Shown here in pieces: positions 1 to 64,000 of a stretch of 64,000 nucleotides of DNA. The DNA is from Gordonia alkanivorans NBRC 16433 (GTDB taxonomy: Bacteria > Actinomycetota > Actinomycetes > Mycobacteriales > Mycobacteriaceae), in contig NZ_BACI01000033.1 in the NCBI RefSeq assembly GCF_000225505.1, positions 1-64,000 on the forward strand, in the 5' to 3' direction. The position numbers and the translations under genes are program-made. The notes beneath the pieces were generated by a model, which was given only the letters and a program-made list of their open reading frames with translations, did not search any database and was not told the DNA's origin. Within the stretch, counting starts at the first letter, position 1. Every line of letters starts with the position of its first letter.

Positions 1-952
<952 letters not shown>

Positions 953-964
953 TTAGCTGTCTTC

Positions 965-1663
965 ATGGGTTCGGAACGACGTCACCGCGGTGACGGGCGT
1001 CAGCGTGCGCGTGATCGGAAGGCCGATCCGCGCGTACGCGACGCCCGTCGCACGCGACGGCATGATCGCTCCGGACGTCCGGCTCGGCCTGTCGCATCGG
1101 TCTCGGTCGCCGAGACCGGTGAGCAGGAGCTGATCGACGACGCGACTGCGGACACCGCAGCCGAAGTCCAGGATGACGCGGCCGACACCGCCGAACCGTC
1201 CGCTGAGCGGATTCGTCGCCCCCGGCCGAGCGCGCCCCGGAACCGGATGCGGTCCGGTCTGAGTGCTCGTCTGCGCCGCTTCGAGATGACCCCGGCCACC
1301 GTGGCGACGCTCGTCATCACGGTCGTCGTGGTCTGCGTGGTCGCCCTGACGCTGGCGATGCCGCTGCGCACCTACTTCAGTCAGCGGTCGGAGTTCCGTC
1401 AGCTGACCGCGTCGAACGAACAGCTGCGGCGCGAGGTCGCCGACTACCAGCAGAAGGTCAACGAGCAGAACGATCCCGCCTACATCGAGGCCCAGGCGCG
1501 GACGCGTCTGCAGTTCGTCAAACCAGGAGAGATCCCGCTCGTGATGTTGTTCCCCGCCGACCAGGCCCGCCGCGAGGCTGCCGAACGTGCCGAGGAGCGT
1601 GCCCGCGCACCCTGGTACGGCAACCTCTGGGACACCCTGTCGACTCCGCCCGCCGCGCAGTGA
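965..1663 (+). CDS. FtsB/DivIC-like septum formation initiator
   Basis: A 232-residue bitopic membrane protein of the septum-formation-initiator family, which acts in the division complex. The N-terminal half (about 1-105) is charged and low in complexity, probably cytoplasmic. One hydrophobic segment follows (about 113-138), then an extracytoplasmic coiled coil beginning QRSEFRQLTASNEQLRREV, then the motif ARTRLQFVKPGEI typical of the family. The long basic/acidic N-terminal extension is usual in Corynebacteriales relative to the short E. coli FtsB. The stop overlaps the start of the DUF501 gene by 4 bp, indicating translational coupling. Confidence 0.9.
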   Translation: MGSERRHRGDGRQRARDRKADPRVRDARRTRRHDRSGRPARPVASVSVAETGEQELIDDATADTAAEVQDDAADTAEPSAERIRRPRPSAPRNRMRSGLSARLRRFEMTPATVATLVITVVVVCVVALTLAMPLRTYFSQRSEFRQLTASNEQLRREVADYQQKVNEQNDPAYIEAQARTRLQFVKPGEIPLVMLFPADQARREAAERAEERARAPWYGNLWDTLSTPPAAQ

Positions 1664-2205
1664 GGTTCCAGACCGTGAGCGTGTCAGAAGAAGACCTCGC
1701 CACCGTCGCAGCCCAGCTGGGACGCGAGCCGCGGGGCGTCATCGAGATCAGTTATCGCACTCCGGACGGTCAGCCGGCCGTCGTCAAGACCGCGCCGCGG
1801 CTGCCCGACGGCACGCCGTTCCCGACCCTGTACTACCTGACCGATCCGCGGCTCACCGCCGAGGCCAGCCGTCAGGAATCGGCGGGCGTGATGCGGGGGA
1901 TGACCGCGCGGTTGTCGACCGACACGGAGCTCGCGGCTGCCTATCGTCGTGCACACGAGGAGTACCTCGCCGAGCGCGACGCCATCGAATCGTTGGGCAC
2001 CGACTTCACCGGGGGCGGCATGCCCGACCGGGTGAAGTGCCTGCATGTGCTGATCGCGCACTCGCTCGCCAAGGGGCCGGGCCTCAACCCGTTCGGCGAC
2101 GAGGCGGTGGCACTCGCCGCCGCGAACGGCTTGCGGGGCACCGCGATCCCGGCCGATTGGCCGGACACTCTTCCGCCGACGGAGACCGCCGGGGACGACG
2201 CGTGA
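1660..2205 (+). CDS. DUF501 family protein
   Basis: A 181-residue cytoplasmic protein of the DUF501 family, conserved in actinobacteria between the FtsB-like gene and the exopolyphosphatase gene (Rv1025 position). No function is established. Visible family features are PRGVIEISYRTPDGQPAVVKTAPRLPDGTPFPTLYYL near the N-terminus and a C-terminal segment (HVLIAHSLAKGPGLNPFGDEAV) that resembles a conserved ligand- or partner-binding loop. The GTG at 1660 overlaps the upstream stop by 4 bp; GTGs at 1675 and 1681 are alternatives that would shorten the protein by 5-7 residues. It overlaps the next gene by 4 bp. Confidence 0.88.
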   Translation: MRFQTVSVSEEDLATVAAQLGREPRGVIEISYRTPDGQPAVVKTAPRLPDGTPFPTLYYLTDPRLTAEASRQESAGVMRGMTARLSTDTELAAAYRRAHEEYLAERDAIESLGTDFTGGGMPDRVKCLHVLIAHSLAKGPGLNPFGDEAVALAAANGLRGTAIPADWPDTLPPTETAGDDA

Positions 2206-3149
2206 CGATCGTCGGCGCCGTCGACTGCGGAACCAACTCGATACGTCTCCTCGTGGCCCGGGCCGGTGAGGGCGGCCGCCTCGTCGACCTGCATCGCGAG
2301 ATGCGCGTCGTACGACTGGGTTACGGTGTCGACGCGACGGGGCAGTTCGCCCCGGAATCGATCGAACGCACCCGGGTCGCGCTCGCCGACTACGTCACGA
2401 CGATGGAATCGCTGGGCGTCGAGAAGGTCCGCATGGTCGCGACTTCGGCGACACGGGATGCGTCGAACCGCGACGAGTTCTTCGCGATGACCGCCGACCT
2501 GCTGAGCTGTGTCTCCGACGGCGCCATCGCCGAGGTCATCTCGGGCGATGAGGAAGCCCGTCTGTCCTTCCGTGGGGCCGTCGGCGAATTGGACCCCGGC
2601 AGTGGACCTTTCGTGGTCACCGACCTCGGGGGCGGCTCGACCGAGGTGGTGCTCGGCGACACCGACGGTGTCCACGCCGCGTACTCGGCGGACATCGGAT
2701 GTGTTCGCCTGACCGAACGCACCCTGCCGTCGGATCCGCCGACCGCCGAGGAGATCGCCGCCGCCCAGGCGTTTGCCGCCGACCGACTGGCCGAGGCCTT
2801 CGCGCGGGTGCCCGTCGAGCCTGCACGGACGTGGGTCGGCGTCGCCGGGACGATGACGACGCTCGCCGCGCTCGGCGCCGGGCTGACCGAGTACGACTCG
2901 GAGAAGATCCACCTGTCCCGTATCTCGCTGGCCGACCTGGACCGTGTGTGCTGGAGCCTCGTCCACATGACCCGCGCCGACCGCGCCGCCCTGGGGCCGA
3001 TGCACCCCGGTCGCGTCGACGTCATCGGCGGGGGATCGCTGGTCACTCTGGAACTCGCAAAGGTGCTGGCCGAACGCGCTGGTATCACCGAACTCGTCGT
3101 CAGCGAGCACGACATCCTCGACGGGATCGCACTCGGCATCCTGGACTGA
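2202..3149 (+). CDS. Ppx/GppA exopolyphosphatase family protein
   Basis: A 315-residue member of the sugar-kinase/Hsp70-fold Ppx/GppA family, which hydrolyses terminal phosphate from polyphosphate and/or pppGpp. The N-terminal phosphate-binding motif VDCGTNSIRLLV and the second motif VTDLGGGSTEVVLG are present, as is the conserved G(D/E)EEARL segment and a C-terminal GGGSLV. The protein is about the size of the short mycobacterial Ppx proteins (Rv0496 and Rv1026, single catalytic module) and lacks the HD-like C-terminal domain of E. coli Ppx. GTG start at 2202 overlaps the DUF501 stop. Which phosphate substrate it prefers cannot be read from sequence. Confidence 0.92.
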   Translation: MTIVGAVDCGTNSIRLLVARAGEGGRLVDLHREMRVVRLGYGVDATGQFAPESIERTRVALADYVTTMESLGVEKVRMVATSATRDASNRDEFFAMTADLLSCVSDGAIAEVISGDEEARLSFRGAVGELDPGSGPFVVTDLGGGSTEVVLGDTDGVHAAYSADIGCVRLTERTLPSDPPTAEEIAAAQAFAADRLAEAFARVPVEPARTWVGVAGTMTTLAALGAGLTEYDSEKIHLSRISLADLDRVCWSLVHMTRADRAALGPMHPGRVDVIGGGSLVTLELAKVLAERAGITELVVSEHDILDGIALGILD

Positions 3150-3176
3150 CGGACCGGTCCCGATAGGATGTGACAC

Positions 3177-3347
3177 ATGGCATACAACCTGCGTTGCCCC
3201 TGTGGCGAGTCCATCACCGCCCTCGAAGACGACTTCGTTCCCAAGGTCCAGGCCCACCTCGCGTCCGAACACCCCGGCCGGGACTACAGCGAGACCGAGA
3301 TCATGATGATGGCGATGACCGTGCCCGACCGCGCGGTGAAGGACTGA
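3177..3347 (+). CDS. Small DUF1059-like protein
   Basis: A 56-residue acidic protein beginning MAYNLRCPCGESITALEDD. The CPCG pair followed by an amphipathic AHLASEHPGRDYSETEIMMM segment resembles DUF1059 proteins, which have one or two cysteines at the N-terminus and a helix containing H...H. It has an ordinary ATG start 27 bp after the exopolyphosphatase stop and ends 6 bp before a large palindrome. Function unknown; the two cysteines and two histidines could bind metal, which is inference only. Confidence 0.75.
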   Translation: MAYNLRCPCGESITALEDDFVPKVQAHLASEHPGRDYSETEIMMMAMTVPDRAVKD

Positions 3348-3353
3348 CTCGCT

Positions 3354-3425
3354 GCAAACCCACCCTTTATCCGTAAAGCCACCACCCGCGCGGGTGGTGG
3401 CTTTACGGATAAAGGGTGGGTTTGC
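3354..3425. terminator. Perfect 72-bp palindrome, probable bidirectional terminator
   Basis: Two 36-base arms (3354-3389 and 3390-3425) are exact reverse complements with no unpaired centre. The element lies between two convergent genes (stops at 3347 and 3430), the expected place for a shared terminator. The arms include the T/A-rich stretch CTTTATCCGTAAAG, so each transcript end has only moderate U content. The perfection and zero-base loop are unusual. Confidence 0.8.
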
Positions 3426-3429
3426 GGAG

Positions 3430-3927
3430 CTAGACGGCTGCGGGGTTGCGCAGCGAGATGTTGTTGCAGGCCTCGCACACGGACTCGGGGATGATGCCCG
3501 CGCGCTGAAGGAAGCCGAAGATGGTGCAGCCGAGGCAGAATCCGAAGACCGACTCGAGCGTCGCGGCGAAGATCAGGACGCCGGTGGTGATCTGCGCGGC
3601 CAGGCCGAAACCGAAGAGGCTGAGCACGAACGCCGTACCGCTGACCACCAGGCCGATGGTCTGGGCGAAGCGCTTCGGCGGACCCGGGACCAGCTTCTCC
3701 TTGCGAACGATCTTCGGGACGATGAACTTCACCGAGAGCTGCCCGAACGGGGAGAGGGTCGGGCCCGACGCCACGCGCAACGCGAACCCGAGCGCCAGCA
3801 GGCCGTACAAGATCGGACTGTTGACCGCGACCGCGATGATCGCGAGGGCGACAACCAGTCCCGCGGTCGTACGGGCCGCGTAGTCGTTCACGGGGTTGGG
3901 AAAGGTGAGGACCTCACGCACCGACAT
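3430..3927 (-). CDS. DUF4395 membrane protein
   Basis: A 165-residue membrane protein of the DUF4395 family with about four hydrophobic segments. An N-terminal FPNPVNDYAARTTAG motif is followed by transmembrane helices; the C-terminal half has two CxxC motifs (CLGC and CEAC) around a helix, typical of DUF4395. Relatives often sit next to thioredoxin-like or rhodanese genes, so a role in thiol redox or sulfur transfer at the membrane is possible but not shown here. The ATG at 3927 is chosen over the one at 3942 because GGAGG lies 8 bp before it. Confidence 0.85.
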   Translation of the reverse strand: MSVREVLTFPNPVNDYAARTTAGLVVALAIIAVAVNSPILYGLLALGFALRVASGPTLSPFGQLSVKFIVPKIVRKEKLVPGPPKRFAQTIGLVVSGTAFVLSLFGFGLAAQITTGVLIFAATLESVFGFCLGCTIFGFLQRAGIIPESVCEACNNISLRNPAAV

Positions 3928-4031
3928 CGACAGAACCTCCATGAACTAGGAAAACCAGGACCAAGCTACGGGCGAGTCCGCCGTTTGGCAAAGGTTGTAT
4001 CCACCCAGATCTCAAGAGGGTGAGCGCCGTC

Positions 4032-4532
4032 TCACAAGTGATCGGTGTCAGGTGCGATGCGGGGCTCCTCGGCGGCGATCTCCCGCGGGTCGTCCACGTC
4101 GGGCTCGTCCTGATCGGTCACACCGCCGTCGTTGGGGAGTTCGGCCTCCCGGGAGATCTCTCCTTCTTGGTCGATGCCGGCCTGCTCACCGACGTCGATG
4201 CGATCGGGGATCTCGTCCATGTCCACTCCTGTCACTTCTCGTGCCTGCTCGGACTCGGAAAACGGCTCCGACAGATCGGCATCGTGGATGGCTTCGGCGT
4301 AGGCGAACTCGGCATCGACGATGCCCCACTCGCCATCACGAGCGAGCTCGTCGGCCTTCGCCTTGCGCGCGGCCTCCCGCATCTCGAACCCGTCGGTGAC
4401 GATCTCCCCGATCTCGCGGGTCACCCCGGCGACAGCGCCGGTGATGATTGTGGCGATGCGGCCCACGTGCGTGGCCGTGGACTCGATCAGCTCTTGCATC
4501 AGATCCTTGTTCCGTTCGATGCTGTCGACCAT
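4032..4532 (-). CDS. Hypothetical acidic protein
   Basis: A 166-residue protein with no family I recognise. Residues 1-55 look helical and contain GRIATIITGAVAGVTREIGEIV, a small-residue amphipathic segment that could associate with a membrane. The rest is strongly acidic and probably disordered, ending in repeated D/E-rich stretches. It lies alone between the DUF4395 gene and the desaturase operon. Codon use looks like that of its neighbours, supporting a real gene. Confidence 0.6.
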   Translation of the reverse strand: MVDSIERNKDLMQELIESTATHVGRIATIITGAVAGVTREIGEIVTDGFEMREAARKAKADELARDGEWGIVDAEFAYAEAIHDADLSEPFSESEQAREVTGVDMDEIPDRIDVGEQAGIDQEGEISREAELPNDGGVTDQDEPDVDDPREIAAEEPRIAPDTDHL

Positions 4533-4601
4533 GTGTGACCCCCTGGGTTCTTAAAGGGTGATGTCCCCCGCGTGCAAGTGTGCGAGTGCGCCGGTAGAGC
4601 G

Positions 4602-4635
4602 CGACTGGTCCCGAGGTTACCCCCGGGACCAGTCG
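4602..4635 (-). terminator. Hairpin downstream of the desaturase gene
   Basis: A 12-bp perfect stem (4602-4613 with 4624-4635, arm CGACTGGTCCCG) encloses a 10-base loop. It lies 26 bp beyond the desaturase stop on the minus strand. There is no clear T-run, as is common for actinobacterial terminators. Confidence 0.6.
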
Positions 4636-4660
4636 GTGAAACGATTCCCAAATGTGCTGT

Positions 4661-5875
4661 TCAAGCCGCCGAAGCGGGCTTCTCGCGTTCGACGATGACG
4701 GTGAGGTCGTCGTCGTCGCGGGTCATCCAGTTCGGCAGCGACAGCTTCGCGATCTTCTTCCAGGTCGACGTCAGCTGGTGACTGAGCGAGCCGGTGTTGT
4801 AAGGCAGGCCGTAGCGCTCGCAGATCTCCTGCACCTCAGCGGAGATCGTCGGGTAGCGGCTCGCCGGGATGTCCGGGAACAGATGGTGCTCGATCTGGTG
4901 GGACAGGTTGCCGCTCATGATGTGGAACAGCGGGCTGCCGGTGATGTTGGCCGAGCCGAGCATCTGGCGCAGGTACCACTGGCCGCGCGTCTCGTTCTGG
5001 CACTCCTCCGGGGTGAAGGTCTGTGCACCGGTGGGGAAGTGGCCGCAGAAGATGATCGAGTACGTCCACACGTTGCGCACCAGGTTGGCGGTGGCGTTGC
5101 CGATGAGGGTCGGGACGAACAGCGGGCCGGTCAGCGCGGGGAAGACGACGTAGTCCTTGAGGACCTGTCGACCGGCTTTGCGCCACATGCCCTTCACCAG
5201 GCCCTTGATGTCGCTCCACTTGCGCTTGCCCTGGATCACGTTCTCCGCCTCCAGGTCGTGGAGCATGACACCCCACTCGAACAGAAGCATGAGGGCGGTT
5301 GCATAGCCGAGATTGCCCAGGTAGTAGGGATTCCACTTCTGGTCACGCGCCATCCGCAGGATGCCGTAACCGATGTCGCGGTCCTCGCCGAGGATGTTGG
5401 TGAACGTGTGGTGCAGGTAGTTGTGGCTGTGCTTCCACTGGTCGGCCGGGCACACGGTGTCCCACTCGAATTCCCGTGAGTTGTAGGTGTCCTCGCGCAT
5501 CCAGTCGTACTGGCCGTGCATCACGTTGTGGCCGATCTCCATGTTGTCGAGGATCTTCGACACGGAGAGTGCGCCCACGGCGGCGATCCAGGCCGGCGGG
5601 AAGAACCCGAGGTACATGAGTGCGCGGCCGGCGATCTCGAACCCGCGCTGGGCACGGATGACCGAGTACAGGTAGTCGCGGTCCTTCTGACCGAGATCGT
5701 CGACGATCCGGGAGCGCAGCTCGTCCAGGTCACGTCCCAGCGCCTCGACCTGTTCATAGGACAGGACGACGGTGTTGGGGTCGCTGTTCTCGGCGGTGAT
5801 GTTCTCGGCCTCGACGACGGCGGGCAGGTTCTCGGTGGGTGCGGGACGGGTGTCCTTGGCGATGTCGATGGTCAT
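4661..5875 (-). CDS. desA3: Membrane acyl-CoA desaturase, DesA3 type
   Basis: A 404-residue integral-membrane diiron desaturase, probably the stearoyl-CoA delta-9 desaturase that makes oleoyl chains. All three histidine boxes are present: GHNVMH (H116, H120), HSHNYLHH (H149-H156) and HQIEHH (H326, H330, H331). Hydrophobic segments near 83-105 and 185-205 flank the boxes. The start has AGGAGG about 8 bp upstream. It follows the ferredoxin-reductase gene with a short gap, the same pairing as M. tuberculosis Rv3229c-Rv3230c, where the reductase supplies electrons. Expression is probably controlled by the divergent TetR gene. Confidence 0.93.
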   Translation of the reverse strand: MTIDIAKDTRPAPTENLPAVVEAENITAENSDPNTVVLSYEQVEALGRDLDELRSRIVDDLGQKDRDYLYSVIRAQRGFEIAGRALMYLGFFPPAWIAAVGALSVSKILDNMEIGHNVMHGQYDWMREDTYNSREFEWDTVCPADQWKHSHNYLHHTFTNILGEDRDIGYGILRMARDQKWNPYYLGNLGYATALMLLFEWGVMLHDLEAENVIQGKRKWSDIKGLVKGMWRKAGRQVLKDYVVFPALTGPLFVPTLIGNATANLVRNVWTYSIIFCGHFPTGAQTFTPEECQNETRGQWYLRQMLGSANITGSPLFHIMSGNLSHQIEHHLFPDIPASRYPTISAEVQEICERYGLPYNTGSLSHQLTSTWKKIAKLSLPNWMTRDDDDLTVIVEREKPASAA

Positions 5876-5935
5876 GGTGTGCCTCCTGCTGGGTAGGAGT
5901 GGAATAGGTGGAGGTCGGCGCGCGGTGGCCGACCG

Positions 5936-7060
5936 TCAGATCTCGATGTCGACGGAACCGACCGGGGCGTTGATGCACAGCTGGATCTGCGTGTCGGACT
6001 CGGTGTCGGTCTCGCCGGTGAGCACGTTGCGGGTGCAGCCCGACTTCTTCACGGCGGTGCAGGAGAAGCAGATTCCCATGCGGCAACCGGATTCCGGGGT
6101 GAGCCCGGCGGCCTCGGCCTGGTCGAGGATCGGACGACCGTCGTTGGTCGCCGTTGCCCCGGACCGTGAGAACGTCAGTTCACCCTCGACCGAATCGGGG
6201 TCGACGACCGTCGGTGCGGCCAGGGTGAACGCCTCGCTGTGCAACGGCTGCGAGATGCCGAGCTCGGCGTGCGCCTCGGCGACGGCATCCATCAGGGCCA
6301 GGGGTCCGCAGACGAAGACATCGGCGTCGGCGAGACCGGGGATGTCGTCGAGATGCGCGGGGGTGAAGTGGCCGTCGTCGGCCTCGCGGGTGTGGTGCAT
6401 CCGAAGGTCGAGGTTGGGATGCTCGGCCGCCAGTGCGGCGAGCTCGGTGCGGTACGCGACCTCGGACGCCGTGCGCGCGTAGTGCACGAAGGTGATCGGT
6501 CCGGCGTACCCTCGGGACACGAGTGTCCGCAACATTGAGAGCACAGGTGTAACGCCGCTGCCCCCGCTGATGAAGACAGCTGACGTCGGGTCGGTCTCCG
6601 GCAACGCGAAGTCGCCGTCGGCCTGGGACAGTCCGACGACATCGCCGGTCCGGGCCTCGGCGGCGAGGTACTTGGAGACGAGGCCGTCGTCGTTGGCGGT
6701 GATGGTCAGCTCGATGTCGCCGTCCGGGCTGGCGGCAGCATTGGCCGGCGAGAAGCACCGGGCGTGCCGGACGCCGTCGATAACGACGCTGAGCTGCACG
6801 AACTGGCCTGCTTGGTGGCCACGCCACTGTCGCGTGGGACGGATGGTGAGACGCACTGTGCGAGGCGTCGGATGCTCGACCCGGACGATCTCACCGCGCA
6901 GGTCGCGCCAGGTGAGCATCGGGTCGAGCAGTTCGAGATAACGGTCGACCGGATGCGGGGACAATGCCGCCTCGACGATCGAACCGACCAGGCGGTTCCA
7001 GCGGCCGGGGCTGCCGGCGGCGGTACGCGGAGTCGGGTTATGGGAGGTGCGGATGCTCAT
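5936..7060 (-). CDS. Ferredoxin reductase partner of the desaturase (Rv3230c-like)
   Basis: A 374-residue flavo-iron-sulfur protein that passes electrons from NADPH to the desaturase. Domains in order: an FAD-binding barrel with the RCFSPAN motif, an NAD(P)-binding domain with SGGSGVTPVLSML, and a C-terminal plant-type 2Fe-2S domain with the cysteine pattern GCRMGICFSC followed by a further Cys. The ATG at 7060 fits a GGAG site and the known start MSIRTS; the reading frame extends upstream without support. It sits first in the operon, directly beside the putative TetR operator. Confidence 0.92.
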   Translation of the reverse strand: MSIRTSHNPTPRTAAGSPGRWNRLVGSIVEAALSPHPVDRYLELLDPMLTWRDLRGEIVRVEHPTPRTVRLTIRPTRQWRGHQAGQFVQLSVVIDGVRHARCFSPANAAASPDGDIELTITANDDGLVSKYLAAEARTGDVVGLSQADGDFALPETDPTSAVFISGGSGVTPVLSMLRTLVSRGYAGPITFVHYARTASEVAYRTELAALAAEHPNLDLRMHHTREADDGHFTPAHLDDIPGLADADVFVCGPLALMDAVAEAHAELGISQPLHSEAFTLAAPTVVDPDSVEGELTFSRSGATATNDGRPILDQAEAAGLTPESGCRMGICFSCTAVKKSGCTRNVLTGETDTESDTQIQLCINAPVGSVDIEI

Positions 7061-7086
7061 GGATGGGCTCCGTTCACATGATTTGG

Positions 7087-7102
7087 GTGTACAGGTGTAC
7101 AC
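7087..7102. promoter_or_regulatory. Inverted-repeat operator in the desaturase/TetR divergent promoter
   Basis: GTGTACAGGTGTACAC: 7-bp arms (GTGTACA/TGTACAC) around GG. It lies 27 bp upstream of the reductase start and 118 bp upstream of the TetR GTG, the expected position for a TetR operator. Assignment to the adjacent regulator is inference. Confidence 0.6.
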
Positions 7103-7219
7103 AAACGAGTGTGACATGTTGACGCCCGTACTCGTCAAGCGGAGAGTCATGTGACGGCCATCACGATCGTCGGGAGGTCGGGGCCGGGGTCGGAGGTCGG
7201 GGCGAATACACTCGGCTCT

Positions 7220-7879
7220 GTGACACGCACGCGGAGTTCGGACCAGCGCGATGCGCAGACGCGTGCGGACAAGAAGAACCAGACGCGCCAGGCGCTCCTC
7301 GACAGCACGAGATCCCTCGTCGGCGAACGGAGTTTCGGCAGCATCAGCCTGCGCGAGGTGGCCCGCGGTGCAGGCATCGTGCCCACGGCCTTCTACCGGC
7401 ACTTCGCCTCGATGGAGGATCTCGGGGTCACCGTGGTCGAGGACTCGATGCGAGTCCTGCGTCGAGCTCTGCGCGAAGGTCGGCGTGATCTCGCCGCGCG
7501 TCAGGCGATGCCGACCGCGAAGAACTCTCTCGACATCCTCTTGCGCCACGTCCGCGAGAACGAATCGCAGTTCCGCTTCCTGATCCGCGAGCAGCACGGC
7601 GGTATCGCCGAGATCCGCCGTGCCATCGACACCGAACTCCGACTCTTCGCCAAGGAACTGACGATCGACCTCGCCCGGATTCCGGACCTCGCCTCGTGGC
7701 AGCCCGAAGACCTCGAGATCGCCGCCGAGCTCATCGTCACGATCATGCTGACCGCGGTGGCCGATCTGCTCGACGGCGAGTACCGCGGACGCGGCGCCGA
7801 GAAGGAGATCGTCGAGCGCACCGAACGGCAGCTGGTGATGGTCTTTCTCGGAATGGGGCAGTGGCGACCATCGGAGTGA
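7220..7879 (+). CDS. TetR-family regulator, probably of the desaturase operon
   Basis: A 219-residue TetR regulator with an N-terminal HTH (LREVARGAGIVPTAFYRHFASMEDL) and an all-helical ligand domain. It is divergent from the desaturase-reductase operon, as the fatty-acid-responsive regulator DesT is in Pseudomonas, so control of unsaturated fatty acid synthesis is a reasonable inference. The GTG at 7220 is preferred to the upstream ATG at 7151 because the extra 23 residues are non-conserved in character and would run through the promoter region. Confidence 0.85.
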   Translation: MTRTRSSDQRDAQTRADKKNQTRQALLDSTRSLVGERSFGSISLREVARGAGIVPTAFYRHFASMEDLGVTVVEDSMRVLRRALREGRRDLAARQAMPTAKNSLDILLRHVRENESQFRFLIREQHGGIAEIRRAIDTELRLFAKELTIDLARIPDLASWQPEDLEIAAELIVTIMLTAVADLLDGEYRGRGAEKEIVERTERQLVMVFLGMGQWRPSE

Positions 7880-8212
7880 GGCCCTGCTGAGCTGGTCCTG
7901 ACCGGACCCCTCCGAAGAGTGCGCGGTGTTCCCCGTATTCGGGACCTGGTTGTCGACTTCGTCGGCGACTGGTGTTGTCGGCCGCCGTGCCCTTGTCTCT
8001 CACGTGTCGCTGACCTGCGGAAATGCGGCTTCTACCGAACCGTGCGGGCCGTTGTCCACTTGGCGTCACGGCGATTTCAATGGTGGCCTCGCGTCTCACC
8101 GGTGCCCGACACTTGGGGTCGACATGTGTGGCGCAGTGCCGATCCCGGTCAGTGCTGCCGGTCACGCCTGCCGCTCCACCCCCGACGCTCTACGACGAAA
8201 GGTGCCCTCGCG
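7880..8212. other. 333-bp intergenic region without recognised gene
   Basis: This separates the TetR gene from the SsuD-family gene. No convincing reading frame, tRNA or known riboswitch core was seen; a SAM-type riboswitch was specifically looked for because of the downstream sulfur genes, without success. A GAAAGG ribosome site at its 3' end serves the GTG at 8213. It must contain the promoter of the organosulfur operon. Confidence 0.5.
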
Positions 8213-9391
8213 GTGTCTCTGCATTTCCACTGGTTCCTGCCCACCTACGGTGACTCCCGCAATCTGATCGCGGGCGGGCACGGCAGCCAGATGAACGGGG
8301 ACCGGCCGGCCGACCTTCGTTACCTCAAGCAGCTCGCGGGTGCGGCCGAGGTCAACGGCTTCGAAGCCGTCCTGACCCCGGCCGGACTCTGGTGTGAGGA
8401 CGCGTGGCTGACCACCGCGGCGCTCATCGACTCGACCGAGACCCTCAAGTTCCTGATCGCCTTCCGCCCCGGCCTCATCTCGCCGCTGCTCGCAGCGCAG
8501 ATGTCGGCGACCTTCCAGTGGCATTCCGAGGGCCGCCTGCTGATCAACGTCGTCACCGGCGGCGAGTCGAGCGAACAGCGCGCCTTCGGTGACTTCCTGG
8601 CCAAGAACGCCCGCTACGAGCGCTGCAGCGAATACCTGGAGATCATCCGCCGTCTGTGGACCCAGGACGAGCCCGTCGACTTCGTCGGCAAGCACCTGCG
8701 CGTGGAGAACGCCCTTCTCGGCCGTCGCCCCACTCCGACCCCGCCGGTCTTCTTCGGTGGATCGTCGCCTGCCGCCGGTGACGTGGCCGCGAAGTACGCC
8801 GACACCTACCTCACCTGGGGTGAGCGTCCCGAGGCGGTCGCCCAGAAGATCGCCTGGATCAACGGCCTCGCCGCCCCACAGGGCCGCACCCTCGACCACG
8901 GCATCCGGTTCCACGTCATCGCCCGCGAGACCTCCGGGCAGGCCTGGGCCGAGGCCGAGCGCCTCCTCGACAACCTCGATCCCGAGCAGGTCGCCGCCGC
9001 CCAACGGAACCTCGCCCAGTCGGAGTCCGAGGGGCAGCGTCGTATGTCCGAATTGCACGGCCGCGGAGCCGCTTTCGAGGGTTCGCCCGACCCGCGTTCG
9101 CTGGAGATCCACCCGGGCGTCTGGTCCGGCGTCGGTCTGGTGCGCGGCGGTGCCGGTACCGCGCTCGTCGGTTCCTACGACGAGGTCGCGGAGCTCATCG
9201 GTGAGTACGCCGCCCTCGGTCTCGATCACTTCATCCTGTCCGGCTACCCGCACCTCGAGGAGGCCTACCACTTCGGTGAGGGAGTCCGACCGGCGCTCGC
9301 TCGACGCGGCCTGCTCGACGCGGCAGATGCGCGTCCGAGCGAAGAGGTCCGCACCGCGTTCCTGCCGCGACTCCAAGCCGCCTCGTCGTGA
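8213..9391 (+). CDS. FMNH2-dependent alkanesulfonate monooxygenase family protein
   Basis: A 392-residue bacterial-luciferase-like TIM-barrel monooxygenase of the SsuD type, which uses FMNH2 and O2 to cleave the C-S bond of alkanesulfonates, releasing sulfite. Family features include HFHWFLPTYGDSR at the N-terminus, INVVTGG near the flavin phosphate, and TPPVFFGGSSPAA; these match SsuD rather than F420 enzymes. GTG at 8213 follows AAAGG with 10 bp spacing; the frame stays open about 100 codons upstream but that part lacks homology character. First gene of an apparent SsuD-SfnG-SfnB operon for growth on organic sulfur. The FMN reductase partner is not in the window. Confidence 0.88.
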   Translation: MSLHFHWFLPTYGDSRNLIAGGHGSQMNGDRPADLRYLKQLAGAAEVNGFEAVLTPAGLWCEDAWLTTAALIDSTETLKFLIAFRPGLISPLLAAQMSATFQWHSEGRLLINVVTGGESSEQRAFGDFLAKNARYERCSEYLEIIRRLWTQDEPVDFVGKHLRVENALLGRRPTPTPPVFFGGSSPAAGDVAAKYADTYLTWGERPEAVAQKIAWINGLAAPQGRTLDHGIRFHVIARETSGQAWAEAERLLDNLDPEQVAAAQRNLAQSESEGQRRMSELHGRGAAFEGSPDPRSLEIHPGVWSGVGLVRGGAGTALVGSYDEVAELIGEYAALGLDHFILSGYPHLEEAYHFGEGVRPALARRGLLDAADARPSEEVRTAFLPRLQAASS

Positions 9392-9449
9392 TCGCACCGT
9401 CCTGATCGATCCACTCTCCACCTGAGAGCCCACCTCCGGAGGTAACACC

Positions 9450-10562
9450 ATGTCCACCGACTCCATCGCGGACCAGATCAAGTTCGCCTACTGGGTGCCC
9501 AACGTCAGCGGCGGCCTGGTCACCAGCACCATCGAGCAGCGCACCGACTGGGGCTACGACTACAACATCAAGCTCGCCCAGACCGCCGAGAACAACGGCT
9601 TCGAATACGCGCTCTCGCAGGTGCGTTACGAGGCCAGCTACGGCGCCGAATACCAGCACGAGTCGACGAGTTTCAGCCTGGCGCTGCTCCTCGCGACGCA
9701 GCGGCTGAAGGTCATCGCCGCGGTGCACCCCGGCCTGTGGCACCCGGCCGTCCTGGCCAAGCTCGGTGCCACCGCCGACCACCTGTCCAAGGGTCGTTTC
9801 GCCATCAACGTGGTCAGCGGCTGGTTCAAGGACGAGTTCACCCACCTCGGTGAGCCGTGGCTCGAGCACGACGAGCGCTACCGCCGCAGCGGCGAGTTCC
9901 TCGAGGTCATCCGCAAGATCTGGACCGAAGACAATGTCGACTACCGCGGCGACTTCTACCGCATCCACGACTTCACCCTGAAGCCGAAGCCGCTCAACAC
10001 TCCCGAGCGTCCGAACCCGGAGCTCTTCCAGGGCGGCAACTCGACCGCGGCGCGCAACAACGCCGGCCGCTTTGCCGACTGGTACTTCTCCAACGGCAAG
10101 GACTTCGACGGTGTCACCGAGCAGATCGACGACCTGCGTGCCGTCGCCCAGGCGCACAACCGTTCGGTGAAGTTCGGCCTGAACGGCTTCATCATCGCCC
10201 GCGACACCGAGAAGGAAGCCCGCGACACCCTGCGCGAGATCGTCGAGAAGGCGAATCGTCCTGCGGTGGAAGGATTCCGTGATGCTGTGCAGCAGGCCGG
10301 CAACTCGACGGGTGACAAGAAGGGCATGTGGGCGGACTCGACGTTCGAGGATCTCGTCCAGTACAACGACGGCTTCAAGACGCAGCTGATCGGAACCCCG
10401 GAGCAGATCGCCGAGCGCATCGTGGCCTACAAGCGCCTCGGTGTCGACCTCATCCTCGGTGGCTTCCTGCATTTCCAGGAGGAGATCGAGTACTTCGGCG
10501 AGAAGGTGCTCCCGCTCGTGCGCGAACTCGAGGCATCGCAGACTCCCGCAGCAGTGCTGTGA
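9450..10562 (+). CDS. sfnG: Dimethylsulfone monooxygenase SfnG family
   Basis: A 370-residue FMNH2-dependent luciferase-like monooxygenase. The N-terminal FAYWVPNVSGGLVTSTIEQRTDW and the internal INVVSGWFKDEF are characteristic of SfnG, which converts dimethylsulfone to methanesulfinate. The product can then feed SsuD-type desulfonation by the enzyme encoded just upstream. A strong GGAGG lies 7 bp before the ATG. The stop overlaps the SfnB-like gene by 4 bp. Expression is expected under sulfate limitation, but no regulator gene is adjacent. Confidence 0.92.
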   Translation: MSTDSIADQIKFAYWVPNVSGGLVTSTIEQRTDWGYDYNIKLAQTAENNGFEYALSQVRYEASYGAEYQHESTSFSLALLLATQRLKVIAAVHPGLWHPAVLAKLGATADHLSKGRFAINVVSGWFKDEFTHLGEPWLEHDERYRRSGEFLEVIRKIWTEDNVDYRGDFYRIHDFTLKPKPLNTPERPNPELFQGGNSTAARNNAGRFADWYFSNGKDFDGVTEQIDDLRAVAQAHNRSVKFGLNGFIIARDTEKEARDTLREIVEKANRPAVEGFRDAVQQAGNSTGDKKGMWADSTFEDLVQYNDGFKTQLIGTPEQIAERIVAYKRLGVDLILGGFLHFQEEIEYFGEKVLPLVRELEASQTPAAVL

Positions 10563-11806
10563 CAGCTGTCAGTCAGGTCCGACCCGATTCGGCGAGCCGG
10601 ATCGGGTCGACCGCCGAAGCACTGTCCGTGGCACGGGAACTGGCCGCGACATTCGCGACCGACGCCGCCGAGCGTGACCGCGACCGTCGGCTGCCGTACG
10701 CCGAGATCGACCGCCTGTCGGAGTCGGGTCTCCTCGCTCTGACGGTGCCTGCACGGTTCGGTGGACTCGACGTCGCGCCGAGCGTTCTGTCCGAAGTCGT
10801 CTCGATCATCGCCGCCGCCGATCCGAGCATCGCGCAGATCCCGCACAGCCACTTCGTCTACCTCAACCTGGTACGCCTCTCCGCGGGAGAAGCGTTGCAG
10901 GAGAGAATCTTCACCGACGTCCTGGCCGGTGGCCGAGTGGCCAACGCCCAGTCGGAGCGCGGTGGCAAGACCATCGCCGACATCTCGACCCGGCTGACCC
11001 CGGCCGACGGCGACGCCGGCCGGTTCGTCCTCGACGGTGAGAAGTTCTACTGCACGGGTTCGCTGTTCGCGCACACTCTTGCCGTCCTGGCGAAGCTGGA
11101 TGCGCCTGCCGGCGACCTCGCACCGGGCGAGTACGTGGCGTTCCTCCCGGCGGACTCGCCGGGTGTCGAGATCGTCGACGACTGGGATGCCGTGGGGCAG
11201 CGGACCACCGGCTCGGGAACCGTCCGCTTTTCGGGTGTCGAGGTGACCGCGGTCGACCTCGTGCTCCGCGCGTCGGCGACGTCGGCACCCACCGCCTACG
11301 GTGCGTACGCACAGCTGCTGCACGTCGCGATCGACGTCGGTATCGCTCGCGGTGCGCTGACCGAGGCAGTCGAGTTCGTGCGCACCAAGGCCCGTCCGTG
11401 GTTCGAGGCGGGCGTCGACCGTGCCGTCGACGATCCGCTGGTGGTCCAGCGTTTCGGTGAACTCGAGGTCGACGTCGCGACTGCCGAGGCGATGCTCGCC
11501 GCGGCCGGTCGGAAGGTCGACGAGGCGGTGGCCGGTTCGGCCGGTGCGCCGCGTCGGGAACTCGTCGCCGAGGCGTCGATCGCGGTGGCGCGGGCGAAGG
11601 CCGTCGCCGACCGGGTCGCGACGCCGGTGGCGTCCGCGCTGTTCGAGGTCAGCGGAACCCGCAGTGCCGCGGCCGGAACCAGGCTCGATCGGTTCTGGCG
11701 TGACGCGCGGACGCACACGCTGCACGACCCGGTCCGATGGAAGTACCAGCACATCGGTCGCTGGCTTCTCCGCGGAGAGGACCCGCCGCTGCACGGCGTG
11801 ATCTGA
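10559..11806 (+). CDS. SfnB-family acyl-CoA-dehydrogenase-like oxidoreductase
   Basis: A 415-residue protein with the acyl-CoA dehydrogenase fold: helical N-terminal domain, flavin-binding beta domain (GGRVANAQSERGGKT, then LDGEKFYCTGSLFA) and C-terminal helical domain. It belongs to the SfnB branch associated with sulfone and sulfonate use; relatives such as DszC and SfnC are flavin-dependent monooxygenases, so it may oxygenate or desulfurise a sulfur compound instead of dehydrogenating acyl-CoA. GTG at 10559 overlaps the SfnG stop by 4 bp, which strongly supports one operon. Confidence 0.87.
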   Translation: MTAVSQVRPDSASRIGSTAEALSVARELAATFATDAAERDRDRRLPYAEIDRLSESGLLALTVPARFGGLDVAPSVLSEVVSIIAAADPSIAQIPHSHFVYLNLVRLSAGEALQERIFTDVLAGGRVANAQSERGGKTIADISTRLTPADGDAGRFVLDGEKFYCTGSLFAHTLAVLAKLDAPAGDLAPGEYVAFLPADSPGVEIVDDWDAVGQRTTGSGTVRFSGVEVTAVDLVLRASATSAPTAYGAYAQLLHVAIDVGIARGALTEAVEFVRTKARPWFEAGVDRAVDDPLVVQRFGELEVDVATAEAMLAAAGRKVDEAVAGSAGAPRRELVAEASIAVARAKAVADRVATPVASALFEVSGTRSAAAGTRLDRFWRDARTHTLHDPVRWKYQHIGRWLLRGEDPPLHGVI

Positions 11807-11822
11807 ATCCTTCTGAAAGGCA

Positions 11823-11868
11823 ATCGCGTTGCGTTCGCTCCCGTCTTCGGGGCCGAACGCAACGCGAT
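11823..11868. terminator. Hairpin between sfn operon and terD gene
   Basis: A 15-bp perfect stem (11823-11837 with 11854-11868, arm ATCGCGTTGCGTTCG) and a 16-base loop lie between two convergent stops (11806 and 11876), so it probably ends both transcripts. Confidence 0.75.
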
Positions 11869-11875
11869 GCGCGTT

Positions 11876-13066
11876 CTACAGGTACCTGCCCACGTGGGGT
11901 AGCGCCTTCTTGGGGGTCTTGGCGTTGAAGCCGTCACCGATGGCGCGCAGCTTCCATTCGCCGCCCTCGCGGCTGATGACGGCCATCGCGACGGCAGTGA
12001 ACGGCATGCCGCCCTTGAGGGTGTAGCGCGCCAACTCGGCCGAGGTCGTGTTGTCGACGAGCCGGCAGAAGGCGTTGTCGATCTCCTCGAAGGTCTGCCC
12101 GCGGTACGACGTCACAATGAACATCAGCGCGTCGACGGAGGGCGAAACCGATTGCAGCGCAACGTTGATGACCTCATCGTCGCCCTCGCCCGCGCCCGTG
12201 AGGTTGTCGCCGGAGTGCATGATCGACCGGTCGTCGCTCGTGAGGTGCCCGTAGTAGACCGTGTCGACGCACCGGCCTCCGGAGAACATCAGCACCGACG
12301 CGTCGAGGTCGATGGCGCTCGACCGGCCGAACCGGCGGGTCACCGGGTCCCAGCCGAGGCCCATCCGGATGTTGGTGAGCTTGACGCCGCCCTCCTTGCG
12401 GAGCGTGACCTTCTGACCCTTCGTCAGGCTGACCGGACGGTCCTTGCTCAGGCTGATCTCCGGTGCTCGTGGCGGGGGAGTCGGTGCAGGTCGGGGAGTC
12501 GGCGCAGGTGGGGGAGTGACCGGCGGCGAGTAGGCCGGCGCGGCCTGGACGGGGACCGGAGTGGGCTCCTCATCGACGCTCACTCCGTGGTCGCGGACGA
12601 GGTCGGCGAAGCCGCCGGCATAACCCTGCCCGACGGCGCGCACCTTCCAGTCCAGATTGCGGCGGTAGATCTCGAGGGCGATGACAACCGACTCGGAGGT
12701 GAGGCCGGTGACGGTGTAGTCGTAGAGTTCGCGGCCCCCTGCATCGGTGAGCCGCGCGACCGGCGGTGCGAACCGGCCGAAGGTCGAGTTCGTGTCGTCG
12801 AGCGTGATGACGGCCCGGACGGCGTCGATCTCTGCCGGGATCTGATTGGTCGAGATGTGCAGGCGCGCCGGGCCGCTGGGCGACTGTTGCAGCGAGACGC
12901 CAGGGCCGGTGGGCTGGTTGTAGAAGACGAAGTCGTTGTCACTGCGCACGACGCCGCGGTCGGTCACCAGTAGAGCCGATACGTCCGCGGCGGTCGCGAG
13001 GTCGACGGTGACGACGATCTGGGAGGTCGGCAGCGGGCCGTTTTGGCCTTTGGTCAGCGAGGGCAT
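11876..13066 (-). CDS. Two-domain TerD-family protein
   Basis: A 396-residue protein with two TerD domains joined by a Pro/Ala-rich linker (about 185-225). The C-terminal domain is complete, with GLGWDP, the acidic AIDLDASVLMF, HSGDNLTGAGEGDDE and a long strand-rich core, the signature associated with calcium binding. The N-terminal domain has VSALLVTDRGVVRSDNDFVFYNQ and related strands but lacks the acidic HSGDN...DDE block, so it may not bind calcium in the same way. TerD proteins are linked to tellurite resistance and stress or surface functions, not fully understood. The ATG at 13066 (MPSLTKGQ) is likely; 13084 is an alternative. Confidence 0.88.
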   Translation of the reverse strand: MPSLTKGQNGPLPTSQIVVTVDLATAADVSALLVTDRGVVRSDNDFVFYNQPTGPGVSLQQSPSGPARLHISTNQIPAEIDAVRAVITLDDTNSTFGRFAPPVARLTDAGGRELYDYTVTGLTSESVVIALEIYRRNLDWKVRAVGQGYAGGFADLVRDHGVSVDEEPTPVPVQAAPAYSPPVTPPPAPTPRPAPTPPPRAPEISLSKDRPVSLTKGQKVTLRKEGGVKLTNIRMGLGWDPVTRRFGRSSAIDLDASVLMFSGGRCVDTVYYGHLTSDDRSIMHSGDNLTGAGEGDDEVINVALQSVSPSVDALMFIVTSYRGQTFEEIDNAFCRLVDNTTSAELARYTLKGGMPFTAVAMAVISREGGEWKLRAIGDGFNAKTPKKALPHVGRYL

Positions 13067-13179
13067 GGTGCTCAGCGTAGTCACCGGCTCCGACGGCCTC
13101 CGAACGCGATCGTCCGGGTGACAGATGCGATCGACCAGGCGACAGAGAAGTGTCAGTCGGGCTGCTTATGCTGCTGGTC

Positions 13180-14754
13180 ATGACAGGAAGCAGGGTCGGT
13201 ACGCAGTTCGGGCCATATCGTCTCGACGCGTTGCTCGGCCGGGGCGGCATGGGTGAGGTCTATCGCGCCTACGACACCACCAAGGAACGCGTCGTCGCGG
13301 TAAAGCTGCTCAATCCGGGTCTCGCCGACGACGCCATGTACCAGGAGCGATTCCGCCGGGAGTCGCATGCCGCCGCACGTCTCGGCGAACCGCATGTCAT
13401 CCCCATCCACGACTGGGGCGAGATCGACGGCGTGCTCTTCATCGACATGCGCCTGGTCAACGGTGAAGACCTCCGTGCACTGCTCACCCGTGAGACGAGA
13501 CTCGAACCGGCGCGCGCGGTCTCGATCGTCGAGCAGGTGGCGGCAGCGCTCGACGCCGCGCACGCCGACGGGCTGACACACCGGGACGTCAAGCCGGAGA
13601 ACGTCCTCGTCGACGCGAACGACTTCGCCTATCTCGTCGACTTCGGCATCGCCTACGGCGCCGACGACACCCACCTGACGCAGACCGGTACCGCCGTCGG
13701 CTCGATCGCGTACATGGCGCCCGAGCTGTTCGACGCGGCATCACCGGGGCCCGGGACCGACATCTACGGCCTCACCTGTGTGCTGTTCGAGTGCCTCACC
13801 GGCCAGGTGCCCCACCCGGCGAAGACCGTGAGTGCCGCGATCAAGGCCGCGGTGCTGTCGCCCCCGCCCGCGCCGAGTTCGGTCAACGCCGACGTCCCCG
13901 CGGCGATGGACGCGGTGATCCGCAAAGGTCTCTCCGCCGAACCGTCCGAGCGTTTCCGGTCGGCGCGGGAACTGGCCGCGGCCGCCCGCGCGGCGCTGGC
14001 CGGTGTCTCGCTCGAGAAGACGCCGGCAGACCCGGCGACCAGCATCATCAAGGCACCCCACACCGTCATCGCACCCGTCGAATCGGCCCACGAACCGACG
14101 CAGGTCCGCCAGACGACCGGCCCCGAGAACGCCCCCGGAACCCGGCAGATGTCCGGTCCGCAGACCTTCTGCGAGTCGCAGCAGATCGCGGCTCCGCCGT
14201 ATTATTCAGGGCCCCAGCCGTATTCAGGGCCCCAGCAGTATTCGGGACCCCAGCAGTATCCGTCCGCCTACGGGCCACCGCCCGGTTATCCGCCTTATCC
14301 GCAACCGGGGCGCCGGCGTTCGGCCGCCATACCGATCCTCCTCGGGCTGATCGCGATCGTCCTCGTGGGCATCGCCGTCGTCGTGGGAATCCTGCTCGCG
14401 GGCTCGGGTGGCGACAGTTCGGAGCAAGCCGTCGACCCGACCACCCCGACGGTCACCGAGACGGTCGCCCCGCCGACCGTCGAGAACGCACCCCAGGGGC
14501 CCCGTGCCCCGGCGGCGCCACCGCCTGGGTCCGCGCCGTGCGACGGGACGGTCGGAGTGGGGACGTCGGTGACCAGCTGCCCGTTCGCCTTCGCGGTCCG
14601 GGACGCGTACTTCCTCGCGGGACAGGACCGGTCCCCGCGGGTGGTGACCGCGGCGAGTCCGGTCACCGGTCAGTCGTATTCGATGAGCTGCGTCCCCGAG
14701 GGTGCGATCGTCACGTGCCGCGGCGGGAACGACGCGGTGGTGCACATCTACTGA
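13180..14754 (+). CDS. Transmembrane Ser/Thr protein kinase (Hanks type)
   Basis: A 524-residue membrane kinase. The kinase domain has the glycine loop LGRGGMG (19-25), the ATP lysine K42 in VAVKLL, the catalytic HRDVKPEN (D136) and DFG (154-156). A Pro/Gln/Tyr-rich juxtamembrane linker contains three tandem YSGPQ repeats. One transmembrane helix follows (about 386-406), then an extracellular domain with four cysteines, probably two disulfides. No PASTA repeats are present, so it differs from PknB. Start chosen at 13180 (MTGSRVG) over 13150. It overlaps the next gene by 1 bp, suggesting that the lipoprotein is made with the kinase. Confidence 0.92.
   Translation: MTGSRVGTQFGPYRLDALLGRGGMGEVYRAYDTTKERVVAVKLLNPGLADDAMYQERFRRESHAAARLGEPHVIPIHDWGEIDGVLFIDMRLVNGEDLRALLTRETRLEPARAVSIVEQVAAALDAAHADGLTHRDVKPENVLVDANDFAYLVDFGIAYGADDTHLTQTGTAVGSIAYMAPELFDAASPGPGTDIYGLTCVLFECLTGQVPHPAKTVSAAIKAAVLSPPPAPSSVNADVPAAMDAVIRKGLSAEPSERFRSARELAAAARAALAGVSLEKTPADPATSIIKAPHTVIAPVESAHEPTQVRQTTGPENAPGTRQMSGPQTFCESQQIAAPPYYSGPQPYSGPQQYSGPQQYPSAYGPPPGYPPYPQPGRRRSAAIPILLGLIAIVLVGIAVVVGILLAGSGGDSSEQAVDPTTPTVTETVAPPTVENAPQGPRAPAAPPPGSAPCDGTVGVGTSVTSCPFAFAVRDAYFLAGQDRSPRVVTAASPVTGQSYSMSCVPEGAIVTCRGGNDAVVHIY
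14203..14256 (+). repeat. Three tandem 18-bp units inside the kinase gene
   Basis: Consecutive 18-bp units (14203-14220, 14221-14238, 14239-14256) based on TATTCAGGGCCCCAGCAG encode YSGPQ(P/Q) three times in the juxtamembrane linker. The first two differ at only two bases, so the number of units may vary among strains. Confidence 0.8.
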
Positions 14755-15662
14755 TGACGACTTCACAGCGGATGAAGTTCGTGGCGATGGCCCTCGGTTG
14801 TGTCGTGGCCGTGGCCGCCGGGTGCACGACCCCCGCCGATCCGGCTCCGATCAGTCCGGTCACCGTGACCGTGACCTCTACACCGTCGGTGCCGCAGACA
14901 CCGTCGACCTCCGTCGGGGCGCCGTCGGGTTCTGCGTCGTACGGCGCGCTCGCCGCGAGCTTCCGGAAGGTCGCGTCGTCGACCGGGCTGACCGTCGGCA
15001 TCGCGGTCGCGCCGGTAGGTGGCGATGCGGTCCCCGCGCTGACCCTGGGGGACACCACCCCTCGGGTTGCGTGGTCGACCATCAAGGTGCCGCTTGCGGT
15101 CGCCGCCGAACGTCAGAACGGGCCGATCCCCGCCGCCTCTGCAGCGATCATCAACTCCGACAACGGCTCCGCCGAGGCGCTGTGGTCCTCGCTGGGCGGC
15201 GGCCAGGCGGCAGCCGACGCGGTCACCGCTGTTCTGCGGGACGGTGGTGACACCACCACGGTCGTCCCCGCGACGCCACGCCGGCCGGGATACACGATCT
15301 TCGGGCAGACGATCTGGGCACTGCCCGACGCCGCGACCTTCACCGCACACCTCCCATGCCTCGGCGGTGCGCGGTCGGTGGTCACCCTCATGGGGGAGGT
15401 CGCCGGAAACCAGCAATGGGGTGTCGAGGTCATGCAGGCGCCTCGGGCCACCGCCGTGAAGGGCGGCTGGGGCCCGGGGATGTCGGAGGGTTACCTCGTG
15501 CGACAGATCGGCCTGTTCACCTACCGCGACGGTCAGCGGACCGCGGTGGCGATGAGCGCGGTCGGCGGATCGATGACCGCGGGGATCGCGGCACTGGATG
15601 CGGTGGCCGGCTGGCTCGACGCCAACATGACCCGGTTGCCGCGCGGCCGCTGCAGCGCCTGA
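14754..15662 (+). CDS. Lipoprotein with beta-lactamase / penicillin-binding fold
   Basis: A 302-residue predicted lipoprotein: signal peptide with lipobox VAAGC (Cys about residue 21), a Thr/Pro/Ser-rich spacer, then a serine-hydrolase domain resembling class A beta-lactamase. Motifs occur in the right order: STIK (SxxK), SDN, and KGGWG in place of KTG. The usual second glutamate motif is not evident. Two conserved cysteines (in HLPCLGG and GRC near the C-terminus) could form a disulfide. It may be a DD-peptidase-like or inactive cell-wall protein; resistance to beta-lactams should not be assumed. It starts within the kinase stop and has a paralogue immediately downstream. Confidence 0.78.
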   Translation: MTTSQRMKFVAMALGCVVAVAAGCTTPADPAPISPVTVTVTSTPSVPQTPSTSVGAPSGSASYGALAASFRKVASSTGLTVGIAVAPVGGDAVPALTLGDTTPRVAWSTIKVPLAVAAERQNGPIPAASAAIINSDNGSAEALWSSLGGGQAAADAVTAVLRDGGDTTTVVPATPRRPGYTIFGQTIWALPDAATFTAHLPCLGGARSVVTLMGEVAGNQQWGVEVMQAPRATAVKGGWGPGMSEGYLVRQIGLFTYRDGQRTAVAMSAVGGSMTAGIAALDAVAGWLDANMTRLPRGRCSA

Positions 15663-15766
15663 CGGAGGTTCCCGGTCGCGACAAGGTCCCGATTGGGTAT
15701 ACGAGCTGGTCACCCGTCCAACGGTCGCAGTAGTCTTCTGTTTCTAAAGTGACTCAGGAGAATATT

Positions 15767-16657
15767 GTGAACGTTGTGACTCGGTGCGCGTTGGTCATCG
15801 GAGCCTTGATGATGTCCGTCGTCGTCGGAACCGGGAGCGTGAACGCGGTCCCGCTCCCAGCGCTCCCGCCGCTGCCCGAACCGTTTGCATCCTGGTTCAC
15901 CCCGCCGGAGCCGGTCGAGAAGAAGCTGGCCAAGAGCTACGCCGCACTCCAGAAGTCGATGAAGAAGTCGCTCCCCGGACAGCTCGGCGTCGCGATCGCG
16001 CCGATCGGCGGCGACCAGGTCATCTCGCTGGGATCGCTCAAGGCGGGGCGGGCGTGGTCGACGATGAAGGTGCCGGTCTCGCTGGCGGCCCAACGCAAGC
16101 GGGGGCCGGCCGTCGCGGTGATGGAGAGCAAGGCGATCACCTTCTCCGACAACGACGCCGCGGGTGAGCTGTGGGGTGCGCTCGGCGGTGGTCACGCCTC
16201 CGTCGACGCCGTGACCGCGGTGCTCCGCGAAGGGCATGACACCCGGACGCACGTCTCGTCGGAGGTCGACACCCCGGCGTCGTTCCCGGGTTACACCTCG
16301 TGGGCGCTGCGTGATCAAGCGCTGTTCGGTGCGCACCTGCCGTGTCTTTCCGATAGCGAGAACATCATCCGCCTCATGAGTGACGTCGCCCCGAATCAGC
16401 AGTGGGGCATCGCCAAGGTCGGCCGGAACAAGGGAGCGGTGACCGCAGTCAAGGGTGGCTGGGGACCGGCCACGTCGAAGTCCGGCGCCCACCTCGTGCG
16501 CCAACTCGGCGTCATCAGCACGGTCGATGGTCAGGTCGCGGTGTCGATGGCGGCGATCGCGCGCAGCGGATCGTTCACCGACGGCACCAAGATGCTCACT
16601 CGATTGGGCAACTGGCTCGGCAAGAACCTGACCGAGCTGCCCAAGGGACGGTGCTGA
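15767..16657 (+). CDS. Secreted paralogue of the beta-lactamase-fold lipoprotein
   Basis: A 296-residue exported protein with a classical signal peptide (hydrophobic stretch, then cleavage near VNA-VP) but no lipobox. The mature part parallels its upstream neighbour along its length: STMK, SDND, HLPCL, NQQWGI, VKGGWGP and a C-terminal GRC. The pair therefore arose by tandem duplication, one member anchored as a lipoprotein and one free or periplasmic. The GTG at 15767 is chosen because AGGAG ends 6 bp before it. Catalytic activity is unknown because the KTG triad is KGG here too. Confidence 0.78.
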   Translation: MNVVTRCALVIGALMMSVVVGTGSVNAVPLPALPPLPEPFASWFTPPEPVEKKLAKSYAALQKSMKKSLPGQLGVAIAPIGGDQVISLGSLKAGRAWSTMKVPVSLAAQRKRGPAVAVMESKAITFSDNDAAGELWGALGGGHASVDAVTAVLREGHDTRTHVSSEVDTPASFPGYTSWALRDQALFGAHLPCLSDSENIIRLMSDVAPNQQWGIAKVGRNKGAVTAVKGGWGPATSKSGAHLVRQLGVISTVDGQVAVSMAAIARSGSFTDGTKMLTRLGNWLGKNLTELPKGRC

Positions 16658-16669
16658 GCGGTCGGAGTT

Positions 16670-17998
16670 TCAGCTCGCGTGCGCGGGTGCGGCTGACGGT
16701 GTGCCCGCCGGCCGGCACAGGGCTGCGGCGATCGCGGTTGTCAGCGGCACCGACAGGGCGATGGCGATGCCGCCGACGAAGGATCGGGCCAGCTCGACGG
16801 CCACCACGTCGGTGGTGAGCAGACCGCCGAGCGGCTGCTGGGCCACCGAGAAGAGCAGCATCAGTGGCAGGGCGCTGCCGGCGTAGGCGAAGACCAGTGT
16901 GTAGACGGTGCTCGCGATGTGGTCGCGGCCGACGCGCATCGCGGCCTTGAACGTCGCGAGTCGGGTGGGTTCACCGGCGGCGGCCAGCTCGAATGCCGCC
17001 GACGCCTGCGTGATGGTGACGTCGTTGAGGACACCGAGGGTTCCGATGATGAACCCGGCCAGCAGGAGGCCGCTGACCGAGATGTTGCCTGAATAGACCT
17101 GCAGGTTGGTGGTCTGGTCGCCGGACAGTCCGGTCAGGTTCATCGTCTCGATGGCGAGCCAGCTCAGCAGGCCTGCCATCAGCAGCGAGGTCAGCGTGCC
17201 CAGCAGGGCCGAACTCGTGCGGAGGCTGACGCCGTGAGCGAGGTAGAGCACGACGAACAGGATCACCGCCGACGACACCACGGCGACCGCGACCGGGGAG
17301 GAACCGTCGAGGATGGCGGGCAGGGTGAACCCGCCGAGGACGATGAAGGCGAAGGCGAGACCGATGATCGACCGGAACCCACGCCACGCGGCGACCAGGA
17401 CGATCGCCGCGATGAACAGGATCGCCCAGATGATCGTGGCGGTGCCGCGCTGGAAGTCGAAGAACGTGTACCGGTTGCCCTCCGGGCCGGGGACCGTGGA
17501 CAGTCGGATCGCGTCGCCGACGTGCAGCGTGGGCTGACCGGCCTGGGGTTCGTCGAGAGAACCCGGTACGGGCGCGCCCTCGGGACCCGGTTCGGCGCCG
17601 GACTGCGCGCGCTTCGTCGGGATCTCCAGCACGGTGTACCGGCCCTCGACCTCGCCGGAGTCGAAGCGCACCGCATTGAGGATGCAGGGACCGCCGGCGA
17701 CCGGGTTGACGGGGATGTCGGCGGTCTCGAGGACCGAGCCCGCCGCCGGGTTCAGGCAGTTGGCGCGGAACTGGTCGACGACCTCGCCGTTGACCGTCTG
17801 GATCGACCCGCCGTCGGCCGACCGGAACTGGGTGGGCACCGGATGTTCGGAATCCGACGGCCACAGGACGATCATGCCGATGGTCACGGCCACCGCGGTG
17901 ACCGCCAGTGTCCCGATGACCAGCCACCGGGCGAACGGGGACAGCATGTGGGAGATGTCGGTCAGCGAGTGCGGGTGACCGTGATGTTTGCGCTCCAC
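16670..17998 (-). CDS. YibE/F-family membrane protein
   Basis: A 442-residue integral membrane protein of the YibE/F family. An N-terminal His-containing tail precedes the first helix (about 25-45); a soluble extracytoplasmic region of about 120 residues carries two cysteines; then about seven to eight hydrophobic segments follow, including the conserved GTLGVLNDVTITQASAAFEL and the C-terminal SVPLTTAIAA. No transport substrate has been established for the family. GTG start at 17998. It is convergent with the secreted paralogue gene, only 12 bp apart. Confidence 0.85.
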   Translation of the reverse strand: MERKHHGHPHSLTDISHMLSPFARWLVIGTLAVTAVAVTIGMIVLWPSDSEHPVPTQFRSADGGSIQTVNGEVVDQFRANCLNPAAGSVLETADIPVNPVAGGPCILNAVRFDSGEVEGRYTVLEIPTKRAQSGAEPGPEGAPVPGSLDEPQAGQPTLHVGDAIRLSTVPGPEGNRYTFFDFQRGTATIIWAILFIAAIVLVAAWRGFRSIIGLAFAFIVLGGFTLPAILDGSSPVAVAVVSSAVILFVVLYLAHGVSLRTSSALLGTLTSLLMAGLLSWLAIETMNLTGLSGDQTTNLQVYSGNISVSGLLLAGFIIGTLGVLNDVTITQASAAFELAAAGEPTRLATFKAAMRVGRDHIASTVYTLVFAYAGSALPLMLLFSVAQQPLGGLLTTDVVAVELARSFVGGIAIALSVPLTTAIAAALCRPAGTPSAAPAHAS

Positions 17999-18018
17999 GC
18001 CGGTGAGCCTATGCGCAA

Positions 18019-18049
18019 GCGCCCGGATCGCGGTATGCGACCCGGGCGC
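18019..18049 (-). terminator. Possible terminator after the metQ-like gene
   Basis: GCGCCCGG (18019-18026) pairs with CCGGGCGC (18042-18049), with a partly paired interior. It lies 39 bp beyond the minus-strand stop at 18088, at the end of the methionine-transport operon. Imperfect stem and no T-run. Confidence 0.45.
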
Positions 18050-18087
18050 CCGGCGGCGGTGCGGGGAAACCCGTCACAGATCGTGAC

Positions 18088-19026
18088 CTACAGCGGCAGG
18101 AGGATGTTCTTCACCTGCGGATCGGTGGCCAGGAATTCCTGCACGGCGGGATCTTTGAACGCGGCGACGAGGTTCTTGATGTTGTCGGTGTTCTCCCACT
18201 CGGTGCCGATGGTCAGCTGTCCGGCGAACTCGTCGGGGGCCGGGGGAGCGTAGATCTGCTTCTCGATCGGGATGTTCGCGGCCAGGTAGTACTCGGTGTA
18301 ACCGACGGTGGCGTCGAGGTCGGCCAGCGACCGGGACTGTGCGGCGAAGTCGAGCAGCACGAACTGCAGGTTGCGCGGGTTGGTGGCGATGTCCTTCTGG
18401 GTCGCCTTCCACTTGTCGATGCCGGGCTTGAGGGTGATCAGGCCGGCGCGCTCCAGCAGCCAGAGCCCCTGGGCCTCGTTCGCGGGATCGGAGTAGAGCG
18501 AGACCTTTGCGTTCTGCGGGAGGTCCTGGGGGGTCTTGTACTTGTCCGACCAGATACCGAAGCCCCAACGAAAGACCGGGGTGGCGGCGACTTCCTTGAA
18601 GTCGGGATTGGCCGCGAGGACCTGCGACAACCACAGCTTGTGCTGGTAGATGGTGCCGGCAACCTCTCCGTCGCTGACCGCGCGGTTCAGGGTCGTCGAG
18701 TCGGCGAGGCCCCTGAACGCGACCTTGATGTCGTATTTCGGTGCGACCTTCTCGGCGATGAACTCGACGAGGGCCTGCTCGGCGGCGTTGCCCTCGGCGG
18801 TGACCACGGTCAGCGTCGCGCCGGGGGTCTCGTTGGGGGAGGCCTCATCCGATCCGAGGAAGCGCCACCCGAGCACACCGGCCAGTACGGCGACGACGAC
18901 CAGGGCGCCGGCGATCAGCGGCCAGCGCCGCCGCTGGGAGATCTCGATGTCGGAATTGCCTGCGGGAGACGGTGTTTCGGACGATGTGCCCGACACGCCG
19001 GTGGCGGAACCGGTGTCTTGAGACAT
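18088..19026 (-). CDS. MetQ/NlpA-family substrate-binding protein
   Basis: A 312-residue binding component of a methionine-type ABC importer. A Ser/Pro-rich N-terminus precedes a hydrophobic segment (about 36-57), then the NlpA domain with LTVVTAEGNAAEQALVEFIAE and NPRNLQFVLLD-AAQSRSLADLDATVGYTEYY. Unlike typical MetQ, no lipobox cysteine follows the hydrophobic stretch, so it is probably anchored by an uncleaved helix. It is the last gene of the operon, 72 bp after metI. Relatives bind D/L-methionine, but the flavin monooxygenase heading the operon suggests that another sulfur compound could be imported. Confidence 0.85.
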   Translation of the reverse strand: MSQDTGSATGVSGTSSETPSPAGNSDIEISQRRRWPLIAGALVVVAVLAGVLGWRFLGSDEASPNETPGATLTVVTAEGNAAEQALVEFIAEKVAPKYDIKVAFRGLADSTTLNRAVSDGEVAGTIYQHKLWLSQVLAANPDFKEVAATPVFRWGFGIWSDKYKTPQDLPQNAKVSLYSDPANEAQGLWLLERAGLITLKPGIDKWKATQKDIATNPRNLQFVLLDFAAQSRSLADLDATVGYTEYYLAANIPIEKQIYAPPAPDEFAGQLTIGTEWENTDNIKNLVAAFKDPAVQEFLATDPQVKNILLPL

Positions 19027-19098
19027 GGTTGGACCTTTCAAGTGTGTGGTGAGGGTGATGCGAGGGGTGTACGTGCGGTGACCCGGAAAGACCTGGGG

Positions 19099-19806
19099 TC
19101 AGTGGTTGACGCGCTTGGAGGTCGCCGGGTTGAGGCTGCGTGCGAGTGCGTCGCCGGCCAGCTGAATGAGCGCCACGGTGATCACCAGCACGATGATCGT
19201 GGCGACCATGACGCCCTGGTCGAAGCGCTGGTAGCCGTAGGTGACCGCCACGTAGCCGAGGCCGCCGGCGCCGATCGTGCCGGCGATGGTCGAGTACTCG
19301 ATCATCGCGATGGTGTTGATGGTCAGGCCGCCCACGATGCTCGGCAGTGCCTCGGGAACCTGTGCCTTCCAGATGATCTGGGCGTTCGAGCCGCCCGAGG
19401 CCCGGGCGACGTCGATGGTCGACGCAGGCACCGACCGCAGCGAGTTCTCCACGATGCGGGTGAAGAAGGCGATACCGGCGATCGACATCGGGACCACCGC
19501 CGCGGCGATGCCGATGTTGGTGCCGGTGACGAGGCGGGTGAACGGGATGATCGCCGTCATCAGGACCAGGAACGGCAACGATCGGCCGATGCTGATGATC
19601 CACGACAGCGGCGTGTGCAGCGCCCGGTTCTCGAAAAGTCCACCGGGAGCCAGATTGTGGACCAGCGCACCGAGCGGGACGCCGACGACGAGGACGACGA
19701 CCATCACGATGCTGACCATGAGGACTGTGTCGATGAACGCCGGCCACAGCAGATCGGGAATCTCGTCGAGCGGCACGGTGATGGCGGCCAGGTTGATCGT
19801 GCTCAT
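19099..19806 (-). CDS. metI: MetI-family ABC permease
   Basis: A 235-residue inner-membrane permease with five or six hydrophobic segments, of the MetI family. The cytoplasmic EAA-type loop (ARASGGSNAQIIWKAQVPEALPSIVGG) that contacts the ATPase is well conserved, as is the N-terminal DTVLMVSIVMVVVLVVGVPLG. The start overlaps the metN stop by 4 bp, consistent with translational coupling. Together with MetN and MetQ it forms a complete importer. Confidence 0.9.
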   Translation of the reverse strand: MSTINLAAITVPLDEIPDLLWPAFIDTVLMVSIVMVVVLVVGVPLGALVHNLAPGGLFENRALHTPLSWIISIGRSLPFLVLMTAIIPFTRLVTGTNIGIAAAVVPMSIAGIAFFTRIVENSLRSVPASTIDVARASGGSNAQIIWKAQVPEALPSIVGGLTINTIAMIEYSTIAGTIGAGGLGYVAVTYGYQRFDQGVMVATIIVLVITVALIQLAGDALARSLNPATSKRVNH

Positions 19807-20876
19807 GCTGCCACCCCCGCCTTCTTCTTCTCGAGCGCGTCGTTGTCGGCCTGGTTCTCGATACCGCCGACGGGATCGGTGTCCGGTGCGGGTGCCTCCC
19901 CGACGCGCGCGGCGAGTCCGAGCTCGCTCGCCGCACCGACGAATGCGGACGCATGGCCGGTCGGGACGGAGACGGTGAGATCGCCGAAGGCGGTGCCGTC
20001 GATGGTCTGGACGTTGGCTCCGAGGACCGAGATCGGGATGCCCAGGCTTCCGCCGATACGGGTGAGCCAGTCGGCCGGCACGGTCGTCGAGTTGTAGACG
20101 ACGTTGACCGCGGTCTGGTCGCCGGACGCGGACGCACTGGGGCCACGGGGCCGAAGTGCACGTCCGAGAACGGAATCCGGGTCCAGCACGAGCTCTTCGA
20201 GGCGTCCGTGTTCGACGATCCGGCCGTGGTCGAGTCGGCCGACGGTGTCGGCGACCCGCACGATGGTGTCCATCTCATGCGTGATGAAGACGACCGCGAG
20301 GCCCAACTCGTCCCGAACCTCGGTCAGCAGCCGGAGGAAGGTGTCGGTGGCGGCCGGGTCGAGTCCGGAGGTGGCCTCGTCCGACAGCAGCACCGACGGC
20401 TTCAGCGCCAGAGCACGTGCGATGCCCACACGCTGACGCTGCCCGCCCGAGAGCTGATGGGGGTACAGGTCGGCCTTGTCGGCCAGGCCGACCAGGTCGA
20501 GCAGGTCGGCGACCCGTGACTTCGTGGATGCCTTCGTCGCACCCAGGTATTCCAGCGGCAGGGCGACGTTCTGGGCGGCGGTCCGCCGCGAGAGGAGGCT
20601 CGCGGACTGGAAGACCGTGCCGATCCGACGCCGCGCTTCGCGCAGTCCGGAGGTGCCGAGGGCGGTGAGGTCCTCACCGTTGACGACGACCTTGCCCGAC
20701 GTGGGGCGCTCCAGGAGGTTGAGGCAGCGCGCGAGCGTGCTCTTGCCCGCGCCGGACGGGCCGACGACGGCGAAGATCTCGCCGGAGTCGACGGTGAACT
20801 CCACTTCGTCGAGAACAGTGGCCGGGTTCGGCGAACCGACCCCGAAAACCTTGGTGAGCCCAACGACTTCGATCAT
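19803..20876 (-). CDS. metN: MetN-family ABC transporter ATPase
   Basis: A 357-residue ATPase with Walker A GPSGAGKST (39-47), ABC signature LSGGQRQRVGIARALA, Walker B VLLSDEATSGLD and a downstream His switch (FITHE). The C-terminal quarter is a NIL domain, the methionine-sensing regulatory domain of MetN. ATG at 20876 (MIEVVGLTKVFG) is chosen since the upstream start at 20927 would overlap the preceding gene. It lies 13 bp after that gene's stop. Confidence 0.9.
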   Translation of the reverse strand: MIEVVGLTKVFGVGSPNPATVLDEVEFTVDSGEIFAVVGPSGAGKSTLARCLNLLERPTSGKVVVNGEDLTALGTSGLREARRRIGTVFQSASLLSRRTAAQNVALPLEYLGATKASTKSRVADLLDLVGLADKADLYPHQLSGGQRQRVGIARALALKPSVLLSDEATSGLDPAATDTFLRLLTEVRDELGLAVVFITHEMDTIVRVADTVGRLDHGRIVEHGRLEELVLDPDSVLGRALRPRGPSASASGDQTAVNVVYNSTTVPADWLTRIGGSLGIPISVLGANVQTIDGTAFGDLTVSVPTGHASAFVGAASELGLAARVGEAPAPDTDPVGGIENQADNDALEKKKAGVAA

Positions 20877-20889
20877 CGTGCGGCCCCGA

Positions 20890-22371
20890 TCACTTCGTTC
20901 CGGCGGCGGCGAGGCGGTTGCGCTCACGGATCGAGTCGTCGACCGTCGAGTTCACGCCGCCGACCCGGTAGGTCGAACCGCGGTGGTTCTCGGGCAGGTG
21001 GTCGCCACGGCCGAAAAGCTTGTGGCGCAACGTGCCCGGGACGTACCCGCGGTCGTAGACGCCGCGGCGCTCGAGGGCGGGGATCACGTGGGTGACGATG
21101 TCCTCGAAGGAACCCGGGGTGACGGCGTAGGCGACGTTGAAGCCGTCGACGTCGGTCTCGGCCACCCAGTCCTGCAGCTGCTCGGCGACCTCGTCGCCCG
21201 AGCCGATCAGGACGGGGCCCATACCGCCGATGCCGCCCCAGGCCGCGATGTCGCGGACGCGCCACTCCTCGCCGCTCTCCGAGGCCTGTTGGAACGCGGC
21301 GACCGCCGACTGGATGGCGTTGCTCTCCACGTTGCCGATCGGCTCGTCGATGTTGTAGCTCGCGAGGTCGATGCCCATCCAACCGGACATGAACACCAGC
21401 GCGCCCTCTTCGCTCGCATAGGACTGGTACTCGGCGGCTTTCGCGCGCGCGGCCTCGGGCGTCGAGTCGGTGATGATGGTGAGCAGTGTGTAGATCTTGG
21501 CGTCGTAGGGGTCTCGCCCGGCGAGGACGAGTTCCTCGCGGATCTTGCTCACGACGTCGCGCAGGATGGCCTTGGTGGGAGCGGCGACGAAGATGGCCTC
21601 GGCGTTATCCGCCGCGAACCGGCGTCCGCGCGGCGACGCGCCGGCCTGGTAGATGACCGGGGAGCCCTGCGGCGACGGTTCGGACAGATGGATGCCCGGG
21701 ACCTTGAAGTGCTTGCCCTCGTGTCCGATGTGGTGCACCTTGGCCGGGTCGGCGAAGATGCCCGCCTCACGGTCGCGACGCACGGCGTCGCGTTCCCACG
21801 AACCCTCCCAGAGCTTGTAGAGCACGGTCAGGTACTCGTCGGCGTGGTCGTAGCGGTCGTCGTGTGCGAGCTGGTCGTCGTCGCCCATGTTGCGTGCACC
21901 CGACGGCAGGTAACCGGTCACGACGTTCCACCCGACGCGACCACGGGTCAGGTGGTCGAGCGTCGACATGCGGCGCGCGAACGGGTAGGGGTGCTCGAAA
22001 CCGGTTGCGGTGGTGACGCCGAAGCCGAGGTTCTTGGTCGCGTGTGCCATCGCCGAGACCAGCAGCAGCGGGTCGTTGACGGGGATCTGGGCGCCCTGTC
22101 GGATCGCAGCCTCGTCGGTGCCGGACAGGACGTCGTAAGTCCCGAGGACGTCGGCGATGAACAGGCCGTCGAAGCCCCCGGTCTCCAACAGGCGGGCGAG
22201 ATCGACCCAGTAGTCGATGGTGTTGTAGTTCCACGACCGGTCGCTCGGATGGCGCCACAGGCCGGGGGACTGGTGCGCAACGCAATTCATGTCGAACGCG
22301 TTGAAGCGGACCTTGCGGGTGGAGCGCGTGCCGTTGTCGGGGGTCACGGCAGGCTGGTTCTGTTCAGACAC
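20890..22371 (-). CDS. DmoA/NtaA-family FMN-dependent monooxygenase
   Basis: A 493-residue flavin monooxygenase of the NtaA/SnaA/DszA/DmoA group. The N-terminal FNAFDMNCVAHQSPGLWRHP, the ARRMSTLDHLTRGRVGWNVV core and the DQLAHDDRYDHADEYL segment closely resemble dimethylsulfide monooxygenase DmoA and, less closely, DszA. It therefore probably oxidises a small organosulfur compound, with FMNH2 supplied by a separate reductase. It heads the operon with metN-metI-metQ homologues, suggesting import and desulfurisation of the same compound. GTG start at 22371, divergent from the gene at 22440. Confidence 0.85.
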   Translation of the reverse strand: MSEQNQPAVTPDNGTRSTRKVRFNAFDMNCVAHQSPGLWRHPSDRSWNYNTIDYWVDLARLLETGGFDGLFIADVLGTYDVLSGTDEAAIRQGAQIPVNDPLLLVSAMAHATKNLGFGVTTATGFEHPYPFARRMSTLDHLTRGRVGWNVVTGYLPSGARNMGDDDQLAHDDRYDHADEYLTVLYKLWEGSWERDAVRRDREAGIFADPAKVHHIGHEGKHFKVPGIHLSEPSPQGSPVIYQAGASPRGRRFAADNAEAIFVAAPTKAILRDVVSKIREELVLAGRDPYDAKIYTLLTIITDSTPEAARAKAAEYQSYASEEGALVFMSGWMGIDLASYNIDEPIGNVESNAIQSAVAAFQQASESGEEWRVRDIAAWGGIGGMGPVLIGSGDEVAEQLQDWVAETDVDGFNVAYAVTPGSFEDIVTHVIPALERRGVYDRGYVPGTLRHKLFGRGDHLPENHRGSTYRVGGVNSTVDDSIRERNRLAAAGTK

Positions 22372-22439
22372 CGGAAGAATGATGCTGACGGATGTGCGGA
22401 CCCGCCATCTTTGCGCGCACGGCGAACTAAAATTGCCGC

Positions 22440-22943
22440 ATGCGTGCCACAGATGTGCTAATCGACGGTCTCGGTCGCGTCTCCGAGAATGTTCACGCAG
22501 TGCTCAGCGGCCTGGAACCCGAGGTCTTGAACCGGGCCCCGGCGCCGGGCGCCAACACGATCGCCTGGTTGGTCTGGCATCTGACACGCGTTCAGGATGC
22601 GCAGGTCGCCGACGTCGCCGGCGCCGACGAGGTGTGGGTGAGCGCCGGCTGGGCCGAGCGATTCGATCTGCCGTTCTCGCCGGCCGACACCGGCTATGGT
22701 CATTCGACCGATGAGGTGGCCCGGGTCGTCGTCGACGATGCGGGCCTGCTCCGCGACTATTACGACGCCACGCACGCTGTCAGCGTGGACTACATTGCGG
22801 CGCTGACCGATTCGGATCTGGACCGGATCGTCGACACCAACTGGGATCCGCCGGTGACGCTCGGCGTCCGGTTGGTCAGCGTCGTCGACGACGACGCGCA
22901 ACACGTCGGACAGGCCGCATATCTGCGAGGCCTGTTCTCCTGA
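22440..22943 (+). CDS. DinB/DUF664-type protein
   Basis: A 167-residue four-helix-bundle protein of the DinB/DUF664 superfamily. The metal-binding histidines are visible in VWHLTR near residue 45 and in DDAQHVGQAAYLRG near the C-terminus. Several relatives in mycothiol-producing actinobacteria are thiol-S-transferases or maleylpyruvate isomerases using mycothiol; whether this one does is not shown. It is a single gene divergent from the DmoA-like gene. Confidence 0.82.
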   Translation: MRATDVLIDGLGRVSENVHAVLSGLEPEVLNRAPAPGANTIAWLVWHLTRVQDAQVADVAGADEVWVSAGWAERFDLPFSPADTGYGHSTDEVARVVVDDAGLLRDYYDATHAVSVDYIAALTDSDLDRIVDTNWDPPVTLGVRLVSVVDDDAQHVGQAAYLRGLFS

Positions 22944-22955
22944 ACGACTTCGGCG

Positions 22956-23939
22956 TCAGTCGCGAAGGGTCTGTGACGGCAGTCTTCCGTAGCGTCCGCG
23001 GTACATCTGGGAGAAGCGGCCGAGGTTGCCGAAACCCCACGAGTGGGCGATCTCCGCGACGGTGACGGTGGACGGGTTCTCCCGGAGAAGCTGGTGGTGG
23101 GCGCGTTCGAGACGCGTCTGCCGTAGATACTCCGTCGGGCTCATCTGCAGATGCTGCCGGAATCCCTGCTGCAGTGCTCGGACGCCGACCCCTGCGGCGA
23201 CGGCGAGCCGTGTGACGGTGAGGTCCTCGTCCGGCGAGCGTTCGATCAGTTCGACGGCCTTGCGGATCTGGCGCGGCACAGCCGGCCGGTCGTCGCCGGG
23301 GATGGCCAGTAACGGATGGGTTGCCACGAGTGTGGTCGCGATCATTCGCGACATCTGTTCGCTCAGTAGTGGTGAACGGCTCAGTTCGCCGGCCATCCGG
23401 GCATCCCGTTCAGCGAGTGCGACGACGGACTGCCAGCTGCGCGCCGAGGCCGTTGTCGCGGGGTCGCCGAGTCCGAATCGCACCGGGCGAGTGGTGCCGG
23501 CGCCCGCGAGTTGGGCGGCCTCGACGACGGAGGTGAGAGGTAGTCGGAGAGTTCGGAGTTGGCAGTTCTGCCGCCAGGTGAGTTCGAACGCGCGATAGGA
23601 GTCGATGGCGACGGATTCGCCCGGCCCGAGGGTGCGCGATTCGGCGCCCGATCGGATCGTGAGCCGGCCCCGCATCGGTGTGGACACGAGCACCCAGGCC
23701 CCCAGCGGGTCCGGGTCGATGCGTACGTCCGTGCCGTAACGGAGAGTGTGGATGGCGACGTCGGATACCGTGACCTCGGTTTGGATGGCTCGAAAATCCC
23801 GTGAGGAGCCTTCGACGTGAACACGGTGAGGGCAGTAGCTGCTGCCGAGGAGTTCGGCGGCCTCAACCGGGTCTGCGGTGTCCACCAGGACCGGTGGCGG
23901 CGGCGTGCGCATCGCCAGTTCTGCTCGCTTTCCGGACAT
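22956..23939 (-). CDS. AraC-family transcriptional regulator
   Basis: A 327-residue regulator. The N-terminal two thirds form an AraC-binding-like domain; the C-terminal 100 residues carry two HTH motifs (LTVTRLAVAAGVGVRALQQGFRQH and VTVAEIAHSWGFGNLGRFSQMYR). It is divergent from the broken alpha/beta-hydrolase gene at 23993 and may have controlled it. The effector is unknown. Confidence 0.87.
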   Translation of the reverse strand: MSGKRAELAMRTPPPPVLVDTADPVEAAELLGSSYCPHRVHVEGSSRDFRAIQTEVTVSDVAIHTLRYGTDVRIDPDPLGAWVLVSTPMRGRLTIRSGAESRTLGPGESVAIDSYRAFELTWRQNCQLRTLRLPLTSVVEAAQLAGAGTTRPVRFGLGDPATTASARSWQSVVALAERDARMAGELSRSPLLSEQMSRMIATTLVATHPLLAIPGDDRPAVPRQIRKAVELIERSPDEDLTVTRLAVAAGVGVRALQQGFRQHLQMSPTEYLRQTRLERAHHQLLRENPSTVTVAEIAHSWGFGNLGRFSQMYRGRYGRLPSQTLRD

Positions 23940-23992
23940 CTCATGCGTTGTGCGGGTAGAGCGTCACTATATGCCGTCCATACGTTGTCCGT

Positions 23993-24494
23993 ATGACTAC
24001 GTTTGTTCTCATCCACGGTTCCTGGCACGACGGTCCGCTGTGGGAGCCGGTGATCACCGAACTCGAGGCTCTCGGCCACACCGCATACGGTCCCACCGTT
24101 GCGGGTCACGGGAGGGGGGTCGACAAGAACGTGACCCACGATGACTGTGTGAAATCGATCGTCGATTATGTGGAGAGCATTGTGGCGGGAGGCCTTCATC
24201 CAGGACGCCGATCTGGAGACCGCGACGCGGACCTACGAGCTGTTGTCGCCGGAACCGCTGCAGCCGATGGCCGACGAACTCGACCTCACGCGGTTCTACC
24301 AGAGTGAGATCCCGAAGAGTTACATCAACGCGACGGAGGACATCGCGCTGCCGCCGGGTGAGTGGGGCTGGCACCCGCGGATGTCGTCGCGGCTGGGTAT
24401 GTACCGGCTCGTGCAGCTGCCGGGTTCGCATGAGGTGATGTTCACCAATCCGAAGCTGCTGGCAGCGAAGATCGTGGAAGCGGGCCGACCCTAG
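23993..24494 (+). pseudogene. Alpha/beta-hydrolase remnant with internal deletion and frameshift
   Basis: The first 62 codons read MTTFVLIHGSWHDGPLWEP...DYVES, a normal start of a small esterase (salicylate-esterase-like). Near 24178 the reading frame changes, and the remainder resumes in another frame as WREAFIQDADLETATRTYELL to the TAG at 24494, including the end with LVQLPGSHEVMF that holds the catalytic histidine. The family is about 230-240 residues long; about 70 residues are missing, including the region of the nucleophile serine (GHSxGG). The gene is thus non-functional through a deletion and not a simple point frameshift. Confidence 0.85.
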
Positions 24495-24515
24495 GGCTCC
24501 AGGCCGGTCGCCTCA

Positions 24516-24535
24516 TTCGCACCCGTGGGTGCGAA
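24516..24535. terminator. Short bidirectional hairpin
   Basis: TTCGCACCC (24516-24524) and GGGTGCGAA (24527-24535) around GT, between the convergent stops at 24494 and 24539. Confidence 0.6.
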
Positions 24536-24538
24536 GGA

Positions 24539-24955
24539 TCAGGACCTGCAACCCTTGAAGGTCTGGAAATCGCCGGCAAACGCGGGGCCGCCCTTGCAGG
24601 TCGGGGCGTTCTTGCCGTCGACGACGACCTCGGCGCCCGGTCCGGCGATGCCGATGGCCAGGCCGCCGCGCACACCGGTCATGGTCACGGTCGCACCGGG
24701 GCCGAGTGCGATGGCCGCGGGGCCGGCGAAGTTGTCCGCAGTCGAGGTGGCCTTGCCGCCGTTGTCGGTGATGGCGAGCGCGAGACCGTTGGGGCCCGAC
24801 TCGGCGCTGCAGGAGGTCGTGGAGGAGCTCTGACCGGGCAGGGCCGGACACACCGACGGTGCTGCACCGGCCGACGGGGCGGCGGCGAGCGATACCGCGG
24901 TGGCACCTGCCGCCGCGACGACAAAACCGAGGGCTGTACGCGCAACTGTCTTCAT
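24539..24955 (-). CDS. Small secreted Gly/Ala-rich protein
   Basis: A 138-residue exported protein. The N-terminus is a typical signal peptide (KTVARTALGFVVAAAGATAVSLAA, cleavage near AGA-AP). The mature part has four cysteines, two near its start and two near its end (PTCKGG and KGCRS), enclosing a Gly/Ala/Thr-rich repeat-like region suggestive of a small beta-helix. It resembles uncharacterised secreted proteins of Corynebacteriales (possibly DUF6764). Function unknown. ATG at 24955 chosen because the signal peptide begins there. Confidence 0.72.
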   Translation of the reverse strand: MKTVARTALGFVVAAAGATAVSLAAAPSAGAAPSVCPALPGQSSSTTSCSAESGPNGLALAITDNGGKATSTADNFAGPAAIALGPGATVTMTGVRGGLAIGIAGPGAEVVVDGKNAPTCKGGPAFAGDFQTFKGCRS

Positions 24956-25098
24956 TTTCGGACTCCTTTGTCGAGTACTCGGCCAGTACCGGGTTGGGGT
25001 GTCGTGCATATGCGATTCGGATTCGCCGCGGGGCCGGATGGGCGGCCGGGGAAATCGTCCCGCACGAGGTGGATGCCCATTGCGCGTAAGTTGAAACT

Positions 25099-26028
25099 GT
25101 GCAATTGCGAATTTTCACCGAACCCCAGCAAGGTGCGACCTACGATCAGCTGCTCGCCGTGGCGAAGGCGACCGAGGATCTCGGCTACGACGCCTTCTTC
25201 CGTTCCGACCACTACAGCGGCATGGGTGGCGACGGGTTGCCGGGCCCGTCCGACGCGTGGATCACGCTGGCGGGTCTCGCGCGTGAGACCTCGCGCATCC
25301 GCCTGGGCACGCTGGTCTCGTCGGCCACCTTCCGTCTCCCGGGCCCGTTCGCGATCGCGGTCGCCAACGTCGACCAGATGAGTGGCGGCCGAATCGAACT
25401 GGGGCTCGGGGCCGGCTGGTACGAGCCCGAGCACAAGGCCTACGGGATCCCGTTCCCGTCGATCAAGGAACGGTTCGATCGTCTCGAGGAGAGCTTCGAG
25501 ATCATCACCGGCCTGTGGGGCACGCCTGAGGGCAGTCAGTTCGATTACCGCGGTGAGCATTTCCAGATCAGCAACTCCCCGGCACTCCCGAAGCCGGTGC
25601 AGAACCCGCGTCCGCCGATCATCGTCGGTGGCAGCGGAAAGAAGCGCACGCCGGCGTTGGCGGCGCGGTTCGCCGATGAGTTCAACGTGGTGTTCCAGCC
25701 CGTCGACGTCGCTCGCGAGTTGATCGGCAACGTGCGCGCGGCCTGTGCCACGGCAGGGCGTCGTCCCGAGACGATGACGTACTCGGGAGCTCTCGTCTTG
25801 TGTTGCGGCAGTACCGAAGCCGAGTTCCGGCGTCGCGCCGAGGCGATCGGCCGGGAACCGGACGAACTGCGCGAGAACGGCGCCGCGGGCACGCCGGACG
25901 AGGTCGCGGCCAAGATCGAGAGCTACCGCGAACTCGGTATCACCCGGATGTATCTCCAGACACTGGATCTCGACGACCTCGACCACCTCGACCTGGTGGC
26001 GTCGAAGGTGGCACCGCAGCTCGCCTGA
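25099..26028 (+). CDS. Luciferase-like, probably F420-dependent oxidoreductase
   Basis: A 309-residue TIM-barrel oxidoreductase of the LLM class. MQLRIFTEPQQGATYDQLLAVAKATEDLGYDAFFRSDHY, GRIELGLGAGWYEPEH and PPIIVGGSGKKRT are characteristic of F420-dependent members in mycobacteria and relatives, which reduce or oxidise small molecules with cofactor F420 instead of FMN. The substrate cannot be inferred. GTG start. Single gene, divergent from the secreted-protein gene. Confidence 0.82.
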   Translation: MQLRIFTEPQQGATYDQLLAVAKATEDLGYDAFFRSDHYSGMGGDGLPGPSDAWITLAGLARETSRIRLGTLVSSATFRLPGPFAIAVANVDQMSGGRIELGLGAGWYEPEHKAYGIPFPSIKERFDRLEESFEIITGLWGTPEGSQFDYRGEHFQISNSPALPKPVQNPRPPIIVGGSGKKRTPALAARFADEFNVVFQPVDVARELIGNVRAACATAGRRPETMTYSGALVLCCGSTEAEFRRRAEAIGREPDELRENGAAGTPDEVAAKIESYRELGITRMYLQTLDLDDLDHLDLVASKVAPQLA

Positions 26029-26085
26029 CAAGGTGGAACGGTCCCGCGCCAAGACCGTGATGGCAGCTTCACGCGGAGGCCGGGC

Positions 26086-27255
26086 TCAGATCAGCGCGGC
26101 AGCGCGCTCCTGATGTGCAGCGAGTGTGAACTCGCGGGGGCACAGTGCACTGGCGCCGTCCACGGCGAGATCGCGCGCGATCCGGCCGAACGTGGGTGCC
26201 AGCTTGAAGCCGTGGCCGGACAGTCCTGCGACGGCCACGATGCTGCCCGTCGGGTCCCGGTCGACGATCGGGACCCGATCGACGGTGAACATCTCGTGGT
26301 GCGCGGTGAGGCGGACCGGCTCGGGGTTCATGTCCGGGAAGAAGTCGGTCACCTGCGCGGCGAGGTGGGCGCCGAAATCGTCGGGCAGATCGGGCAGTTC
26401 GGCGAGCGTCGGGGCGGACGGCAGGTCGAGGTGGCCGGGGCTGACCTTGACGCTGTATCCGTCGAGCGACGGCGCACCGAAGAAGTGCACGTCGCCGATG
26501 TCGCGCATGAACACCGGGAACCGCTCGGGCAGGTACCGGCCGATGTCGGTGGGCATGAACCACGAGAGCGCGAGGCGCTGCACGTGGACCAGGTCGCGGA
26601 CGCCGGGCAACAGCTCCGTCGCCCACGACCCGGTCGTCACGATGGCGGTCCGGGCCCGCACGACGCCCTGGGCCGTGCGGATGGTGACGCCGTTGTCACC
26701 GGGTTCGACCGCCTCGACCGCACAGTGGTAACGCATGCGGACTCCGTTGGCCTCGGCGAGCCGCAGTGCGCTCAACACCGCGACCTCGGGACGCAGCCCT
26801 GCGCCCTGGGGATCGAGGATGCCCACGTCCGAGTCGTGGACGTCGTGCTGCGGGTACTCTTTTCGCAGTTCCTCGGTGTCGAGGTATCGGTGGGGGAGTC
26901 CGAAGGTGTCGATCGTCTCCCTGGTCGCGACCATCTCCGGCTGCGTCTCGGGGCCGATGCTCAACGCACCGACCTGCAGCAGGATCTCGGTGCCGGCCTC
27001 CTGTTCGAGCTCGAGCCACTGGTGACGGGCGTCGGTCAGCAGCGGGAGGTAGAGGCCGCCCTCCTTGTAGGCCATCCGGAACAGCCGGGACTCGCCGGCG
27101 AAGGAGCCGAGTCCGTGTGCGCGGCCGTACTGTTCGATGCCGAGGACCGACAGCCCGGGCACCTTCGAGAGGTGCCACAGGGCCATCGCGCCGACGCTGC
27201 CGGCGCCGATGACGGCGACGTCGACGAGTTCTTCGGGGGTCGATGCCGAGGTCAT
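26086..27255 (-). CDS. Sarcosine oxidase / N-methyl-amino-acid oxidase-like flavoenzyme
   Basis: A 389-residue FAD-dependent amine oxidase of the SolA/MSOX family, which oxidatively demethylates N-methyl amino acids. The dinucleotide fold VAVIGAGSVGAMALWHLSK is at residues 11-29, and LSGHGFKLAP near the C-terminus is the family's FAD-contact motif. The cysteine that binds FAD covalently in sarcosine oxidase (in the CMYT motif) is not found at the aligned position, where HHEMFTVDR occurs, so the flavin is probably non-covalent. ATG at 27255 overlaps the upstream gene's stop by 4 bp. Last gene of the amidase-headed operon. Confidence 0.85.
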   Translation of the reverse strand: MTSASTPEELVDVAVIGAGSVGAMALWHLSKVPGLSVLGIEQYGRAHGLGSFAGESRLFRMAYKEGGLYLPLLTDARHQWLELEQEAGTEILLQVGALSIGPETQPEMVATRETIDTFGLPHRYLDTEELRKEYPQHDVHDSDVGILDPQGAGLRPEVAVLSALRLAEANGVRMRYHCAVEAVEPGDNGVTIRTAQGVVRARTAIVTTGSWATELLPGVRDLVHVQRLALSWFMPTDIGRYLPERFPVFMRDIGDVHFFGAPSLDGYSVKVSPGHLDLPSAPTLAELPDLPDDFGAHLAAQVTDFFPDMNPEPVRLTAHHEMFTVDRVPIVDRDPTGSIVAVAGLSGHGFKLAPTFGRIARDLAVDGASALCPREFTLAAHQERAAALI

Positions 27256-28406
27256 GCCAGCACCGGGGTGTTCCAGAGGTTCAGCGAAGTGCCGATACCG
27301 AGGGTGCGGGCACGCTCGTACACGCGGGTCGCCCACGCGACGTCCTCGACCGGCATGCCGCCGATGGAGAAGATGACGATCTGATCGGGGTCGCGCTCGG
27401 TGCCGCCCGAGGCGAGGATGCGGCCGATGTCCTCAATGCGTTCCTCGGCGAGCTTGCCCTCGTGCACGCGGTCGGTGAAGAAGCAGCCCACGATCGGGAT
27501 CGAGGCGTAGGTGGGGTAGGGGAACTCGTCGGCCCAGGCCTCGTAGAGCCCGAGGTTGTCGACGACGAGGCGCACGTCGTCGGAGATCAGGTCGTCGTCG
27601 AGGCTGACCGACGACGGCATGGCGAGGTAGGCGCCGGGCTTGACCCATTCGCGCTTGAGAACGGGGTAGTTCTCCGGCGACCCGCCACTGGTGGTGCAGT
27701 AGGTCACGATGTCGGAGTCGCGCACCGCGGCCTCGTTGGTGTCGACGAATTCCACACGGATCTGCGGGAATTCGCGCTCCATCCACTCGCGGAAGATGTT
27801 GAGTCCGCGCTCGCTGCGGCCCTTCACCTTCACCAGTTCGATCCCCGGCCGGGCGACGACGAACGACTGCAGCGCGGTGCGCGCCATCACGCCCGGGCCG
27901 ACGATGCCGACGACCTTGGAGTCCTCGGGGGCGAAGAGGCGGGCTCCGACGCCGGGGATCGCGCCGGTGCGCATGGCCGACAGCAGGTTGGCCGACATCA
28001 CCGCACGCGGGGCACCGGTCTCCACGTCGTTGAGGACGAACAGGTGGATCGAGCGGGGGAGGCCGGAGAGCTTGTTCTCGATGTTCGATCCGTACCACTT
28101 GACGCCCGCGGAGTGGAAGGCCCCGCCCAGGTAGGCGGGCATGGCCATGAAGCGGCGGTCCTCGGTGTGGCGGGGCATGCCCGGGAACTCGGGCTCCTCC
28201 GGGAAGGAGATCATCGATCCGTGGGAGTCGCTGTTCTTGCCGGCCATGCGGTAGTCGCCACGGCCGAGGAGGGCGAACATCTCCTCCATGGTGTCCACAC
28301 AGGCGGCCATGTCGGTGACGCCGGCGGCCACCATGTCGGGCTCGGAGAGGTAGAGGAAGTCGATGGCGGTGTCGGTGGTGGTGGTCTCGACCGTGGTCTC
28401 AGTCAT
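27252..28406 (-). CDS. Ornithine-cyclodeaminase/mu-crystallin family protein (tyramine oxidase subunit B-like)
   Basis: A 384-residue protein of the OCD/mu-crystallin family. The substrate domain has HSAGVKWYGSNIENKLSGLPRS; the NAD(P)-binding domain has SKVVGIVGPGVMARTALQ, a GxGxxA variant. Some relatives are labelled subunit B of tyramine oxidase, others are imine/ketimine reductases or amino-acid cyclodeaminases. In this operon, beside a flavin amine oxidase and an SDR, processing of an imine or N-substituted amino acid is a reasonable inference. Lies 40 bp after the SDR stop. Confidence 0.82.
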   Translation of the reverse strand: MTETTVETTTTDTAIDFLYLSEPDMVAAGVTDMAACVDTMEEMFALLGRGDYRMAGKNSDSHGSMISFPEEPEFPGMPRHTEDRRFMAMPAYLGGAFHSAGVKWYGSNIENKLSGLPRSIHLFVLNDVETGAPRAVMSANLLSAMRTGAIPGVGARLFAPEDSKVVGIVGPGVMARTALQSFVVARPGIELVKVKGRSERGLNIFREWMEREFPQIRVEFVDTNEAAVRDSDIVTYCTTSGGSPENYPVLKREWVKPGAYLAMPSSVSLDDDLISDDVRLVVDNLGLYEAWADEFPYPTYASIPIVGCFFTDRVHEGKLAEERIEDIGRILASGGTERDPDQIVIFSIGGMPVEDVAWATRVYERARTLGIGTSLNLWNTPVLA

Positions 28407-28446
28407 CGGGTGATCCCTTCGCGTGTCGTGGTGTGTGTGGTGTGGG

Positions 28447-29223
28447 TCAGGCGGACTGGACGACCACCGGGGTGCCGACCATCCAGCCGCCGTCGACGGT
28501 GAGGATCTCGCCGCAGATGTGGTCGGACAGCGGCGAGGCGAGGAACAGCACCGAGTCGGCGATCTGCTCCGAGGTCGCCCACCTGCCGTTGGGCGTCTGC
28601 CCCTCGAGCGCGGCCCGGATCTCCGGGGAGTAGAGGGAGGTCATGTCGGTCTCGACGAAGCCCGGCGCGACGCCGTTGACGTTGATTCCGTCTGCGGCGT
28701 AGTCGATCCCGGCCTGGCGGGTGAAGTTCACCATCGCCGCCTTGCTGGCGCAGTACGCGGCGAAGCCGGGGTTGGCGCGCAGCCCGCTGATCGAGGCGAC
28801 GTTGACGATCTTGCCGCCGTTGCCGGCGTCGAGCATGGCCCGCAACGCCGCCCGGGTGCAGAAGAACGTCCCGTCGACGTTCACCGCGAACTGCTGCCGC
28901 CACACCTCGTCGGTGGTCTCGGTGGCGCTCCCGGCGAAGAGGACGCCGGCGTTGTTGACGAGGATGTCGATGCCGTGCTCGGCGGCGATCTCGCCGAACA
29001 CCCGGTCCACCGCGGCGGAATCGGCGACGTCGAGCTCACGCGACTCCGCGGCGCCGCCCGCGCGGCGGATCTCGGCCGAACAGGACTCGTCGCCGGCCTT
29101 GAGATCGGAACGGTCGCAGATGATCACCGAGGCGCCGGCCTCGGCGAGGCGCAGCGCGCTGGCGCGTCCGATGCCGCGCGAACCGCCGGTGACGACGGCG
29201 GTCTTGCCGGTCAGGTCGATCAC
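28447..29223 (-). CDS. Short-chain dehydrogenase/reductase
   Basis: A 258-residue classical SDR. TGGSRGIG is the cofactor loop (about 12-19), NNAGV follows at about 88, and the catalytic residues are S (ASISG), Y and K in YCASK. CDRSD after beta-2 suggests NAD preference. It is close to 3-oxoacyl/alcohol dehydrogenase types. The GTG at 29223 overlaps the amidase stop by 4 bp, so it belongs to that operon. It may oxidise an alcohol liberated by the amidase; this is inference. Confidence 0.88.
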   Translation of the reverse strand: MIDLTGKTAVVTGGSRGIGRASALRLAEAGASVIICDRSDLKAGDESCSAEIRRAGGAAESRELDVADSAAVDRVFGEIAAEHGIDILVNNAGVLFAGSATETTDEVWRQQFAVNVDGTFFCTRAALRAMLDAGNGGKIVNVASISGLRANPGFAAYCASKAAMVNFTRQAGIDYAADGINVNGVAPGFVETDMTSLYSPEIRAALEGQTPNGRWATSEQIADSVLFLASPLSDHICGEILTVDGGWMVGTPVVVQSA

Positions 29224-30677
29224 TTGGACTCTCCTTCGGTGACGTTGGACTCGTAGCGGTCCGCCCACGGCCGGACGGTGGAGAAGGCCTTGGCCGCCGC
29301 CAGGACGTCGGCATCCGCGCGGTGGCGGGCCGCGATCTGCAGGCCGACCGGGCGTCCGTCTTCGGTGAAGCCGGCGGGGACGGTGATGGCCGGCGAGGTG
29401 AGCATGTTGTACGGGTAGGTCAGCAGCCAGCCCAGGAGCTGGGTCTGCAGTGGCTCGTCGGCCAGCCACTCCGGGGCGAACTGGTCGAGCGGGAAGGCCG
29501 CTGACGCCAGCGTCGGCGAGACGAGCAGGTCGTAGTGCTCCATGAACTCGGTGAAGGTGTCGTACATCCGCGAGCGGAAGGCCTGGGCGCGGCCGACCTC
29601 CTCGGCGGTGAGGGTCTTGGACAGCTCGTGGATCTCGATCAGCTGGTCGTCGAGTTGACCGCTCAGCTCCTTCCAGTCCGGGAACAGGTCGTTGTCGGCG
29701 GCGAAGCCGGGCACCCAGATGCCTTCCCACATGGCCTGTTCCGGGTTGCCCCAGTTGGGGGTGGCCTCGGTGACCGTGGCGCCCAGCGTCTCGAATGCGG
29801 TGACCGCCTCGCGGCAGATCGCGGCGACCTCCGGGTCGACGTGGCCGACGTTGAGGTCCGGGGAGTACGCGACCCGCAGGCCGGACAGCGGCTTCTCGCC
29901 CTCGGTCCCGTCGAGTTCGGCGGCGTACGACTCGACCTCGCGGGGCAGGCTCATCGGATCGCTCGGATCGAATCCGGTCATGACGTCGAACATGAGCGCG
30001 GCGTCCTCGACGGTGCGGGTGATGGGGCCGTGGAATACCCAGGTCTCGAACTTGGTCTGCAGCAGGGCATGCGGGATGCGCCCGAGCGAGGGCTTGAGGC
30101 CCACGACCCCGCACATCGCCGACGGGATGCGGACAGAGCCGGCACCGTCGGCGCCCTCGGCGATCGGCACCAGGCCCGCGGCGACCGCGGCCGCCGAGCC
30201 CCCGGACGAACCGCCCGCGGTGTGACCGTGCTTGAACGGGTTGTGGGTGGGGCCGTAGAGGTGGCTGTCGGTGCCGCCGTAGTAACCGCCCTCGGGCGCG
30301 TTGGTCAGGCCGGTGAACAGGCCGCCCGCGGCCTTGAGTCGCGCGACGACGACGGCGTCCTCCTTGCCGATCTCGTCGGCGAACGGCGTCATCGAATGCG
30401 TGTTGGGCAGGCCGGCGACCTCGGTGAGGCACTTGATCGCGAACGGCGCGCCGTGGAGCGGTCCGAGCGGCTCGCCGGCGGCCTGCTTGGCGTCGAGTTC
30501 CCGGGCGTCGGCCAGGACCTGTTCCCGGTCGTAGTGGACGTATGCGTTGATCAGCGGGTTGATCGCCTCGATCCGCGCACAGGCGGCCTCGGCGACCTCG
30601 AGCGCGGTGAGCTCGCCGGCGGCGATCTTGGCCGCGATCTTGGTCGCGGACATCCATGCGTACTGGTCGGCGTCCAT
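29220..30677 (-). CDS. Amidase-signature amidase (first of two)
   Basis: A 485-residue amidase-signature enzyme that hydrolyses carboxamide bonds with a Ser-cisSer-Lys triad. The Lys lies in APFAIKCLTEVAG (about 81) and the serines in TAGGSSGGSAAAVAAG (about 157). It resembles GatA-like and aryl- or peptide-amidases but no Gat partner genes are near. It heads the operon amidase, SDR, OCD-like, SolA-like, and its promoter region carries the composite operator. AGGAG precedes the ATG. Confidence 0.88.
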   Translation of the reverse strand: MDADQYAWMSATKIAAKIAAGELTALEVAEAACARIEAINPLINAYVHYDREQVLADARELDAKQAAGEPLGPLHGAPFAIKCLTEVAGLPNTHSMTPFADEIGKEDAVVVARLKAAGGLFTGLTNAPEGGYYGGTDSHLYGPTHNPFKHGHTAGGSSGGSAAAVAAGLVPIAEGADGAGSVRIPSAMCGVVGLKPSLGRIPHALLQTKFETWVFHGPITRTVEDAALMFDVMTGFDPSDPMSLPREVESYAAELDGTEGEKPLSGLRVAYSPDLNVGHVDPEVAAICREAVTAFETLGATVTEATPNWGNPEQAMWEGIWVPGFAADNDLFPDWKELSGQLDDQLIEIHELSKTLTAEEVGRAQAFRSRMYDTFTEFMEHYDLLVSPTLASAAFPLDQFAPEWLADEPLQTQLLGWLLTYPYNMLTSPAITVPAGFTEDGRPVGLQIAARHRADADVLAAAKAFSTVRPWADRYESNVTEGESK

Positions 30678-30758
30678 GGACTACTCCTGAATGGGTGAGG
30701 GGGAGGTGGGAATGGTTCGGCGCGAGTGTTTTTCGGCGCCCAACAAATGTCCGTCGAA

Positions 30759-30800
30759 ACCATTACTGGTCCCCGATACCGTCGTAACGCGCAGGTTACG
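30759..30800 (-). promoter_or_regulatory. Composite operator, copy 1 (first amidase operon)
   Basis: On the plus strand ACCATTACTGGT (30759-30770), 12 bp, then CGTAAC (30783-30788), 6 bp, GTTACG (30795-30800). It lies 82 bp upstream of the amidase start. The same layout recurs at 32901-32942. Half-sites AATGGT also occur at 30711 and 30807. Confidence 0.72.
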
Positions 30801-30826
30801 GAATGGAATGGTCTGCAACACAACTA

Positions 30827-30859
30827 AAGTGGGCACGACCGGAAAGGTCGTGCCCACTT
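30827..30859 (-). terminator. Terminator of the symporter operon
   Basis: A 14-bp perfect stem (30827-30840 with 30846-30859, arm AAGTGGGCACGACC), loop of 5 bases, followed on the minus strand by TTAGTTGTGTT. It lies 36 bp past the symporter stop. Confidence 0.85.
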
Positions 30860-30895
30860 GTCGTGTCGAGCAGGAGACGAGGAGGTCGGTGTCTC

Positions 30896-32485
30896 CTACT
30901 CGGCCGGGGACTGAGCAGTTGCGGCGGTGCTCACCCCGTCGCCGGTGGCGACGACCTCGATGTCGTCGGTCCGGCTGGCCCGCAGTGCGGCGAGGGCGGA
31001 CTCGCCCTTGGCTGCCGCGAACATCTCCTCGACGTGTGCGCGGTCCTCCTCGGAGTGACCGGTGACCGCCGAGACGATCAGGAAGACCGCGAGGTTGACG
31101 GCGAGGCCGACGATGCCCGAGGTCAGGCTGCCCAGGGCGCGGATGTCGTCGTTGTAGACGCCGGTCAGCGCCGCGGCGATGACGAAGCCGCTGACCATGC
31201 CCCAGATCGCGCCGTACTTGTTGCCGCCCTTCCAGAAGATGCCGAGGAACAGCGGCACCGACAACTGGATGATGCCCTGGTAGGAGATCTGGGCGAGCAG
31301 CTGGAGACGGTCGAAGTTGAACGTCGCGAAGGCGATGACGCCGGCCAGGAGCATGTAGACCACCATGCTCGCCTTGGCGATCACGGTCAGCTGGTGGTCG
31401 GACAGCGGACGCCGGACCAGGGTGGCGACGATGTCGTTGGAGACCTGCAGGCCGGCCACCTGGACGCTGGCGTCGGTGTGACCCATCTGCGCGGCGAAGA
31501 CGATGACCACCGCAAGCCCCAGCATCCACGTGCCGCCCCACTGGTCCAGCAGGGTGAACCAGGCGCCCTGCGGGTTCTCCATGACCTCGGGGATGTTGAC
31601 CGCGGCGAGACCGACCAGCATCAGGATGGTGTAGAAGGTCGCCGAGATGAGAATCGTTGCGAGCGTGCCCTTCTTAACCGTGCGCACGCTCGAGGCGGTG
31701 TAGATGCGCTGGAAGCTGGTGGGCCAGCTCAGCGATCCGATGACGCCGGTGAAGACGAGTGCGAAGATGTACCACGGTCCGTACTTGTCGCCGCCGCCCG
31801 GGAGCACCAGGAATTTGTCGCCGATCGCCTGCAGGTCGCCCCAGCTGATCGGGCTGCCCATCGCGCCGGTCAGCATGATGACGCCGACGAGACCTGCGAC
31901 GATGTAGGCGACGAATCCCTGGAACATGTCGGTCATTATCAGGCCGCGCATACCCATCTGGACGGTCCAAAACTGGCGGATGAGGATTACCCCGAGGCCC
32001 ACGCACAGGGACGCGATGACCGACCAGGCGCCGCCACTCGCGATCTCGAACAGGGTTCCCAGTGCTTGCATACCCAGGACGACCCATGGGAACAGTGAGA
32101 TCACGCCGATGGCGCTGGCGATGACGCGGACAGCGTCGGAACGGTAGCGGACACGCATCAAGTCGGGCTGGGTGCGCAGGTCGTAGACCTTTCCCCAGCG
32201 CCATGCGCGGGTCGCCATGAGGTACATGAACGCGACGCCGAGTGTGGAGTACGCCAGTGCGTACATGCCGAAGACGCCGGCGCCTGCGGCGAGGCCGAAG
32301 AACGCGATGAAGGTCGAACCGGGCCACCACGAATTCACATATGACATCGCGACGAACCAGGTGCCGTATGCGCGGCCACCGACCGAGTACTCCTCGAAGG
32401 TCGGATTCGATTTCTGTTTGGTGGCGTAGAGAATTCCCACCACAATCGCGTAGAAGACTAGAAGCATTCCGAGCATGATCACCAT
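30896..32485 (-). CDS. Sodium:solute symporter family transporter
   Basis: A 529-residue SSS-family transporter with about 13 hydrophobic segments from residue 5 to about 480 and a hydrophilic C-terminal tail. Family features include VGGRAYGTWFVAMSYVNSWWPGSTFIAFFGLA in helices 1-2 and the central VFTGVIGSLSWPTSFQRIYTASS. It presumably imports the organic substrate of this locus with Na+. The ATG shares one base with the stop of the small upstream membrane protein. The operon is preceded by composite operator copy 2. Confidence 0.9.
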   Translation of the reverse strand: MVIMLGMLLVFYAIVVGILYATKQKSNPTFEEYSVGGRAYGTWFVAMSYVNSWWPGSTFIAFFGLAAGAGVFGMYALAYSTLGVAFMYLMATRAWRWGKVYDLRTQPDLMRVRYRSDAVRVIASAIGVISLFPWVVLGMQALGTLFEIASGGAWSVIASLCVGLGVILIRQFWTVQMGMRGLIMTDMFQGFVAYIVAGLVGVIMLTGAMGSPISWGDLQAIGDKFLVLPGGGDKYGPWYIFALVFTGVIGSLSWPTSFQRIYTASSVRTVKKGTLATILISATFYTILMLVGLAAVNIPEVMENPQGAWFTLLDQWGGTWMLGLAVVIVFAAQMGHTDASVQVAGLQVSNDIVATLVRRPLSDHQLTVIAKASMVVYMLLAGVIAFATFNFDRLQLLAQISYQGIIQLSVPLFLGIFWKGGNKYGAIWGMVSGFVIAAALTGVYNDDIRALGSLTSGIVGLAVNLAVFLIVSAVTGHSEEDRAHVEEMFAAAKGESALAALRASRTDDIEVVATGDGVSTAATAQSPAE

Positions 32486-32730
32486 CAGTCGTCGCCCTCC
32501 CCGCGGATGTTCTCCACGATGTACAACGCGGTCAGGCTGGCGCCGACCAGGGCAGCGTTGACGATCCAGTACATGACCGCCCACGGGATACCGAAGATCA
32601 CTGGGCTCTTGACGCCGCTGGCGCTCAGGTATAGCGGGGGGAACAGTGCCATCAACAGAGCGAATCCGTAGATGACGCCGAATGTGGTGTTGATTACCTT
32701 GCGATCCAGGCTCTTTATGAACTGAGTCAA
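32485..32730 (-). CDS. Small membrane partner of the symporter (DUF3311-like)
   Basis: An 81-residue protein with two hydrophobic segments (about 18-38 and 48-70), resembling the DUF3311 proteins encoded beside many SSS symporters. The TTG at 32730 is chosen because AAGGAG lies 8 bp upstream; the longer frame to 32820 would add an Arg-rich stretch unlike the family. Translation is coupled to the symporter by a one-base overlap. It is separated from the operator by about 170 bp of leader with no recognised element. Confidence 0.78.
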   Translation of the reverse strand: MTQFIKSLDRKVINTTFGVIYGFALLMALFPPLYLSASGVKSPVIFGIPWAVMYWIVNAALVGASLTALYIVENIRGEGDD

Positions 32731-32900
32731 GGAATCGGCTCCTTTCCTTGAGGTCGATCGCCCAGCGGCAGACCGGGGTCGGGCGCGGCGACGAGTGTCG
32801 AAGTGGCTCGGTTGCACCAAGAAGGTTCAGTCCGAACTTGATACGTAGGGAAGTGATCTGCGTACCGCTGTCGGTGTGTGCAGCCAAAGCATGCGAGTGG

Positions 32901-32942
32901 ACCATTACTGGTCACGTTTCGGGTCGTAACGGACCTGTTACG
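32901..32942 (-). promoter_or_regulatory. Composite operator, copy 2 (transporter operon)
   Basis: ACCATTACTGGT (32901-32912), 12 bp, CGTAAC (32925-32930), 6 bp, GTTACG (32937-32942), on the plus strand. Both palindromes and all three distances are identical to copy 1. The outer GTTACG overlaps the stop codon of the GntR gene. Confidence 0.72.
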
Positions 32943-33786
32943 CGTCGGCCGTGACCTCGCGCTGGGTGTCGTGATGGCCCATTTCCAGGCGGTGCTGCAA
33001 TCTATGGGCGCCCGGCTCCTGACCATCGCCCGGGTGTGCCGGCACGTGCAGGACCGTCCGGTCTGCGCGAAAGTAGTCGACGGACATCTCCACCGGCTCG
33101 CCGAACTGGTCGTAGGTGTTGCGGGTGACCTTGAGCAGGGGCGTACCCACTTCGACGGCCAGCGCCGCTGCGACACGCGGTGACGCACACACGACGCGGA
33201 TCTGCTCGTCGGCCGTGGTGGGGCGTACGCCGTAGTGTTCGACCAGCAGTTCGTAAAGTGATCCGATCAGGGAGCGTTCGAGCAGTTGGGGAAAACGCGT
33301 GGCCGAGACCCGGAACGACTCGAGAGACAACGAATCCCCGTCGGCGAAGCGAATTCGTACGATGGCCGCGATCAGATCGTCGGAGTCGATGTCGAAGTAG
33401 TGCCGCTCTTCCTCTGTGGGGTGTTCGTAGGACGCGGAGAGCAGGCGGGTGCCCGACTCGAAACCCTGGGAACGCAGCATCTGCGGCACGCCGACGACGG
33501 TCCCGAGTGGGCGCTCGACACGCCGGCCCTCGGCCGGGTCGACCTCGTCGACGAATGTGTTGTCGGGCTGTGACTGTGCCGCGGTGAGATACGCGCCACC
33601 GGTACGGCCGCGCTTGCGGTGGACGATGCCTTCATCCTCGAGTTCGGCGAGAGCGCGACGCACCGACGACCGAGACACGTTCAGCCGTTCTGCGAGTTCA
33701 CGTTCAGCGGGCAGCTTGGTGAACCCGCGGCGTGCCAGGTCGTCGGCAAGGCGGGAAATGGTGGCAAAGGTCTCTTCGTAGGTCAC
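32938..33786 (-). CDS. GntR-family regulator with UTRA domain
   Basis: A 282-residue HutC-type GntR regulator. The winged HTH (LPAERELAERLNVSRSSVRRALAELEDEGIVHRKRG) covers about residues 24-60, and the UTRA effector domain follows from about 95. It lies at the centre of the amide/amine locus and is the most likely protein to bind the composite operator. GTG start at 33786; TATAGA at about 33799-33804 on the minus strand could be a -10 element giving a nearly leaderless transcript, and an AATGGT half-site at 33813 lies just upstream. The C-terminal 25 residues are unusually rich in H, Q and R. Confidence 0.88.
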   Translation of the reverse strand: MTYEETFATISRLADDLARRGFTKLPAERELAERLNVSRSSVRRALAELEDEGIVHRKRGRTGGAYLTAAQSQPDNTFVDEVDPAEGRRVERPLGTVVGVPQMLRSQGFESGTRLLSASYEHPTEEERHYFDIDSDDLIAAIVRIRFADGDSLSLESFRVSATRFPQLLERSLIGSLYELLVEHYGVRPTTADEQIRVVCASPRVAAALAVEVGTPLLKVTRNTYDQFGEPVEMSVDYFRADRTVLHVPAHPGDGQEPGAHRLQHRLEMGHHDTQREVTADA

Positions 33787-33920
33787 TGCTCACCGTGCTC
33801 TATAGATCGGGGAATGGTTGCTCCGCGCGCTGGCCCCGCAGACTCGTGACCCGCGCGAGCGGCGTGTCTTGTCAAGACTCGCACCGAATCTCGCGTCATG
33901 CGAACCCAGGAAATGCAGAA

Positions 33921-33950
33921 TTTACGTTTGGGCCAGGGACCAGAAATGGT
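33921..33950 (+). promoter_or_regulatory. Composite operator, degenerate copy 3 (second amidase operon)
   Basis: TTTACG (33921-33926), 12 bp, ACCAGAAATGGT (33939-33950). Read along the gene this keeps the spacing of copies 1 and 2 (GTTACG-N12-ACCAGTAATGGT), with one mismatch in each part. The distal CGTAAC half is not recognisable. It ends 19 bp before the preferred ATG of the amidase. Confidence 0.6.
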
Positions 33951-33969
33951 TCGGATGCAACCTTTACGC

Positions 33970-35406
33970 ATGCCTCAGCAGACGCAGGTTCCCGTTCTGG
34001 GATCGACAATTGAGCAGCTCCGCGGCGGATTCGCCGATGGAAGCACCACACCGTCCGACGCGCTGGAACTGACAATCGCGCACCTGGAAACGGTCCATCC
34101 GGCGATCAACGCCATTGCCGCCACCGACTTCGACGTAGCACGGGAGGCCGCTGAGGCGGCAACCCGACGGTGGGAGGACGGCCGGTCACTGGGCCCATTG
34201 GACGGGGTCCCGGTCACGGTCAAGGACAGCGTGAACGCGGTCGGACTGCCGTGGCGACATGGCACAAAGCCGAACGATGGACGCCCGGGCGCGGACGTCG
34301 ACGCCCCGCCGTCGGCACGCCTGCGAGAGGCCGGGGCGGTGATCGTGGGCAAGACAACGATGCCCGATTTCGGCATGCTCGCCTCCGGTGTGTCCTCGCT
34401 TTACGGCATCGTGCGCAATCCCTGGGATCTCTCCATGACGCCCGGCGGGTCGAGCTCGGGTGCCGGGGCGTCGCTCGCCGCGGGCCTCACCTGGGGTGCG
34501 ATCGGCACCGACATCGCGGGCTCGGTGCGTCTGCCCGCGGCCCATTGCGGCATCGTCGCCATCAAACCCACCCAGGGCCGTATCCCGCATCTCGCGCCGA
34601 GCACTGTGCGCAGCGCGGGTCCGATGGGCCGGACGGTCGCCGACGTCACCGAGCTGTTCGGTGTGGTCGGACGGTTCGACGCGCGGGACTCTTTGGCACT
34701 CGCCGACGAAACCGATTGTGACGAGTCGGTTCTGCCATTGGATGCGGTCAACGGACTGCGGGTCGGCGTCCTGTCGGACATGGGATATGGATTCCCGGCC
34801 GACGAGCCGACGTTACGGACGCTACGGGCGGCCGCCCAGACGCTGGCCGAGGGTGGTTGCGAGATCATCGAGCTGCCGGCGCCCTTCGCGCCGGGCGTCT
34901 ACGACGCCCTCGACACGTTGTACGTGGTGCGTGCCCGCGCCGAGCTGGAATCACATGGCGATCGCGGTGGGTACGTACTACCCGGACTGGTGCGCTGGAT
35001 CGAGGCCGCGGGCCCGCTCAGCGCGACCGATTACGAACGCGCCTTGGGTCGCGTGACGACTGACCAAATGGCTTTCGCGGCCTTGCAGCGCGACGTCGAC
35101 GTCGTGCTGTCGCCGGTGCTGCCGTCGGCGGCATTCCCGGCCGAGCACCTCGGCATGAACCAGGACCGACCGCTGGAGCACTGCAGCTTCACCGCGTGGT
35201 TCAACCAGACCGGGCAGCCGGCGGTGTCGATGCCGTTCGGCGAGGACAACGGGCACCCGGTCGCGATCCAGATCGCCGGACCGCGGTACGCGGACCGTCG
35301 CGTCCTCGCGCTGGCCGGCTGGCTCGAGGCCCGTCGTGGCAAGGAGCCCGATTGGCCGCTGGAACCGCGCGCGACGCCGGGAACCGTGTGGAAGGAGGCG
35401 AAATGA
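33970..35406 (+). CDS. Amidase-signature amidase (second)
   Basis: A 478-residue amidase-signature hydrolase: Lys in VPVTVKDSVNAVG, serines in PGGSSSGAGASLAAG, and GSVRLPAAHCGIVAIKPTQGRIP. It is only distantly similar to the first amidase, so it probably acts on a different amide. ATG at 33970 is preferred; ATGs at 33898, 33946 and 33955 would place the coding region over the operator. No strong ribosome site is visible for any of them, so the start is uncertain. Its stop overlaps the first kinase gene by 4 bp. Confidence 0.88.
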   Translation: MPQQTQVPVLGSTIEQLRGGFADGSTTPSDALELTIAHLETVHPAINAIAATDFDVAREAAEAATRRWEDGRSLGPLDGVPVTVKDSVNAVGLPWRHGTKPNDGRPGADVDAPPSARLREAGAVIVGKTTMPDFGMLASGVSSLYGIVRNPWDLSMTPGGSSSGAGASLAAGLTWGAIGTDIAGSVRLPAAHCGIVAIKPTQGRIPHLAPSTVRSAGPMGRTVADVTELFGVVGRFDARDSLALADETDCDESVLPLDAVNGLRVGVLSDMGYGFPADEPTLRTLRAAAQTLAEGGCEIIELPAPFAPGVYDALDTLYVVRARAELESHGDRGGYVLPGLVRWIEAAGPLSATDYERALGRVTTDQMAFAALQRDVDVVLSPVLPSAAFPAEHLGMNQDRPLEHCSFTAWFNQTGQPAVSMPFGEDNGHPVAIQIAGPRYADRRVLALAGWLEARRGKEPDWPLEPRATPGTVWKEAK

Positions 35407-36323
35407 CCACGAAGCTCGAACTCTCCGGAGGGCGGGTTCTGTCCGACCGGATGGATGGGACACCGACCATGGCCAGCCCCAGCTGGTGGGGTGCGGACAC
35501 GTTGCGAATCCGCGGTCGGCTCGATGACGTGGCGGTCCACGTCCGCCGTTACACCGACGCCGCGCGGTCCTATGTGAACGTGCCCGCGGCGGTGGCCGCC
35601 ACCGAGACCGCGGGCGCCGCCGGGCTGGGGCCGGCGGTCGTGTCCTCAGATGTCGCATCCGGCGAGCTTGTGCTGGCCGACCTGACCGAGACACATCGCA
35701 CGGCAACCCTCGCCGACGGCAACACGGCGGAGTTCGTCCACAGCTATTTCGAGATCCGTTCTCGCGTCGGTGACCTCAAGCCCACTGTGGTCCGAGAGGC
35801 CACCGTCTTCGACGACATCCGCGAACTCGGCTTCCGGCTCGGCGAAGCGGGCGCCCCCGTCCCTGCCGAACTGACCTACTTCCGGCGTGTCCTCGACGAC
35901 GCCGAGAAGCGCATCAAAGCAACCGATTTCGATCGCGAGCTCCGACACGGCGACGGGAACCTGTCGAACGTGATGGTTTCTCGAACCGACGGTTCGCTGC
36001 TTCTGCTCGACTGGGACCTCGCCGCGATGATCGATCCGTTCCAGGACTTGGGTGTTGCACTGGTCGAGCTCGCCGAGGATGAAACGCACGCACGTGAGCT
36101 CTTCGAGGTCGCGTACGGCAGCTTCGACGAGGCGCTGTTGGCCCGGTGCCTGTTCTACGGGTACGCCGACCACGTGCGTCAGGGCATGTTGGGGATGCTG
36201 GTCGACGCCCTCGACCCAGGCTCCTTCGAGTATTCGAAATTCGGTGACTGGCAGTTGCTGCGAGCACGGTTGGCGTTGTCGGGTACCCGATCTGGTGAAC
36301 TGCTGAGGAGGATTGACCAATGA
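35403..36323 (+). CDS. Aminoglycoside-phosphotransferase-fold kinase
   Basis: A 306-residue small-molecule kinase of the APH/choline-kinase fold. The catalytic motif RHGDGNLSNVMV (about 180-191) and the metal-binding LLLLDWD (about 198-204) are present. The N-terminal lobe is shorter and less conserved; the ATP-binding lysine is not obvious (VHVRRYTD occupies that strand). Overlaps both neighbours by 4 bp. Relatives phosphorylate hydroxyl groups of amino alcohols, sugars or hydroxylysine. Resistance to aminoglycosides is not implied. Confidence 0.8.
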   Translation: MTTKLELSGGRVLSDRMDGTPTMASPSWWGADTLRIRGRLDDVAVHVRRYTDAARSYVNVPAAVAATETAGAAGLGPAVVSSDVASGELVLADLTETHRTATLADGNTAEFVHSYFEIRSRVGDLKPTVVREATVFDDIRELGFRLGEAGAPVPAELTYFRRVLDDAEKRIKATDFDRELRHGDGNLSNVMVSRTDGSLLLLDWDLAAMIDPFQDLGVALVELAEDETHARELFEVAYGSFDEALLARCLFYGYADHVRQGMLGMLVDALDPGSFEYSKFGDWQLLRARLALSGTRSGELLRRIDQ

Positions 36324-37291
36324 AGACGCTATCCGACGAGCACGAAGCCGCCGGGGTGTTGCGGGGCGGGGCACGAACCTCGGCCGAACGCGCGGTGGAG
36401 TCCGCACTGGACCCGGTGGCGGCTTGGGTCGGCCGTACGATCCGGTATCAGCCCGTACACGGCGGGCTGCAGAACGAGAACTGGCGCCTTGACGTGGAGG
36501 GGGAGGACACGCCGTACTTCCTAAAGATTCCGGGCGCCGGCTCAGATGCATTCATCGACCGCGGAAACGCCCATCACGCGGCTGAACAGGCCAGTGCCCT
36601 TGGGATCAGTCCGAAGATCGCCCACTTCGACCCGTCGACGGGTATCGAGATCATCGAGTTCCTCGAAGACTACCGCGCGTGCACCAACGGCGACATGAAG
36701 CGTCCGGAGATCGCCAGTGAGATCATTCGGTTGTACCGGGCCTTCAACAGCATCGAACCGTTGCCTTGTACCAAGACGATCCTCGACATGATTGTCGAAC
36801 ACCACGATCAGGCACTGGAACTCGGAACTCGGTTACCGCACTTCTGGCCCCAGCTGAAGATCGAGTACTTCTCGGCACGGGACGCGTTGCTGGCCGGTGG
36901 GATCGACATGGCGCCGTGCCACAACGATCCGATGCCCGGCAACTTTCTGATCGCCGAAGGCAAACCGATGCGCCTGATCGACTTCGAGTTCTCGTCGAAC
37001 AACGAACGGGCTTACGAACTCGCCGTCATGACCACCGAGTTCTTCTTCGATGACGTCCGAACCGCCGAGTGCGTCGAGGAATTCTATGGCTCCGCGACGA
37101 CCGAAACCATTGCACGCGTACAAGTGTGCGGATTCCTCGCCGACATAAAGTGGGGGCTGTGGGCGATTGTTTACGCCCAGCTCAACGAGTCCTGGGACTA
37201 CGACTACCAGAAGTACGGCGTGTGGAAACTCCGGCGCGCGCTCTCACGCACAGCTGATCAACGGTGGGGTGCCTGGATCGGCAACATCTGA
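36320..37291 (+). CDS. Choline/ethanolamine-kinase-like protein
   Basis: A 323-residue kinase resembling LicA-type choline kinases. HGGLQNENWRL (nucleotide loop, about 47-57), YFLKIPG (ATP lysine, about 69), CHNDPMPGNFL (catalytic aspartate, about 198-208) and LIDFEFSSNNERAYELA (metal aspartate) are all present, so it looks complete. It probably phosphorylates the hydroxyl of an alkanolamine. It is translationally coupled to the first kinase; the two may act on different substrates or as a hetero-oligomer. Confidence 0.82.
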   Translation: MKTLSDEHEAAGVLRGGARTSAERAVESALDPVAAWVGRTIRYQPVHGGLQNENWRLDVEGEDTPYFLKIPGAGSDAFIDRGNAHHAAEQASALGISPKIAHFDPSTGIEIIEFLEDYRACTNGDMKRPEIASEIIRLYRAFNSIEPLPCTKTILDMIVEHHDQALELGTRLPHFWPQLKIEYFSARDALLAGGIDMAPCHNDPMPGNFLIAEGKPMRLIDFEFSSNNERAYELAVMTTEFFFDDVRTAECVEEFYGSATTETIARVQVCGFLADIKWGLWAIVYAQLNESWDYDYQKYGVWKLRRALSRTADQRWGAWIGNI

Positions 37292-37370
37292 CGAATCCTC
37301 GTCGTCTCACCGCACACCTGGTCGATCCGCAACGCAGTCGGTCCGGTGTTCTACCAAGAAAGGCCGCTCA

Positions 37371-38726
37371 ATGGGCACCTCTTCGATCCTGGACGGAAAC
37401 CGTTTCGACACCGAGAGTCTCGGTGCACTGGCCCCTGCTGCGCGGGCGCTCGTCGAGCGTAGGATAAACACCCTGGGTACCAGCTACCGCCTCTTCTACC
37501 GGAACCCCGTACAGGCCGTTCGCGGACTCGGCACGCGGCTCTACGATGCCGAGGGACGTGAGTACCTCGATGCCTACAACAACGTCGCCAGTGTCGGCCA
37601 CTGCAATCCCGCGGTTGTGGAGGCCGTGACCAAGCAGCTGAGCACGCTCGCGACACACTCCCGTTATCTGCAGGACGGCATCGTCGAATACTCCGAACGG
37701 TTGTTGCAGACCTTGCCGGAGTCCCTGAACAGGGTCATGTACACCAACTCCGGCTCGGAGGCGAACGACCTCGCGCTACGGGTGGCCCGCCACTACACCG
37801 GCGGCACCGGGATCGTCGTCACCTCTGAGGCCTACCACGGCACCACGGCGTCATGCGCCGAGGTGTCACCCTCGGACGGCAGTGGGGGCCTGCCCGCCCA
37901 CGTCATCGCCGTCGATCCACCGAATTCGTACCGGCACGAGGAGAATTCTTCGGTCGCCGAGGCGTTCGCCGCCCGGGTGACCAGAGCGTTCGAGACCCTT
38001 CGCGAGCGCGGCCACGAGCCGGCGGCACTACTCGTCGACAGCATCTTCTCCTCGGACGGGGTCTTTCCCGTCGACGGCGCGCTGCAGGCCGCATTCGCTG
38101 CAGCGCGTGCCTTCGGAGCACTGGTGATCGCCGACGAGGTGCAACCGGGGTTCGCCCGGGTCGGGACATCGTTCTGGGGATTTGCCCGTGACAACGCAGT
38201 CCCCGATCTGGTCACACTCGGCAAGCCGATGGGCAACGGTGTCCCGGTGGCCGGCATGGTGGCCAACACCGAGATACTCGACGCTTTCGGGCGGGATGTT
38301 CCGTATTTCAACACCTTCGGCGGATCAAGTGTGCCGGTGGCGGCGGCCGCCGCGGTTCTGAGGGAGATCCGGGAACGCCGTTTGTTCGAGAACGCCGAGA
38401 GCATCGGTGCGATCGTACGGGCCGGATTGGAGGAGCTGGCCTCTGACTTTCCGCAGGTCGGTGACATCCGCAGTGCTGGACTCTATTTTGGTGTAGAGCT
38501 GGTGGCAGATCCGGAGACCAGGGAACCGGGCACGGCGTTCGCCGCGGACCTGATCAACGCATGTCGCGAAGGTGGTCTGCTCATCTCCGTGTGCGGCCCG
38601 ACGAGCAGCACGCTGAAGATCCGTCCCATGCTGACGTACACGGTTGCAGACGCCGAGCTTCTCGTCGAGCGGCTCGGTGCCGCGCTGAACGTGGCCACAC
38701 GCTTGGCGAAGGCGGGCGTCGCATGA
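37371..38726 (+). CDS. Class-III aminotransferase-fold PLP enzyme, possible amino-alcohol-phosphate phospho-lyase
   Basis: A 451-residue PLP enzyme of aminotransferase class III. Landmarks are NNVASVGHCNPAVVEAV, YTNSGSEANDLALRVAR (phosphate-binding loop), LLVDSIFSSDGVFP, VIADEVQPGFARVG and the PLP-binding Lys in LVTLGKPMGNG. Some members of this branch (ethanolamine-phosphate and 5-phosphohydroxylysine phospho-lyases) eliminate phosphate and ammonia from phosphorylated amino alcohols; being downstream of two kinases fits that activity better than transamination. AAGAAAGG lies 7 bp before the ATG. Overlaps the HAD gene by 4 bp. Confidence 0.85.
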   Translation: MGTSSILDGNRFDTESLGALAPAARALVERRINTLGTSYRLFYRNPVQAVRGLGTRLYDAEGREYLDAYNNVASVGHCNPAVVEAVTKQLSTLATHSRYLQDGIVEYSERLLQTLPESLNRVMYTNSGSEANDLALRVARHYTGGTGIVVTSEAYHGTTASCAEVSPSDGSGGLPAHVIAVDPPNSYRHEENSSVAEAFAARVTRAFETLRERGHEPAALLVDSIFSSDGVFPVDGALQAAFAAARAFGALVIADEVQPGFARVGTSFWGFARDNAVPDLVTLGKPMGNGVPVAGMVANTEILDAFGRDVPYFNTFGGSSVPVAAAAAVLREIRERRLFENAESIGAIVRAGLEELASDFPQVGDIRSAGLYFGVELVADPETREPGTAFAADLINACREGGLLISVCGPTSSTLKIRPMLTYTVADAELLVERLGAALNVATRLAKAGVA

Positions 38727-39367
38727 GCCGGAAACCCGCAGCCGTCCTGTGGGACATGGACGGAACGATCCTGGACACCGAGGAGTACTACAACGATTCG
38801 GCGAGGGGTATTCTCCACGCCCATGACGTCGCCTGGACCGACGAGATCGAGTTGGCACTCAACGGAGGCAGTCTTCCCGATATGGCACAGGTCCTCATCG
38901 ACGCGGGCGCCGAACTGACGGTCGACGAGATCGTGCGCCGGTTCATCCTCGATGTGTCGGCCCGACTCCGGGGAAAGTTGCCGTGGAAGCCGGGCGCAGA
39001 GTCGATGCTCCGCGGATTGAGGGCCGAGGGTACCCCGACCGCGTTGGTGACGATGTCACCCCGGGTGCTGGCCGAGATGGTCGTGTCCGCGATGTCCTTC
39101 GACGCGTTCGATATCGTCGTGACCGCGGACGACGTCGAACGGGCCAAGCCGGCCCCAGACGCGTATGAACTCGCGGCAGCGAAGCTGGGCGTCGACATCC
39201 GTGAGTGCATCGCGGTGGAAGACTCGCGCCCCGGGATCGCTGCTGCCGTGGCCTCGGGAGCGCGCGTGGTCGGCGTGCCGCTGGAACACCTTGTTCTCGA
39301 GGATTACGAATTCACCCGGTGGGACGGCCTCGCCGGCCGCACTGTCCAGCAGATGTTCCGTGTCTGA
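38723..39367 (+). CDS. HAD-superfamily hydrolase
   Basis: A 214-residue HAD subfamily IA phosphatase: DMDGT (motif I, about 10-14), ALVTMS (motif II Thr/Ser), K in ERAKPAPDAY (motif III) and VEDSRPGI (motif IV). It has the small helical cap domain. Last gene of the kinase operon; it may dephosphorylate an intermediate or remove a dead-end phosphoester, as phosphatases often do beside kinase-lyase pathways. Confidence 0.87.
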   Translation: MSRKPAAVLWDMDGTILDTEEYYNDSARGILHAHDVAWTDEIELALNGGSLPDMAQVLIDAGAELTVDEIVRRFILDVSARLRGKLPWKPGAESMLRGLRAEGTPTALVTMSPRVLAEMVVSAMSFDAFDIVVTADDVERAKPAPDAYELAAAKLGVDIRECIAVEDSRPGIAAAVASGARVVGVPLEHLVLEDYEFTRWDGLAGRTVQQMFRV

Positions 39368-39380
39368 GATTGCGACCCGC

Positions 39381-40121
39381 TCAACCTGACGACCAGCGCA
39401 CGCCGGCGTGCATCTCCCAGAACAGGATCTCGGCTCCGCCGGGACTGTGCACGGAGATCTCGCCGGCGGTTCGCGTGCGAACGGCATCACCCTCGCCGAG
39501 GGTCGTGCCGTCGAGTTCGACGCTCCCTCGTGCGACGTACAGGTGACCGTAGGGTGCGTCGGGCAGCGTCACCGTCTTTCCGGCGGGCATCCGTGCCACA
39601 TGTAGGGCGGCGGCGGAGTTGTTGATCGTCACCGGCGTCGTCGTCGCGTCGCGGGACAGTCCGGAGGCGACCACCACGAGTTCGCCGGTCGCCAGCGCAC
39701 CGGAGACGTCGGCCTCGGCGTATCCGGGTTCGAGGTCGGCCTCGTCGGGTGCGACCCACATCTGGACGACGCGCAGGTCGGTGCCGTCGAGGCGGCCGGT
39801 GGCGTTGCCCTCGCTGTGGGCGATCCCGCGACCGGCCGTCATGCGTTGCACCACTCCGGGTTTCAGGATTCCGTCGTTGCCCGTGGAATCGCGGTGGCGC
39901 AGTGCTCCTTCGAGAACCCATGTGACGATCTCGGCATCGCGGTGCTGATGGCGGTCGAGCCCCTCGCCCGCGTCGACCCGATCGTCGTTGTGCACGAGCA
40001 GGACTCCGTGGGCGTTGGCGGCGAGGTCGAAGTTGCCCGTCGCCGGGAAGGACTGCCAGGACTCGAGCCACTCGTTGCGCCAGTGGTGACGCTCGTCAGC
40101 CCGGATGATGGTGAGCGGCAT
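39381..40121 (-). CDS. Pirin-family bicupin (YhaK-like)
   Basis: A 246-residue pirin/YhaK-family bicupin. The N-terminal cupin carries the metal ligands in DRHQHRDAEIVTWV and the downstream Glu/His in HSEGN. YhaK-type pirins have quercetin-dioxygenase-like or redox-sensing roles. ATG at 40121 follows GGAGACC. It shares one base with the end of the MarR gene, so the two are co-transcribed. Confidence 0.85.
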   Translation of the reverse strand: MPLTIIRADERHHWRNEWLESWQSFPATGNFDLAANAHGVLLVHNDDRVDAGEGLDRHQHRDAEIVTWVLEGALRHRDSTGNDGILKPGVVQRMTAGRGIAHSEGNATGRLDGTDLRVVQMWVAPDEADLEPGYAEADVSGALATGELVVVASGLSRDATTTPVTINNSAAALHVARMPAGKTVTLPDAPYGHLYVARGSVELDGTTLGEGDAVRTRTAGEISVHSPGGAEILFWEMHAGVRWSSG

Positions 40122-40603
40122 CAGGTCTCCTGATCTCTCGGGTGGGTGGCGTCGAGATGGGTGGCGAGTTTTTCCATCACCGCACGCAGTTCGCGTCCAT
40201 CGGAGGGTCGCAATGCGGAGAAGAACAACCCGTCGACGCACCGACCGTGGTCGTGGGCGGCTTCGCGGAAAGCGGCACGCCCGGCGTCGGTGAGGACCGC
40301 GTAGCTACCACGCCGGTCCTCGGCGGCGCGTTCGCGCTGCAGCCAACCGCGTTTGACCATCGCGTCGACCTGGTAGGACAGACGCGACGTGGAGAACACC
40401 ATGCGGTGCGACAGGTCTCGCATCCGCAGTCGGCCGCCCTCGCTCTCGTGCAGGATGAGCAGCATGCTGTAGTCGGCGAGACTCATCCCGGCGGTGGCAC
40501 GTAGGTCGTCGTCGAGCATGGTCTGCAGCCGCGCGGCGGTCTCGATGAAGACGCGCCACGCGGCCTGCAGATCGTCGGACCCGGCGGGGGAGTGTCGGGC
40601 CAT
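40121..40603 (-). CDS. MarR-family regulator
   Basis: A 160-residue winged-helix regulator. The recognition helix lies in LRMRDLSHRMVFSTSRLSYQVDAMVKRGWLQRE, followed by the wing ERAAEDRRGSYAVLT. It lies between two pirin genes on one transcript and probably represses the operon through the palindrome at 41603-41616. No cysteine-based oxidation sensor is evident. Confidence 0.88.
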   Translation of the reverse strand: MARHSPAGSDDLQAAWRVFIETAARLQTMLDDDLRATAGMSLADYSMLLILHESEGGRLRMRDLSHRMVFSTSRLSYQVDAMVKRGWLQRERAAEDRRGSYAVLTDAGRAAFREAAHDHGRCVDGLFFSALRPSDGRELRAVMEKLATHLDATHPRDQET

Positions 40604-40606
40604 GGA

Positions 40607-41578
40607 TCAGCGAACGGTGTGCGGCATCAGCGCATCCGGCGGGATGACACCGAGTCGGCCGGCTTGATAGTCCTCGATCGCCTCGACGAGTTGCTGCTTG
40701 GTGTTCATGACGAACGGACCGTACTGGAACACACGCTCGCGGATCGGACGGCCGCCGAGCAGCAGGACCTCCAGCGCGGGACGGTTGCTGTCCTGCGAAC
40801 CGTCGGCGGCCACGGTGATCCGGTCACCCTTGCCGAGGACCGCGAGCGATCCCTGTTCGATCGGGCGACCCTCCGCGCCGACCCGCCCACGCCCGGACAG
40901 CACGTAGACCAGCGCGTTGAACTCGGGATTCCACGGAATCGACACCCCCGCACCCGGTTGCACCGTGGCGTGGGCCAGGGTGATAGGTGTGTGCGTCGAT
41001 CCCGGCCCGCGGTGGCCGTCGATCTCGCCGGCGATGATCCGGATCAGCGACCCGGCGTCCGGGGAGGTCACCAGGCCCACCTGACCGCCCTCGAGATTCT
41101 GGTAGTTGGGCGGGAGGAACTTGTCCTTGGCGGGCAGGTTCACCCACAGCTGGATGCCGTGGAACAGCCCGCCCGACTCGACCAGCTCGGCCGGTGGGGT
41201 CTCGATGTGGAGGATGCCGGACCCGGCCGTCATCCATTGCGTCGCACCGTCTTCGATGAGGCCGCCGCCCCCGGCGGAGTCCTGGTGGGCGAAGCGGCCG
41301 TCGATCATGTAGGTCACGGTCTCGAAGCCGCGATGCGGGTGCCAGGAGGTGCCCCGCGGTTCGCCGGGTTCGTAGTCGACCTCGCCCATCTGGTCCATGT
41401 GGATGAAGGGATCGAGGTCGGCGGCGGAGACGCCGGCGAAGGCGCGCACCACCGGGAACCCTTCTCCTTCGTATCCGCGCGGTCCGCGCGTGACCGAGCG
41501 GACGGGTCGTTCGATGGCGTCGACCCCGGGCGAGGACAGGCGCGCCAGAGTCAAGGTGTCGGCGGAGACGGCAGGCAT
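40607..41578 (-). CDS. Pirin-family protein
   Basis: A 323-residue pirin with both cupin domains. HPHRGFETVTYMIDGRFAHQD and GSGILHIETP contain the three histidines and one glutamate that bind iron in pirins. It heads the operon pirin, MarR, pirin, 3 bp before the MarR gene. Pirins can act as quercetinase-like oxygenases or redox-dependent regulators; which applies is unknown. Confidence 0.87.
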   Translation of the reverse strand: MPAVSADTLTLARLSSPGVDAIERPVRSVTRGPRGYEGEGFPVVRAFAGVSAADLDPFIHMDQMGEVDYEPGEPRGTSWHPHRGFETVTYMIDGRFAHQDSAGGGGLIEDGATQWMTAGSGILHIETPPAELVESGGLFHGIQLWVNLPAKDKFLPPNYQNLEGGQVGLVTSPDAGSLIRIIAGEIDGHRGPGSTHTPITLAHATVQPGAGVSIPWNPEFNALVYVLSGRGRVGAEGRPIEQGSLAVLGKGDRITVAADGSQDSNRPALEVLLLGGRPIRERVFQYGPFVMNTKQQLVEAIEDYQAGRLGVIPPDALMPHTVR

Positions 41579-41602
41579 CAGGTGCTCCTTCGTTCGTTAG
41601 TC

Positions 41603-41616
41603 GCTCAAATTTGAGC
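41603..41616. promoter_or_regulatory. Perfect palindrome, probable MarR operator
   Basis: GCTCAAATTTGAGC, a 14-bp perfect palindrome 25 bp upstream of the first pirin start, with the A/T-rich core typical of MarR sites. Confidence 0.7.
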
Positions 41617-41706
41617 AACTCTGTGTGCCTCAACCGTCGAGGGCGCCGGACTATTCCTCACGCGTTCGCTCGCCCGGTGGGCGACCGGTGGGCGATAATC
41701 CAGCCC

Positions 41707-42087
41707 ATGGTCGACACCTCGTCATCGAAGCCGCCCGAGCGTCAGCGCATCAAGAAGCTGGCCCAGGCCGCATTCAATGCCGACGTGACGGTCGAGCAGC
41801 TGGAGGGGATTCTCGCCGATATGGGCGAGACCCTGGAGGGCCTCGGCCCGACGATGGGGAATCTCGACGCGACGATCGAGAAGCTGGATGCGACTCTCGT
41901 GCGGATGTCGGGAACACTCGACAAGGTGGATACCACCGTCGGCCGGATGTCCGATGTCGTGGCGCGTCTCGAGCGGGTCGTCGCCCGGGTCGAGGTGCTG
42001 GTGGGGATCGGCGAGGCCGCGCTTCGTCCGCTCGGAGTGCTCGAGTCAGCGGGCAAGTCGGTCGCGGCGCGATTGGGCCTCCACTGA
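41707..42087 (+). CDS. Heptad-repeat coiled-coil protein
   Basis: A 126-residue protein with no recognised family. From about residue 45 to 105 it is a succession of seven-residue units (LDATIEK, LDATLVR, MSGTLDK, VDTTVGR, MSDVVAR, LERVVAR), giving an almost uninterrupted amphipathic helix. Such phasin- or apolipoprotein-like helices often coat lipid or polyester inclusions, and the next gene is a lipase, but this is inference. ATG at 41707; the upstream extension looks like non-coding shadow. Confidence 0.72.
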   Translation: MVDTSSSKPPERQRIKKLAQAAFNADVTVEQLEGILADMGETLEGLGPTMGNLDATIEKLDATLVRMSGTLDKVDTTVGRMSDVVARLERVVARVEVLVGIGEAALRPLGVLESAGKSVAARLGLH

Positions 42088-42137
42088 TCCGCGTTCGTGT
42101 GAGCAGGGCGCCAGAGCAGGAAACGAGAGAGCAGGGA

Positions 42138-42977
42138 ATGACACCGAAAGAGCACAGTTTCCGCGGACCGCACGGCCAGACCATCGTCTACGACGTGCAC
42201 CGGCCCGAGGGCGATCCGCGCGGCGTCGTGGTGATCGCCCACGGACTCGCCGAACACGGTCGACGGTACGGTCACGTCGCCAAGCGCCTCGTGGCCGCGG
42301 GTTATCTGGTGGCGATTCCCGACCACATCGGTCACGGACGGTCCGGCGGCAAGCGGATGCGCCTGCGCCGTTTCGGCGAGTTCACCGGCGACCTCGACAC
42401 CGTCATCGCCCACGTCTCCGACGACGCTCTCCCGACGTTCCTCATCGGCCACAGCATGGGCGGCTGTATCGCGCTCGACTACGCACTCGACCATCAGGAG
42501 AAGCTCGACGGTCTCATCCTGTCGGGTGCCGCGGTGCTGCCGGGGAACGACCTGTCTCCGCTCGCGGTCAAGGTCGCGCCGGTCCTCGGGCGGATCGCAC
42601 CGGGACTGCCGACCACCGCGCTGAGTTCGTCGAGCATCTCCCGCGATCCGGCCGTCGTCGCGGCCTACGACGCCGATCCGCTCGTCTCGCGCGGAAAGAT
42701 CCCGGCCGGGCTGGGCGGGGCGATGATCGCCACGATGCAGTCGTTCCCCGCGCGACTGCCGTCACTGCAGCTGCCGGTGCTCGTGATGCACGGCGGCGCC
42801 GACGCCCTCACCGATCCCAAGGGCAGCGAACTCGTCGAACGGCTCGCGGGTTCGGAGGACAAGACGCTGGTCATCTACGACGACCTGTTCCACGAGATCT
42901 TCAACGAACCCGAGCAGGACGTGGTCCTCGACGAGGTCGTGAGCTGGTTGGAGCGGCACTCGCCCGCTGCGTCGTAG
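42138..42977 (+). CDS. Monoacylglycerol-lipase-type alpha/beta-hydrolase
   Basis: A 279-residue serine hydrolase. IAHGLAEHGRRYGHVAKRL is the monoacylglycerol-lipase oxyanion region, GHSMGG (about 110-115) contains the nucleophile, MHGGADALTDP the aspartate, and DDLFHEIFNE the histidine. It matches mycobacterial monoacylglycerol lipase (Rv0183 type), which releases fatty acid from monoglycerides at the cell surface or in the cytosol; no signal peptide is seen. GAGAGCAGGG precedes the ATG. It lies 50 bp after the coiled-coil gene, probably one transcript. Confidence 0.88.
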   Translation: MTPKEHSFRGPHGQTIVYDVHRPEGDPRGVVVIAHGLAEHGRRYGHVAKRLVAAGYLVAIPDHIGHGRSGGKRMRLRRFGEFTGDLDTVIAHVSDDALPTFLIGHSMGGCIALDYALDHQEKLDGLILSGAAVLPGNDLSPLAVKVAPVLGRIAPGLPTTALSSSSISRDPAVVAAYDADPLVSRGKIPAGLGGAMIATMQSFPARLPSLQLPVLVMHGGADALTDPKGSELVERLAGSEDKTLVIYDDLFHEIFNEPEQDVVLDEVVSWLERHSPAAS

Positions 42978-42989
42978 AGCTTCCACCGG

Positions 42990-43433
42990 TCAGGTCAGGC
43001 GGACGACGACGCCGGCGAGAAGCACCAGCACGCCGCCGATCTCACCCACGATCAGCGCGAGCATGAACAGATACGTCCCCGGCATCGGCTTCTCGAACTG
43101 ATTCGTGGTGTCGCGCAGAGCGCCGCGGATGCAGTACGCGGCGATCGCGGCGACGAAGAACACGATCGGCACCGCGGCGGCCACGAGGTTGACCACCACT
43201 CCGAACGCGCTCAGCTCAACGAGTGCGGCGAGGACGAGGGTCGCGAACGAATACATCAGCGCCGCACGATGAGCGATGTCGACGTAGATGTGCGCGGCGT
43301 GCTCGGGCGACGTGCGGATTCCGTGGTACTTCCACACGCCCAGCGCCAGACCCCAGACCAGGATCAGCCCGGACGCGATCACCACGGCGATGGTGTCGGT
43401 GCCGACGAGGTCGGCGAGATCGGAGGAGTTCAC
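42990..43433 (-). CDS. Four-helix membrane protein, hypothetical
   Basis: A 147-residue protein with four predicted transmembrane segments (about 15-33, 57-75, 80-100 and 122-145). No family recognised. Two conserved-looking features are the HxxHRA-like cluster between helices 1 and 2 (EHAAHIYVDIAHRAALM) and a short charged loop before helix 4. Function unknown. Confidence 0.65.
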   Translation of the reverse strand: MNSSDLADLVGTDTIAVVIASGLILVWGLALGVWKYHGIRTSPEHAAHIYVDIAHRAALMYSFATLVLAALVELSAFGVVVNLVAAAVPIVFFVAAIAAYCIRGALRDTTNQFEKPMPGTYLFMLALIVGEIGGVLVLLAGVVVRLT

Positions 43434-43485
43434 CTCGTAAACCTAACCGCTGCGGTCGGTATCGACGCGGACTGACAGATGAGTC

Positions 43486-43534
43486 AGCAATAGGTATCGC
43501 TCAGCGATACCTATTGCTAGCGATACCTATTGCT
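43486..43534. repeat. Three copies of a 16-bp unit: one inverted, two tandem
   Basis: AGCAATAGGTATCGCT (43486-43501), then after one base its reverse complement twice in direct succession (43503-43518 and 43519-43534). The first copy can pair with either of the others. It lies 22 bp beyond the stop of the mycolyltransferase-like gene and may serve as its terminator. Confidence 0.8.
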
Positions 43535-43555
43535 GATTCTCTTGCCGGAGCAGGC

Positions 43556-45058
43556 TTACCGAACCTGCGTGGTGGTGGTCGTCGTCGACGATGCGGGCTG
43601 CTCCGAGACCGGCGGCGCCGACGGTGCGAGCTGCGGTCCGGAGGGGCCCGTCGTGGCGGCGGATTCCTCTGCAGGGGCGGCGGATTCGGCCGCTGCCGAC
43701 TCGGGTGCAGCGGGCACGGAGGCCGACACGTCATCGCTCGACGGCGCAGCAGACTCCGATGCCTCGGACGGGGCAGCCGATTCCGACGACGACGGGGTCT
43801 CCGACGACGCGGAGGCGGCGTCGGTCGATTCCATGGCGGCCAGGATCGAGGCGTCGAGGGCGGGGGAGGCCGCGGCGGCCTGCTTCACGGCCATGGTGAC
43901 CTTCGCGGGTGCCTCGGGATCGGGGCTGCCCGACGCCGACACGACCGTCGTCTTCGCGGTGACCGGCGGGTTGTTGCGCAGCGCCTCGAGGACGTGACCC
44001 TTTCCGTCGCCGAGAGCACGACCCCAGTTCTCCCAGGTGTGGCCGCCGTAGTTGGGCAGCGAGATCACCGACGCGCCGGACTGCTTGGCCTGCAGCTGCA
44101 TCAGCACGGTCGACACCGCCGACAGGATCTCCAGCGCGATCGCCGAGATCTGATCCTGCGGGGCGAGCTTCGCCAGCTCGGACGGGGTGAGGAAACCGTT
44201 GCCCGACGAGATGACCAGCACCTGACCGTTCTCCGCGAGCTTGCCGACGTTCTTCGACGGGTCGTTGTCGGTCCAGCGGGTGCCGCCCGGCTTGCCCCAC
44301 ATGTTGACGATGCCGCTGACGTAGTTCGACACCAGGCTCTGCGTCGCGAAGACGCCGAGGGCGCCGATCGGGTTGTCGGTCTGGTAGTAACCCGACATCG
44401 CCTGGACGACCTTGAACTGCTCGGGGTGCCGCTCGGCGAGCGTCACCGCGGGGCCGCCCGACATCGACAATCCGACGATCGCGTTGTTGTTGCGGGCGAC
44501 GCCGAATTGCTCCTCCAGGTACGCGGGGAGCTCGGAGGTCAGGAAGGTCTCCTGCTTGATGATGGTGTTGTTGCTGCCTGCGCCACCGTCCCCGTCGGTG
44601 TAGAACGACGACGCGCCGCCGACCGGCATGACCAGCGTTGTGTCGGCCTTGGCGTCGTAGACACGGGCGGCCTGGACGTCGGTGGTCCACGCCGAGCGGG
44701 TCTCGCTGGCGCGCATGCCGTCGAGCAGGTAGACGCCGCTGTCGCTGCCGCTGGAGGCGCGGATCTGGACGATCACGTGACGTTGCTGGGATTCCGACCA
44801 CACCTTGCAGTTCTGCACGAAATATCCGGAGGAGTCCCAGGTGCAGCCCGGGCGCAACTTCTCCGGATGCCCGCGCAGGGCGCTGGCGGTGTTCGACGAG
44901 TCGAACAGCGTGCTCGCCCCGAACAGGCCGAGCGTGAGGATGGCGACGACCGAGATACCGGTCAACACCCGCCGGCGCGGCGAGAGACGACGGGGCTTCG
45001 GGCTGGGGGCCTCGGAACCGGGGGCCTCGGAAGGGCTGGCCTGGGATGAGTGCGACAT
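43556..45058 (-). CDS. Mycolyltransferase-like secreted esterase (antigen 85 family)
   Basis: A 500-residue exported alpha/beta-hydrolase of the antigen-85/Fbp esterase family. Domains in order: short Pro/Ser N-terminus, one hydrophobic segment (about 27-47, signal or anchor), hydrolase domain with the nucleophile in IVGLSMSGG and the catalytic histidine in NYGGHTWENWG. The last ~125 residues are a low-complexity Ala/Ser/Glu tail ending in a Thr run. Fbp enzymes transfer mycoloyl groups to trehalose or arabinogalactan; relatives without the canonical substrate residues may be simple esterases. ATG 45058 is chosen for its GGAG. Confidence 0.82.
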   Translation of the reverse strand: MSHSSQASPSEAPGSEAPSPKPRRLSPRRRVLTGISVVAILTLGLFGASTLFDSSNTASALRGHPEKLRPGCTWDSSGYFVQNCKVWSESQQRHVIVQIRASSGSDSGVYLLDGMRASETRSAWTTDVQAARVYDAKADTTLVMPVGGASSFYTDGDGGAGSNNTIIKQETFLTSELPAYLEEQFGVARNNNAIVGLSMSGGPAVTLAERHPEQFKVVQAMSGYYQTDNPIGALGVFATQSLVSNYVSGIVNMWGKPGGTRWTDNDPSKNVGKLAENGQVLVISSGNGFLTPSELAKLAPQDQISAIALEILSAVSTVLMQLQAKQSGASVISLPNYGGHTWENWGRALGDGKGHVLEALRNNPPVTAKTTVVSASGSPDPEAPAKVTMAVKQAAAASPALDASILAAMESTDAASASSETPSSSESAAPSEASESAAPSSDDVSASVPAAPESAAAESAAPAEESAATTGPSGPQLAPSAPPVSEQPASSTTTTTTQVR

Positions 45059-45131
45059 AGAGCTCCTGACATACGTGGCCACCCGAAGATCGCGTCGGTG
45101 CCGATGTCAAGAATGTCGTTCGACGACCCGA

Positions 45132-45146
45132 CCGGCGTTACGCCGG
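45132..45146 (-). terminator. Small hairpin after the alpha/beta-hydrolase gene
   Basis: CCGGCG (45132-45137) and CGCCGG (45141-45146) around TTA, 6 bp past the minus-strand stop at 45153. Short stem, no T-run. Confidence 0.4.
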
Positions 45147-45152
45147 CTCTGT

Positions 45153-45956
45153 TCAGCCTGCTGCCTTCGCTGTTCGGATGGCGACCTCGGCCGTCTGCTC
45201 GGGGCGTTCCCACCAGAACATGTGCCCGACGCCGGCCCACCTTTCGAGGGAGGCGTCGGGGATGGCCGCGGCGAGCCGTTCGCCCTCGGCGACGCCGATG
45301 ACGTCGTCGACGTCGCCGTGGATGACGGTCGTGGGGACGTCGATGGCGGCCAGCCGATCGCGGGTGTCGTGGCCCGCACAGGCCGCTGCCTGGGCAGCGA
45401 CCACCGCCGACGGCACCTTGCGCAGTGTGGAGAACTTCGTGAACTTCTCGAATGCGCCGTCATCGGAACAGAATCCGGGGGACAGGTTGACCTCGAACGC
45501 GGTGCGGGCGACGCGCGCGGCGTCGCGGGAGGCGATGGCCTCGACCAGGCGCAGCGCGCCTGAGGTGCCGATCGCGCCCGGACCGCCCGCGGTGGTGCAG
45601 CCGAGGACCAGGCTGCGCACACGGTCGGCGTGGCCGAGGGTCAGCTCTTGGGCGATCATGCCGCCCATCGACGTGCCCAGGACGTGCGCGGTGTCCCAGC
45701 CGAGGCCGTCGAGGACACCACGCGCGTCGTCGGCGAGGTCGGCGATGGTGAACGAACCCTCCGCGCGGCTGCTCCCGCCGATGCCGCGATGGTCGTAGAC
45801 GGCGACCTGGAAATGCGGGGTCAGTCGGTCGAGGAGTTCGGCGGTCCACATCTCCCGGTGTGCGGACATGCCCGCGATGAGCAGAAGCGGCTCGCCGGTG
45901 CCGGTCACCTCGACGTCGAGGACGGTGGTCGAGTCGGGGTGGGTGGGGATCAGCAT
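45153..45956 (-). CDS. Alpha/beta-hydrolase
   Basis: A 267-residue soluble serine hydrolase. LLIAGMSAHREMW is the oxyanion region, GTSMGGM (about 94-100) the nucleophile elbow, VIHGDVDDVI the acid and WAGVGHMFWWE the histidine. Overall it resembles beta-ketoadipate enol-lactonase/esterase-type proteins; substrate not predictable. Divergent from benE, but no shared operator was noted. Confidence 0.85.
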   Translation of the reverse strand: MLIPTHPDSTTVLDVEVTGTGEPLLLIAGMSAHREMWTAELLDRLTPHFQVAVYDHRGIGGSSRAEGSFTIADLADDARGVLDGLGWDTAHVLGTSMGGMIAQELTLGHADRVRSLVLGCTTAGGPGAIGTSGALRLVEAIASRDAARVARTAFEVNLSPGFCSDDGAFEKFTKFSTLRKVPSAVVAAQAAACAGHDTRDRLAAIDVPTTVIHGDVDDVIGVAEGERLAAAIPDASLERWAGVGHMFWWERPEQTAEVAIRTAKAAG

Positions 45957-46074
45957 GAAGGCCGATCGTACTCACGGCGCCTGCGACGCGTGGGCGTCGT
46001 GCGATAAACACACGCGATCAATCCCGGGAATCTGTGTCCTTGTCCTCGCCGGATACGGAGCTAGCCTCGCCCAC

Positions 46075-47310
46075 ATGTACGCAACCGGCTTCGAGCGGCC
46101 CACCGGTACCCGGCCGAGCCCGTCGTCGATGCTGCGCGATGCAGGCGGGACCTACCTGGCGAACGGCCTGATCGGACTGATCTTTGCCGCGTCGGGACCG
46201 GTGGCGGTGATCCTCGCGGCGGGTGCGGCGGGCGATCTCACCACAGCGCAGCTGTCGTCGTGGATCTTCGGGGTCTTCGTGCTCAACGGCATCCTGACGG
46301 TGGTTGCCAGCTGGGTGTATCAGATGCCGCTGGGGTTCGCGTGGACGATCCCCGGCACGGTGCTCGTCGGTTCGGCTTCGGCGCACCTGAGGTGGGCAGA
46401 GGTCGTCGGTGCGTTTCTCCTGACCGGCCTGCTGATCGTCCTGGTGGGTCTGACCGGGCGTGTGCGACAGGCGATGTCGGCGATACCGATGCCCATCGTG
46501 ATGGGCATGGTCGCCGGAGTGTTCCTGCAGTTCGGCCTCGACGTCGTGGGCGCGGTCGGGACCGACCCCTGGGTCGCGGTACCGATCGTGGTGGCCTTCT
46601 TCGCGCTCCAGTGCCATCAGACGGTGAGCCGGCGGGTCCCGCCGATCATCGGCGCGTTCGTGGTGGGTGCCATCGCGGTCGTCGCGACCGGGTCCTTTCA
46701 CATCGACACCCCGGCGTCGTCGATCGTGGCGGTGCCGGTCTTCACGGTCCCGGAGTTCACCGTCCGGGCAGCGATGGAACTGGTGGTGCCGCTCGCCATC
46801 ACCGTGATCGTCGTACAGAACGGACAAGGGGTCGCGGTGCTGCGCGGCGCCGGACACCGTCCGCCGGTCAACGTGATCACCGTGGCGAGCGGGTTGTGGT
46901 CGGCACTCGCGGCGTCTGTCGGGGCCATCTCGTCGTGCCTGACCGGCCCCACCAATGCCTTGCTGGTGGCGGGCGGCCGTCGCGACCGTCAGTACATCGC
47001 GGCACTGACCTTCGGTGTTCTCGCGATCGTGATCGGTGTGTTCGCGCCGGTGTTCGTCACGCTCATGCAGGCGATGCCGGCCGCGTTCATCGCGACGGTT
47101 GGCGGTCTGGCGCTCCTCGGTGCGCTGCAGGGAGCGTTCCGCGGGGCATTCGGCTCTCGGTTCACGATGGGCGCGCTGTTGACCTTCCTGGTCTCGGTGT
47201 CGGACCTGACGGTCCTGAACATCGGTTCGGCCTTCTGGGGGCTCGTCGCCGGGATGGCGGTGTCCTGGGTCGTGGAGCGCAACGACTTCCGCGCCGAGGA
47301 CCCGGTCTGA
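46075..47310 (+). CDS. BenE-family benzoate/proton symporter
   Basis: A 411-residue integral membrane protein with about 12 hydrophobic segments, of the BenE family. Landmarks are the early FAASGPVAVILAAGAAGDLTTAQLSSWIF, VSRRVPPIIGAF mid-protein and the helix IVVQNGQGVAVLR-AGHRPPVN. BenE members import benzoate with H+; no benzoate-degradation genes are adjacent, so the substrate could be another aromatic acid. The frame stays open upstream of the chosen ATG without homology character. Confidence 0.88.
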   Translation: MYATGFERPTGTRPSPSSMLRDAGGTYLANGLIGLIFAASGPVAVILAAGAAGDLTTAQLSSWIFGVFVLNGILTVVASWVYQMPLGFAWTIPGTVLVGSASAHLRWAEVVGAFLLTGLLIVLVGLTGRVRQAMSAIPMPIVMGMVAGVFLQFGLDVVGAVGTDPWVAVPIVVAFFALQCHQTVSRRVPPIIGAFVVGAIAVVATGSFHIDTPASSIVAVPVFTVPEFTVRAAMELVVPLAITVIVVQNGQGVAVLRGAGHRPPVNVITVASGLWSALAASVGAISSCLTGPTNALLVAGGRRDRQYIAALTFGVLAIVIGVFAPVFVTLMQAMPAAFIATVGGLALLGALQGAFRGAFGSRFTMGALLTFLVSVSDLTVLNIGSAFWGLVAGMAVSWVVERNDFRAEDPV

Positions 47311-47342
47311 GCACCGACGGACGCGGCACCGACAGACGGAAA

Positions 47343-47372
47343 CCGGCGGGCACATGTGGATGTGCCCGCCGG
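47343..47372. terminator. Bidirectional terminator between benE and aldehyde dehydrogenase
   Basis: A 13-bp perfect stem (47343-47355 with 47360-47372, arm CCGGCGGGCACAT) and GTGG loop, between convergent stops at 47310 and 47393. Confidence 0.85.
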
Positions 47373-47392
47373 ACCTGAGAGAGGATGTGGCG

Positions 47393-48817
47393 TCAGGCGC
47401 CGTAGCCGAGTAGCGACTTGACCTCGAGGAACTCGTCGAAGGCGTAGTCGCCCCATTCGCGGCCGTTGCCACTCTTCTTGTAGCCACCGAATGGTGCGAC
47501 CGGGTCGACCGTGGCACCGTTGAGACCGATCGAACCCGCGCGGATGCGCGAACCGATGCGGCGGACCTCGTCGATGTCCTTGCCGGAGACGTAACCGGCG
47601 AGGCCGTATTCGGTGTCGTTGCCGATCTTGATCGCCTCGTCGATCGAGTCGTAGGCGATGACGACGAGGACCGGACCGAAGACCTCGGTGCGGGCGATCT
47701 CCATGTCGTTGGTGACGTTGGTGAACACCGTCGGCTTCACGTAGTAGCCGGTCTCGAGACCTTCCGGGCGTCCCGCGCCGCCGATGACCGGGGTGGCGCC
47801 GTCGGCGATCGCACGCTCGATGAGGCCCTGGATCTTCTCGAACTGTGCCTCGGAGACCACCGGGCCGAGCTGCACATCGGTCGTCGGATCGCCGACGGTG
47901 ATGTTCGGCTCGACCGACTTGGCGATCTCGGCGACCTCGTCGAGACGGGAGGACGGCACGAGCATGCGGCTCGGGGCGTTGCACGACTGGCCGGAGTTCA
48001 TCATCATCGCCGCGATGCCGCCGGCGACGTTCTTCGCGAAGTCCTCGTCGTCGAGGATGATGTTCGGGCTCTTGCCGCCGAGCTCCTGGGCGACGCGCTT
48101 GACCGACGGGGCCGCGGTCTTGGCTACCTCGATGCCCGCACGGGTGGACCCGGTGAACGAGATCATGTCGATGTCGGGGTGGGCGGCCAGCGCGGCGCCG
48201 ACGCCCGGTCCGTCACCGTTGACGAGGTTGAACACACCGGCGGGAACGCCTGCGGCGTCGAAGATCTCGGCCACGATGGCGGCAGAGAACGGTGCCACCT
48301 CGGAGGGCTTGAGCACCATGGTGCAGCCGGTGGCCAGGGCCGGGGCGACCTTGCACATGACCTGGTTCAGCGGCCAGTTCCACGGCGTGATGAAACCGCA
48401 GACGCCGATCGGCTCCTTGACGATGCGGTGTCCGCCGCGGTCCTCGCTGAAGGAGAAGCCGGGTAGCTGGGCGGCGGCGGTCATCAGGTGGCCGAGGCCG
48501 ATCGGAACCTGCGCGGCGTTGGTGAGGCCGACGGGGGAGCCCATCTCCTCGGTGACCGCGGCGGCGAGATCGCCCATGCGGTTCTGGTACTCGGCGATGA
48601 TCCGGTTGATGACCTCGAGTCGCTCCTCGACGGTGGTCTGGCCCCAGGTCTCGAAGGCGCGACGGGCGGCTTCCACGGCGGCGTCGACATCGGCAGCGCT
48701 TCCGATCGCGACCTGGCCGGCGGCCTTCTCCGTGGCCGGGTTGATCACGTCGATGACGTTGAGCTCGGCGGGTTCCACCCACCGGCCGTCGATGTAGAAC
48801 TTGGTGATGTCCGGCAT
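47393..48817 (-). CDS. NAD(P)-dependent aldehyde dehydrogenase
   Basis: A 474-residue aldehyde dehydrogenase. PWNWPLNQ and LKPSEVAPFSA bind cofactor, ELGGKSPNII holds the general-base Glu, and NSGQSCNAPSRM holds the catalytic Cys. Substrate range is not predictable; it most resembles broad aldehyde or betaine-aldehyde types. GGAGG lies 7 bp before the ATG at 48817. Divergent from a quinol-monooxygenase-like gene, with several inverted repeats in the shared upstream region. Confidence 0.9.
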   Translation of the reverse strand: MPDITKFYIDGRWVEPAELNVIDVINPATEKAAGQVAIGSAADVDAAVEAARRAFETWGQTTVEERLEVINRIIAEYQNRMGDLAAAVTEEMGSPVGLTNAAQVPIGLGHLMTAAAQLPGFSFSEDRGGHRIVKEPIGVCGFITPWNWPLNQVMCKVAPALATGCTMVLKPSEVAPFSAAIVAEIFDAAGVPAGVFNLVNGDGPGVGAALAAHPDIDMISFTGSTRAGIEVAKTAAPSVKRVAQELGGKSPNIILDDEDFAKNVAGGIAAMMMNSGQSCNAPSRMLVPSSRLDEVAEIAKSVEPNITVGDPTTDVQLGPVVSEAQFEKIQGLIERAIADGATPVIGGAGRPEGLETGYYVKPTVFTNVTNDMEIARTEVFGPVLVVIAYDSIDEAIKIGNDTEYGLAGYVSGKDIDEVRRIGSRIRAGSIGLNGATVDPVAPFGGYKKSGNGREWGDYAFDEFLEVKSLLGYGA

Positions 48818-48930
48818 ATCGCCTCCGTTGTCGCACTGATGTGAGGACATTTGTTGTCGATTTCACACTCTATGCCTTGAGGCGGCGGAGGTCTCGCGAT
48901 TCCGGTAGCCGGAAGAGGTCGACGGGTGGG

Positions 48931-48980
48931 ACATTTTGGGACAGCCGTCCCAGTCGCATTTTGCGACAGTTCGTCCCGAG
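48931..48980. promoter_or_regulatory. Cluster of related inverted repeats
   Basis: TGGGAC-N4-GTCCCA (48937-48952) adjoins GTCGCATTTTGCGAC (48953-48967). The segment CATTTTG(G/C)GACAG occurs twice, 26 bp apart (48932 and 48958), and further GGGAC/GTCCC half-sites flank it. It lies 35 bp upstream of the gene at 49002 and 114 bp upstream of the aldehyde dehydrogenase, so it could bind a regulator of either. Confidence 0.5.
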
Positions 48981-49001
48981 GTCGGGGACTAAGGTCGAGG
49001 C

Positions 49002-49322
49002 ATGATTCTCATCGTCGTGAAATGGCCCATCAAGCCCGAGTATGCGGACGAATGGCCGGAGCTGTCGCGCGAGTTCACCGAGGCGACGCGCGCCGAACCG
49101 GGCAACAAGTGGTTCGACTGGTCGCGTTCGCTGGACGACCCGCACACCTACGTGCTGGTCGAGGCATTCGACGACGACGCGGCCGAGGCGCATGTGACCT
49201 CGCCGCACTTCAAGCAGGCGCAGCAGGAGCTGCCCAAGTACCTGCAGCGGACCCCGGACGTCATCAACACCACCATTGACGGGGACGAGTGGTCGAAACT
49301 GGGCGAGTTCGAGGTCGCCTGA
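49002..49322 (+). CDS. Antibiotic-biosynthesis-monooxygenase-domain protein (YgiN-like)
   Basis: A 106-residue ferredoxin-like-fold protein of the ABM family. The pattern VVKWPIKPEYADEW...FTEATRAEPGNKWFDWSRSLDDPHTYVLVEAF..AHVTSPHFKQ is typical of YgiN-type proteins, some of which oxidise quinols without a cofactor. Divergent from an aldehyde dehydrogenase, which suggests detoxification or use of an oxidised organic compound. Function unproven. Confidence 0.85.
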   Translation: MILIVVKWPIKPEYADEWPELSREFTEATRAEPGNKWFDWSRSLDDPHTYVLVEAFDDDAAEAHVTSPHFKQAQQELPKYLQRTPDVINTTIDGDEWSKLGEFEVA

Positions 49323-49334
49323 CCGACGCCGCCG

Positions 49335-51686
49335 TCAGGGCCCGGTGCGGACCGCCGCATCCGGGGCGGTGTCGGTCGACGGGCCCGAGTCGTCGAGCCG
49401 GAGTTTCTCTCCTTCGATGTCGACGTCGGGCAGGATGCGGTCGAGCCACCGCGGCAGCCACCATGCCTTGTCGCCGAGCACCGTGAGCACCGCGGGCATG
49501 AGTGTCATGCGGACGACGAAGGCGTCGAAGAACACCGCCGCGGCCAGCGCGAAGCCCATCACCTTGATGAAGACCATGTCCTGCAACATGAACGCCGCGA
49601 ACACGGAGATCATGATCGCTGCAGCGGCGGCCACCACGCGAGCGCTGTGTCGGTAACCCTCGACGACGGCGGTTTTCGCATCGGCGCCGTGGACGTAGGC
49701 CTCCCGCATCCGCGTCACGAGGAACACCTGGTAGTCCATCGCGAGTCCGAACACGATGCCCACCAGCATGATCGGCAGGAATGACACCACCGGCTGGGGA
49801 TTCCCGACGATGCCCAGGGCTCCGTCGGTGAACAGCGCAACCGTGACACCGAAAGTGGCGGCAACGCTGAGCAGGAATCCGAGCGCGGCGGTCAAGGGCA
49901 CCAGGATCGACCGGAACACGATGATCAACAGGATGAACGCCAGCCCCACCACGACCAGCAGGTAGGGGATGAGCGAGTCGGACAACCGGTCGGAGATGTC
50001 GAGCTCGATCGCGGTCTGACCGGTCACGCCGTACGAGATGCCGGTGGCCGCGGCGACGCGGGGCTCCATGTCGCGCAGGGTCTGGACGAGTTGCGGGGTG
50101 GCCTCGTCCGACGGGGCGGTTGAGGGGATGATGGTGATCTTCGCGGTGTCGCGGGCCTCGTTCAGTCCGCCGGCGCCGATCTGCGCGATCTCCACCCCTT
50201 CGATCTGGGCGAAGTCGTCGACGAGGGTGCCGAACGTGCGGAGCCGGTCACCCGTGTCCTCGATACCGCGCCCATCGGCGACGACGACGAGCGGGCCGTT
50301 GAACCCGGGCCCGTAGCCGTCGGCGACCATGTCGTACGCCTGTCGCTGTGTCGTCGACGGCTCGGCGGTCCCGTCGTTGGGCAGAGCCAGCTTGAGGCCG
50401 GTCATCGGGACCGCGAGTACGACGAGGATGCCGACGATCGCAGCGGTGACGGCGCGCGGATGGGCGACGATGCGCTGGACCCAGCGCTGGCCGTTGTGCA
50501 CGCGCTCGGCCTCGTGCGGTTCCACATCGGGCGCGTTGAGGCGAGGGAGTCGCCCGCCGAAGGCCTTGCCGCCGAACAGGCCGAGAATCGCTGGTAGCAA
50601 GGTCAGGGCCACCAGCACCGCGACGATCACGGTGGCCGCCGCCGCGACACCCATCGCGGTGAGGAACGGGATGTTGACGATCGCCAGCGCCGCGAGCGCG
50701 ATCACGACGGTGCTACCCGCGAACACGACAGCCGAGCCTGCGGTGCCGACGGCCCGCCCGGCCGCGTCAGCTCGGTTCGACGATCGATGGACCTCGTGGC
50801 GATACCGCGACACGATGAACAAGGCGTAGTCGATGCCGACGGCGAGTCCGATCATCGTGGCGAGGATTGGGGTCTCTTTGCTCAGATCGAAGAAGTGCGT
50901 GCCCATCTGGATGCCGAGCATGCCGATCGCCACGCCCACGATCGCGGTGATGATCGGCACGCCCCACGCGACGAGTGAGGCGAAGGTGAGGATCAGGATC
51001 AGTGCGCCGACCCCGATCCCGATGAGTTCGGAGGTGATACCGAGCTCGAATTGCTGTGTGGCAGTGCCCTTCATCTCGACGGTGAGTCCAGCGGCTCGCC
51101 CGTCCTCCGCGACGGCGTCCATCTGCTCGCGGGACCTCTCGGTGATGTCCGACGACGCCTCCACGGCGAAGGACGTACCGAACTGCGCGACGGTGGCCGA
51201 GGAGTTGATGGGTGAGGTCGCCTGGGCATCGGCCGCCGCCTCGGCGGCACTCTTGCCGAAGGTCTGCTCCTGGAAGGCCTGGGACAGTTCCCGGAGTCGA
51301 CCGGGGGACTGTTCGGTGCCGTAGGAGACGAACGGATTGACGATCGAGTCGGGACTCGACACCCCGTCGACGTTCTTGAGGTCGGCGACCATGTCGTCGA
51401 TCGCCTGCTGGTACCGGGGCTCGGTGAGCGTCGATCCCTGGGGTGCGCGAACCACATAGGTGACGCCGACGTCCGAGCCGAACGAGGGTTCGTCGGGGAA
51501 GCGCTCGACCATCAGGTCCTGCGCCTTCTCCGACGGGATGCCCGGGATGGAGAACGATTCGGACGTGGGTTTGGCCAGCAGTGTTGCGCCGACACCCAAT
51601 CCGATGAGGACGAGAACCCAGATCGTGATCGTCTTGAGGCGATTCTCGTACGTCCAGCGTCCGAGTCGGTACAGGTGTGTTGCCAC
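49335..51686 (-). CDS. MMPL/RND-family transporter
   Basis: A 783-residue membrane protein of the MMPL family: two halves, each with an N-terminal TM helix, a large extracytoplasmic loop (about 40-195 and 435-555) and a bundle of five or six helices. GLAVGIDYALFIVSRYRHE and GLAMDYQVFLVTRMREAY are the paired motifs with the proton-relay aspartates. MMPL proteins export lipids or drugs to the cell envelope in mycolata. GTG start at 51686 lies just before the end of the TetR gene, so the two form one operon; substrate unknown. Confidence 0.92.
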   Translation of the reverse strand: MATHLYRLGRWTYENRLKTITIWVLVLIGLGVGATLLAKPTSESFSIPGIPSEKAQDLMVERFPDEPSFGSDVGVTYVVRAPQGSTLTEPRYQQAIDDMVADLKNVDGVSSPDSIVNPFVSYGTEQSPGRLRELSQAFQEQTFGKSAAEAAADAQATSPINSSATVAQFGTSFAVEASSDITERSREQMDAVAEDGRAAGLTVEMKGTATQQFELGITSELIGIGVGALILILTFASLVAWGVPIITAIVGVAIGMLGIQMGTHFFDLSKETPILATMIGLAVGIDYALFIVSRYRHEVHRSSNRADAAGRAVGTAGSAVVFAGSTVVIALAALAIVNIPFLTAMGVAAAATVIVAVLVALTLLPAILGLFGGKAFGGRLPRLNAPDVEPHEAERVHNGQRWVQRIVAHPRAVTAAIVGILVVLAVPMTGLKLALPNDGTAEPSTTQRQAYDMVADGYGPGFNGPLVVVADGRGIEDTGDRLRTFGTLVDDFAQIEGVEIAQIGAGGLNEARDTAKITIIPSTAPSDEATPQLVQTLRDMEPRVAAATGISYGVTGQTAIELDISDRLSDSLIPYLLVVVGLAFILLIIVFRSILVPLTAALGFLLSVAATFGVTVALFTDGALGIVGNPQPVVSFLPIMLVGIVFGLAMDYQVFLVTRMREAYVHGADAKTAVVEGYRHSARVVAAAAAIMISVFAAFMLQDMVFIKVMGFALAAAVFFDAFVVRMTLMPAVLTVLGDKAWWLPRWLDRILPDVDIEGEKLRLDDSGPSTDTAPDAAVRTGP

Positions 51687-51687
51687 G

Positions 51688-52358
51688 TCAGGGCTCCTTG
51701 TGGGATGCGTCGGCCGGGCGGCTCATGAGCGGAATGGAATGCTCCAGACCCGCCGACATCTGGTCGAAGGCGGACTCGAGCACGGTAGGCAGGTCGGGTC
51801 GGCCGCGAGCCACGAAGAACTCGAGGGCGACTCGCGCGGCGGTGATTGCGGTGTGGACGACCAGGTGGGGATACATCGCATCGGTCCGCTGGCCGCGGCG
51901 GGCGTAGAGCAGCGTGAGCCGGGATTCGACCGTCTGGTCGAGGTCCATGTCGCGGGATCGGGCGGTCAGGGCCGGGTCGGTGTCGAGAAGCCTCAGCAAT
52001 GCAACGATCTCGGCCGGCTCGCCGACGTCGAGTGAGGTGGCGGTCTCGGTCACCGCGGTCCGGACCGAACACCAGAAGCTCTCCTCGGCCGGCCGGGCTT
52101 CAATCCGCTCGATGACCGAATCCAGTAGGAGGTCCACAAGGTGGAGGAGGGCGTCTTCTTTGCCGCGAAGTAGTTGTGGAAGGTGCGGACCGAGACGTTC
52201 GCCTCCGCGGCGACCGCGTCGATGGTCACGTGGTCGATCCCGTCGCGCGTCGACAGGCGGAGCACGGCACGGGCGAGCGCCTTACGCGTTGCGGCCTTCT
52301 TCGCCTCACGGAGTCCTGACGGGTGCACTCCTCCACGGTACGGAAGTTGCAGAGCCAT
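51688..52358 (-). pseudogene. TetR regulator with single-base frameshift
   Basis: The N-terminal part reads REAKKAATRKALARAVLRLS...VTIDAVAAEANVSVRTFHNYFAAK, a normal TetR HTH. Directly after FAAK (near 52155-52161) the frame shifts; the expected continuation EDALLHLVDLLLDSVIERIEARP is found intact in another frame and runs to the stop at 51688. One missing base in the AAAGAAG stretch explains it. Either the regulator is inactivated in this strain, which would de-repress the MMPL gene, or the base is a sequencing error. The ATG at 52358 overlaps the first operator; a GTG at 52328 is an alternative. Confidence 0.82.
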
Positions 52359-52380
52359 GCAAACTTGCAGACGTGTGCAA
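52347..52380. promoter_or_regulatory. Two tandem TetR-type operators
   Basis: TTGCAGAGCCATGCAA (52347-52362) and TTGCAGACGTGTGCAA (52365-52380) each show TTGCA-N6-TGCAA; centres are 18 bp apart. They overlap the start region of the TetR gene, as expected for autoregulation. Confidence 0.75.
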
Positions 52381-52457
52381 AATTGAGTGTGTTCTCTCAC
52401 TCGACGCCGGGAGTGGTGGGGCTCACGCTGGATCAGGCCGCCGGGGCGGCGTTCGGG

Positions 52458-52703
52458 CTAACCTCCGTGCACGCTGCTGAGGATCGCGATGATCACGCCC
52501 GCGACCGTCAGCACGCCGACCACCCACGCCATGGTGATCGCAAGCCGACGGCGACGGAACCGTGCGGCGTTGATCGCGACGCCGAGGCACACGAGAATCG
52601 CGATCGAGTAGAGCGAGATGCCGAGGGTGAGCAGCGCGGCCGAGGAATCGGCGGCTACAGCGTCGGCGGCTGGGGAGTCGACGGCCAGAACCCGGGTGGA
52701 CAT
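52458..52703 (-). CDS. Small membrane protein, hypothetical
   Basis: An 81-residue protein with two hydrophobic segments (about 24-45 and 55-76) separated by an Arg-rich loop (ARFRRRR). ATG start at 52703. No family recognised. It lies between the MMPL-TetR operon and an SDR gene. Confidence 0.6.
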   Translation of the reverse strand: MSTRVLAVDSPAADAVAADSSAALLTLGISLYSIAILVCLGVAINAARFRRRRLAITMAWVVGVLTVAGVIIAILSSVHGG

Positions 52704-52834
52704 GTCCCCGAGTACATCACCACCGCAGCATCACCCCGCCGCTGACCCGGGCGGCTTACGTGTACGACCACCGGACAGACAGGGCAACCAAGCGCTTGCT
52801 AGGGTTCCCGCATCGGCTCGGTCGAGGAGGATGC

Positions 52835-53674
52835 GTGGACGTCGACGGCAAGGGACTGACGGGCAAGGTCTTCGTGGTGACCGGTGCGGGCAACGGTATC
52901 GGCCGGTGCGTCGCACTGGAACTGATCTCCCGCGGTGCGAGGGTGGTCGGCGCGGACATCAACGAGGTCGGTCTCGCGGAGACCGGACGGCTGGTGGGCG
53001 ACTCCCGGTTCCACGGGCACAAGCTGGACATCAGTGATCGCGAAGCGGTGCAACGGTTTCCGGAGGTCGTGCTCGCTGACGTCGAGCAGGTCGACGGACT
53101 GTTCAACATGGCCGGCATCCCGCAGGACACCCAACCCATCGCCGAGGTCGACGACGACCGCATCGACCTGCTCATGCGTGTCAACTACTACGGCACCGTG
53201 TGGCTCACCCGGGCCTTCCTGCCGCATCTGGAACAGCGTCCCGACGGTGGACTGGTCCTCATCACGTCGAGCCTGTCCGGGCTCGCACCGTTCCCGGGCG
53301 CGGCGTTCTACGGAGCCAGCAAGGCGGCGGTTGCGTTCTTCGGATACGGCCTCGCACAGGATCTGCGGGGGAAGAAATCGAAGGTCACCGCCACCACGGT
53401 CCTCCCCGGAACCATCTGGACCGACCTCGTCCGCAACACCTCCAAGGCCCTCGGCACCCCCGAAGCCCTGGCGAAGAACTTCGCGATGGCCCCGGAAAAG
53501 GCTGCACGCCTGATCATCGACGCCGCGCTCGCCGGCTGGGTGCGCGCGGTGGTCGGCAAGGACGCCCACGTGTTCAACGGAGCACGCAGGCTGAGTTCAC
53601 GACTAAGCGAGCGGATGGCGTATGCACAGGTGGGCCGATTCGTCTATCGGCCGGTGCGTCGTCGGAACGGATGA
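52835..53674 (+). CDS. Short-chain dehydrogenase/reductase
   Basis: A 279-residue SDR: VVTGAGNGIG (cofactor loop, about 14-23), GADIN after beta-2 (NAD type), NMAG for the usual NNAG, ITSSLSG (Ser) and YGASKAAV (Tyr, Lys). The ~40-residue C-terminal extension is basic (RRLSSRLSERM...RPVRRRNG), possibly membrane-associating. GTG at 52835 has GAGGAGG about 5 bp before it; the longer frame to 52760 lacks such a site. Substrate unknown. Confidence 0.85.
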   Translation: MDVDGKGLTGKVFVVTGAGNGIGRCVALELISRGARVVGADINEVGLAETGRLVGDSRFHGHKLDISDREAVQRFPEVVLADVEQVDGLFNMAGIPQDTQPIAEVDDDRIDLLMRVNYYGTVWLTRAFLPHLEQRPDGGLVLITSSLSGLAPFPGAAFYGASKAAVAFFGYGLAQDLRGKKSKVTATTVLPGTIWTDLVRNTSKALGTPEALAKNFAMAPEKAARLIIDAALAGWVRAVVGKDAHVFNGARRLSSRLSERMAYAQVGRFVYRPVRRRNG

Positions 53675-53713
53675 CATCGAGCCGGGAGCCGAGGCTACTG
53701 GTTGAATTCGACC

Positions 53714-54619
53714 ATGCGATCTTCCCGGTCATCTGCTGCACGCATCATCGTGACCCGTGTGGTTACCGCTGCGATTGCCATGTCCGTCGTCGTGGGGCTC
53801 GGTGCCGCTCCGGCGCTCGCCGCTCCGTCGGCCGGGGAGCGGAGGTCGCTCAGCTACGTCGCCCTGGGTGATTCGCGGGCGGCCAGCCCGACCACGCTCA
53901 CCCAGTTCCAGGGATGCTCACGGTCGGAGACGGCCTACCCGAACCTGCTCGCGAAGACCATCGCTGCGACGTCGTTCCGCACGGTGGCCTGTGTCGGCGC
54001 CCGCGGGGAGAACATCACCACGGCGCCGCAGCTGCGGTTCGACGGATTCCATCCACCGCAGATCGAGGCGGTGCGTCCCGACACGGACCTGATCACGATC
54101 TCGATCGGCGCCAACGACGCCAACTGGGGCAACCTCTCGCGCTGGTGTATCGCGCCGATCCAGGGCATGGACTCGCGCTGCCGGACCAATCCCTTCTACG
54201 TCACCGGGATCAACGACGGGCTGCGCGCGCTCGAGGCCTCGGTCGACTCGTCGCTCGAGGCCGTCCGGAAGCGGGCGCCCAAGGCGGTCATCGCTGTGAT
54301 CGGACAGGGCGGGTACTTCGGCGACCGCGGATGCTATCCGGCCAACCCGGCAAGCGACGCCGACATCAGGTTCATCCGGAACGGCTTCCTGGCCCGGTAC
54401 AACACGATTCTGGAGAAGGTGTCCGGACGTCACGGCGCCGTCTTCGTCGACATCCAGAACCGGGTCGTCGGGCATGACGCCTGCTCCGGGGACAAGTGGT
54501 TCGAGGGCTTCGTGCCGACCAGCATCTACCTCGGATTCCACCAGAACCTCAAGGGGAATGAGGCCATGGCTCGCCTGATCGCCGAGGCGCTGCCGGAGGA
54601 CCTCGGCACCTCGCGCTGA
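53714..54619 (+). CDS. Secreted SGNH/GDSL hydrolase
   Basis: A 301-residue exported esterase or lipase. The signal peptide ends near ALA-AP (about residue 37). Block I is ALGDSRAAS (GDSR instead of the usual GDSY/GDSL), block III is ISIGANDAN, and the C-terminal GFHQNLKGNEAMA has the catalytic histidine. Six cysteines in the mature part suggest three disulfides as in actinobacterial SGNH lipases. ATG at 53714. Confidence 0.86.
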   Translation: MRSSRSSAARIIVTRVVTAAIAMSVVVGLGAAPALAAPSAGERRSLSYVALGDSRAASPTTLTQFQGCSRSETAYPNLLAKTIAATSFRTVACVGARGENITTAPQLRFDGFHPPQIEAVRPDTDLITISIGANDANWGNLSRWCIAPIQGMDSRCRTNPFYVTGINDGLRALEASVDSSLEAVRKRAPKAVIAVIGQGGYFGDRGCYPANPASDADIRFIRNGFLARYNTILEKVSGRHGAVFVDIQNRVVGHDACSGDKWFEGFVPTSIYLGFHQNLKGNEAMARLIAEALPEDLGTSR

Positions 54620-54633
54620 GTTCGACAACCCGG

Positions 54634-54707
54634 TGCCCCCAGTCGGACTCGAACCGACACTGTGCCGATTTTAAGTCGGCTGCCTCTGCCATTTGGGCTA
54701 TGGGGGC
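54634..54707 (-). tRNA. tRNA-Leu (anticodon UAA)
   Basis: Read on the minus strand, a full cloverleaf is present: acceptor GCCCCCA/TGGGGGC, D arm with TGGC, anticodon stem GCCGA/TCGGC with loop CTTAAAA (anticodon TAA), a 5-base variable loop ACAGT, and T arm GTCGG-TTCGAGT-CCGAC. The discriminator is A; CCA is not encoded. UAA decodes UUA (Leu), but a bacterial tRNA-Leu normally has a long variable arm. Confidence 0.93.
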
Positions 54708-54766
54708 TTCGGAGTGAGCATAGTCAGGCTCCGTGACCTGCTTGTTCCTCGACCCGTCTTTCCTTG

Positions 54767-54786
54767 ACCCGCTCACCTGAGCGGGT
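54767..54786. promoter_or_regulatory. Inverted repeat upstream of the MpaB-like gene
   Basis: ACCCGCTCA (54767-54775) and TGAGCGGGT (54778-54786) around CC, ending 12 bp before the ATG at 54799 and upstream of the divergent tRNA gene. Could be an operator or an mRNA hairpin limiting initiation. Confidence 0.45.
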
Positions 54787-54798
54787 GATCATCGGAGG

Positions 54799-56016
54799 AT
54801 GGACGCGGCAGCGGTGACCGGCGCACGGAACTGGGAGGCTGTCCGCACGCGGCATCCCGAACTCGTCGACCGTCTGGAGGTCGGCCTGTTGCAGGGCGAT
54901 CCGCTTGCCGACGCGGTGGTCGTCGAGGCCCGCGAACGGGGCATGTCGTTCTCGACACTCGTCGATCTCCTGGAGTCCCATGCGGATTCGGAGGCGGGTG
55001 ATCCCGACCGGATCGAGATGCCGGCGTCGATGCGTCGCCTGCTGCAGGTGACGAGCGCCCCGCCACCCTGGTTCGACGCGGCATTCGCGGCGTCGGGGGC
55101 CCGTGCGTGGTGGCGATTCGGCACGCTTCAGTCGTCGACGCTCTACCAATCGCTGATCTACGGATACAAGGCGCAGGGCTTCGTCCGGCCGTTGGTCGCG
55201 ACCGGGCGCCTCGGGTTGGGAACCCGCGATCGGGGGCAGTCGACCGCGCGCTGGGTCGCCGAGGCCACCACACCGGGCGCGATGCTTCCAGGGAACCCGG
55301 GTTGGGTTGGGACACTGCGCATTCGGTTGCTTCACGCCTACATCCGAGATGTCCTTCGCCACCCACATGACGAGGGTGCGCCGGGCTGGGATGAAGCCGA
55401 GTGGGGCGTACCGATCAACCAGACGTATTCGGTCATGACCATCTCCTGCGGTTTCCTCGCGCTGCCGCTGCTGGTCGCACGTGACTTCGGTATCCACTAC
55501 AGCAGCGCCGAACGCGAGGCGATCACGCATCTGTGGCGGTGGATCGGTTGGGTCATCGGCGTCGACGACGACCTGCTCCCGGCCAGCCACGCCGAGGCAG
55601 CCGACCTGTTCCGGGTGGCCGCCGAATTCGAACTCCAGCCCGACGACTCGTCGAAGGTGCTCATCAAGGCATTGCTGCACGAGGGCTACGACCTGCCCGG
55701 CGTCGTACACGGTGCCGCGCCGATCCCGGTGCCCTCGATCCTGGTCTCCGCGCTCGATGCGGTGACCGGTCCCGTTCTCCGATCGTCGTTCTCCGCCATC
55801 TCGACGCGGTGGGTGGAACGCTCGGTTGCGCGGCGGATGGGCTTACGTCGTTCGCCGCTGCATCACCTCGTCGACGTCGCGCGCCCGGCGATCCGGTTGC
55901 GGGAGATCATCCGTACGACCGGGCTGCTCGGCTCGGAGTCCGCCGTCATCGAACGCGAGCTCCGCACCGTGCGTCGCGGGCTCGGGATGGAAGTTCACGC
56001 CGGGAAACGCCGTTGA
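54799..56016 (+). CDS. MpaB/latex-clearing-protein-like oxygenase (DUF2236)
   Basis: A 405-residue helical protein of the DUF2236 family, which includes the heme-dependent rubber oxygenase Lcp and MpaB-type proteins. Conserved blocks are TARWVAEATTPGAML, GWVGTLRIRLLHAYIRDVL (the His would be the proximal heme ligand) and WGVPINQTYSVMTISCGFLAL. Unlike Lcp of rubber-degrading Gordonia and Streptomyces it has no Tat or Sec signal, so it is probably cytosolic and not itself a rubber-cleaving enzyme. GGAGG directly abuts the ATG, which is poor spacing; GTG at 54814 is an alternative. Confidence 0.8.
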   Translation: MDAAAVTGARNWEAVRTRHPELVDRLEVGLLQGDPLADAVVVEARERGMSFSTLVDLLESHADSEAGDPDRIEMPASMRRLLQVTSAPPPWFDAAFAASGARAWWRFGTLQSSTLYQSLIYGYKAQGFVRPLVATGRLGLGTRDRGQSTARWVAEATTPGAMLPGNPGWVGTLRIRLLHAYIRDVLRHPHDEGAPGWDEAEWGVPINQTYSVMTISCGFLALPLLVARDFGIHYSSAEREAITHLWRWIGWVIGVDDDLLPASHAEAADLFRVAAEFELQPDDSSKVLIKALLHEGYDLPGVVHGAAPIPVPSILVSALDAVTGPVLRSSFSAISTRWVERSVARRMGLRRSPLHHLVDVARPAIRLREIIRTTGLLGSESAVIERELRTVRRGLGMEVHAGKRR

Positions 56017-56077
56017 CCCGCTAACTTACTGCTGATAACTTAACGCCGTAAGTCGACCGAGGCGAGGGGGACGCACG

Positions 56078-58405
56078 GTGGTTCGATCGACACGGCTGAT
56101 CATCGCGATGCCGAGGAGGGTGCTGCTCGGCGCCTTCGTGCTGATCGTGGTGTGCGGCGCGTACGGTGCGACCGCCGCCGAACATCTCCTGGCCGGTGGC
56201 TACAGCGCTCCGAACGCCGAATCCGCGAGAGCCGACAAGGTGCTCGCCGAGACGTTCAACCGCGGCGGTATCCAGGTCGTCCTCAAACTCGACGGTCCCG
56301 ACGGCGTGGACATCTCGCGCGACCCGACCGCGAAAGCCCTGGCCGACAACATTATCCGTGAACTCGATGCGAACGAGCATGTGCAAGACCAGATCCTGTC
56401 GGTCTGGGCCGACCCGGCCCTCGACTCCGCGCTGGTCAGCCGCGACCGGACGTCGACGCTGATCATCGCCGCCCTCGAGGGCGGCGAGGACCTGGCCCCC
56501 GCCCGGGCCGCGCAGATCGAAGAGGAGTTCACCGGGGAACGCGACGGGTTCTCGATCCGGGTCGGCGGCCAGGCGCTCGTCTACTCCCAGGTCAACGAGC
56601 AGACCTCGTCCGACCTGTTGATGGCCGAGGCGATCGCCATCCCCATCACCTTCCTCGTGCTGATCTTCGTGTTCGGCGGACTGATCGCGGCGGCCCTGCC
56701 CGTCGGCATCGGGATCATCTCGATCATCCTGACGTTCGCGCTGCTGCGGGCGATCGGATCGGTCACCGACGTCTCGGTGTTCGCGCTGAACCTGACCACC
56801 GCACTGGGTCTCGCGTTGGCCATCGACTACACGTTGCTGCTGCTCACGCGCTACCGGGAGGAGGTCGACCGGGGACTCGAACGTCCCGACGCGATCGTCC
56901 GTACTCTCGCGACCGCCGGTCGGACCGTGGCGTTCTCGGCCGTGACCGTGGCGCTCTCGCTCAGTGCGCTGGTGTTGTTCCCGCAGTACTTCCTGCGTTC
57001 CTTCGCCTTCGCCGGCCTGGGAGTCGTGGCCGTGGCGGCGTTCTCCGCGCTCATCATCACCCCGGCCGTGCTGATGGTCCTCGGGGATCGGATCGACGCT
57101 CTCGACGCACGGAAACCCGTGCGTCGGCTGCTGCGTCTGCCGCCGCCGCAGCCGCGCGAGCCGGAGGACACCAGGTGGTACCGCCTCGTCCAGTGGGTGC
57201 TGCGCCATGCATTGCCGGTCGCCGCGGTGGTCACCATCTTCCTGCTGGTCCTCGGCGCACCGTTCCTCTCACTCCGGATGGGCTTCCCCGACGACCGCGT
57301 GCTCCCGGAGTCCGCCAGTTCGCACGCCATCCAGCAGGAGATCCGCGACGACTACGAGGACGACCTCTCCTCGGCCATCACCATTGTCGTGCAGGGGCCG
57401 GCGGGGCCGGAATCGCTCGCCGCGTACACGAGAGCGCTGTCGCAGGTCGACGACGTCAACTCGGCCGGTTCGTCGGCGGGGACCTTCGTCCGCGGCGAGC
57501 CGCTCGCGCCCGGCAGTCCCGACGAGAGCCGCGGCGACGTGCACGTCGTCAACGTGTCCACCGATCGCGACCCGACGAGCGATGCAGGCATGGCTCAGCT
57601 CGACGCGTTGCGTGCGGTACCCGCACCCGAGAGAACCGACACCCTGTTCACCGGTCTGGCGGCGACCACCGATGACACCGTCAGTTCGATCTTCGCCCAC
57701 ACGCCCTGGGTGCTGGCCATCATCGCCGTCGCCACATTCGTGCTGCTGTTCCTCTTCACCGGCAGCGTTGTCCTCCCACTGAAGGCACTGGCGCTCAACA
57801 TCCTCTCGTTGTCGGCGACCTTCGGTGCGATGGTCTGGTTCTTCCAGGAGGGTCACCTCGACGGCCTGGGCACGACGGCGACCGGGACACTCAACGCGAC
57901 CGTGCCTGTCCTGCTGTTCTGCGTGGCGTTCGGTCTGTCCATGGACTACGAGATGTTCCTGCTCGGACGCGTGCGAGAGGAATGGCTGAAATCCGACCGC
58001 ACCCGCGGGGCGAACGACCACGCGGTCGCGTTAGGCCTCGCGCGTACCGGCCGGGTGATCACCGCGGCGGCCCTGTTGATGAGTATCGTCTTCGCCGCGA
58101 TCGCGGCCTCCCAGGTGTCGTTCATGCGTATGTTCGGAGTGGGGCTGGCGCTGGCCGTGGTGATGGACGCGACCCTGGTCAGGATGTTCCTGGTGCCGGC
58201 ATTCATGCGCCTCGTCGGACGCGCCAACTGGTGGGCGCCGCCCCCGCTGCGGAAGCTCCACGACCGCTTCGGGTTGTCCGAGGAAGTTGCCGAAGACCTC
58301 CCGGGGGACGACACATCCCGTCGGTACCGGACTCAGGAGAAGGATCGAGCGCAGGAGAACAGTGACGACACGCAGACGGGCGAGGTCGCCTCGCGGGGCA
58401 GGTGA
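56078..58405 (+). CDS. MMPL-family transporter
   Basis: A 775-residue MMPL protein with two repeats of TM helix, extracytoplasmic loop and helix bundle. The motif pair ALGLALAIDYTLLLLTRYREE and AFGLSMDYEMFLLGRVREEW carries the paired aspartates. The hydrophilic C-terminal tail (about 740-775) is charged. It is only distantly similar to the MMPL protein at 49.3-51.7 kb. GTG start preceded by GAGGGGGA. The final 44 bp overlap the TetR gene. Confidence 0.92.
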   Translation: MVRSTRLIIAMPRRVLLGAFVLIVVCGAYGATAAEHLLAGGYSAPNAESARADKVLAETFNRGGIQVVLKLDGPDGVDISRDPTAKALADNIIRELDANEHVQDQILSVWADPALDSALVSRDRTSTLIIAALEGGEDLAPARAAQIEEEFTGERDGFSIRVGGQALVYSQVNEQTSSDLLMAEAIAIPITFLVLIFVFGGLIAAALPVGIGIISIILTFALLRAIGSVTDVSVFALNLTTALGLALAIDYTLLLLTRYREEVDRGLERPDAIVRTLATAGRTVAFSAVTVALSLSALVLFPQYFLRSFAFAGLGVVAVAAFSALIITPAVLMVLGDRIDALDARKPVRRLLRLPPPQPREPEDTRWYRLVQWVLRHALPVAAVVTIFLLVLGAPFLSLRMGFPDDRVLPESASSHAIQQEIRDDYEDDLSSAITIVVQGPAGPESLAAYTRALSQVDDVNSAGSSAGTFVRGEPLAPGSPDESRGDVHVVNVSTDRDPTSDAGMAQLDALRAVPAPERTDTLFTGLAATTDDTVSSIFAHTPWVLAIIAVATFVLLFLFTGSVVLPLKALALNILSLSATFGAMVWFFQEGHLDGLGTTATGTLNATVPVLLFCVAFGLSMDYEMFLLGRVREEWLKSDRTRGANDHAVALGLARTGRVITAAALLMSIVFAAIAASQVSFMRMFGVGLALAVVMDATLVRMFLVPAFMRLVGRANWWAPPPLRKLHDRFGLSEEVAEDLPGDDTSRRYRTQEKDRAQENSDDTQTGEVASRGR

Positions 58406-59063
58406 GATCCTCGCCGAGGAGATCATCGAGGCCGCGGGTGACCTCCTGGTCGAGCACGGAGACGACACCGCCATGTCGATCCGGGCGGTCGCCACTCGCG
58501 TCGGGGTGACCCCGCCGTCGATCTACCTGCACTTCGCCGACAAGGGCGCGTTGCTCGACGCCGTGTGCGCCCGATACTTCGAGCGACTCGACGCCCAGCT
58601 CGACGCCGCCACCGAGGACATCACCGACCCGTTGGACCGTGCGCTGCAACTCGGGCTCGCCTACATCCGATTCGCCGTCGCGACCCCGGTGCTCTACCGG
58701 GTCGCCTTTGGGAAGCCCGCCGACGCCGCACATCCCTCCAAGGTCGACCAGGTGCTGACCGCCAGCGCCTACACGCGGTTCGTGGACACGGTGACCGAGC
58801 TCGCCGACGAGGGCATGTTCGACCACGACGAGGTGAAGGACGTCGTCCTCGAACTCTGGGCCGCCGCGCATGGCATCGCCTCGCTGATGCTCGCCAAGCC
58901 CGGCCTGGGCTGGGGAGACCAGTTCGAGCGGGCCGAGTCGATGCTGAAGGCCGTGTGCCTGGGACGTGCGGTGATGACCGTGAACGCAGGAACTCGGGAC
59001 TCCGAAACCGCTCGGTCCTGGCTGATGACGCTCCGTTCCCGGCAGGACGGGGAGCGGTCGTGA
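58362..59063 (+). CDS. TetR-family regulator of the second MMPL operon
   Basis: A 233-residue TetR regulator: MSIRAVATRVGVTPPSIYLHFADKGALLDAVC is the HTH (about 38-70), and the C-terminal domain includes a TetR_C-type ligand pocket. GTG at 58362 with AGGAGA upstream, 44 bp inside the transporter gene, shows co-transcription. A candidate operator is the ACTTAC/GTAAGT pair at 56024-56053 before the MMPL gene, not tested. The frame extends upstream, but only as overlap with the MMPL coding sequence. Confidence 0.86.
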   Translation: MTTRRRARSPRGAGEILAEEIIEAAGDLLVEHGDDTAMSIRAVATRVGVTPPSIYLHFADKGALLDAVCARYFERLDAQLDAATEDITDPLDRALQLGLAYIRFAVATPVLYRVAFGKPADAAHPSKVDQVLTASAYTRFVDTVTELADEGMFDHDEVKDVVLELWAAAHGIASLMLAKPGLGWGDQFERAESMLKAVCLGRAVMTVNAGTRDSETARSWLMTLRSRQDGERS

Positions 59064-59189
59064 ACGACAGAATGGTCAAGAGCCGGTAAAGTCGCATTCG
59101 ACACGGTCGTCTTGTGATCCCGTCAGGGAACTCACAGGAATGACCCGACGTTGAGACGGTATACATCCGTACCGATTAAGGAGCGCTTC

Positions 59190-60056
59190 GTGCGAGAGAG
59201 CAGCAATCCGGTGATGCGCGGTGTGGTCCGCGACAATCAATCCGGGTACGCGGGATTCGGGGCCGGCATGGCCGGCGCCGGCGTCTCGATGAACAAATAC
59301 GGTCAGGCCACTGATCCGTACAGCCCGCAGGCACCGTCGGCCACCCGCCAGCTCACGATCGACGACGTGGTCACCAAGACCGCGATCACCCTGGGTGTCC
59401 TCACGGTTGTCGCGATCGCGACCTACTTCGGCATCTCCAGCCGGGCCACCGAGGCCGCTCAGACGAGCCTCGCGCTGCCGCTGATGATGGTCGGCGCGAT
59501 CGGCGGCCTCGTCCTCGTCCTGGTGGCGACCTTCGGTCGCAAGCAGGACAACCCGGCCATCGTGCTCGCCTACGCGGCATTCGAGGGTCTGTTCGTCGGT
59601 TCGATCTCGTTCGTCTTCGCGAACCTGGTCGTCGGCGGTGACATCTCGGCCGGAGCCCTGATCGGGCAGGCGGTCCTCGGTACGTTCGGCGTGTTCTTCG
59701 GCATGCTGTTCGTCTACAAGATCGGCGCCATCCGCGTCACGCCGCGCTTCACCCGCATGCTGTTCGCCGGCATGATCGGCGTGCTCGTGCTGATGCTGGG
59801 CAACCTGGTCATCGGCCTGTTCACCGGTGAGGCCGGCATCCTGCGCGACGGCGGCCCGATCGCGATCATCTTCTCGCTGGTCTGCATCGCGCTGGCGGCG
59901 TTCAGCTTCCTGCTCGACTTCGACTCGGCGGATCGCCTGATCCGCGCCGGCGCACCCGACCGCGCCGCCTGGGGCGTCGCCCTCGGTCTGACCGTCACCC
60001 TGGTCTGGCTGTACGTCGAGATCCTGCGTCTGCTGAGCTACTTCAACTCGGACTAG
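59190..60056 (+). CDS. Bax-inhibitor-1/YccA-family membrane protein
   Basis: A 288-residue protein with seven predicted transmembrane segments and an N-terminal cytosolic part rich in G, N, S. The family signature includes AFEGLFVGSISFVF and the C-terminal D pair in FLLDFDSADRLI, the pH-sensitive acidic residues of TMBIM/BI-1 channels (Ca2+ leak). GTG at 59190 follows AAGGAG. Role in bacteria unclear. Confidence 0.88.
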   Translation: MRESSNPVMRGVVRDNQSGYAGFGAGMAGAGVSMNKYGQATDPYSPQAPSATRQLTIDDVVTKTAITLGVLTVVAIATYFGISSRATEAAQTSLALPLMMVGAIGGLVLVLVATFGRKQDNPAIVLAYAAFEGLFVGSISFVFANLVVGGDISAGALIGQAVLGTFGVFFGMLFVYKIGAIRVTPRFTRMLFAGMIGVLVLMLGNLVIGLFTGEAGILRDGGPIAIIFSLVCIALAAFSFLLDFDSADRLIRAGAPDRAAWGVALGLTVTLVWLYVEILRLLSYFNSD

Positions 60057-60091
60057 TTCCCGACGCGGCGACGGCCGCACCGGACCCGACG

Positions 60092-60123
60092 ACGAACCCC
60101 GCACTCTCGAGTGCGGGGTTCGT
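60092..60123 (+). terminator. Terminator after the Bax-inhibitor-1 gene
   Basis: A 15-bp perfect stem (60092-60106 with 60109-60123, arm ACGAACCCCGCACTC) with TC loop, 35 bp beyond the stop. Confidence 0.85.
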
Positions 60124-60192
60124 TGTCATCTGAGCGGGGGAAATCGTCGTCAAGCGCACCTCGGCGAACCGGAAACATGCCGACCATCGAGC

Positions 60193-60753
60193 ATGGTCTG
60201 GTTCCTGTTTCAGTTGGCGCTGATGGTCGTCGGCGCGATCGTGCACATACTGGTGGACCGGTCGGCGCGGAGACGCACCACCGGCCGCGTGGCAGAACTG
60301 GTGCTGCTGTGGATTCTCGTACCCGGCGGCGTCTTCGGCGTCCTCGCCGGCGTCGGCCATGTCGGCCCCAACGCTGCGGAGCTCGCCAAGGACATCGGAC
60401 CCGACTACGTTCCCGGCATGTTCCAATGGGAACTCGGCTGGAACGACATCGCGATCGGGCTGCTGTGCGTGCTGACCTTCCGGGTCCGCAACCGCGGCGG
60501 ATGGCTCGACGCCGCGGTCTGGGCGCTGGCCATCAGCTACGGCGGCGACCTCGCCGGCCACATCTCGCAGTACTACCTCCACGACAACCACGCGACGAAC
60601 AACGCGTGGGCGATCCCGGCGGAGATCTACATCGTCGGCGTCACGGTCATCGCGTGGGCGATCTACCGACGAACAACCCCCCGCAGCGTTGCGATCCTGG
60701 GACCGAACGCGGCGAGGGGCGTCGAAGAAGGAGTCGAGACTCGCGTCAGCTGA
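60193..60753 (+). CDS. DUF6790-like membrane protein
   Basis: A 186-residue membrane protein with about five hydrophobic segments. FQWELGWNDIAIGLLCVL and YGGDLAGHISQYYLHDNHATNNAWAIP match uncharacterised DUF6790-type proteins. Its end overlaps the 3' end of the convergent thiolase gene by 8 bp. Function unknown. Confidence 0.75.
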   Translation: MVWFLFQLALMVVGAIVHILVDRSARRRTTGRVAELVLLWILVPGGVFGVLAGVGHVGPNAAELAKDIGPDYVPGMFQWELGWNDIAIGLLCVLTFRVRNRGGWLDAAVWALAISYGGDLAGHISQYYLHDNHATNNAWAIPAEIYIVGVTVIAWAIYRRTTPRSVAILGPNAARGVEEGVETRVS

Positions 60754-61969
60754 GGCGCTCGAGCACCATGGCCATACCCTGACCGCCGCCGACACACATC
60801 GACTCGATGCCGAAGGTCTTGTCGTGGGTGCGGAGGTTGTTGAGCAGGGTCGTGGTGATCCGCGCGCCGGTCATACCGAACGGGTGGCCGAGGGCGATGG
60901 CGCCGCCCGACACGTTCAGCTTGTCGTGGTCGATGCCGAGCTCGTTCGCCGAGCCGAGCACCTGGACGGCGAAGGCCTCGTTGATCTCCACGAGGTCGAT
61001 GTCGGACAGCGACATCCCGGAGACCTTGAGCACCTTGCGGATCGCCTCGATCGGGCCCAGGCCCATGATCTCCGGCGACAGGCCGGTGGCGGCGGTGGCG
61101 ACGACCCGGGCGAGCGGGGTCAGGCCCAGCTCCTTGGCCTTGGTGTCGCTCATGATGACCAGTGCGGCGGCGCCGTCGTTGAGCGGGCAGGCGTTACCCG
61201 CGGTGATGGTGCCGTCGGGGCGGAAGACGGGCTTCAGCTGCGAGATCTTCTCGTACGTCGTACCGGCGCGCGGGCCGTCGTCGGTGGTGACCTGCGTACC
61301 GTCGGGCAGGGTGACCGGGTCGATCTCGCGCTCGAAGAAGCCGGACTTGATGGCCTCCTCCGCACGGTTCTGGCTGAGGACGCCCCAGCGGTCCTGGTCC
61401 TCACGCGAGATGCCGGTGAAGGTGGCGACGTTCTCGGCGGTCTGGCCCATCGCGATGTAGACGTCCGGGATGAGTCCGTCCTGGCGGGGGTCGTGCCAGA
61501 TTCCGGCGTCGCCGGCGGCGGAGAGTTCGGTGCGCGCCATCGCGTCGTCGAACAGCGGGTTCTTGGAGTTCGGGGCGCCGTCGGCACCGCCGGAGACGCC
61601 GAAGCTCGACACGCTCTCGACGCCGCCGGAGATGATGACGTCGGCCTCTCCCGCCTTGATGGCGTGCAGCGCCATGCGGGTGGTCTGCAGCGACGACGAG
61701 CAGTAACGGTTGACCGTCACGCCGGGGACGTGGTCGTAACCGAGTTCGACGGCGATCACGCGGGCAATGTTGTAACCGCCCTGTCCGCCGGGCTGGCCGA
61801 TGCCCCAGTGGATGTCCTCGATGTCAGCCGGGTCGAGTTCGGGCACCTTCGCGAGGGCCGCTTCGACCATCTGACGGGACAGTTCGTCGGGACGGACGTC
61901 TTTGAGGGATCCCTTGGCGGCGCGGCCGATCGGGGAGCGGGCGGTGGATACGATAACTGCTTCAGCCAT
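60746..61969 (-). CDS. Acetyl-CoA C-acyltransferase (thiolase)
   Basis: A 407-residue thiolase. The nucleophilic cysteine is C90 in VTVNRYCSSSLQT; the second motif NEAFAVQVLG, the His in GGAIALGHPFGMTGAR and the second Cys in MCVGGGQG are all present. It acts in beta-oxidation or acetoacetyl-CoA metabolism. The neighbourhood thiolase-SGNH-Cbs matches M. tuberculosis Rv1074c (fadA3), Rv1075c and Rv1077, so it is probably the FadA3 orthologue. Confidence 0.93.
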   Translation of the reverse strand: MAEAVIVSTARSPIGRAAKGSLKDVRPDELSRQMVEAALAKVPELDPADIEDIHWGIGQPGGQGGYNIARVIAVELGYDHVPGVTVNRYCSSSLQTTRMALHAIKAGEADVIISGGVESVSSFGVSGGADGAPNSKNPLFDDAMARTELSAAGDAGIWHDPRQDGLIPDVYIAMGQTAENVATFTGISREDQDRWGVLSQNRAEEAIKSGFFEREIDPVTLPDGTQVTTDDGPRAGTTYEKISQLKPVFRPDGTITAGNACPLNDGAAALVIMSDTKAKELGLTPLARVVATAATGLSPEIMGLGPIEAIRKVLKVSGMSLSDIDLVEINEAFAVQVLGSANELGIDHDKLNVSGGAIALGHPFGMTGARITTTLLNNLRTHDKTFGIESMCVGGGQGMAMVLERLS

Positions 61970-62019
61970 GCGCTCACGCTACCCAACCAAGCAGATGCTT
62001 GGTCGCATTGGGTGGGAGA

Positions 62020-62967
62020 TCACACCTGCTTGAGCAGGCGGCGGAGCCCGGTGGCCACTCGCGTCTCCTCCACGGCGGGAGATTCCTCCGGGGGCTCGGG
62101 CAGTGGGGCCGAGCCCCATTCGCCGATGGCGTCGAGGACCGGCGGCAGCAGGATCTCGGCGGCGAGCGCATACCCCGCCGCCGACGGGTGGTACTGATCC
62201 GGCGACAGCATGAAATCGTGTTGGGCCCGGAATTCCTTGGCCATCAGATCGGCGAGCGGAACCGGGTGTCCACCTGCGGCGCGGACCGCCGAGCGCTGCA
62301 GGGCTGCGAGTCGAAGGCCCCACTGCCGCAACACGGTTCGCAACGGTTGGGGGATGGCCGTGATCACCCCGAAGTCGGGACAGGTGCCGACGACGACCTT
62401 CGCGCCGCCGCCGACGAGCAGGCGCACGGCGTCACCGAGCCGACGGGCTGACGCACGGATGCCGTTGCGGGAGGTCACATCGTTCGCGCCGATCAGGATG
62501 ATCGCGACGTCCGGTCGTTCGCGCGCGATGAACATCGCGTCGATCTGGGCGGCCAGACCCTTCGACGTCGCACCGACGATGGCCTTGTTGGCGTAGCGGA
62601 CCGTCCTGCCGGTCTCGGCCGCGACGCGCCGAGCGACCTGGACGCCGGGTGTCTCGTCGGCGGTGTCGACGCCGAGCCCGGCCGCGGTGGAATCGCCGAA
62701 GACGGTCAGGAACAGGTCGATCGGGGTGTCGCGGGTGTAGCGCGTGACCCGGCCGTCCGGGTGGTAGACGCCGTCGCCGTCGGGTGCGTTGTCGGTGCGG
62801 TGGGGGATCACCGTGCGGGCGGTCGCGGCCTGGCCGATGAGGTAGTTCCACACCGCCCAGCCGGCGCCTGCTCCAGCCGCGGTGGCTGCCGCCGTGGCCC
62901 CGACGTCGCGGGCGACCCGACCCCAGAATCGACCGTCGGTACCGACCCTGCGACTCAAACCGGACAC
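62020..62967 (-). CDS. SGNH/GDSL esterase (Rv1075c-like)
   Basis: A 315-residue serine esterase with one N-terminal hydrophobic segment (about 24-45), probably an uncleaved anchor. FGDSTAAGLGV is block I (Ser about 92), ILIGANDVTSRNG block III, and SPDQYHPSAAGY contains the Asp-His pair. The mycobacterial counterpart Rv1075c is an esterase of the same class. It lies between the thiolase gene and the divergent cystathionine beta-synthase gene. Confidence 0.9.
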   Translation of the reverse strand: MSGLSRRVGTDGRFWGRVARDVGATAAATAAGAGAGWAVWNYLIGQAATARTVIPHRTDNAPDGDGVYHPDGRVTRYTRDTPIDLFLTVFGDSTAAGLGVDTADETPGVQVARRVAAETGRTVRYANKAIVGATSKGLAAQIDAMFIARERPDVAIILIGANDVTSRNGIRASARRLGDAVRLLVGGGAKVVVGTCPDFGVITAIPQPLRTVLRQWGLRLAALQRSAVRAAGGHPVPLADLMAKEFRAQHDFMLSPDQYHPSAAGYALAAEILLPPVLDAIGEWGSAPLPEPPEESPAVEETRVATGLRRLLKQV

Positions 62968-63065
62968 GGCCGCCAGTCTAGAGGGAACGGCAGGCCGGCA
63001 GAGGGACCCGCGGGTTGACGACGGCCGAGTGACGGGGACGACGGCGGTTCTGGGACCATGGAGAC

Positions 63066-64000
63066 ATGCGCATCGCCAATCACGTTGTGGACCTGGTGGG
63101 CAACACCCCTCTGGTCAAGCTGAACTCTGTCACCACGCCCGGATCCGGGCTGGTCGCGGCCAAGGTGGAATACCTCAATCCCGGCGGGAGCAGCAAGGAC
63201 CGCATCGCGGTCCGGATGATCGACGCCGCGGAGGCCTCCGGCGAACTGAAGCCCGGCGGCACCATCATCGAGCCGACGTCCGGCAACACCGGGGTTGGCC
63301 TCGCGCTCGTCGCGCAGCAGCGCGGTTACAAATGCGTGTTCGTCTGCCCCGACAAGGTGGGCGAGGACAAGCGTAACGTGCTGCGTGCCTACGGTGCCGA
63401 GGTCGTCGTCTGCCCGACCGCCGTGCCGCCGGAGCACCCGGACAGCTACTACAGCGTTTCTGATCGCCTGGTGCGCGAGATCGAGGGTGGGTGGAAGCCC
63501 AACCAGTACGCGAACCCCGCCGGTCCGCAGAGCCACTACGAGACCACCGGCCCGGAGATCTGGGCGGACACCGACGGCAAGGTCACCCACTTCGTGGCCG
63601 GCGTCGGAACCGGTGGCACCATCACCGGCACCGGGCGTTACCTCAAGGAGGTCTCCAACGGCGCGGTGAAGGTCGTCGGTGTCGACCCCGAGGGTTCGGT
63701 GTACTCCGGCGGGACCGGACGCCCGTACCTCGTCGAGGGTGTCGGTGAGGACTTCTGGCCGGCCGCCTACGACCCGAGCATCCCGGACGAGATCATCGCC
63801 GTTTCCGACGCCGACTCGTTCGACATGACGCGCCGCCTCGCCCGCGAGGAAGGACTTCTCGTCGGCGGTTCGTGCGGCATGGCCGTCGTGGCCGCCCTCC
63901 AGGTCGCCGAGCGTGAGGGACCGGATGCCGTCGTCGTCGTCCTGCTCCCGGACGGCGGACGCGGCTACATGGCGAAGATCTTCAACGACGAGTGGATGAG
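63066..64000 (+). CDS. cbs: Cystathionine beta-synthase, 5' part (runs off the window)
   Basis: Condenses serine and homocysteine to cystathionine with PLP, in transsulfuration. About 311 residues are visible. The PLP lysine is K44 in GGSSKDR; PTSGNTGVGLA (about 70-80), GVGTGGTITG and the serine-binding GGSCGMAVV region are intact. The end of the catalytic domain and the C-terminal CBS-domain pair lie beyond the window. The order thiolase, SGNH esterase, cbs matches the M. tuberculosis Rv1074c-Rv1077 region. Confidence 0.95.
   Translation, partial: MRIANHVVDLVGNTPLVKLNSVTTPGSGLVAAKVEYLNPGGSSKDRIAVRMIDAAEASGELKPGGTIIEPTSGNTGVGLALVAQQRGYKCVFVCPDKVGEDKRNVLRAYGAEVVVCPTAVPPEHPDSYYSVSDRLVREIEGGWKPNQYANPAGPQSHYETTGPEIWADTDGKVTHFVAGVGTGGTITGTGRYLKEVSNGAVKVVGVDPEGSVYSGGTGRPYLVEGVGEDFWPAAYDPSIPDEIIAVSDADSFDMTRRLAREEGLLVGGSCGMAVVAALQVAEREGPDAVVVVLLPDGGRGYMAKIFNDEWM

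Follow-up and report, generated by a model that had tools for sequence, protein, structure and literature searches.

Within the window, a stretch of 64,000 nucleotides from Gordonia alkanivorans NBRC 16433, three operons appear to encode the GntR-controlled catabolism of a water-soluble amide with ethanolamine, or a close 1,2-amino alcohol, as its amine half, a reading to which we give slightly better than even odds (a probability of about 0.55). A sodium/solute symporter (SSS) and its small partner would import the amide, amidases would hydrolyse it, and two kinases, kin1 and kin2, would phosphorylate the ethanolamine unit at its hydroxyl, before or after its release from the amide. The PLP enzyme J would then turn phosphoethanolamine into acetaldehyde, removing phosphate and ammonia without B12, and the phosphatase K may dephosphorylate product that escapes J. 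Free ethanolamine could be oxidised by a two-subunit amine oxidase (A and B) to glycolaldehyde, ammonia and H2O2. The gene set thus becomes a pathway open to testing, for which acetaldehyde, made from phosphoethanolamine, can be named as the product. We found no description of the gene cluster in the open-licence literature.

Profile searches with Pfam and NCBIfam recovered every family that the first-pass annotation had listed for 26086-39367, a span bounded by the ends of the FAD and HAD genes: eleven genes and a small symporter partner, comprising a DAO/FAD enzyme, an OCD-like protein, an SDR, two amidase-signature enzymes, the SSS and its partner, a GntR-UTRA regulator, two kinases (both APH/choline-kinase-like), a class-III aminotransferase fold and a HAD protein. 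On the minus strand lie A, an FAD amine oxidase subunit of the monomeric sarcosine/N-methyltryptophan oxidase family (26086..27255; Pfam DAO, 144 bits); B, an OCD/mu-crystallin-like 'tyramine oxidase subunit B' (27252..28406); C, a short-chain dehydrogenase whose part in the pathway is presumed (28447..29223; adh_short_C2, 201 bits); D, the amidase-signature hydrolase ami1 (29220..30677; Amidase, 346 bits); E, the symporter (30896..32485; SSF, 62 bits), with its membrane partner of about 81 residues and a TTG start (32485..32730); and F, the GntR-UTRA regulator (32938..33786; UTRA 116 bits, GntR 54 bits). The plus strand carries G, the second amidase-signature hydrolase ami2 (ORF 33898..35406; Amidase, 273 bits); H, kin1, an APH-fold, choline-kinase-like partner (35403..36323; APH, 39 bits); I, kin2, a choline/ethanolamine-type kinase (36320..37291; PF01633, 69.9 bits against a cut-off of 29); J, a class-III PLP phospho-lyase of the ETNPPL type (37371..38726); and K, a HAD phosphatase (38723..39367; HAD_2, 90 bits). 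The gene coordinates also bear out the 4-bp overlaps claimed for most joints: five of the eight intra-operon joints have one (FAD/OCD, SDR/ami1, ami2/kin1, kin1/kin2 and PLP/HAD), the partner and SSS genes overlap by 1 bp, and the remaining two joints are gaps of 40 and 79 bases.

That the three operons are arranged around one regulator, as had been proposed, is supported by a shared palindromic site at all three promoters, which GntR presumably binds. The candidate operator GACCAGWAATGGTY matches the 5.07-Mb genome exactly at just three places, one before each operon, so the operons look, on sequence grounds, like a single GntR regulon. Site 1 (30758..30771, minus strand; GACCAGTAATGGTT, an exact match to GACCAGWAATGGTY) lies upstream of ami1-SDR-OCD-FAD; site 2 (32900..32913, minus strand; GACCAGTAATGGTC) lies upstream of partner-SSS and is identical in G. 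paraffinivorans and in the Microbacterium locus L074; site 3 (33938..33951, plus strand; GACCAGAAATGGTT) overlaps the likely start codon of ami2 and occupies the same place in L074. Since this conserved site overlaps ATG 33946, the counterpart of the start chosen by the gene caller for ami2 in Microbacterium, the ORF start at 33898 is probably too long and 33946 the true start. Operator-like sites occur in 23 of 27 GntR-bearing named loci, a count made with a pattern derived from the very sites that it then finds. With two mismatches allowed, the pattern does not rise above controls, either in the genome (18+18 matches versus 23+30 for the reversed pattern) or, for the core pattern, in the window (26 matches versus 43 expected). 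The genome's three further sites, each with one mismatch, have no cluster homologue within their 3-kb loci, and the more distant cluster of another Gordonia genome (G004) has no site at one mismatch or fewer beside its genes. The predicted GntR and its operator make a ready sensor with which inducers could be screened, and an inducer, once found, would name a nutrient common to Actinobacteria (Gordonia, Rhodococcus and Mycobacterium among them), Bifidobacteriaceae, Coriobacteriia and Rhizobiales.

The grouping of these genes is more than chance, because the same set recurs in other genomes. The co-occurrence check, run on the expectation that the operons travel together, left the earlier reading standing: the full set is present in G. 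paraffinivorans and in Microbacterium sp. SORGH_AS_1204 (52-80% identity for all eleven Microbacterium counterparts), and the operons share one operator-like site. The core of hydrolase, kin1 and kin2 extends to Mycobacterium, Rhodococcus, Bifidobacteriaceae, Coriobacteriia, Rhizobiales and Vibrio. Among 52 kin2 loci, in which kin2 is present by construction, ami2 or an M20 hydrolase is found in 51 (counted from the locus listing), SSS in 30, J in 17, ami1 in 16 and EutB with EutC in five. A gene counted as present when its tblastn match passed a gene-specific threshold of between 60 and 200 bits; gene calling in the fetched loci relied on a simple script based on codon usage, and L088, a 31% partial match, was dropped from 46 loci before the counts. 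Searching 396 Actinomycetota genomes with a kin2 profile yielded 10 matches at 1e-55, and we left the eight outside Gordonia out of the cluster count because none has kin1 by BLAST and only one (L108) has ami2. B is found in two of the same 396 genomes; of 59 Gordonia genomes, three have kin2, 11 have B and two have both. A Rhodobacteraceae MAG (G079) was the sole kin2 profile match among 240 genomes of its class.

One pointer to the identity of the amino alcohol is J, whose nearest solved relatives are an Arthrobacter phospholyase (5g4i, 339 bits; presumably A1RDF1) and human ethanolamine-phosphate phospho-lyase (6tor, 305 bits), the next scoring 176. J aligns with both over about 410 residues and has LGKPMGNG where they have MGKPMGNG, a stretch whose Lys we take to bind PLP. 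By family J is thus a predicted ETNPPL-type phospho-lyase, and we have not found a setting with amidases and a kinase pair described for either relative. The earlier proposal that an amino alcohol is phosphorylated and then eliminated gains support from the relatives of J, from the fold of kin2 and from ethanolamine ammonia-lyase (EutBC), which replaces or joins the PLP gene in some relatives (five of the 52 kin2 loci). In Rhodococcus ruber, kin2, J, EutB and EutC follow one another in a single run joined by 4-bp overlaps, and four of seven opened plasmid loci have hydrolase-kin1-kin2 with EutBC nearby; these seven were opened by hand out of 83 records matching at 1e-30 or 86 at 1e-20. Ethanolamine is therefore the likeliest amino alcohol to judge from these genes. 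The expected products would be those of eut ethanolamine utilisation, acetaldehyde and ammonia, but eut takes a B12 route, whereas the cluster in the window is without EutBC and would instead act on a phosphorylated substrate by PLP chemistry. With two EutB genes at other places in the genome, free ethanolamine can do without this route.

Simple phosphorylation of ethanolamine would hardly account for a set with two kinases and a phosphatase. In kin2, K69, D203, N208, D221, W278 and W281 are kept in all 53 aligned sequences, and we take D203, N208 and D221 to be the catalytic Asp, the catalytic Asn and the second Asp. kin1 lies directly upstream of kin2 in 52 of 52 loci; its AF2 model (pLDDT 91.9) retrieves choline/ethanolamine kinases at Foldseek ranks 1-13, and kin2 is likewise nearer in fold to these kinases than to aminopropanol kinase, although such Foldseek and VIA-align comparisons inform on fold and not on substrate. 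D184 and N189 of kin1 are present in 53 of 53 aligned sequences and D203, a metal-binding Asp, in 46, Gly having taken its place in all seven relatives from Bifidobacteriaceae and Coriobacteriia. At the Lys position, 10 of the 53 sequences, the window's kin1 among them, have Arg. Because kin1 always accompanies kin2 yet has lost the metal-binding Asp in seven relatives, these sequences suggest an obligate kinase pair. The pair stays together across phyla, and we found no description of it in the open-licence literature. We speculate, with the odds against us, that kin1 and kin2 form an obligate heteromeric kinase of choline-kinase fold that phosphorylates the intact ethanolamide, after which the amidase frees phosphoethanolamine. 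kin1 would then be on its way to a pseudokinase, a state perhaps already reached in Bifidobacteriaceae and Coriobacteriia, and phosphoethanolamine might leave by interchangeable exits: the PLP phospho-lyase, or a phosphatase with EutBC or an amine oxidase. If true, several phyla would share a phosphorylate-then-hydrolyse route for an amide that has yet to be recognised as a nutrient of bacteria.

The amino alcohol might instead be 1-amino-2-propanol or another larger one, the locus being an unencapsulated relative of the aminopropanol (Aut/RMM) pathway, which we regard as unlikely. Paralogs of J do occur in Aut-like Gordonia operons with GntR, SDR, APH kinase and J', and ami2-kin1-kin2 lies near BMC shell genes in Vibrio and in a Rhodobacteraceae MAG. 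RMM1 loci hold a GntR regulator, an SDR, an APH-fold phosphotransferase and a class-III PLP aminotransferase (PMC4207490, PMC6620236); the window differs in a kinase closer to choline kinases and in its added amidases and SSS. The genome also has, in another operon, a relative of aminopropanol kinase (303 bits to 6ef6) together with a paralog of J, so the kinase pair of the window is probably not that of the aminopropanol pathway. Membership in an Aut/RMM microcompartment we rejected, as the whole genome has no PF00936 match for BMC shell genes and the kinase is closer to another clade. It is more doubtful still that kin1 and kin2 phosphorylate some moiety other than ethanolamine, such as a hydroxy acid derived from the amide's other half, with J acting on a different phospho-amine. 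M20 hydrolases, IMPase-type phosphatases and sugar-type ABC transporters also accompany the kinases, and 27 of the 52 kin2 loci (14 of them in Mycobacterium or Mycolicibacterium) lack J, EutB and the BMC-type aldehyde dehydrogenase alike within the sequence examined, which weighs against the ethanolamine reading too, but the models of both kinases fold closest to choline/ethanolamine kinases.

In a further reading, which we also think improbable, the oxidase and the two amidases would act on some unrelated amine or amide, for instance of the tyramine type, the left operon being a separate unit that shares only the regulator. Two Gordonia species seem to have exchanged the left operon (A-E) as one block (95-99% identity per 500 bases over 26.5-32.0 kb, against 73-89% in the flanks), and nine of the 11 B-bearing Gordonia genomes have no kin2. 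D (16/52) and E (30/52) recur with kin1/kin2 far outside Gordonia, however, and the same operator-like site precedes both the left and the kinase-side operon in Gordonia, Microbacterium and Nocardioides. Within the ethanolamide pathway we would count the oxidase pair as an add-on, because A and B are found in only two of the 52 kin2 loci. B scores 587 bits to NF004848 ('tyramine oxidase subunit B'; cut-off 362), and an FAD oxidoreductase gene adjoins B or sits one RidA gene away in all 12 other B loci fetched. Among them, it is adjacent in four of four other Gordonia loci (four of nine were fetched), as in the window, and one RidA gene away in five of five plasmid loci (five of the 23 records with B were opened). 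The Arthrobacter-type tyramine oxidase likewise has an OCD-like subunit B beside an FAD gene but differs from the window pair, which has no intervening RidA gene, a context of the plasmid loci rather than a feature of the enzyme. By BLAST, A is not convincingly related to any FAD protein from those five plasmid loci (best E 0.001). The Arthrobacter tyramine oxidase is described as oxidising ethanolamine (PMC7037927).

The first-pass annotation had the flavoenzyme oxidising a secondary or N-methyl amine, a claim that found no support: it is a two-subunit 'tyramine' oxidase that the OCD-like and FAD proteins resemble. A falls below the soxA_mon cut-off for monomeric sarcosine oxidase (185 bits against 479.65), has no Cys in the stretch aligned to the Cys-bearing stretch of 7exs and 2uzz, where we assume the flavin is covalently attached, and adjoins the subunit B gene; we rejected it as a sarcosine-type secondary-amine oxidase. 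The N-methyl-amine half of that reading is weakened rather than gone. Counting against our rejection, A passes the cut-off of NF008425, N-methyl-L-tryptophan oxidase (273 bits against 257).

The other part of that reading, import and hydrolysis of an amide, is supported by the predicted symporter and hydrolases. Like aryl acylamidase, FAAH and NylA, ami1 and ami2 belong to the amidase-signature hydrolases, scoring far above the Pfam Amidase cut-off, but this family does not reveal substrate. The best solved relative of ami1 is an aryl acylamidase (226 bits) and that of ami2 scores 155 bits; we abandoned naming the amide from the hydrolases, both of which match many solved amidases, all at modest scores, and from the transporters, which vary among related loci (SSS and oligopeptide-, sugar- and branched-chain-type ABC). 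The symporter partner (piece 32485-32727) has no Pfam match; L074, L045, L044, L053, L082 and L085 have a small gene like it ahead of SSS.

The eleven genes that the first-pass annotation placed at 26086-39367 were listed and bounded correctly, as judged by gene calls and family searches of the window. On the minus strand lie a FAD enzyme (A, 26086-27255), an OCD-like protein (B, 27252-28406), an SDR (C, 28447-29223), the amidase ami1 (D, 29220-30677), an SSS symporter (E, 30896-32485) with a partner of about 81 aa (32485-32730), and a GntR-UTRA regulator (F, 32938-33786). On the plus strand follow the amidase ami2 (G, 33898-35406), the choline/ethanolamine-kinase-like pair kin1 (H, 35403-36323) and kin2 (I, 36320-37291), a class-III PLP phospho-lyase-like enzyme (J, 37371-38726) and a HAD protein (K, 38723-39367). 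These families do co-occur: all eleven genes are found together in Gordonia paraffinivorans NBRC 108238 (identity 84-100%) and Microbacterium sp. SORGH_AS_1204 (52-80%). The locus is thus real, conserved and catabolic, and its co-localisation across genomes, together with a shared operator-like site, leads us to treat it as one unit that appears to be co-regulated.

A palindrome at 32900, GACCATTACTGGTC, is the candidate operator, and G. paraffinivorans and Microbacterium carry it unchanged. Its opposite-strand reading matches GACCAGWAATGGTY exactly, as do just two other sites in the entire 5.07-Mb genome; the three lie before ami1 (30758), before the SSS partner and SSS (32900), and over the likely ami2 start codon (33938). 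Because the pattern was derived from these three sites themselves, the informative points are that it has no exact matches elsewhere in the genome and that it is conserved in other genera. With two mismatches allowed, neither GACCAGWAATGGTY across the genome (18+18 matches versus 23+30 in controls) nor the core operator pattern in the window (26 versus 43 expected) rises above controls. Allowing at most one mismatch, RACCAGWAATGGTY has 30 sites across the 45 named loci (892 kb). Of these, 27 fall inside cluster-gene promoter windows, which total 137 kb, and the remaining three sit no more than about 110 bases from the 3' end of a GntR gene. A site is present in 23 of the 27 loci with a GntR match above 60 bits; the four others are Bifidobacteriaceae, whose GntR is 30-33% identical. 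Nocardioides sp. GY 10127 has one site before SDR-ami2-kin1-kin2 and another before the SSS operon, and a more distant Gordonia cluster (G004) has no operator-like site beside its genes.

We counted genes in 52 loci, 45 used of 46 anchored on kin2 in named genomes plus seven plasmid loci examined by hand, calling presence at bit cut-offs of 60 to 200 set per gene. Kin2 is present in all by construction; kin1 lies upstream of it in 52/52, with alignment ends at most 205 bases apart. Hydrolases are nearly as constant (ami2 44, M20 hydrolase 34, one or the other 51, the last counted from the listing), followed by SSS (30), IMPase-type phosphatase (27), GntR (23), J (17), ami1 (16), SDR and HAD (6 each), EutB and EutC (5 each), BMC-type aldehyde dehydrogenase (4), and A and B (2 each). 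The metal-binding Asp of kin1 is missing (DWD to GWT) from every one of the seven Bifidobacteriaceae/Coriobacteriia loci (L079-L082, L084-L086).

What is the substrate? The earlier proposal, that an imported amide is hydrolysed and the resulting amino alcohol phosphorylated and eliminated, is supported and can be narrowed to ethanolamine. Among solved structures J is closest to a phospholyase from Arthrobacter (5g4i, 339 bits), followed by the human ethanolamine-phosphate phospho-lyase (6tor, 305 bits), and no other exceeds 176 bits; according to PMC8154272, documented lyases in this class-III subgroup were limited, before PbfA, to ethanolamine-phosphate phospho-lyase and a single close relative. 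The post-kinase step also differs by lineage, being J in Actinobacteria, EutB-EutC on 4/7 plasmids examined and both in Rhodococcus ruber, and we count this swapping as a reason for ethanolamine. EutB-EutC adjoin the kinases or phosphatase on Agrobacterium pAspH13-3a and on Shinella and Paracoccus plasmids, and on pRi2659 they fall within the same block. In R. ruber NBRC 15591 (L044:10001-14461) kin2, J, EutB and EutC are consecutive with 4-base overlaps, an arrangement that would offer two routes from (phospho)ethanolamine within one operon. In Vibrio sp. S9_S30 a stretch of about 16 kb combines ami2-kin1-kin2 and a J relative of 45% identity with genes for microcompartment shell proteins and an aldehyde dehydrogenase.

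Against ethanolamine, 27/52 loci have no such exit (J, EutB or BMC-type aldehyde dehydrogenase) in the locus DNA examined, and two EutB genes lie elsewhere in the G. alkanivorans genome, so that free ethanolamine would have no need of the cluster; these separate genes favour phosphorylation of the intact amide, or of a substituted ethanolamine. An aminopropanol route is probably served elsewhere in this genome (G000), since contig C53 carries a separate operon (L031:2631-6840) in which a J paralog accompanies a kinase matching 6ef6 at 303 bits. That operon is Aut-like without a microcompartment, and comprises GntR, SDR, the aminopropanol-kinase relative and the J paralog. Loci with BMC shell genes around ami2-kin1-kin2 occur in a Rhodobacteraceae MAG (L099, L100) and Vibrio sp. 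S9_S30 (L101, L102); by sequence reading they also hold an aldehyde dehydrogenase and a sugar-type ABC transporter, and the MAG a hydantoinase-like and two DUF917-like genes.

The oxidase pair A+B is accessory to the cluster (2/52 loci); a B relative at 72% in Nocardioides sp. GY 10127 is on a separate contig from the kin2 locus. Oxidation of an N-methyl or secondary amine by the flavoenzyme, as initially suggested, is not supported: B matches the NCBIfam model 'tyramine oxidase subunit B' at 587 bits, and A lacks a Cys where it aligns with the flavin-bearing stretch, yet A exceeds the N-methyl-L-tryptophan oxidase cut-off. Going by the NCBIfam name alone, B may be the second chain of Arthrobacter tyramine oxidase, the commercial form of which, according to PMC7037927, converts ethanolamine to glycolaldehyde, ammonia and H2O2. 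An A-like FAD gene directly follows B in each of the four further Gordonia loci retrieved (38-43% identical to A) and adjoins B in genome G357 (29%). In 5/5 plasmid loci examined B is followed by a RidA gene and then a FAD oxidoreductase, and these five oxidoreductases are not convincingly related to A by BLAST (best E 0.001).

Compared with G. paraffinivorans in steps of 500 bases over 20-46 kb, background identity is 0.73-0.89 per step and rises to 0.952-0.994 from 26500 to 32000, with edges of 0.922 in the step from 26000 and of 0.912 then 0.864 by 33000. About 26200-32000 is likely a recombination tract; from such identity in such a background, a recent exchange of the left operon (A-E) between the two species is probable, within an older locus common to both. 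Immediately right of the cluster (39381-41578), a short ORF, MarR-like by sequence reading, lies between two pirin-family genes.
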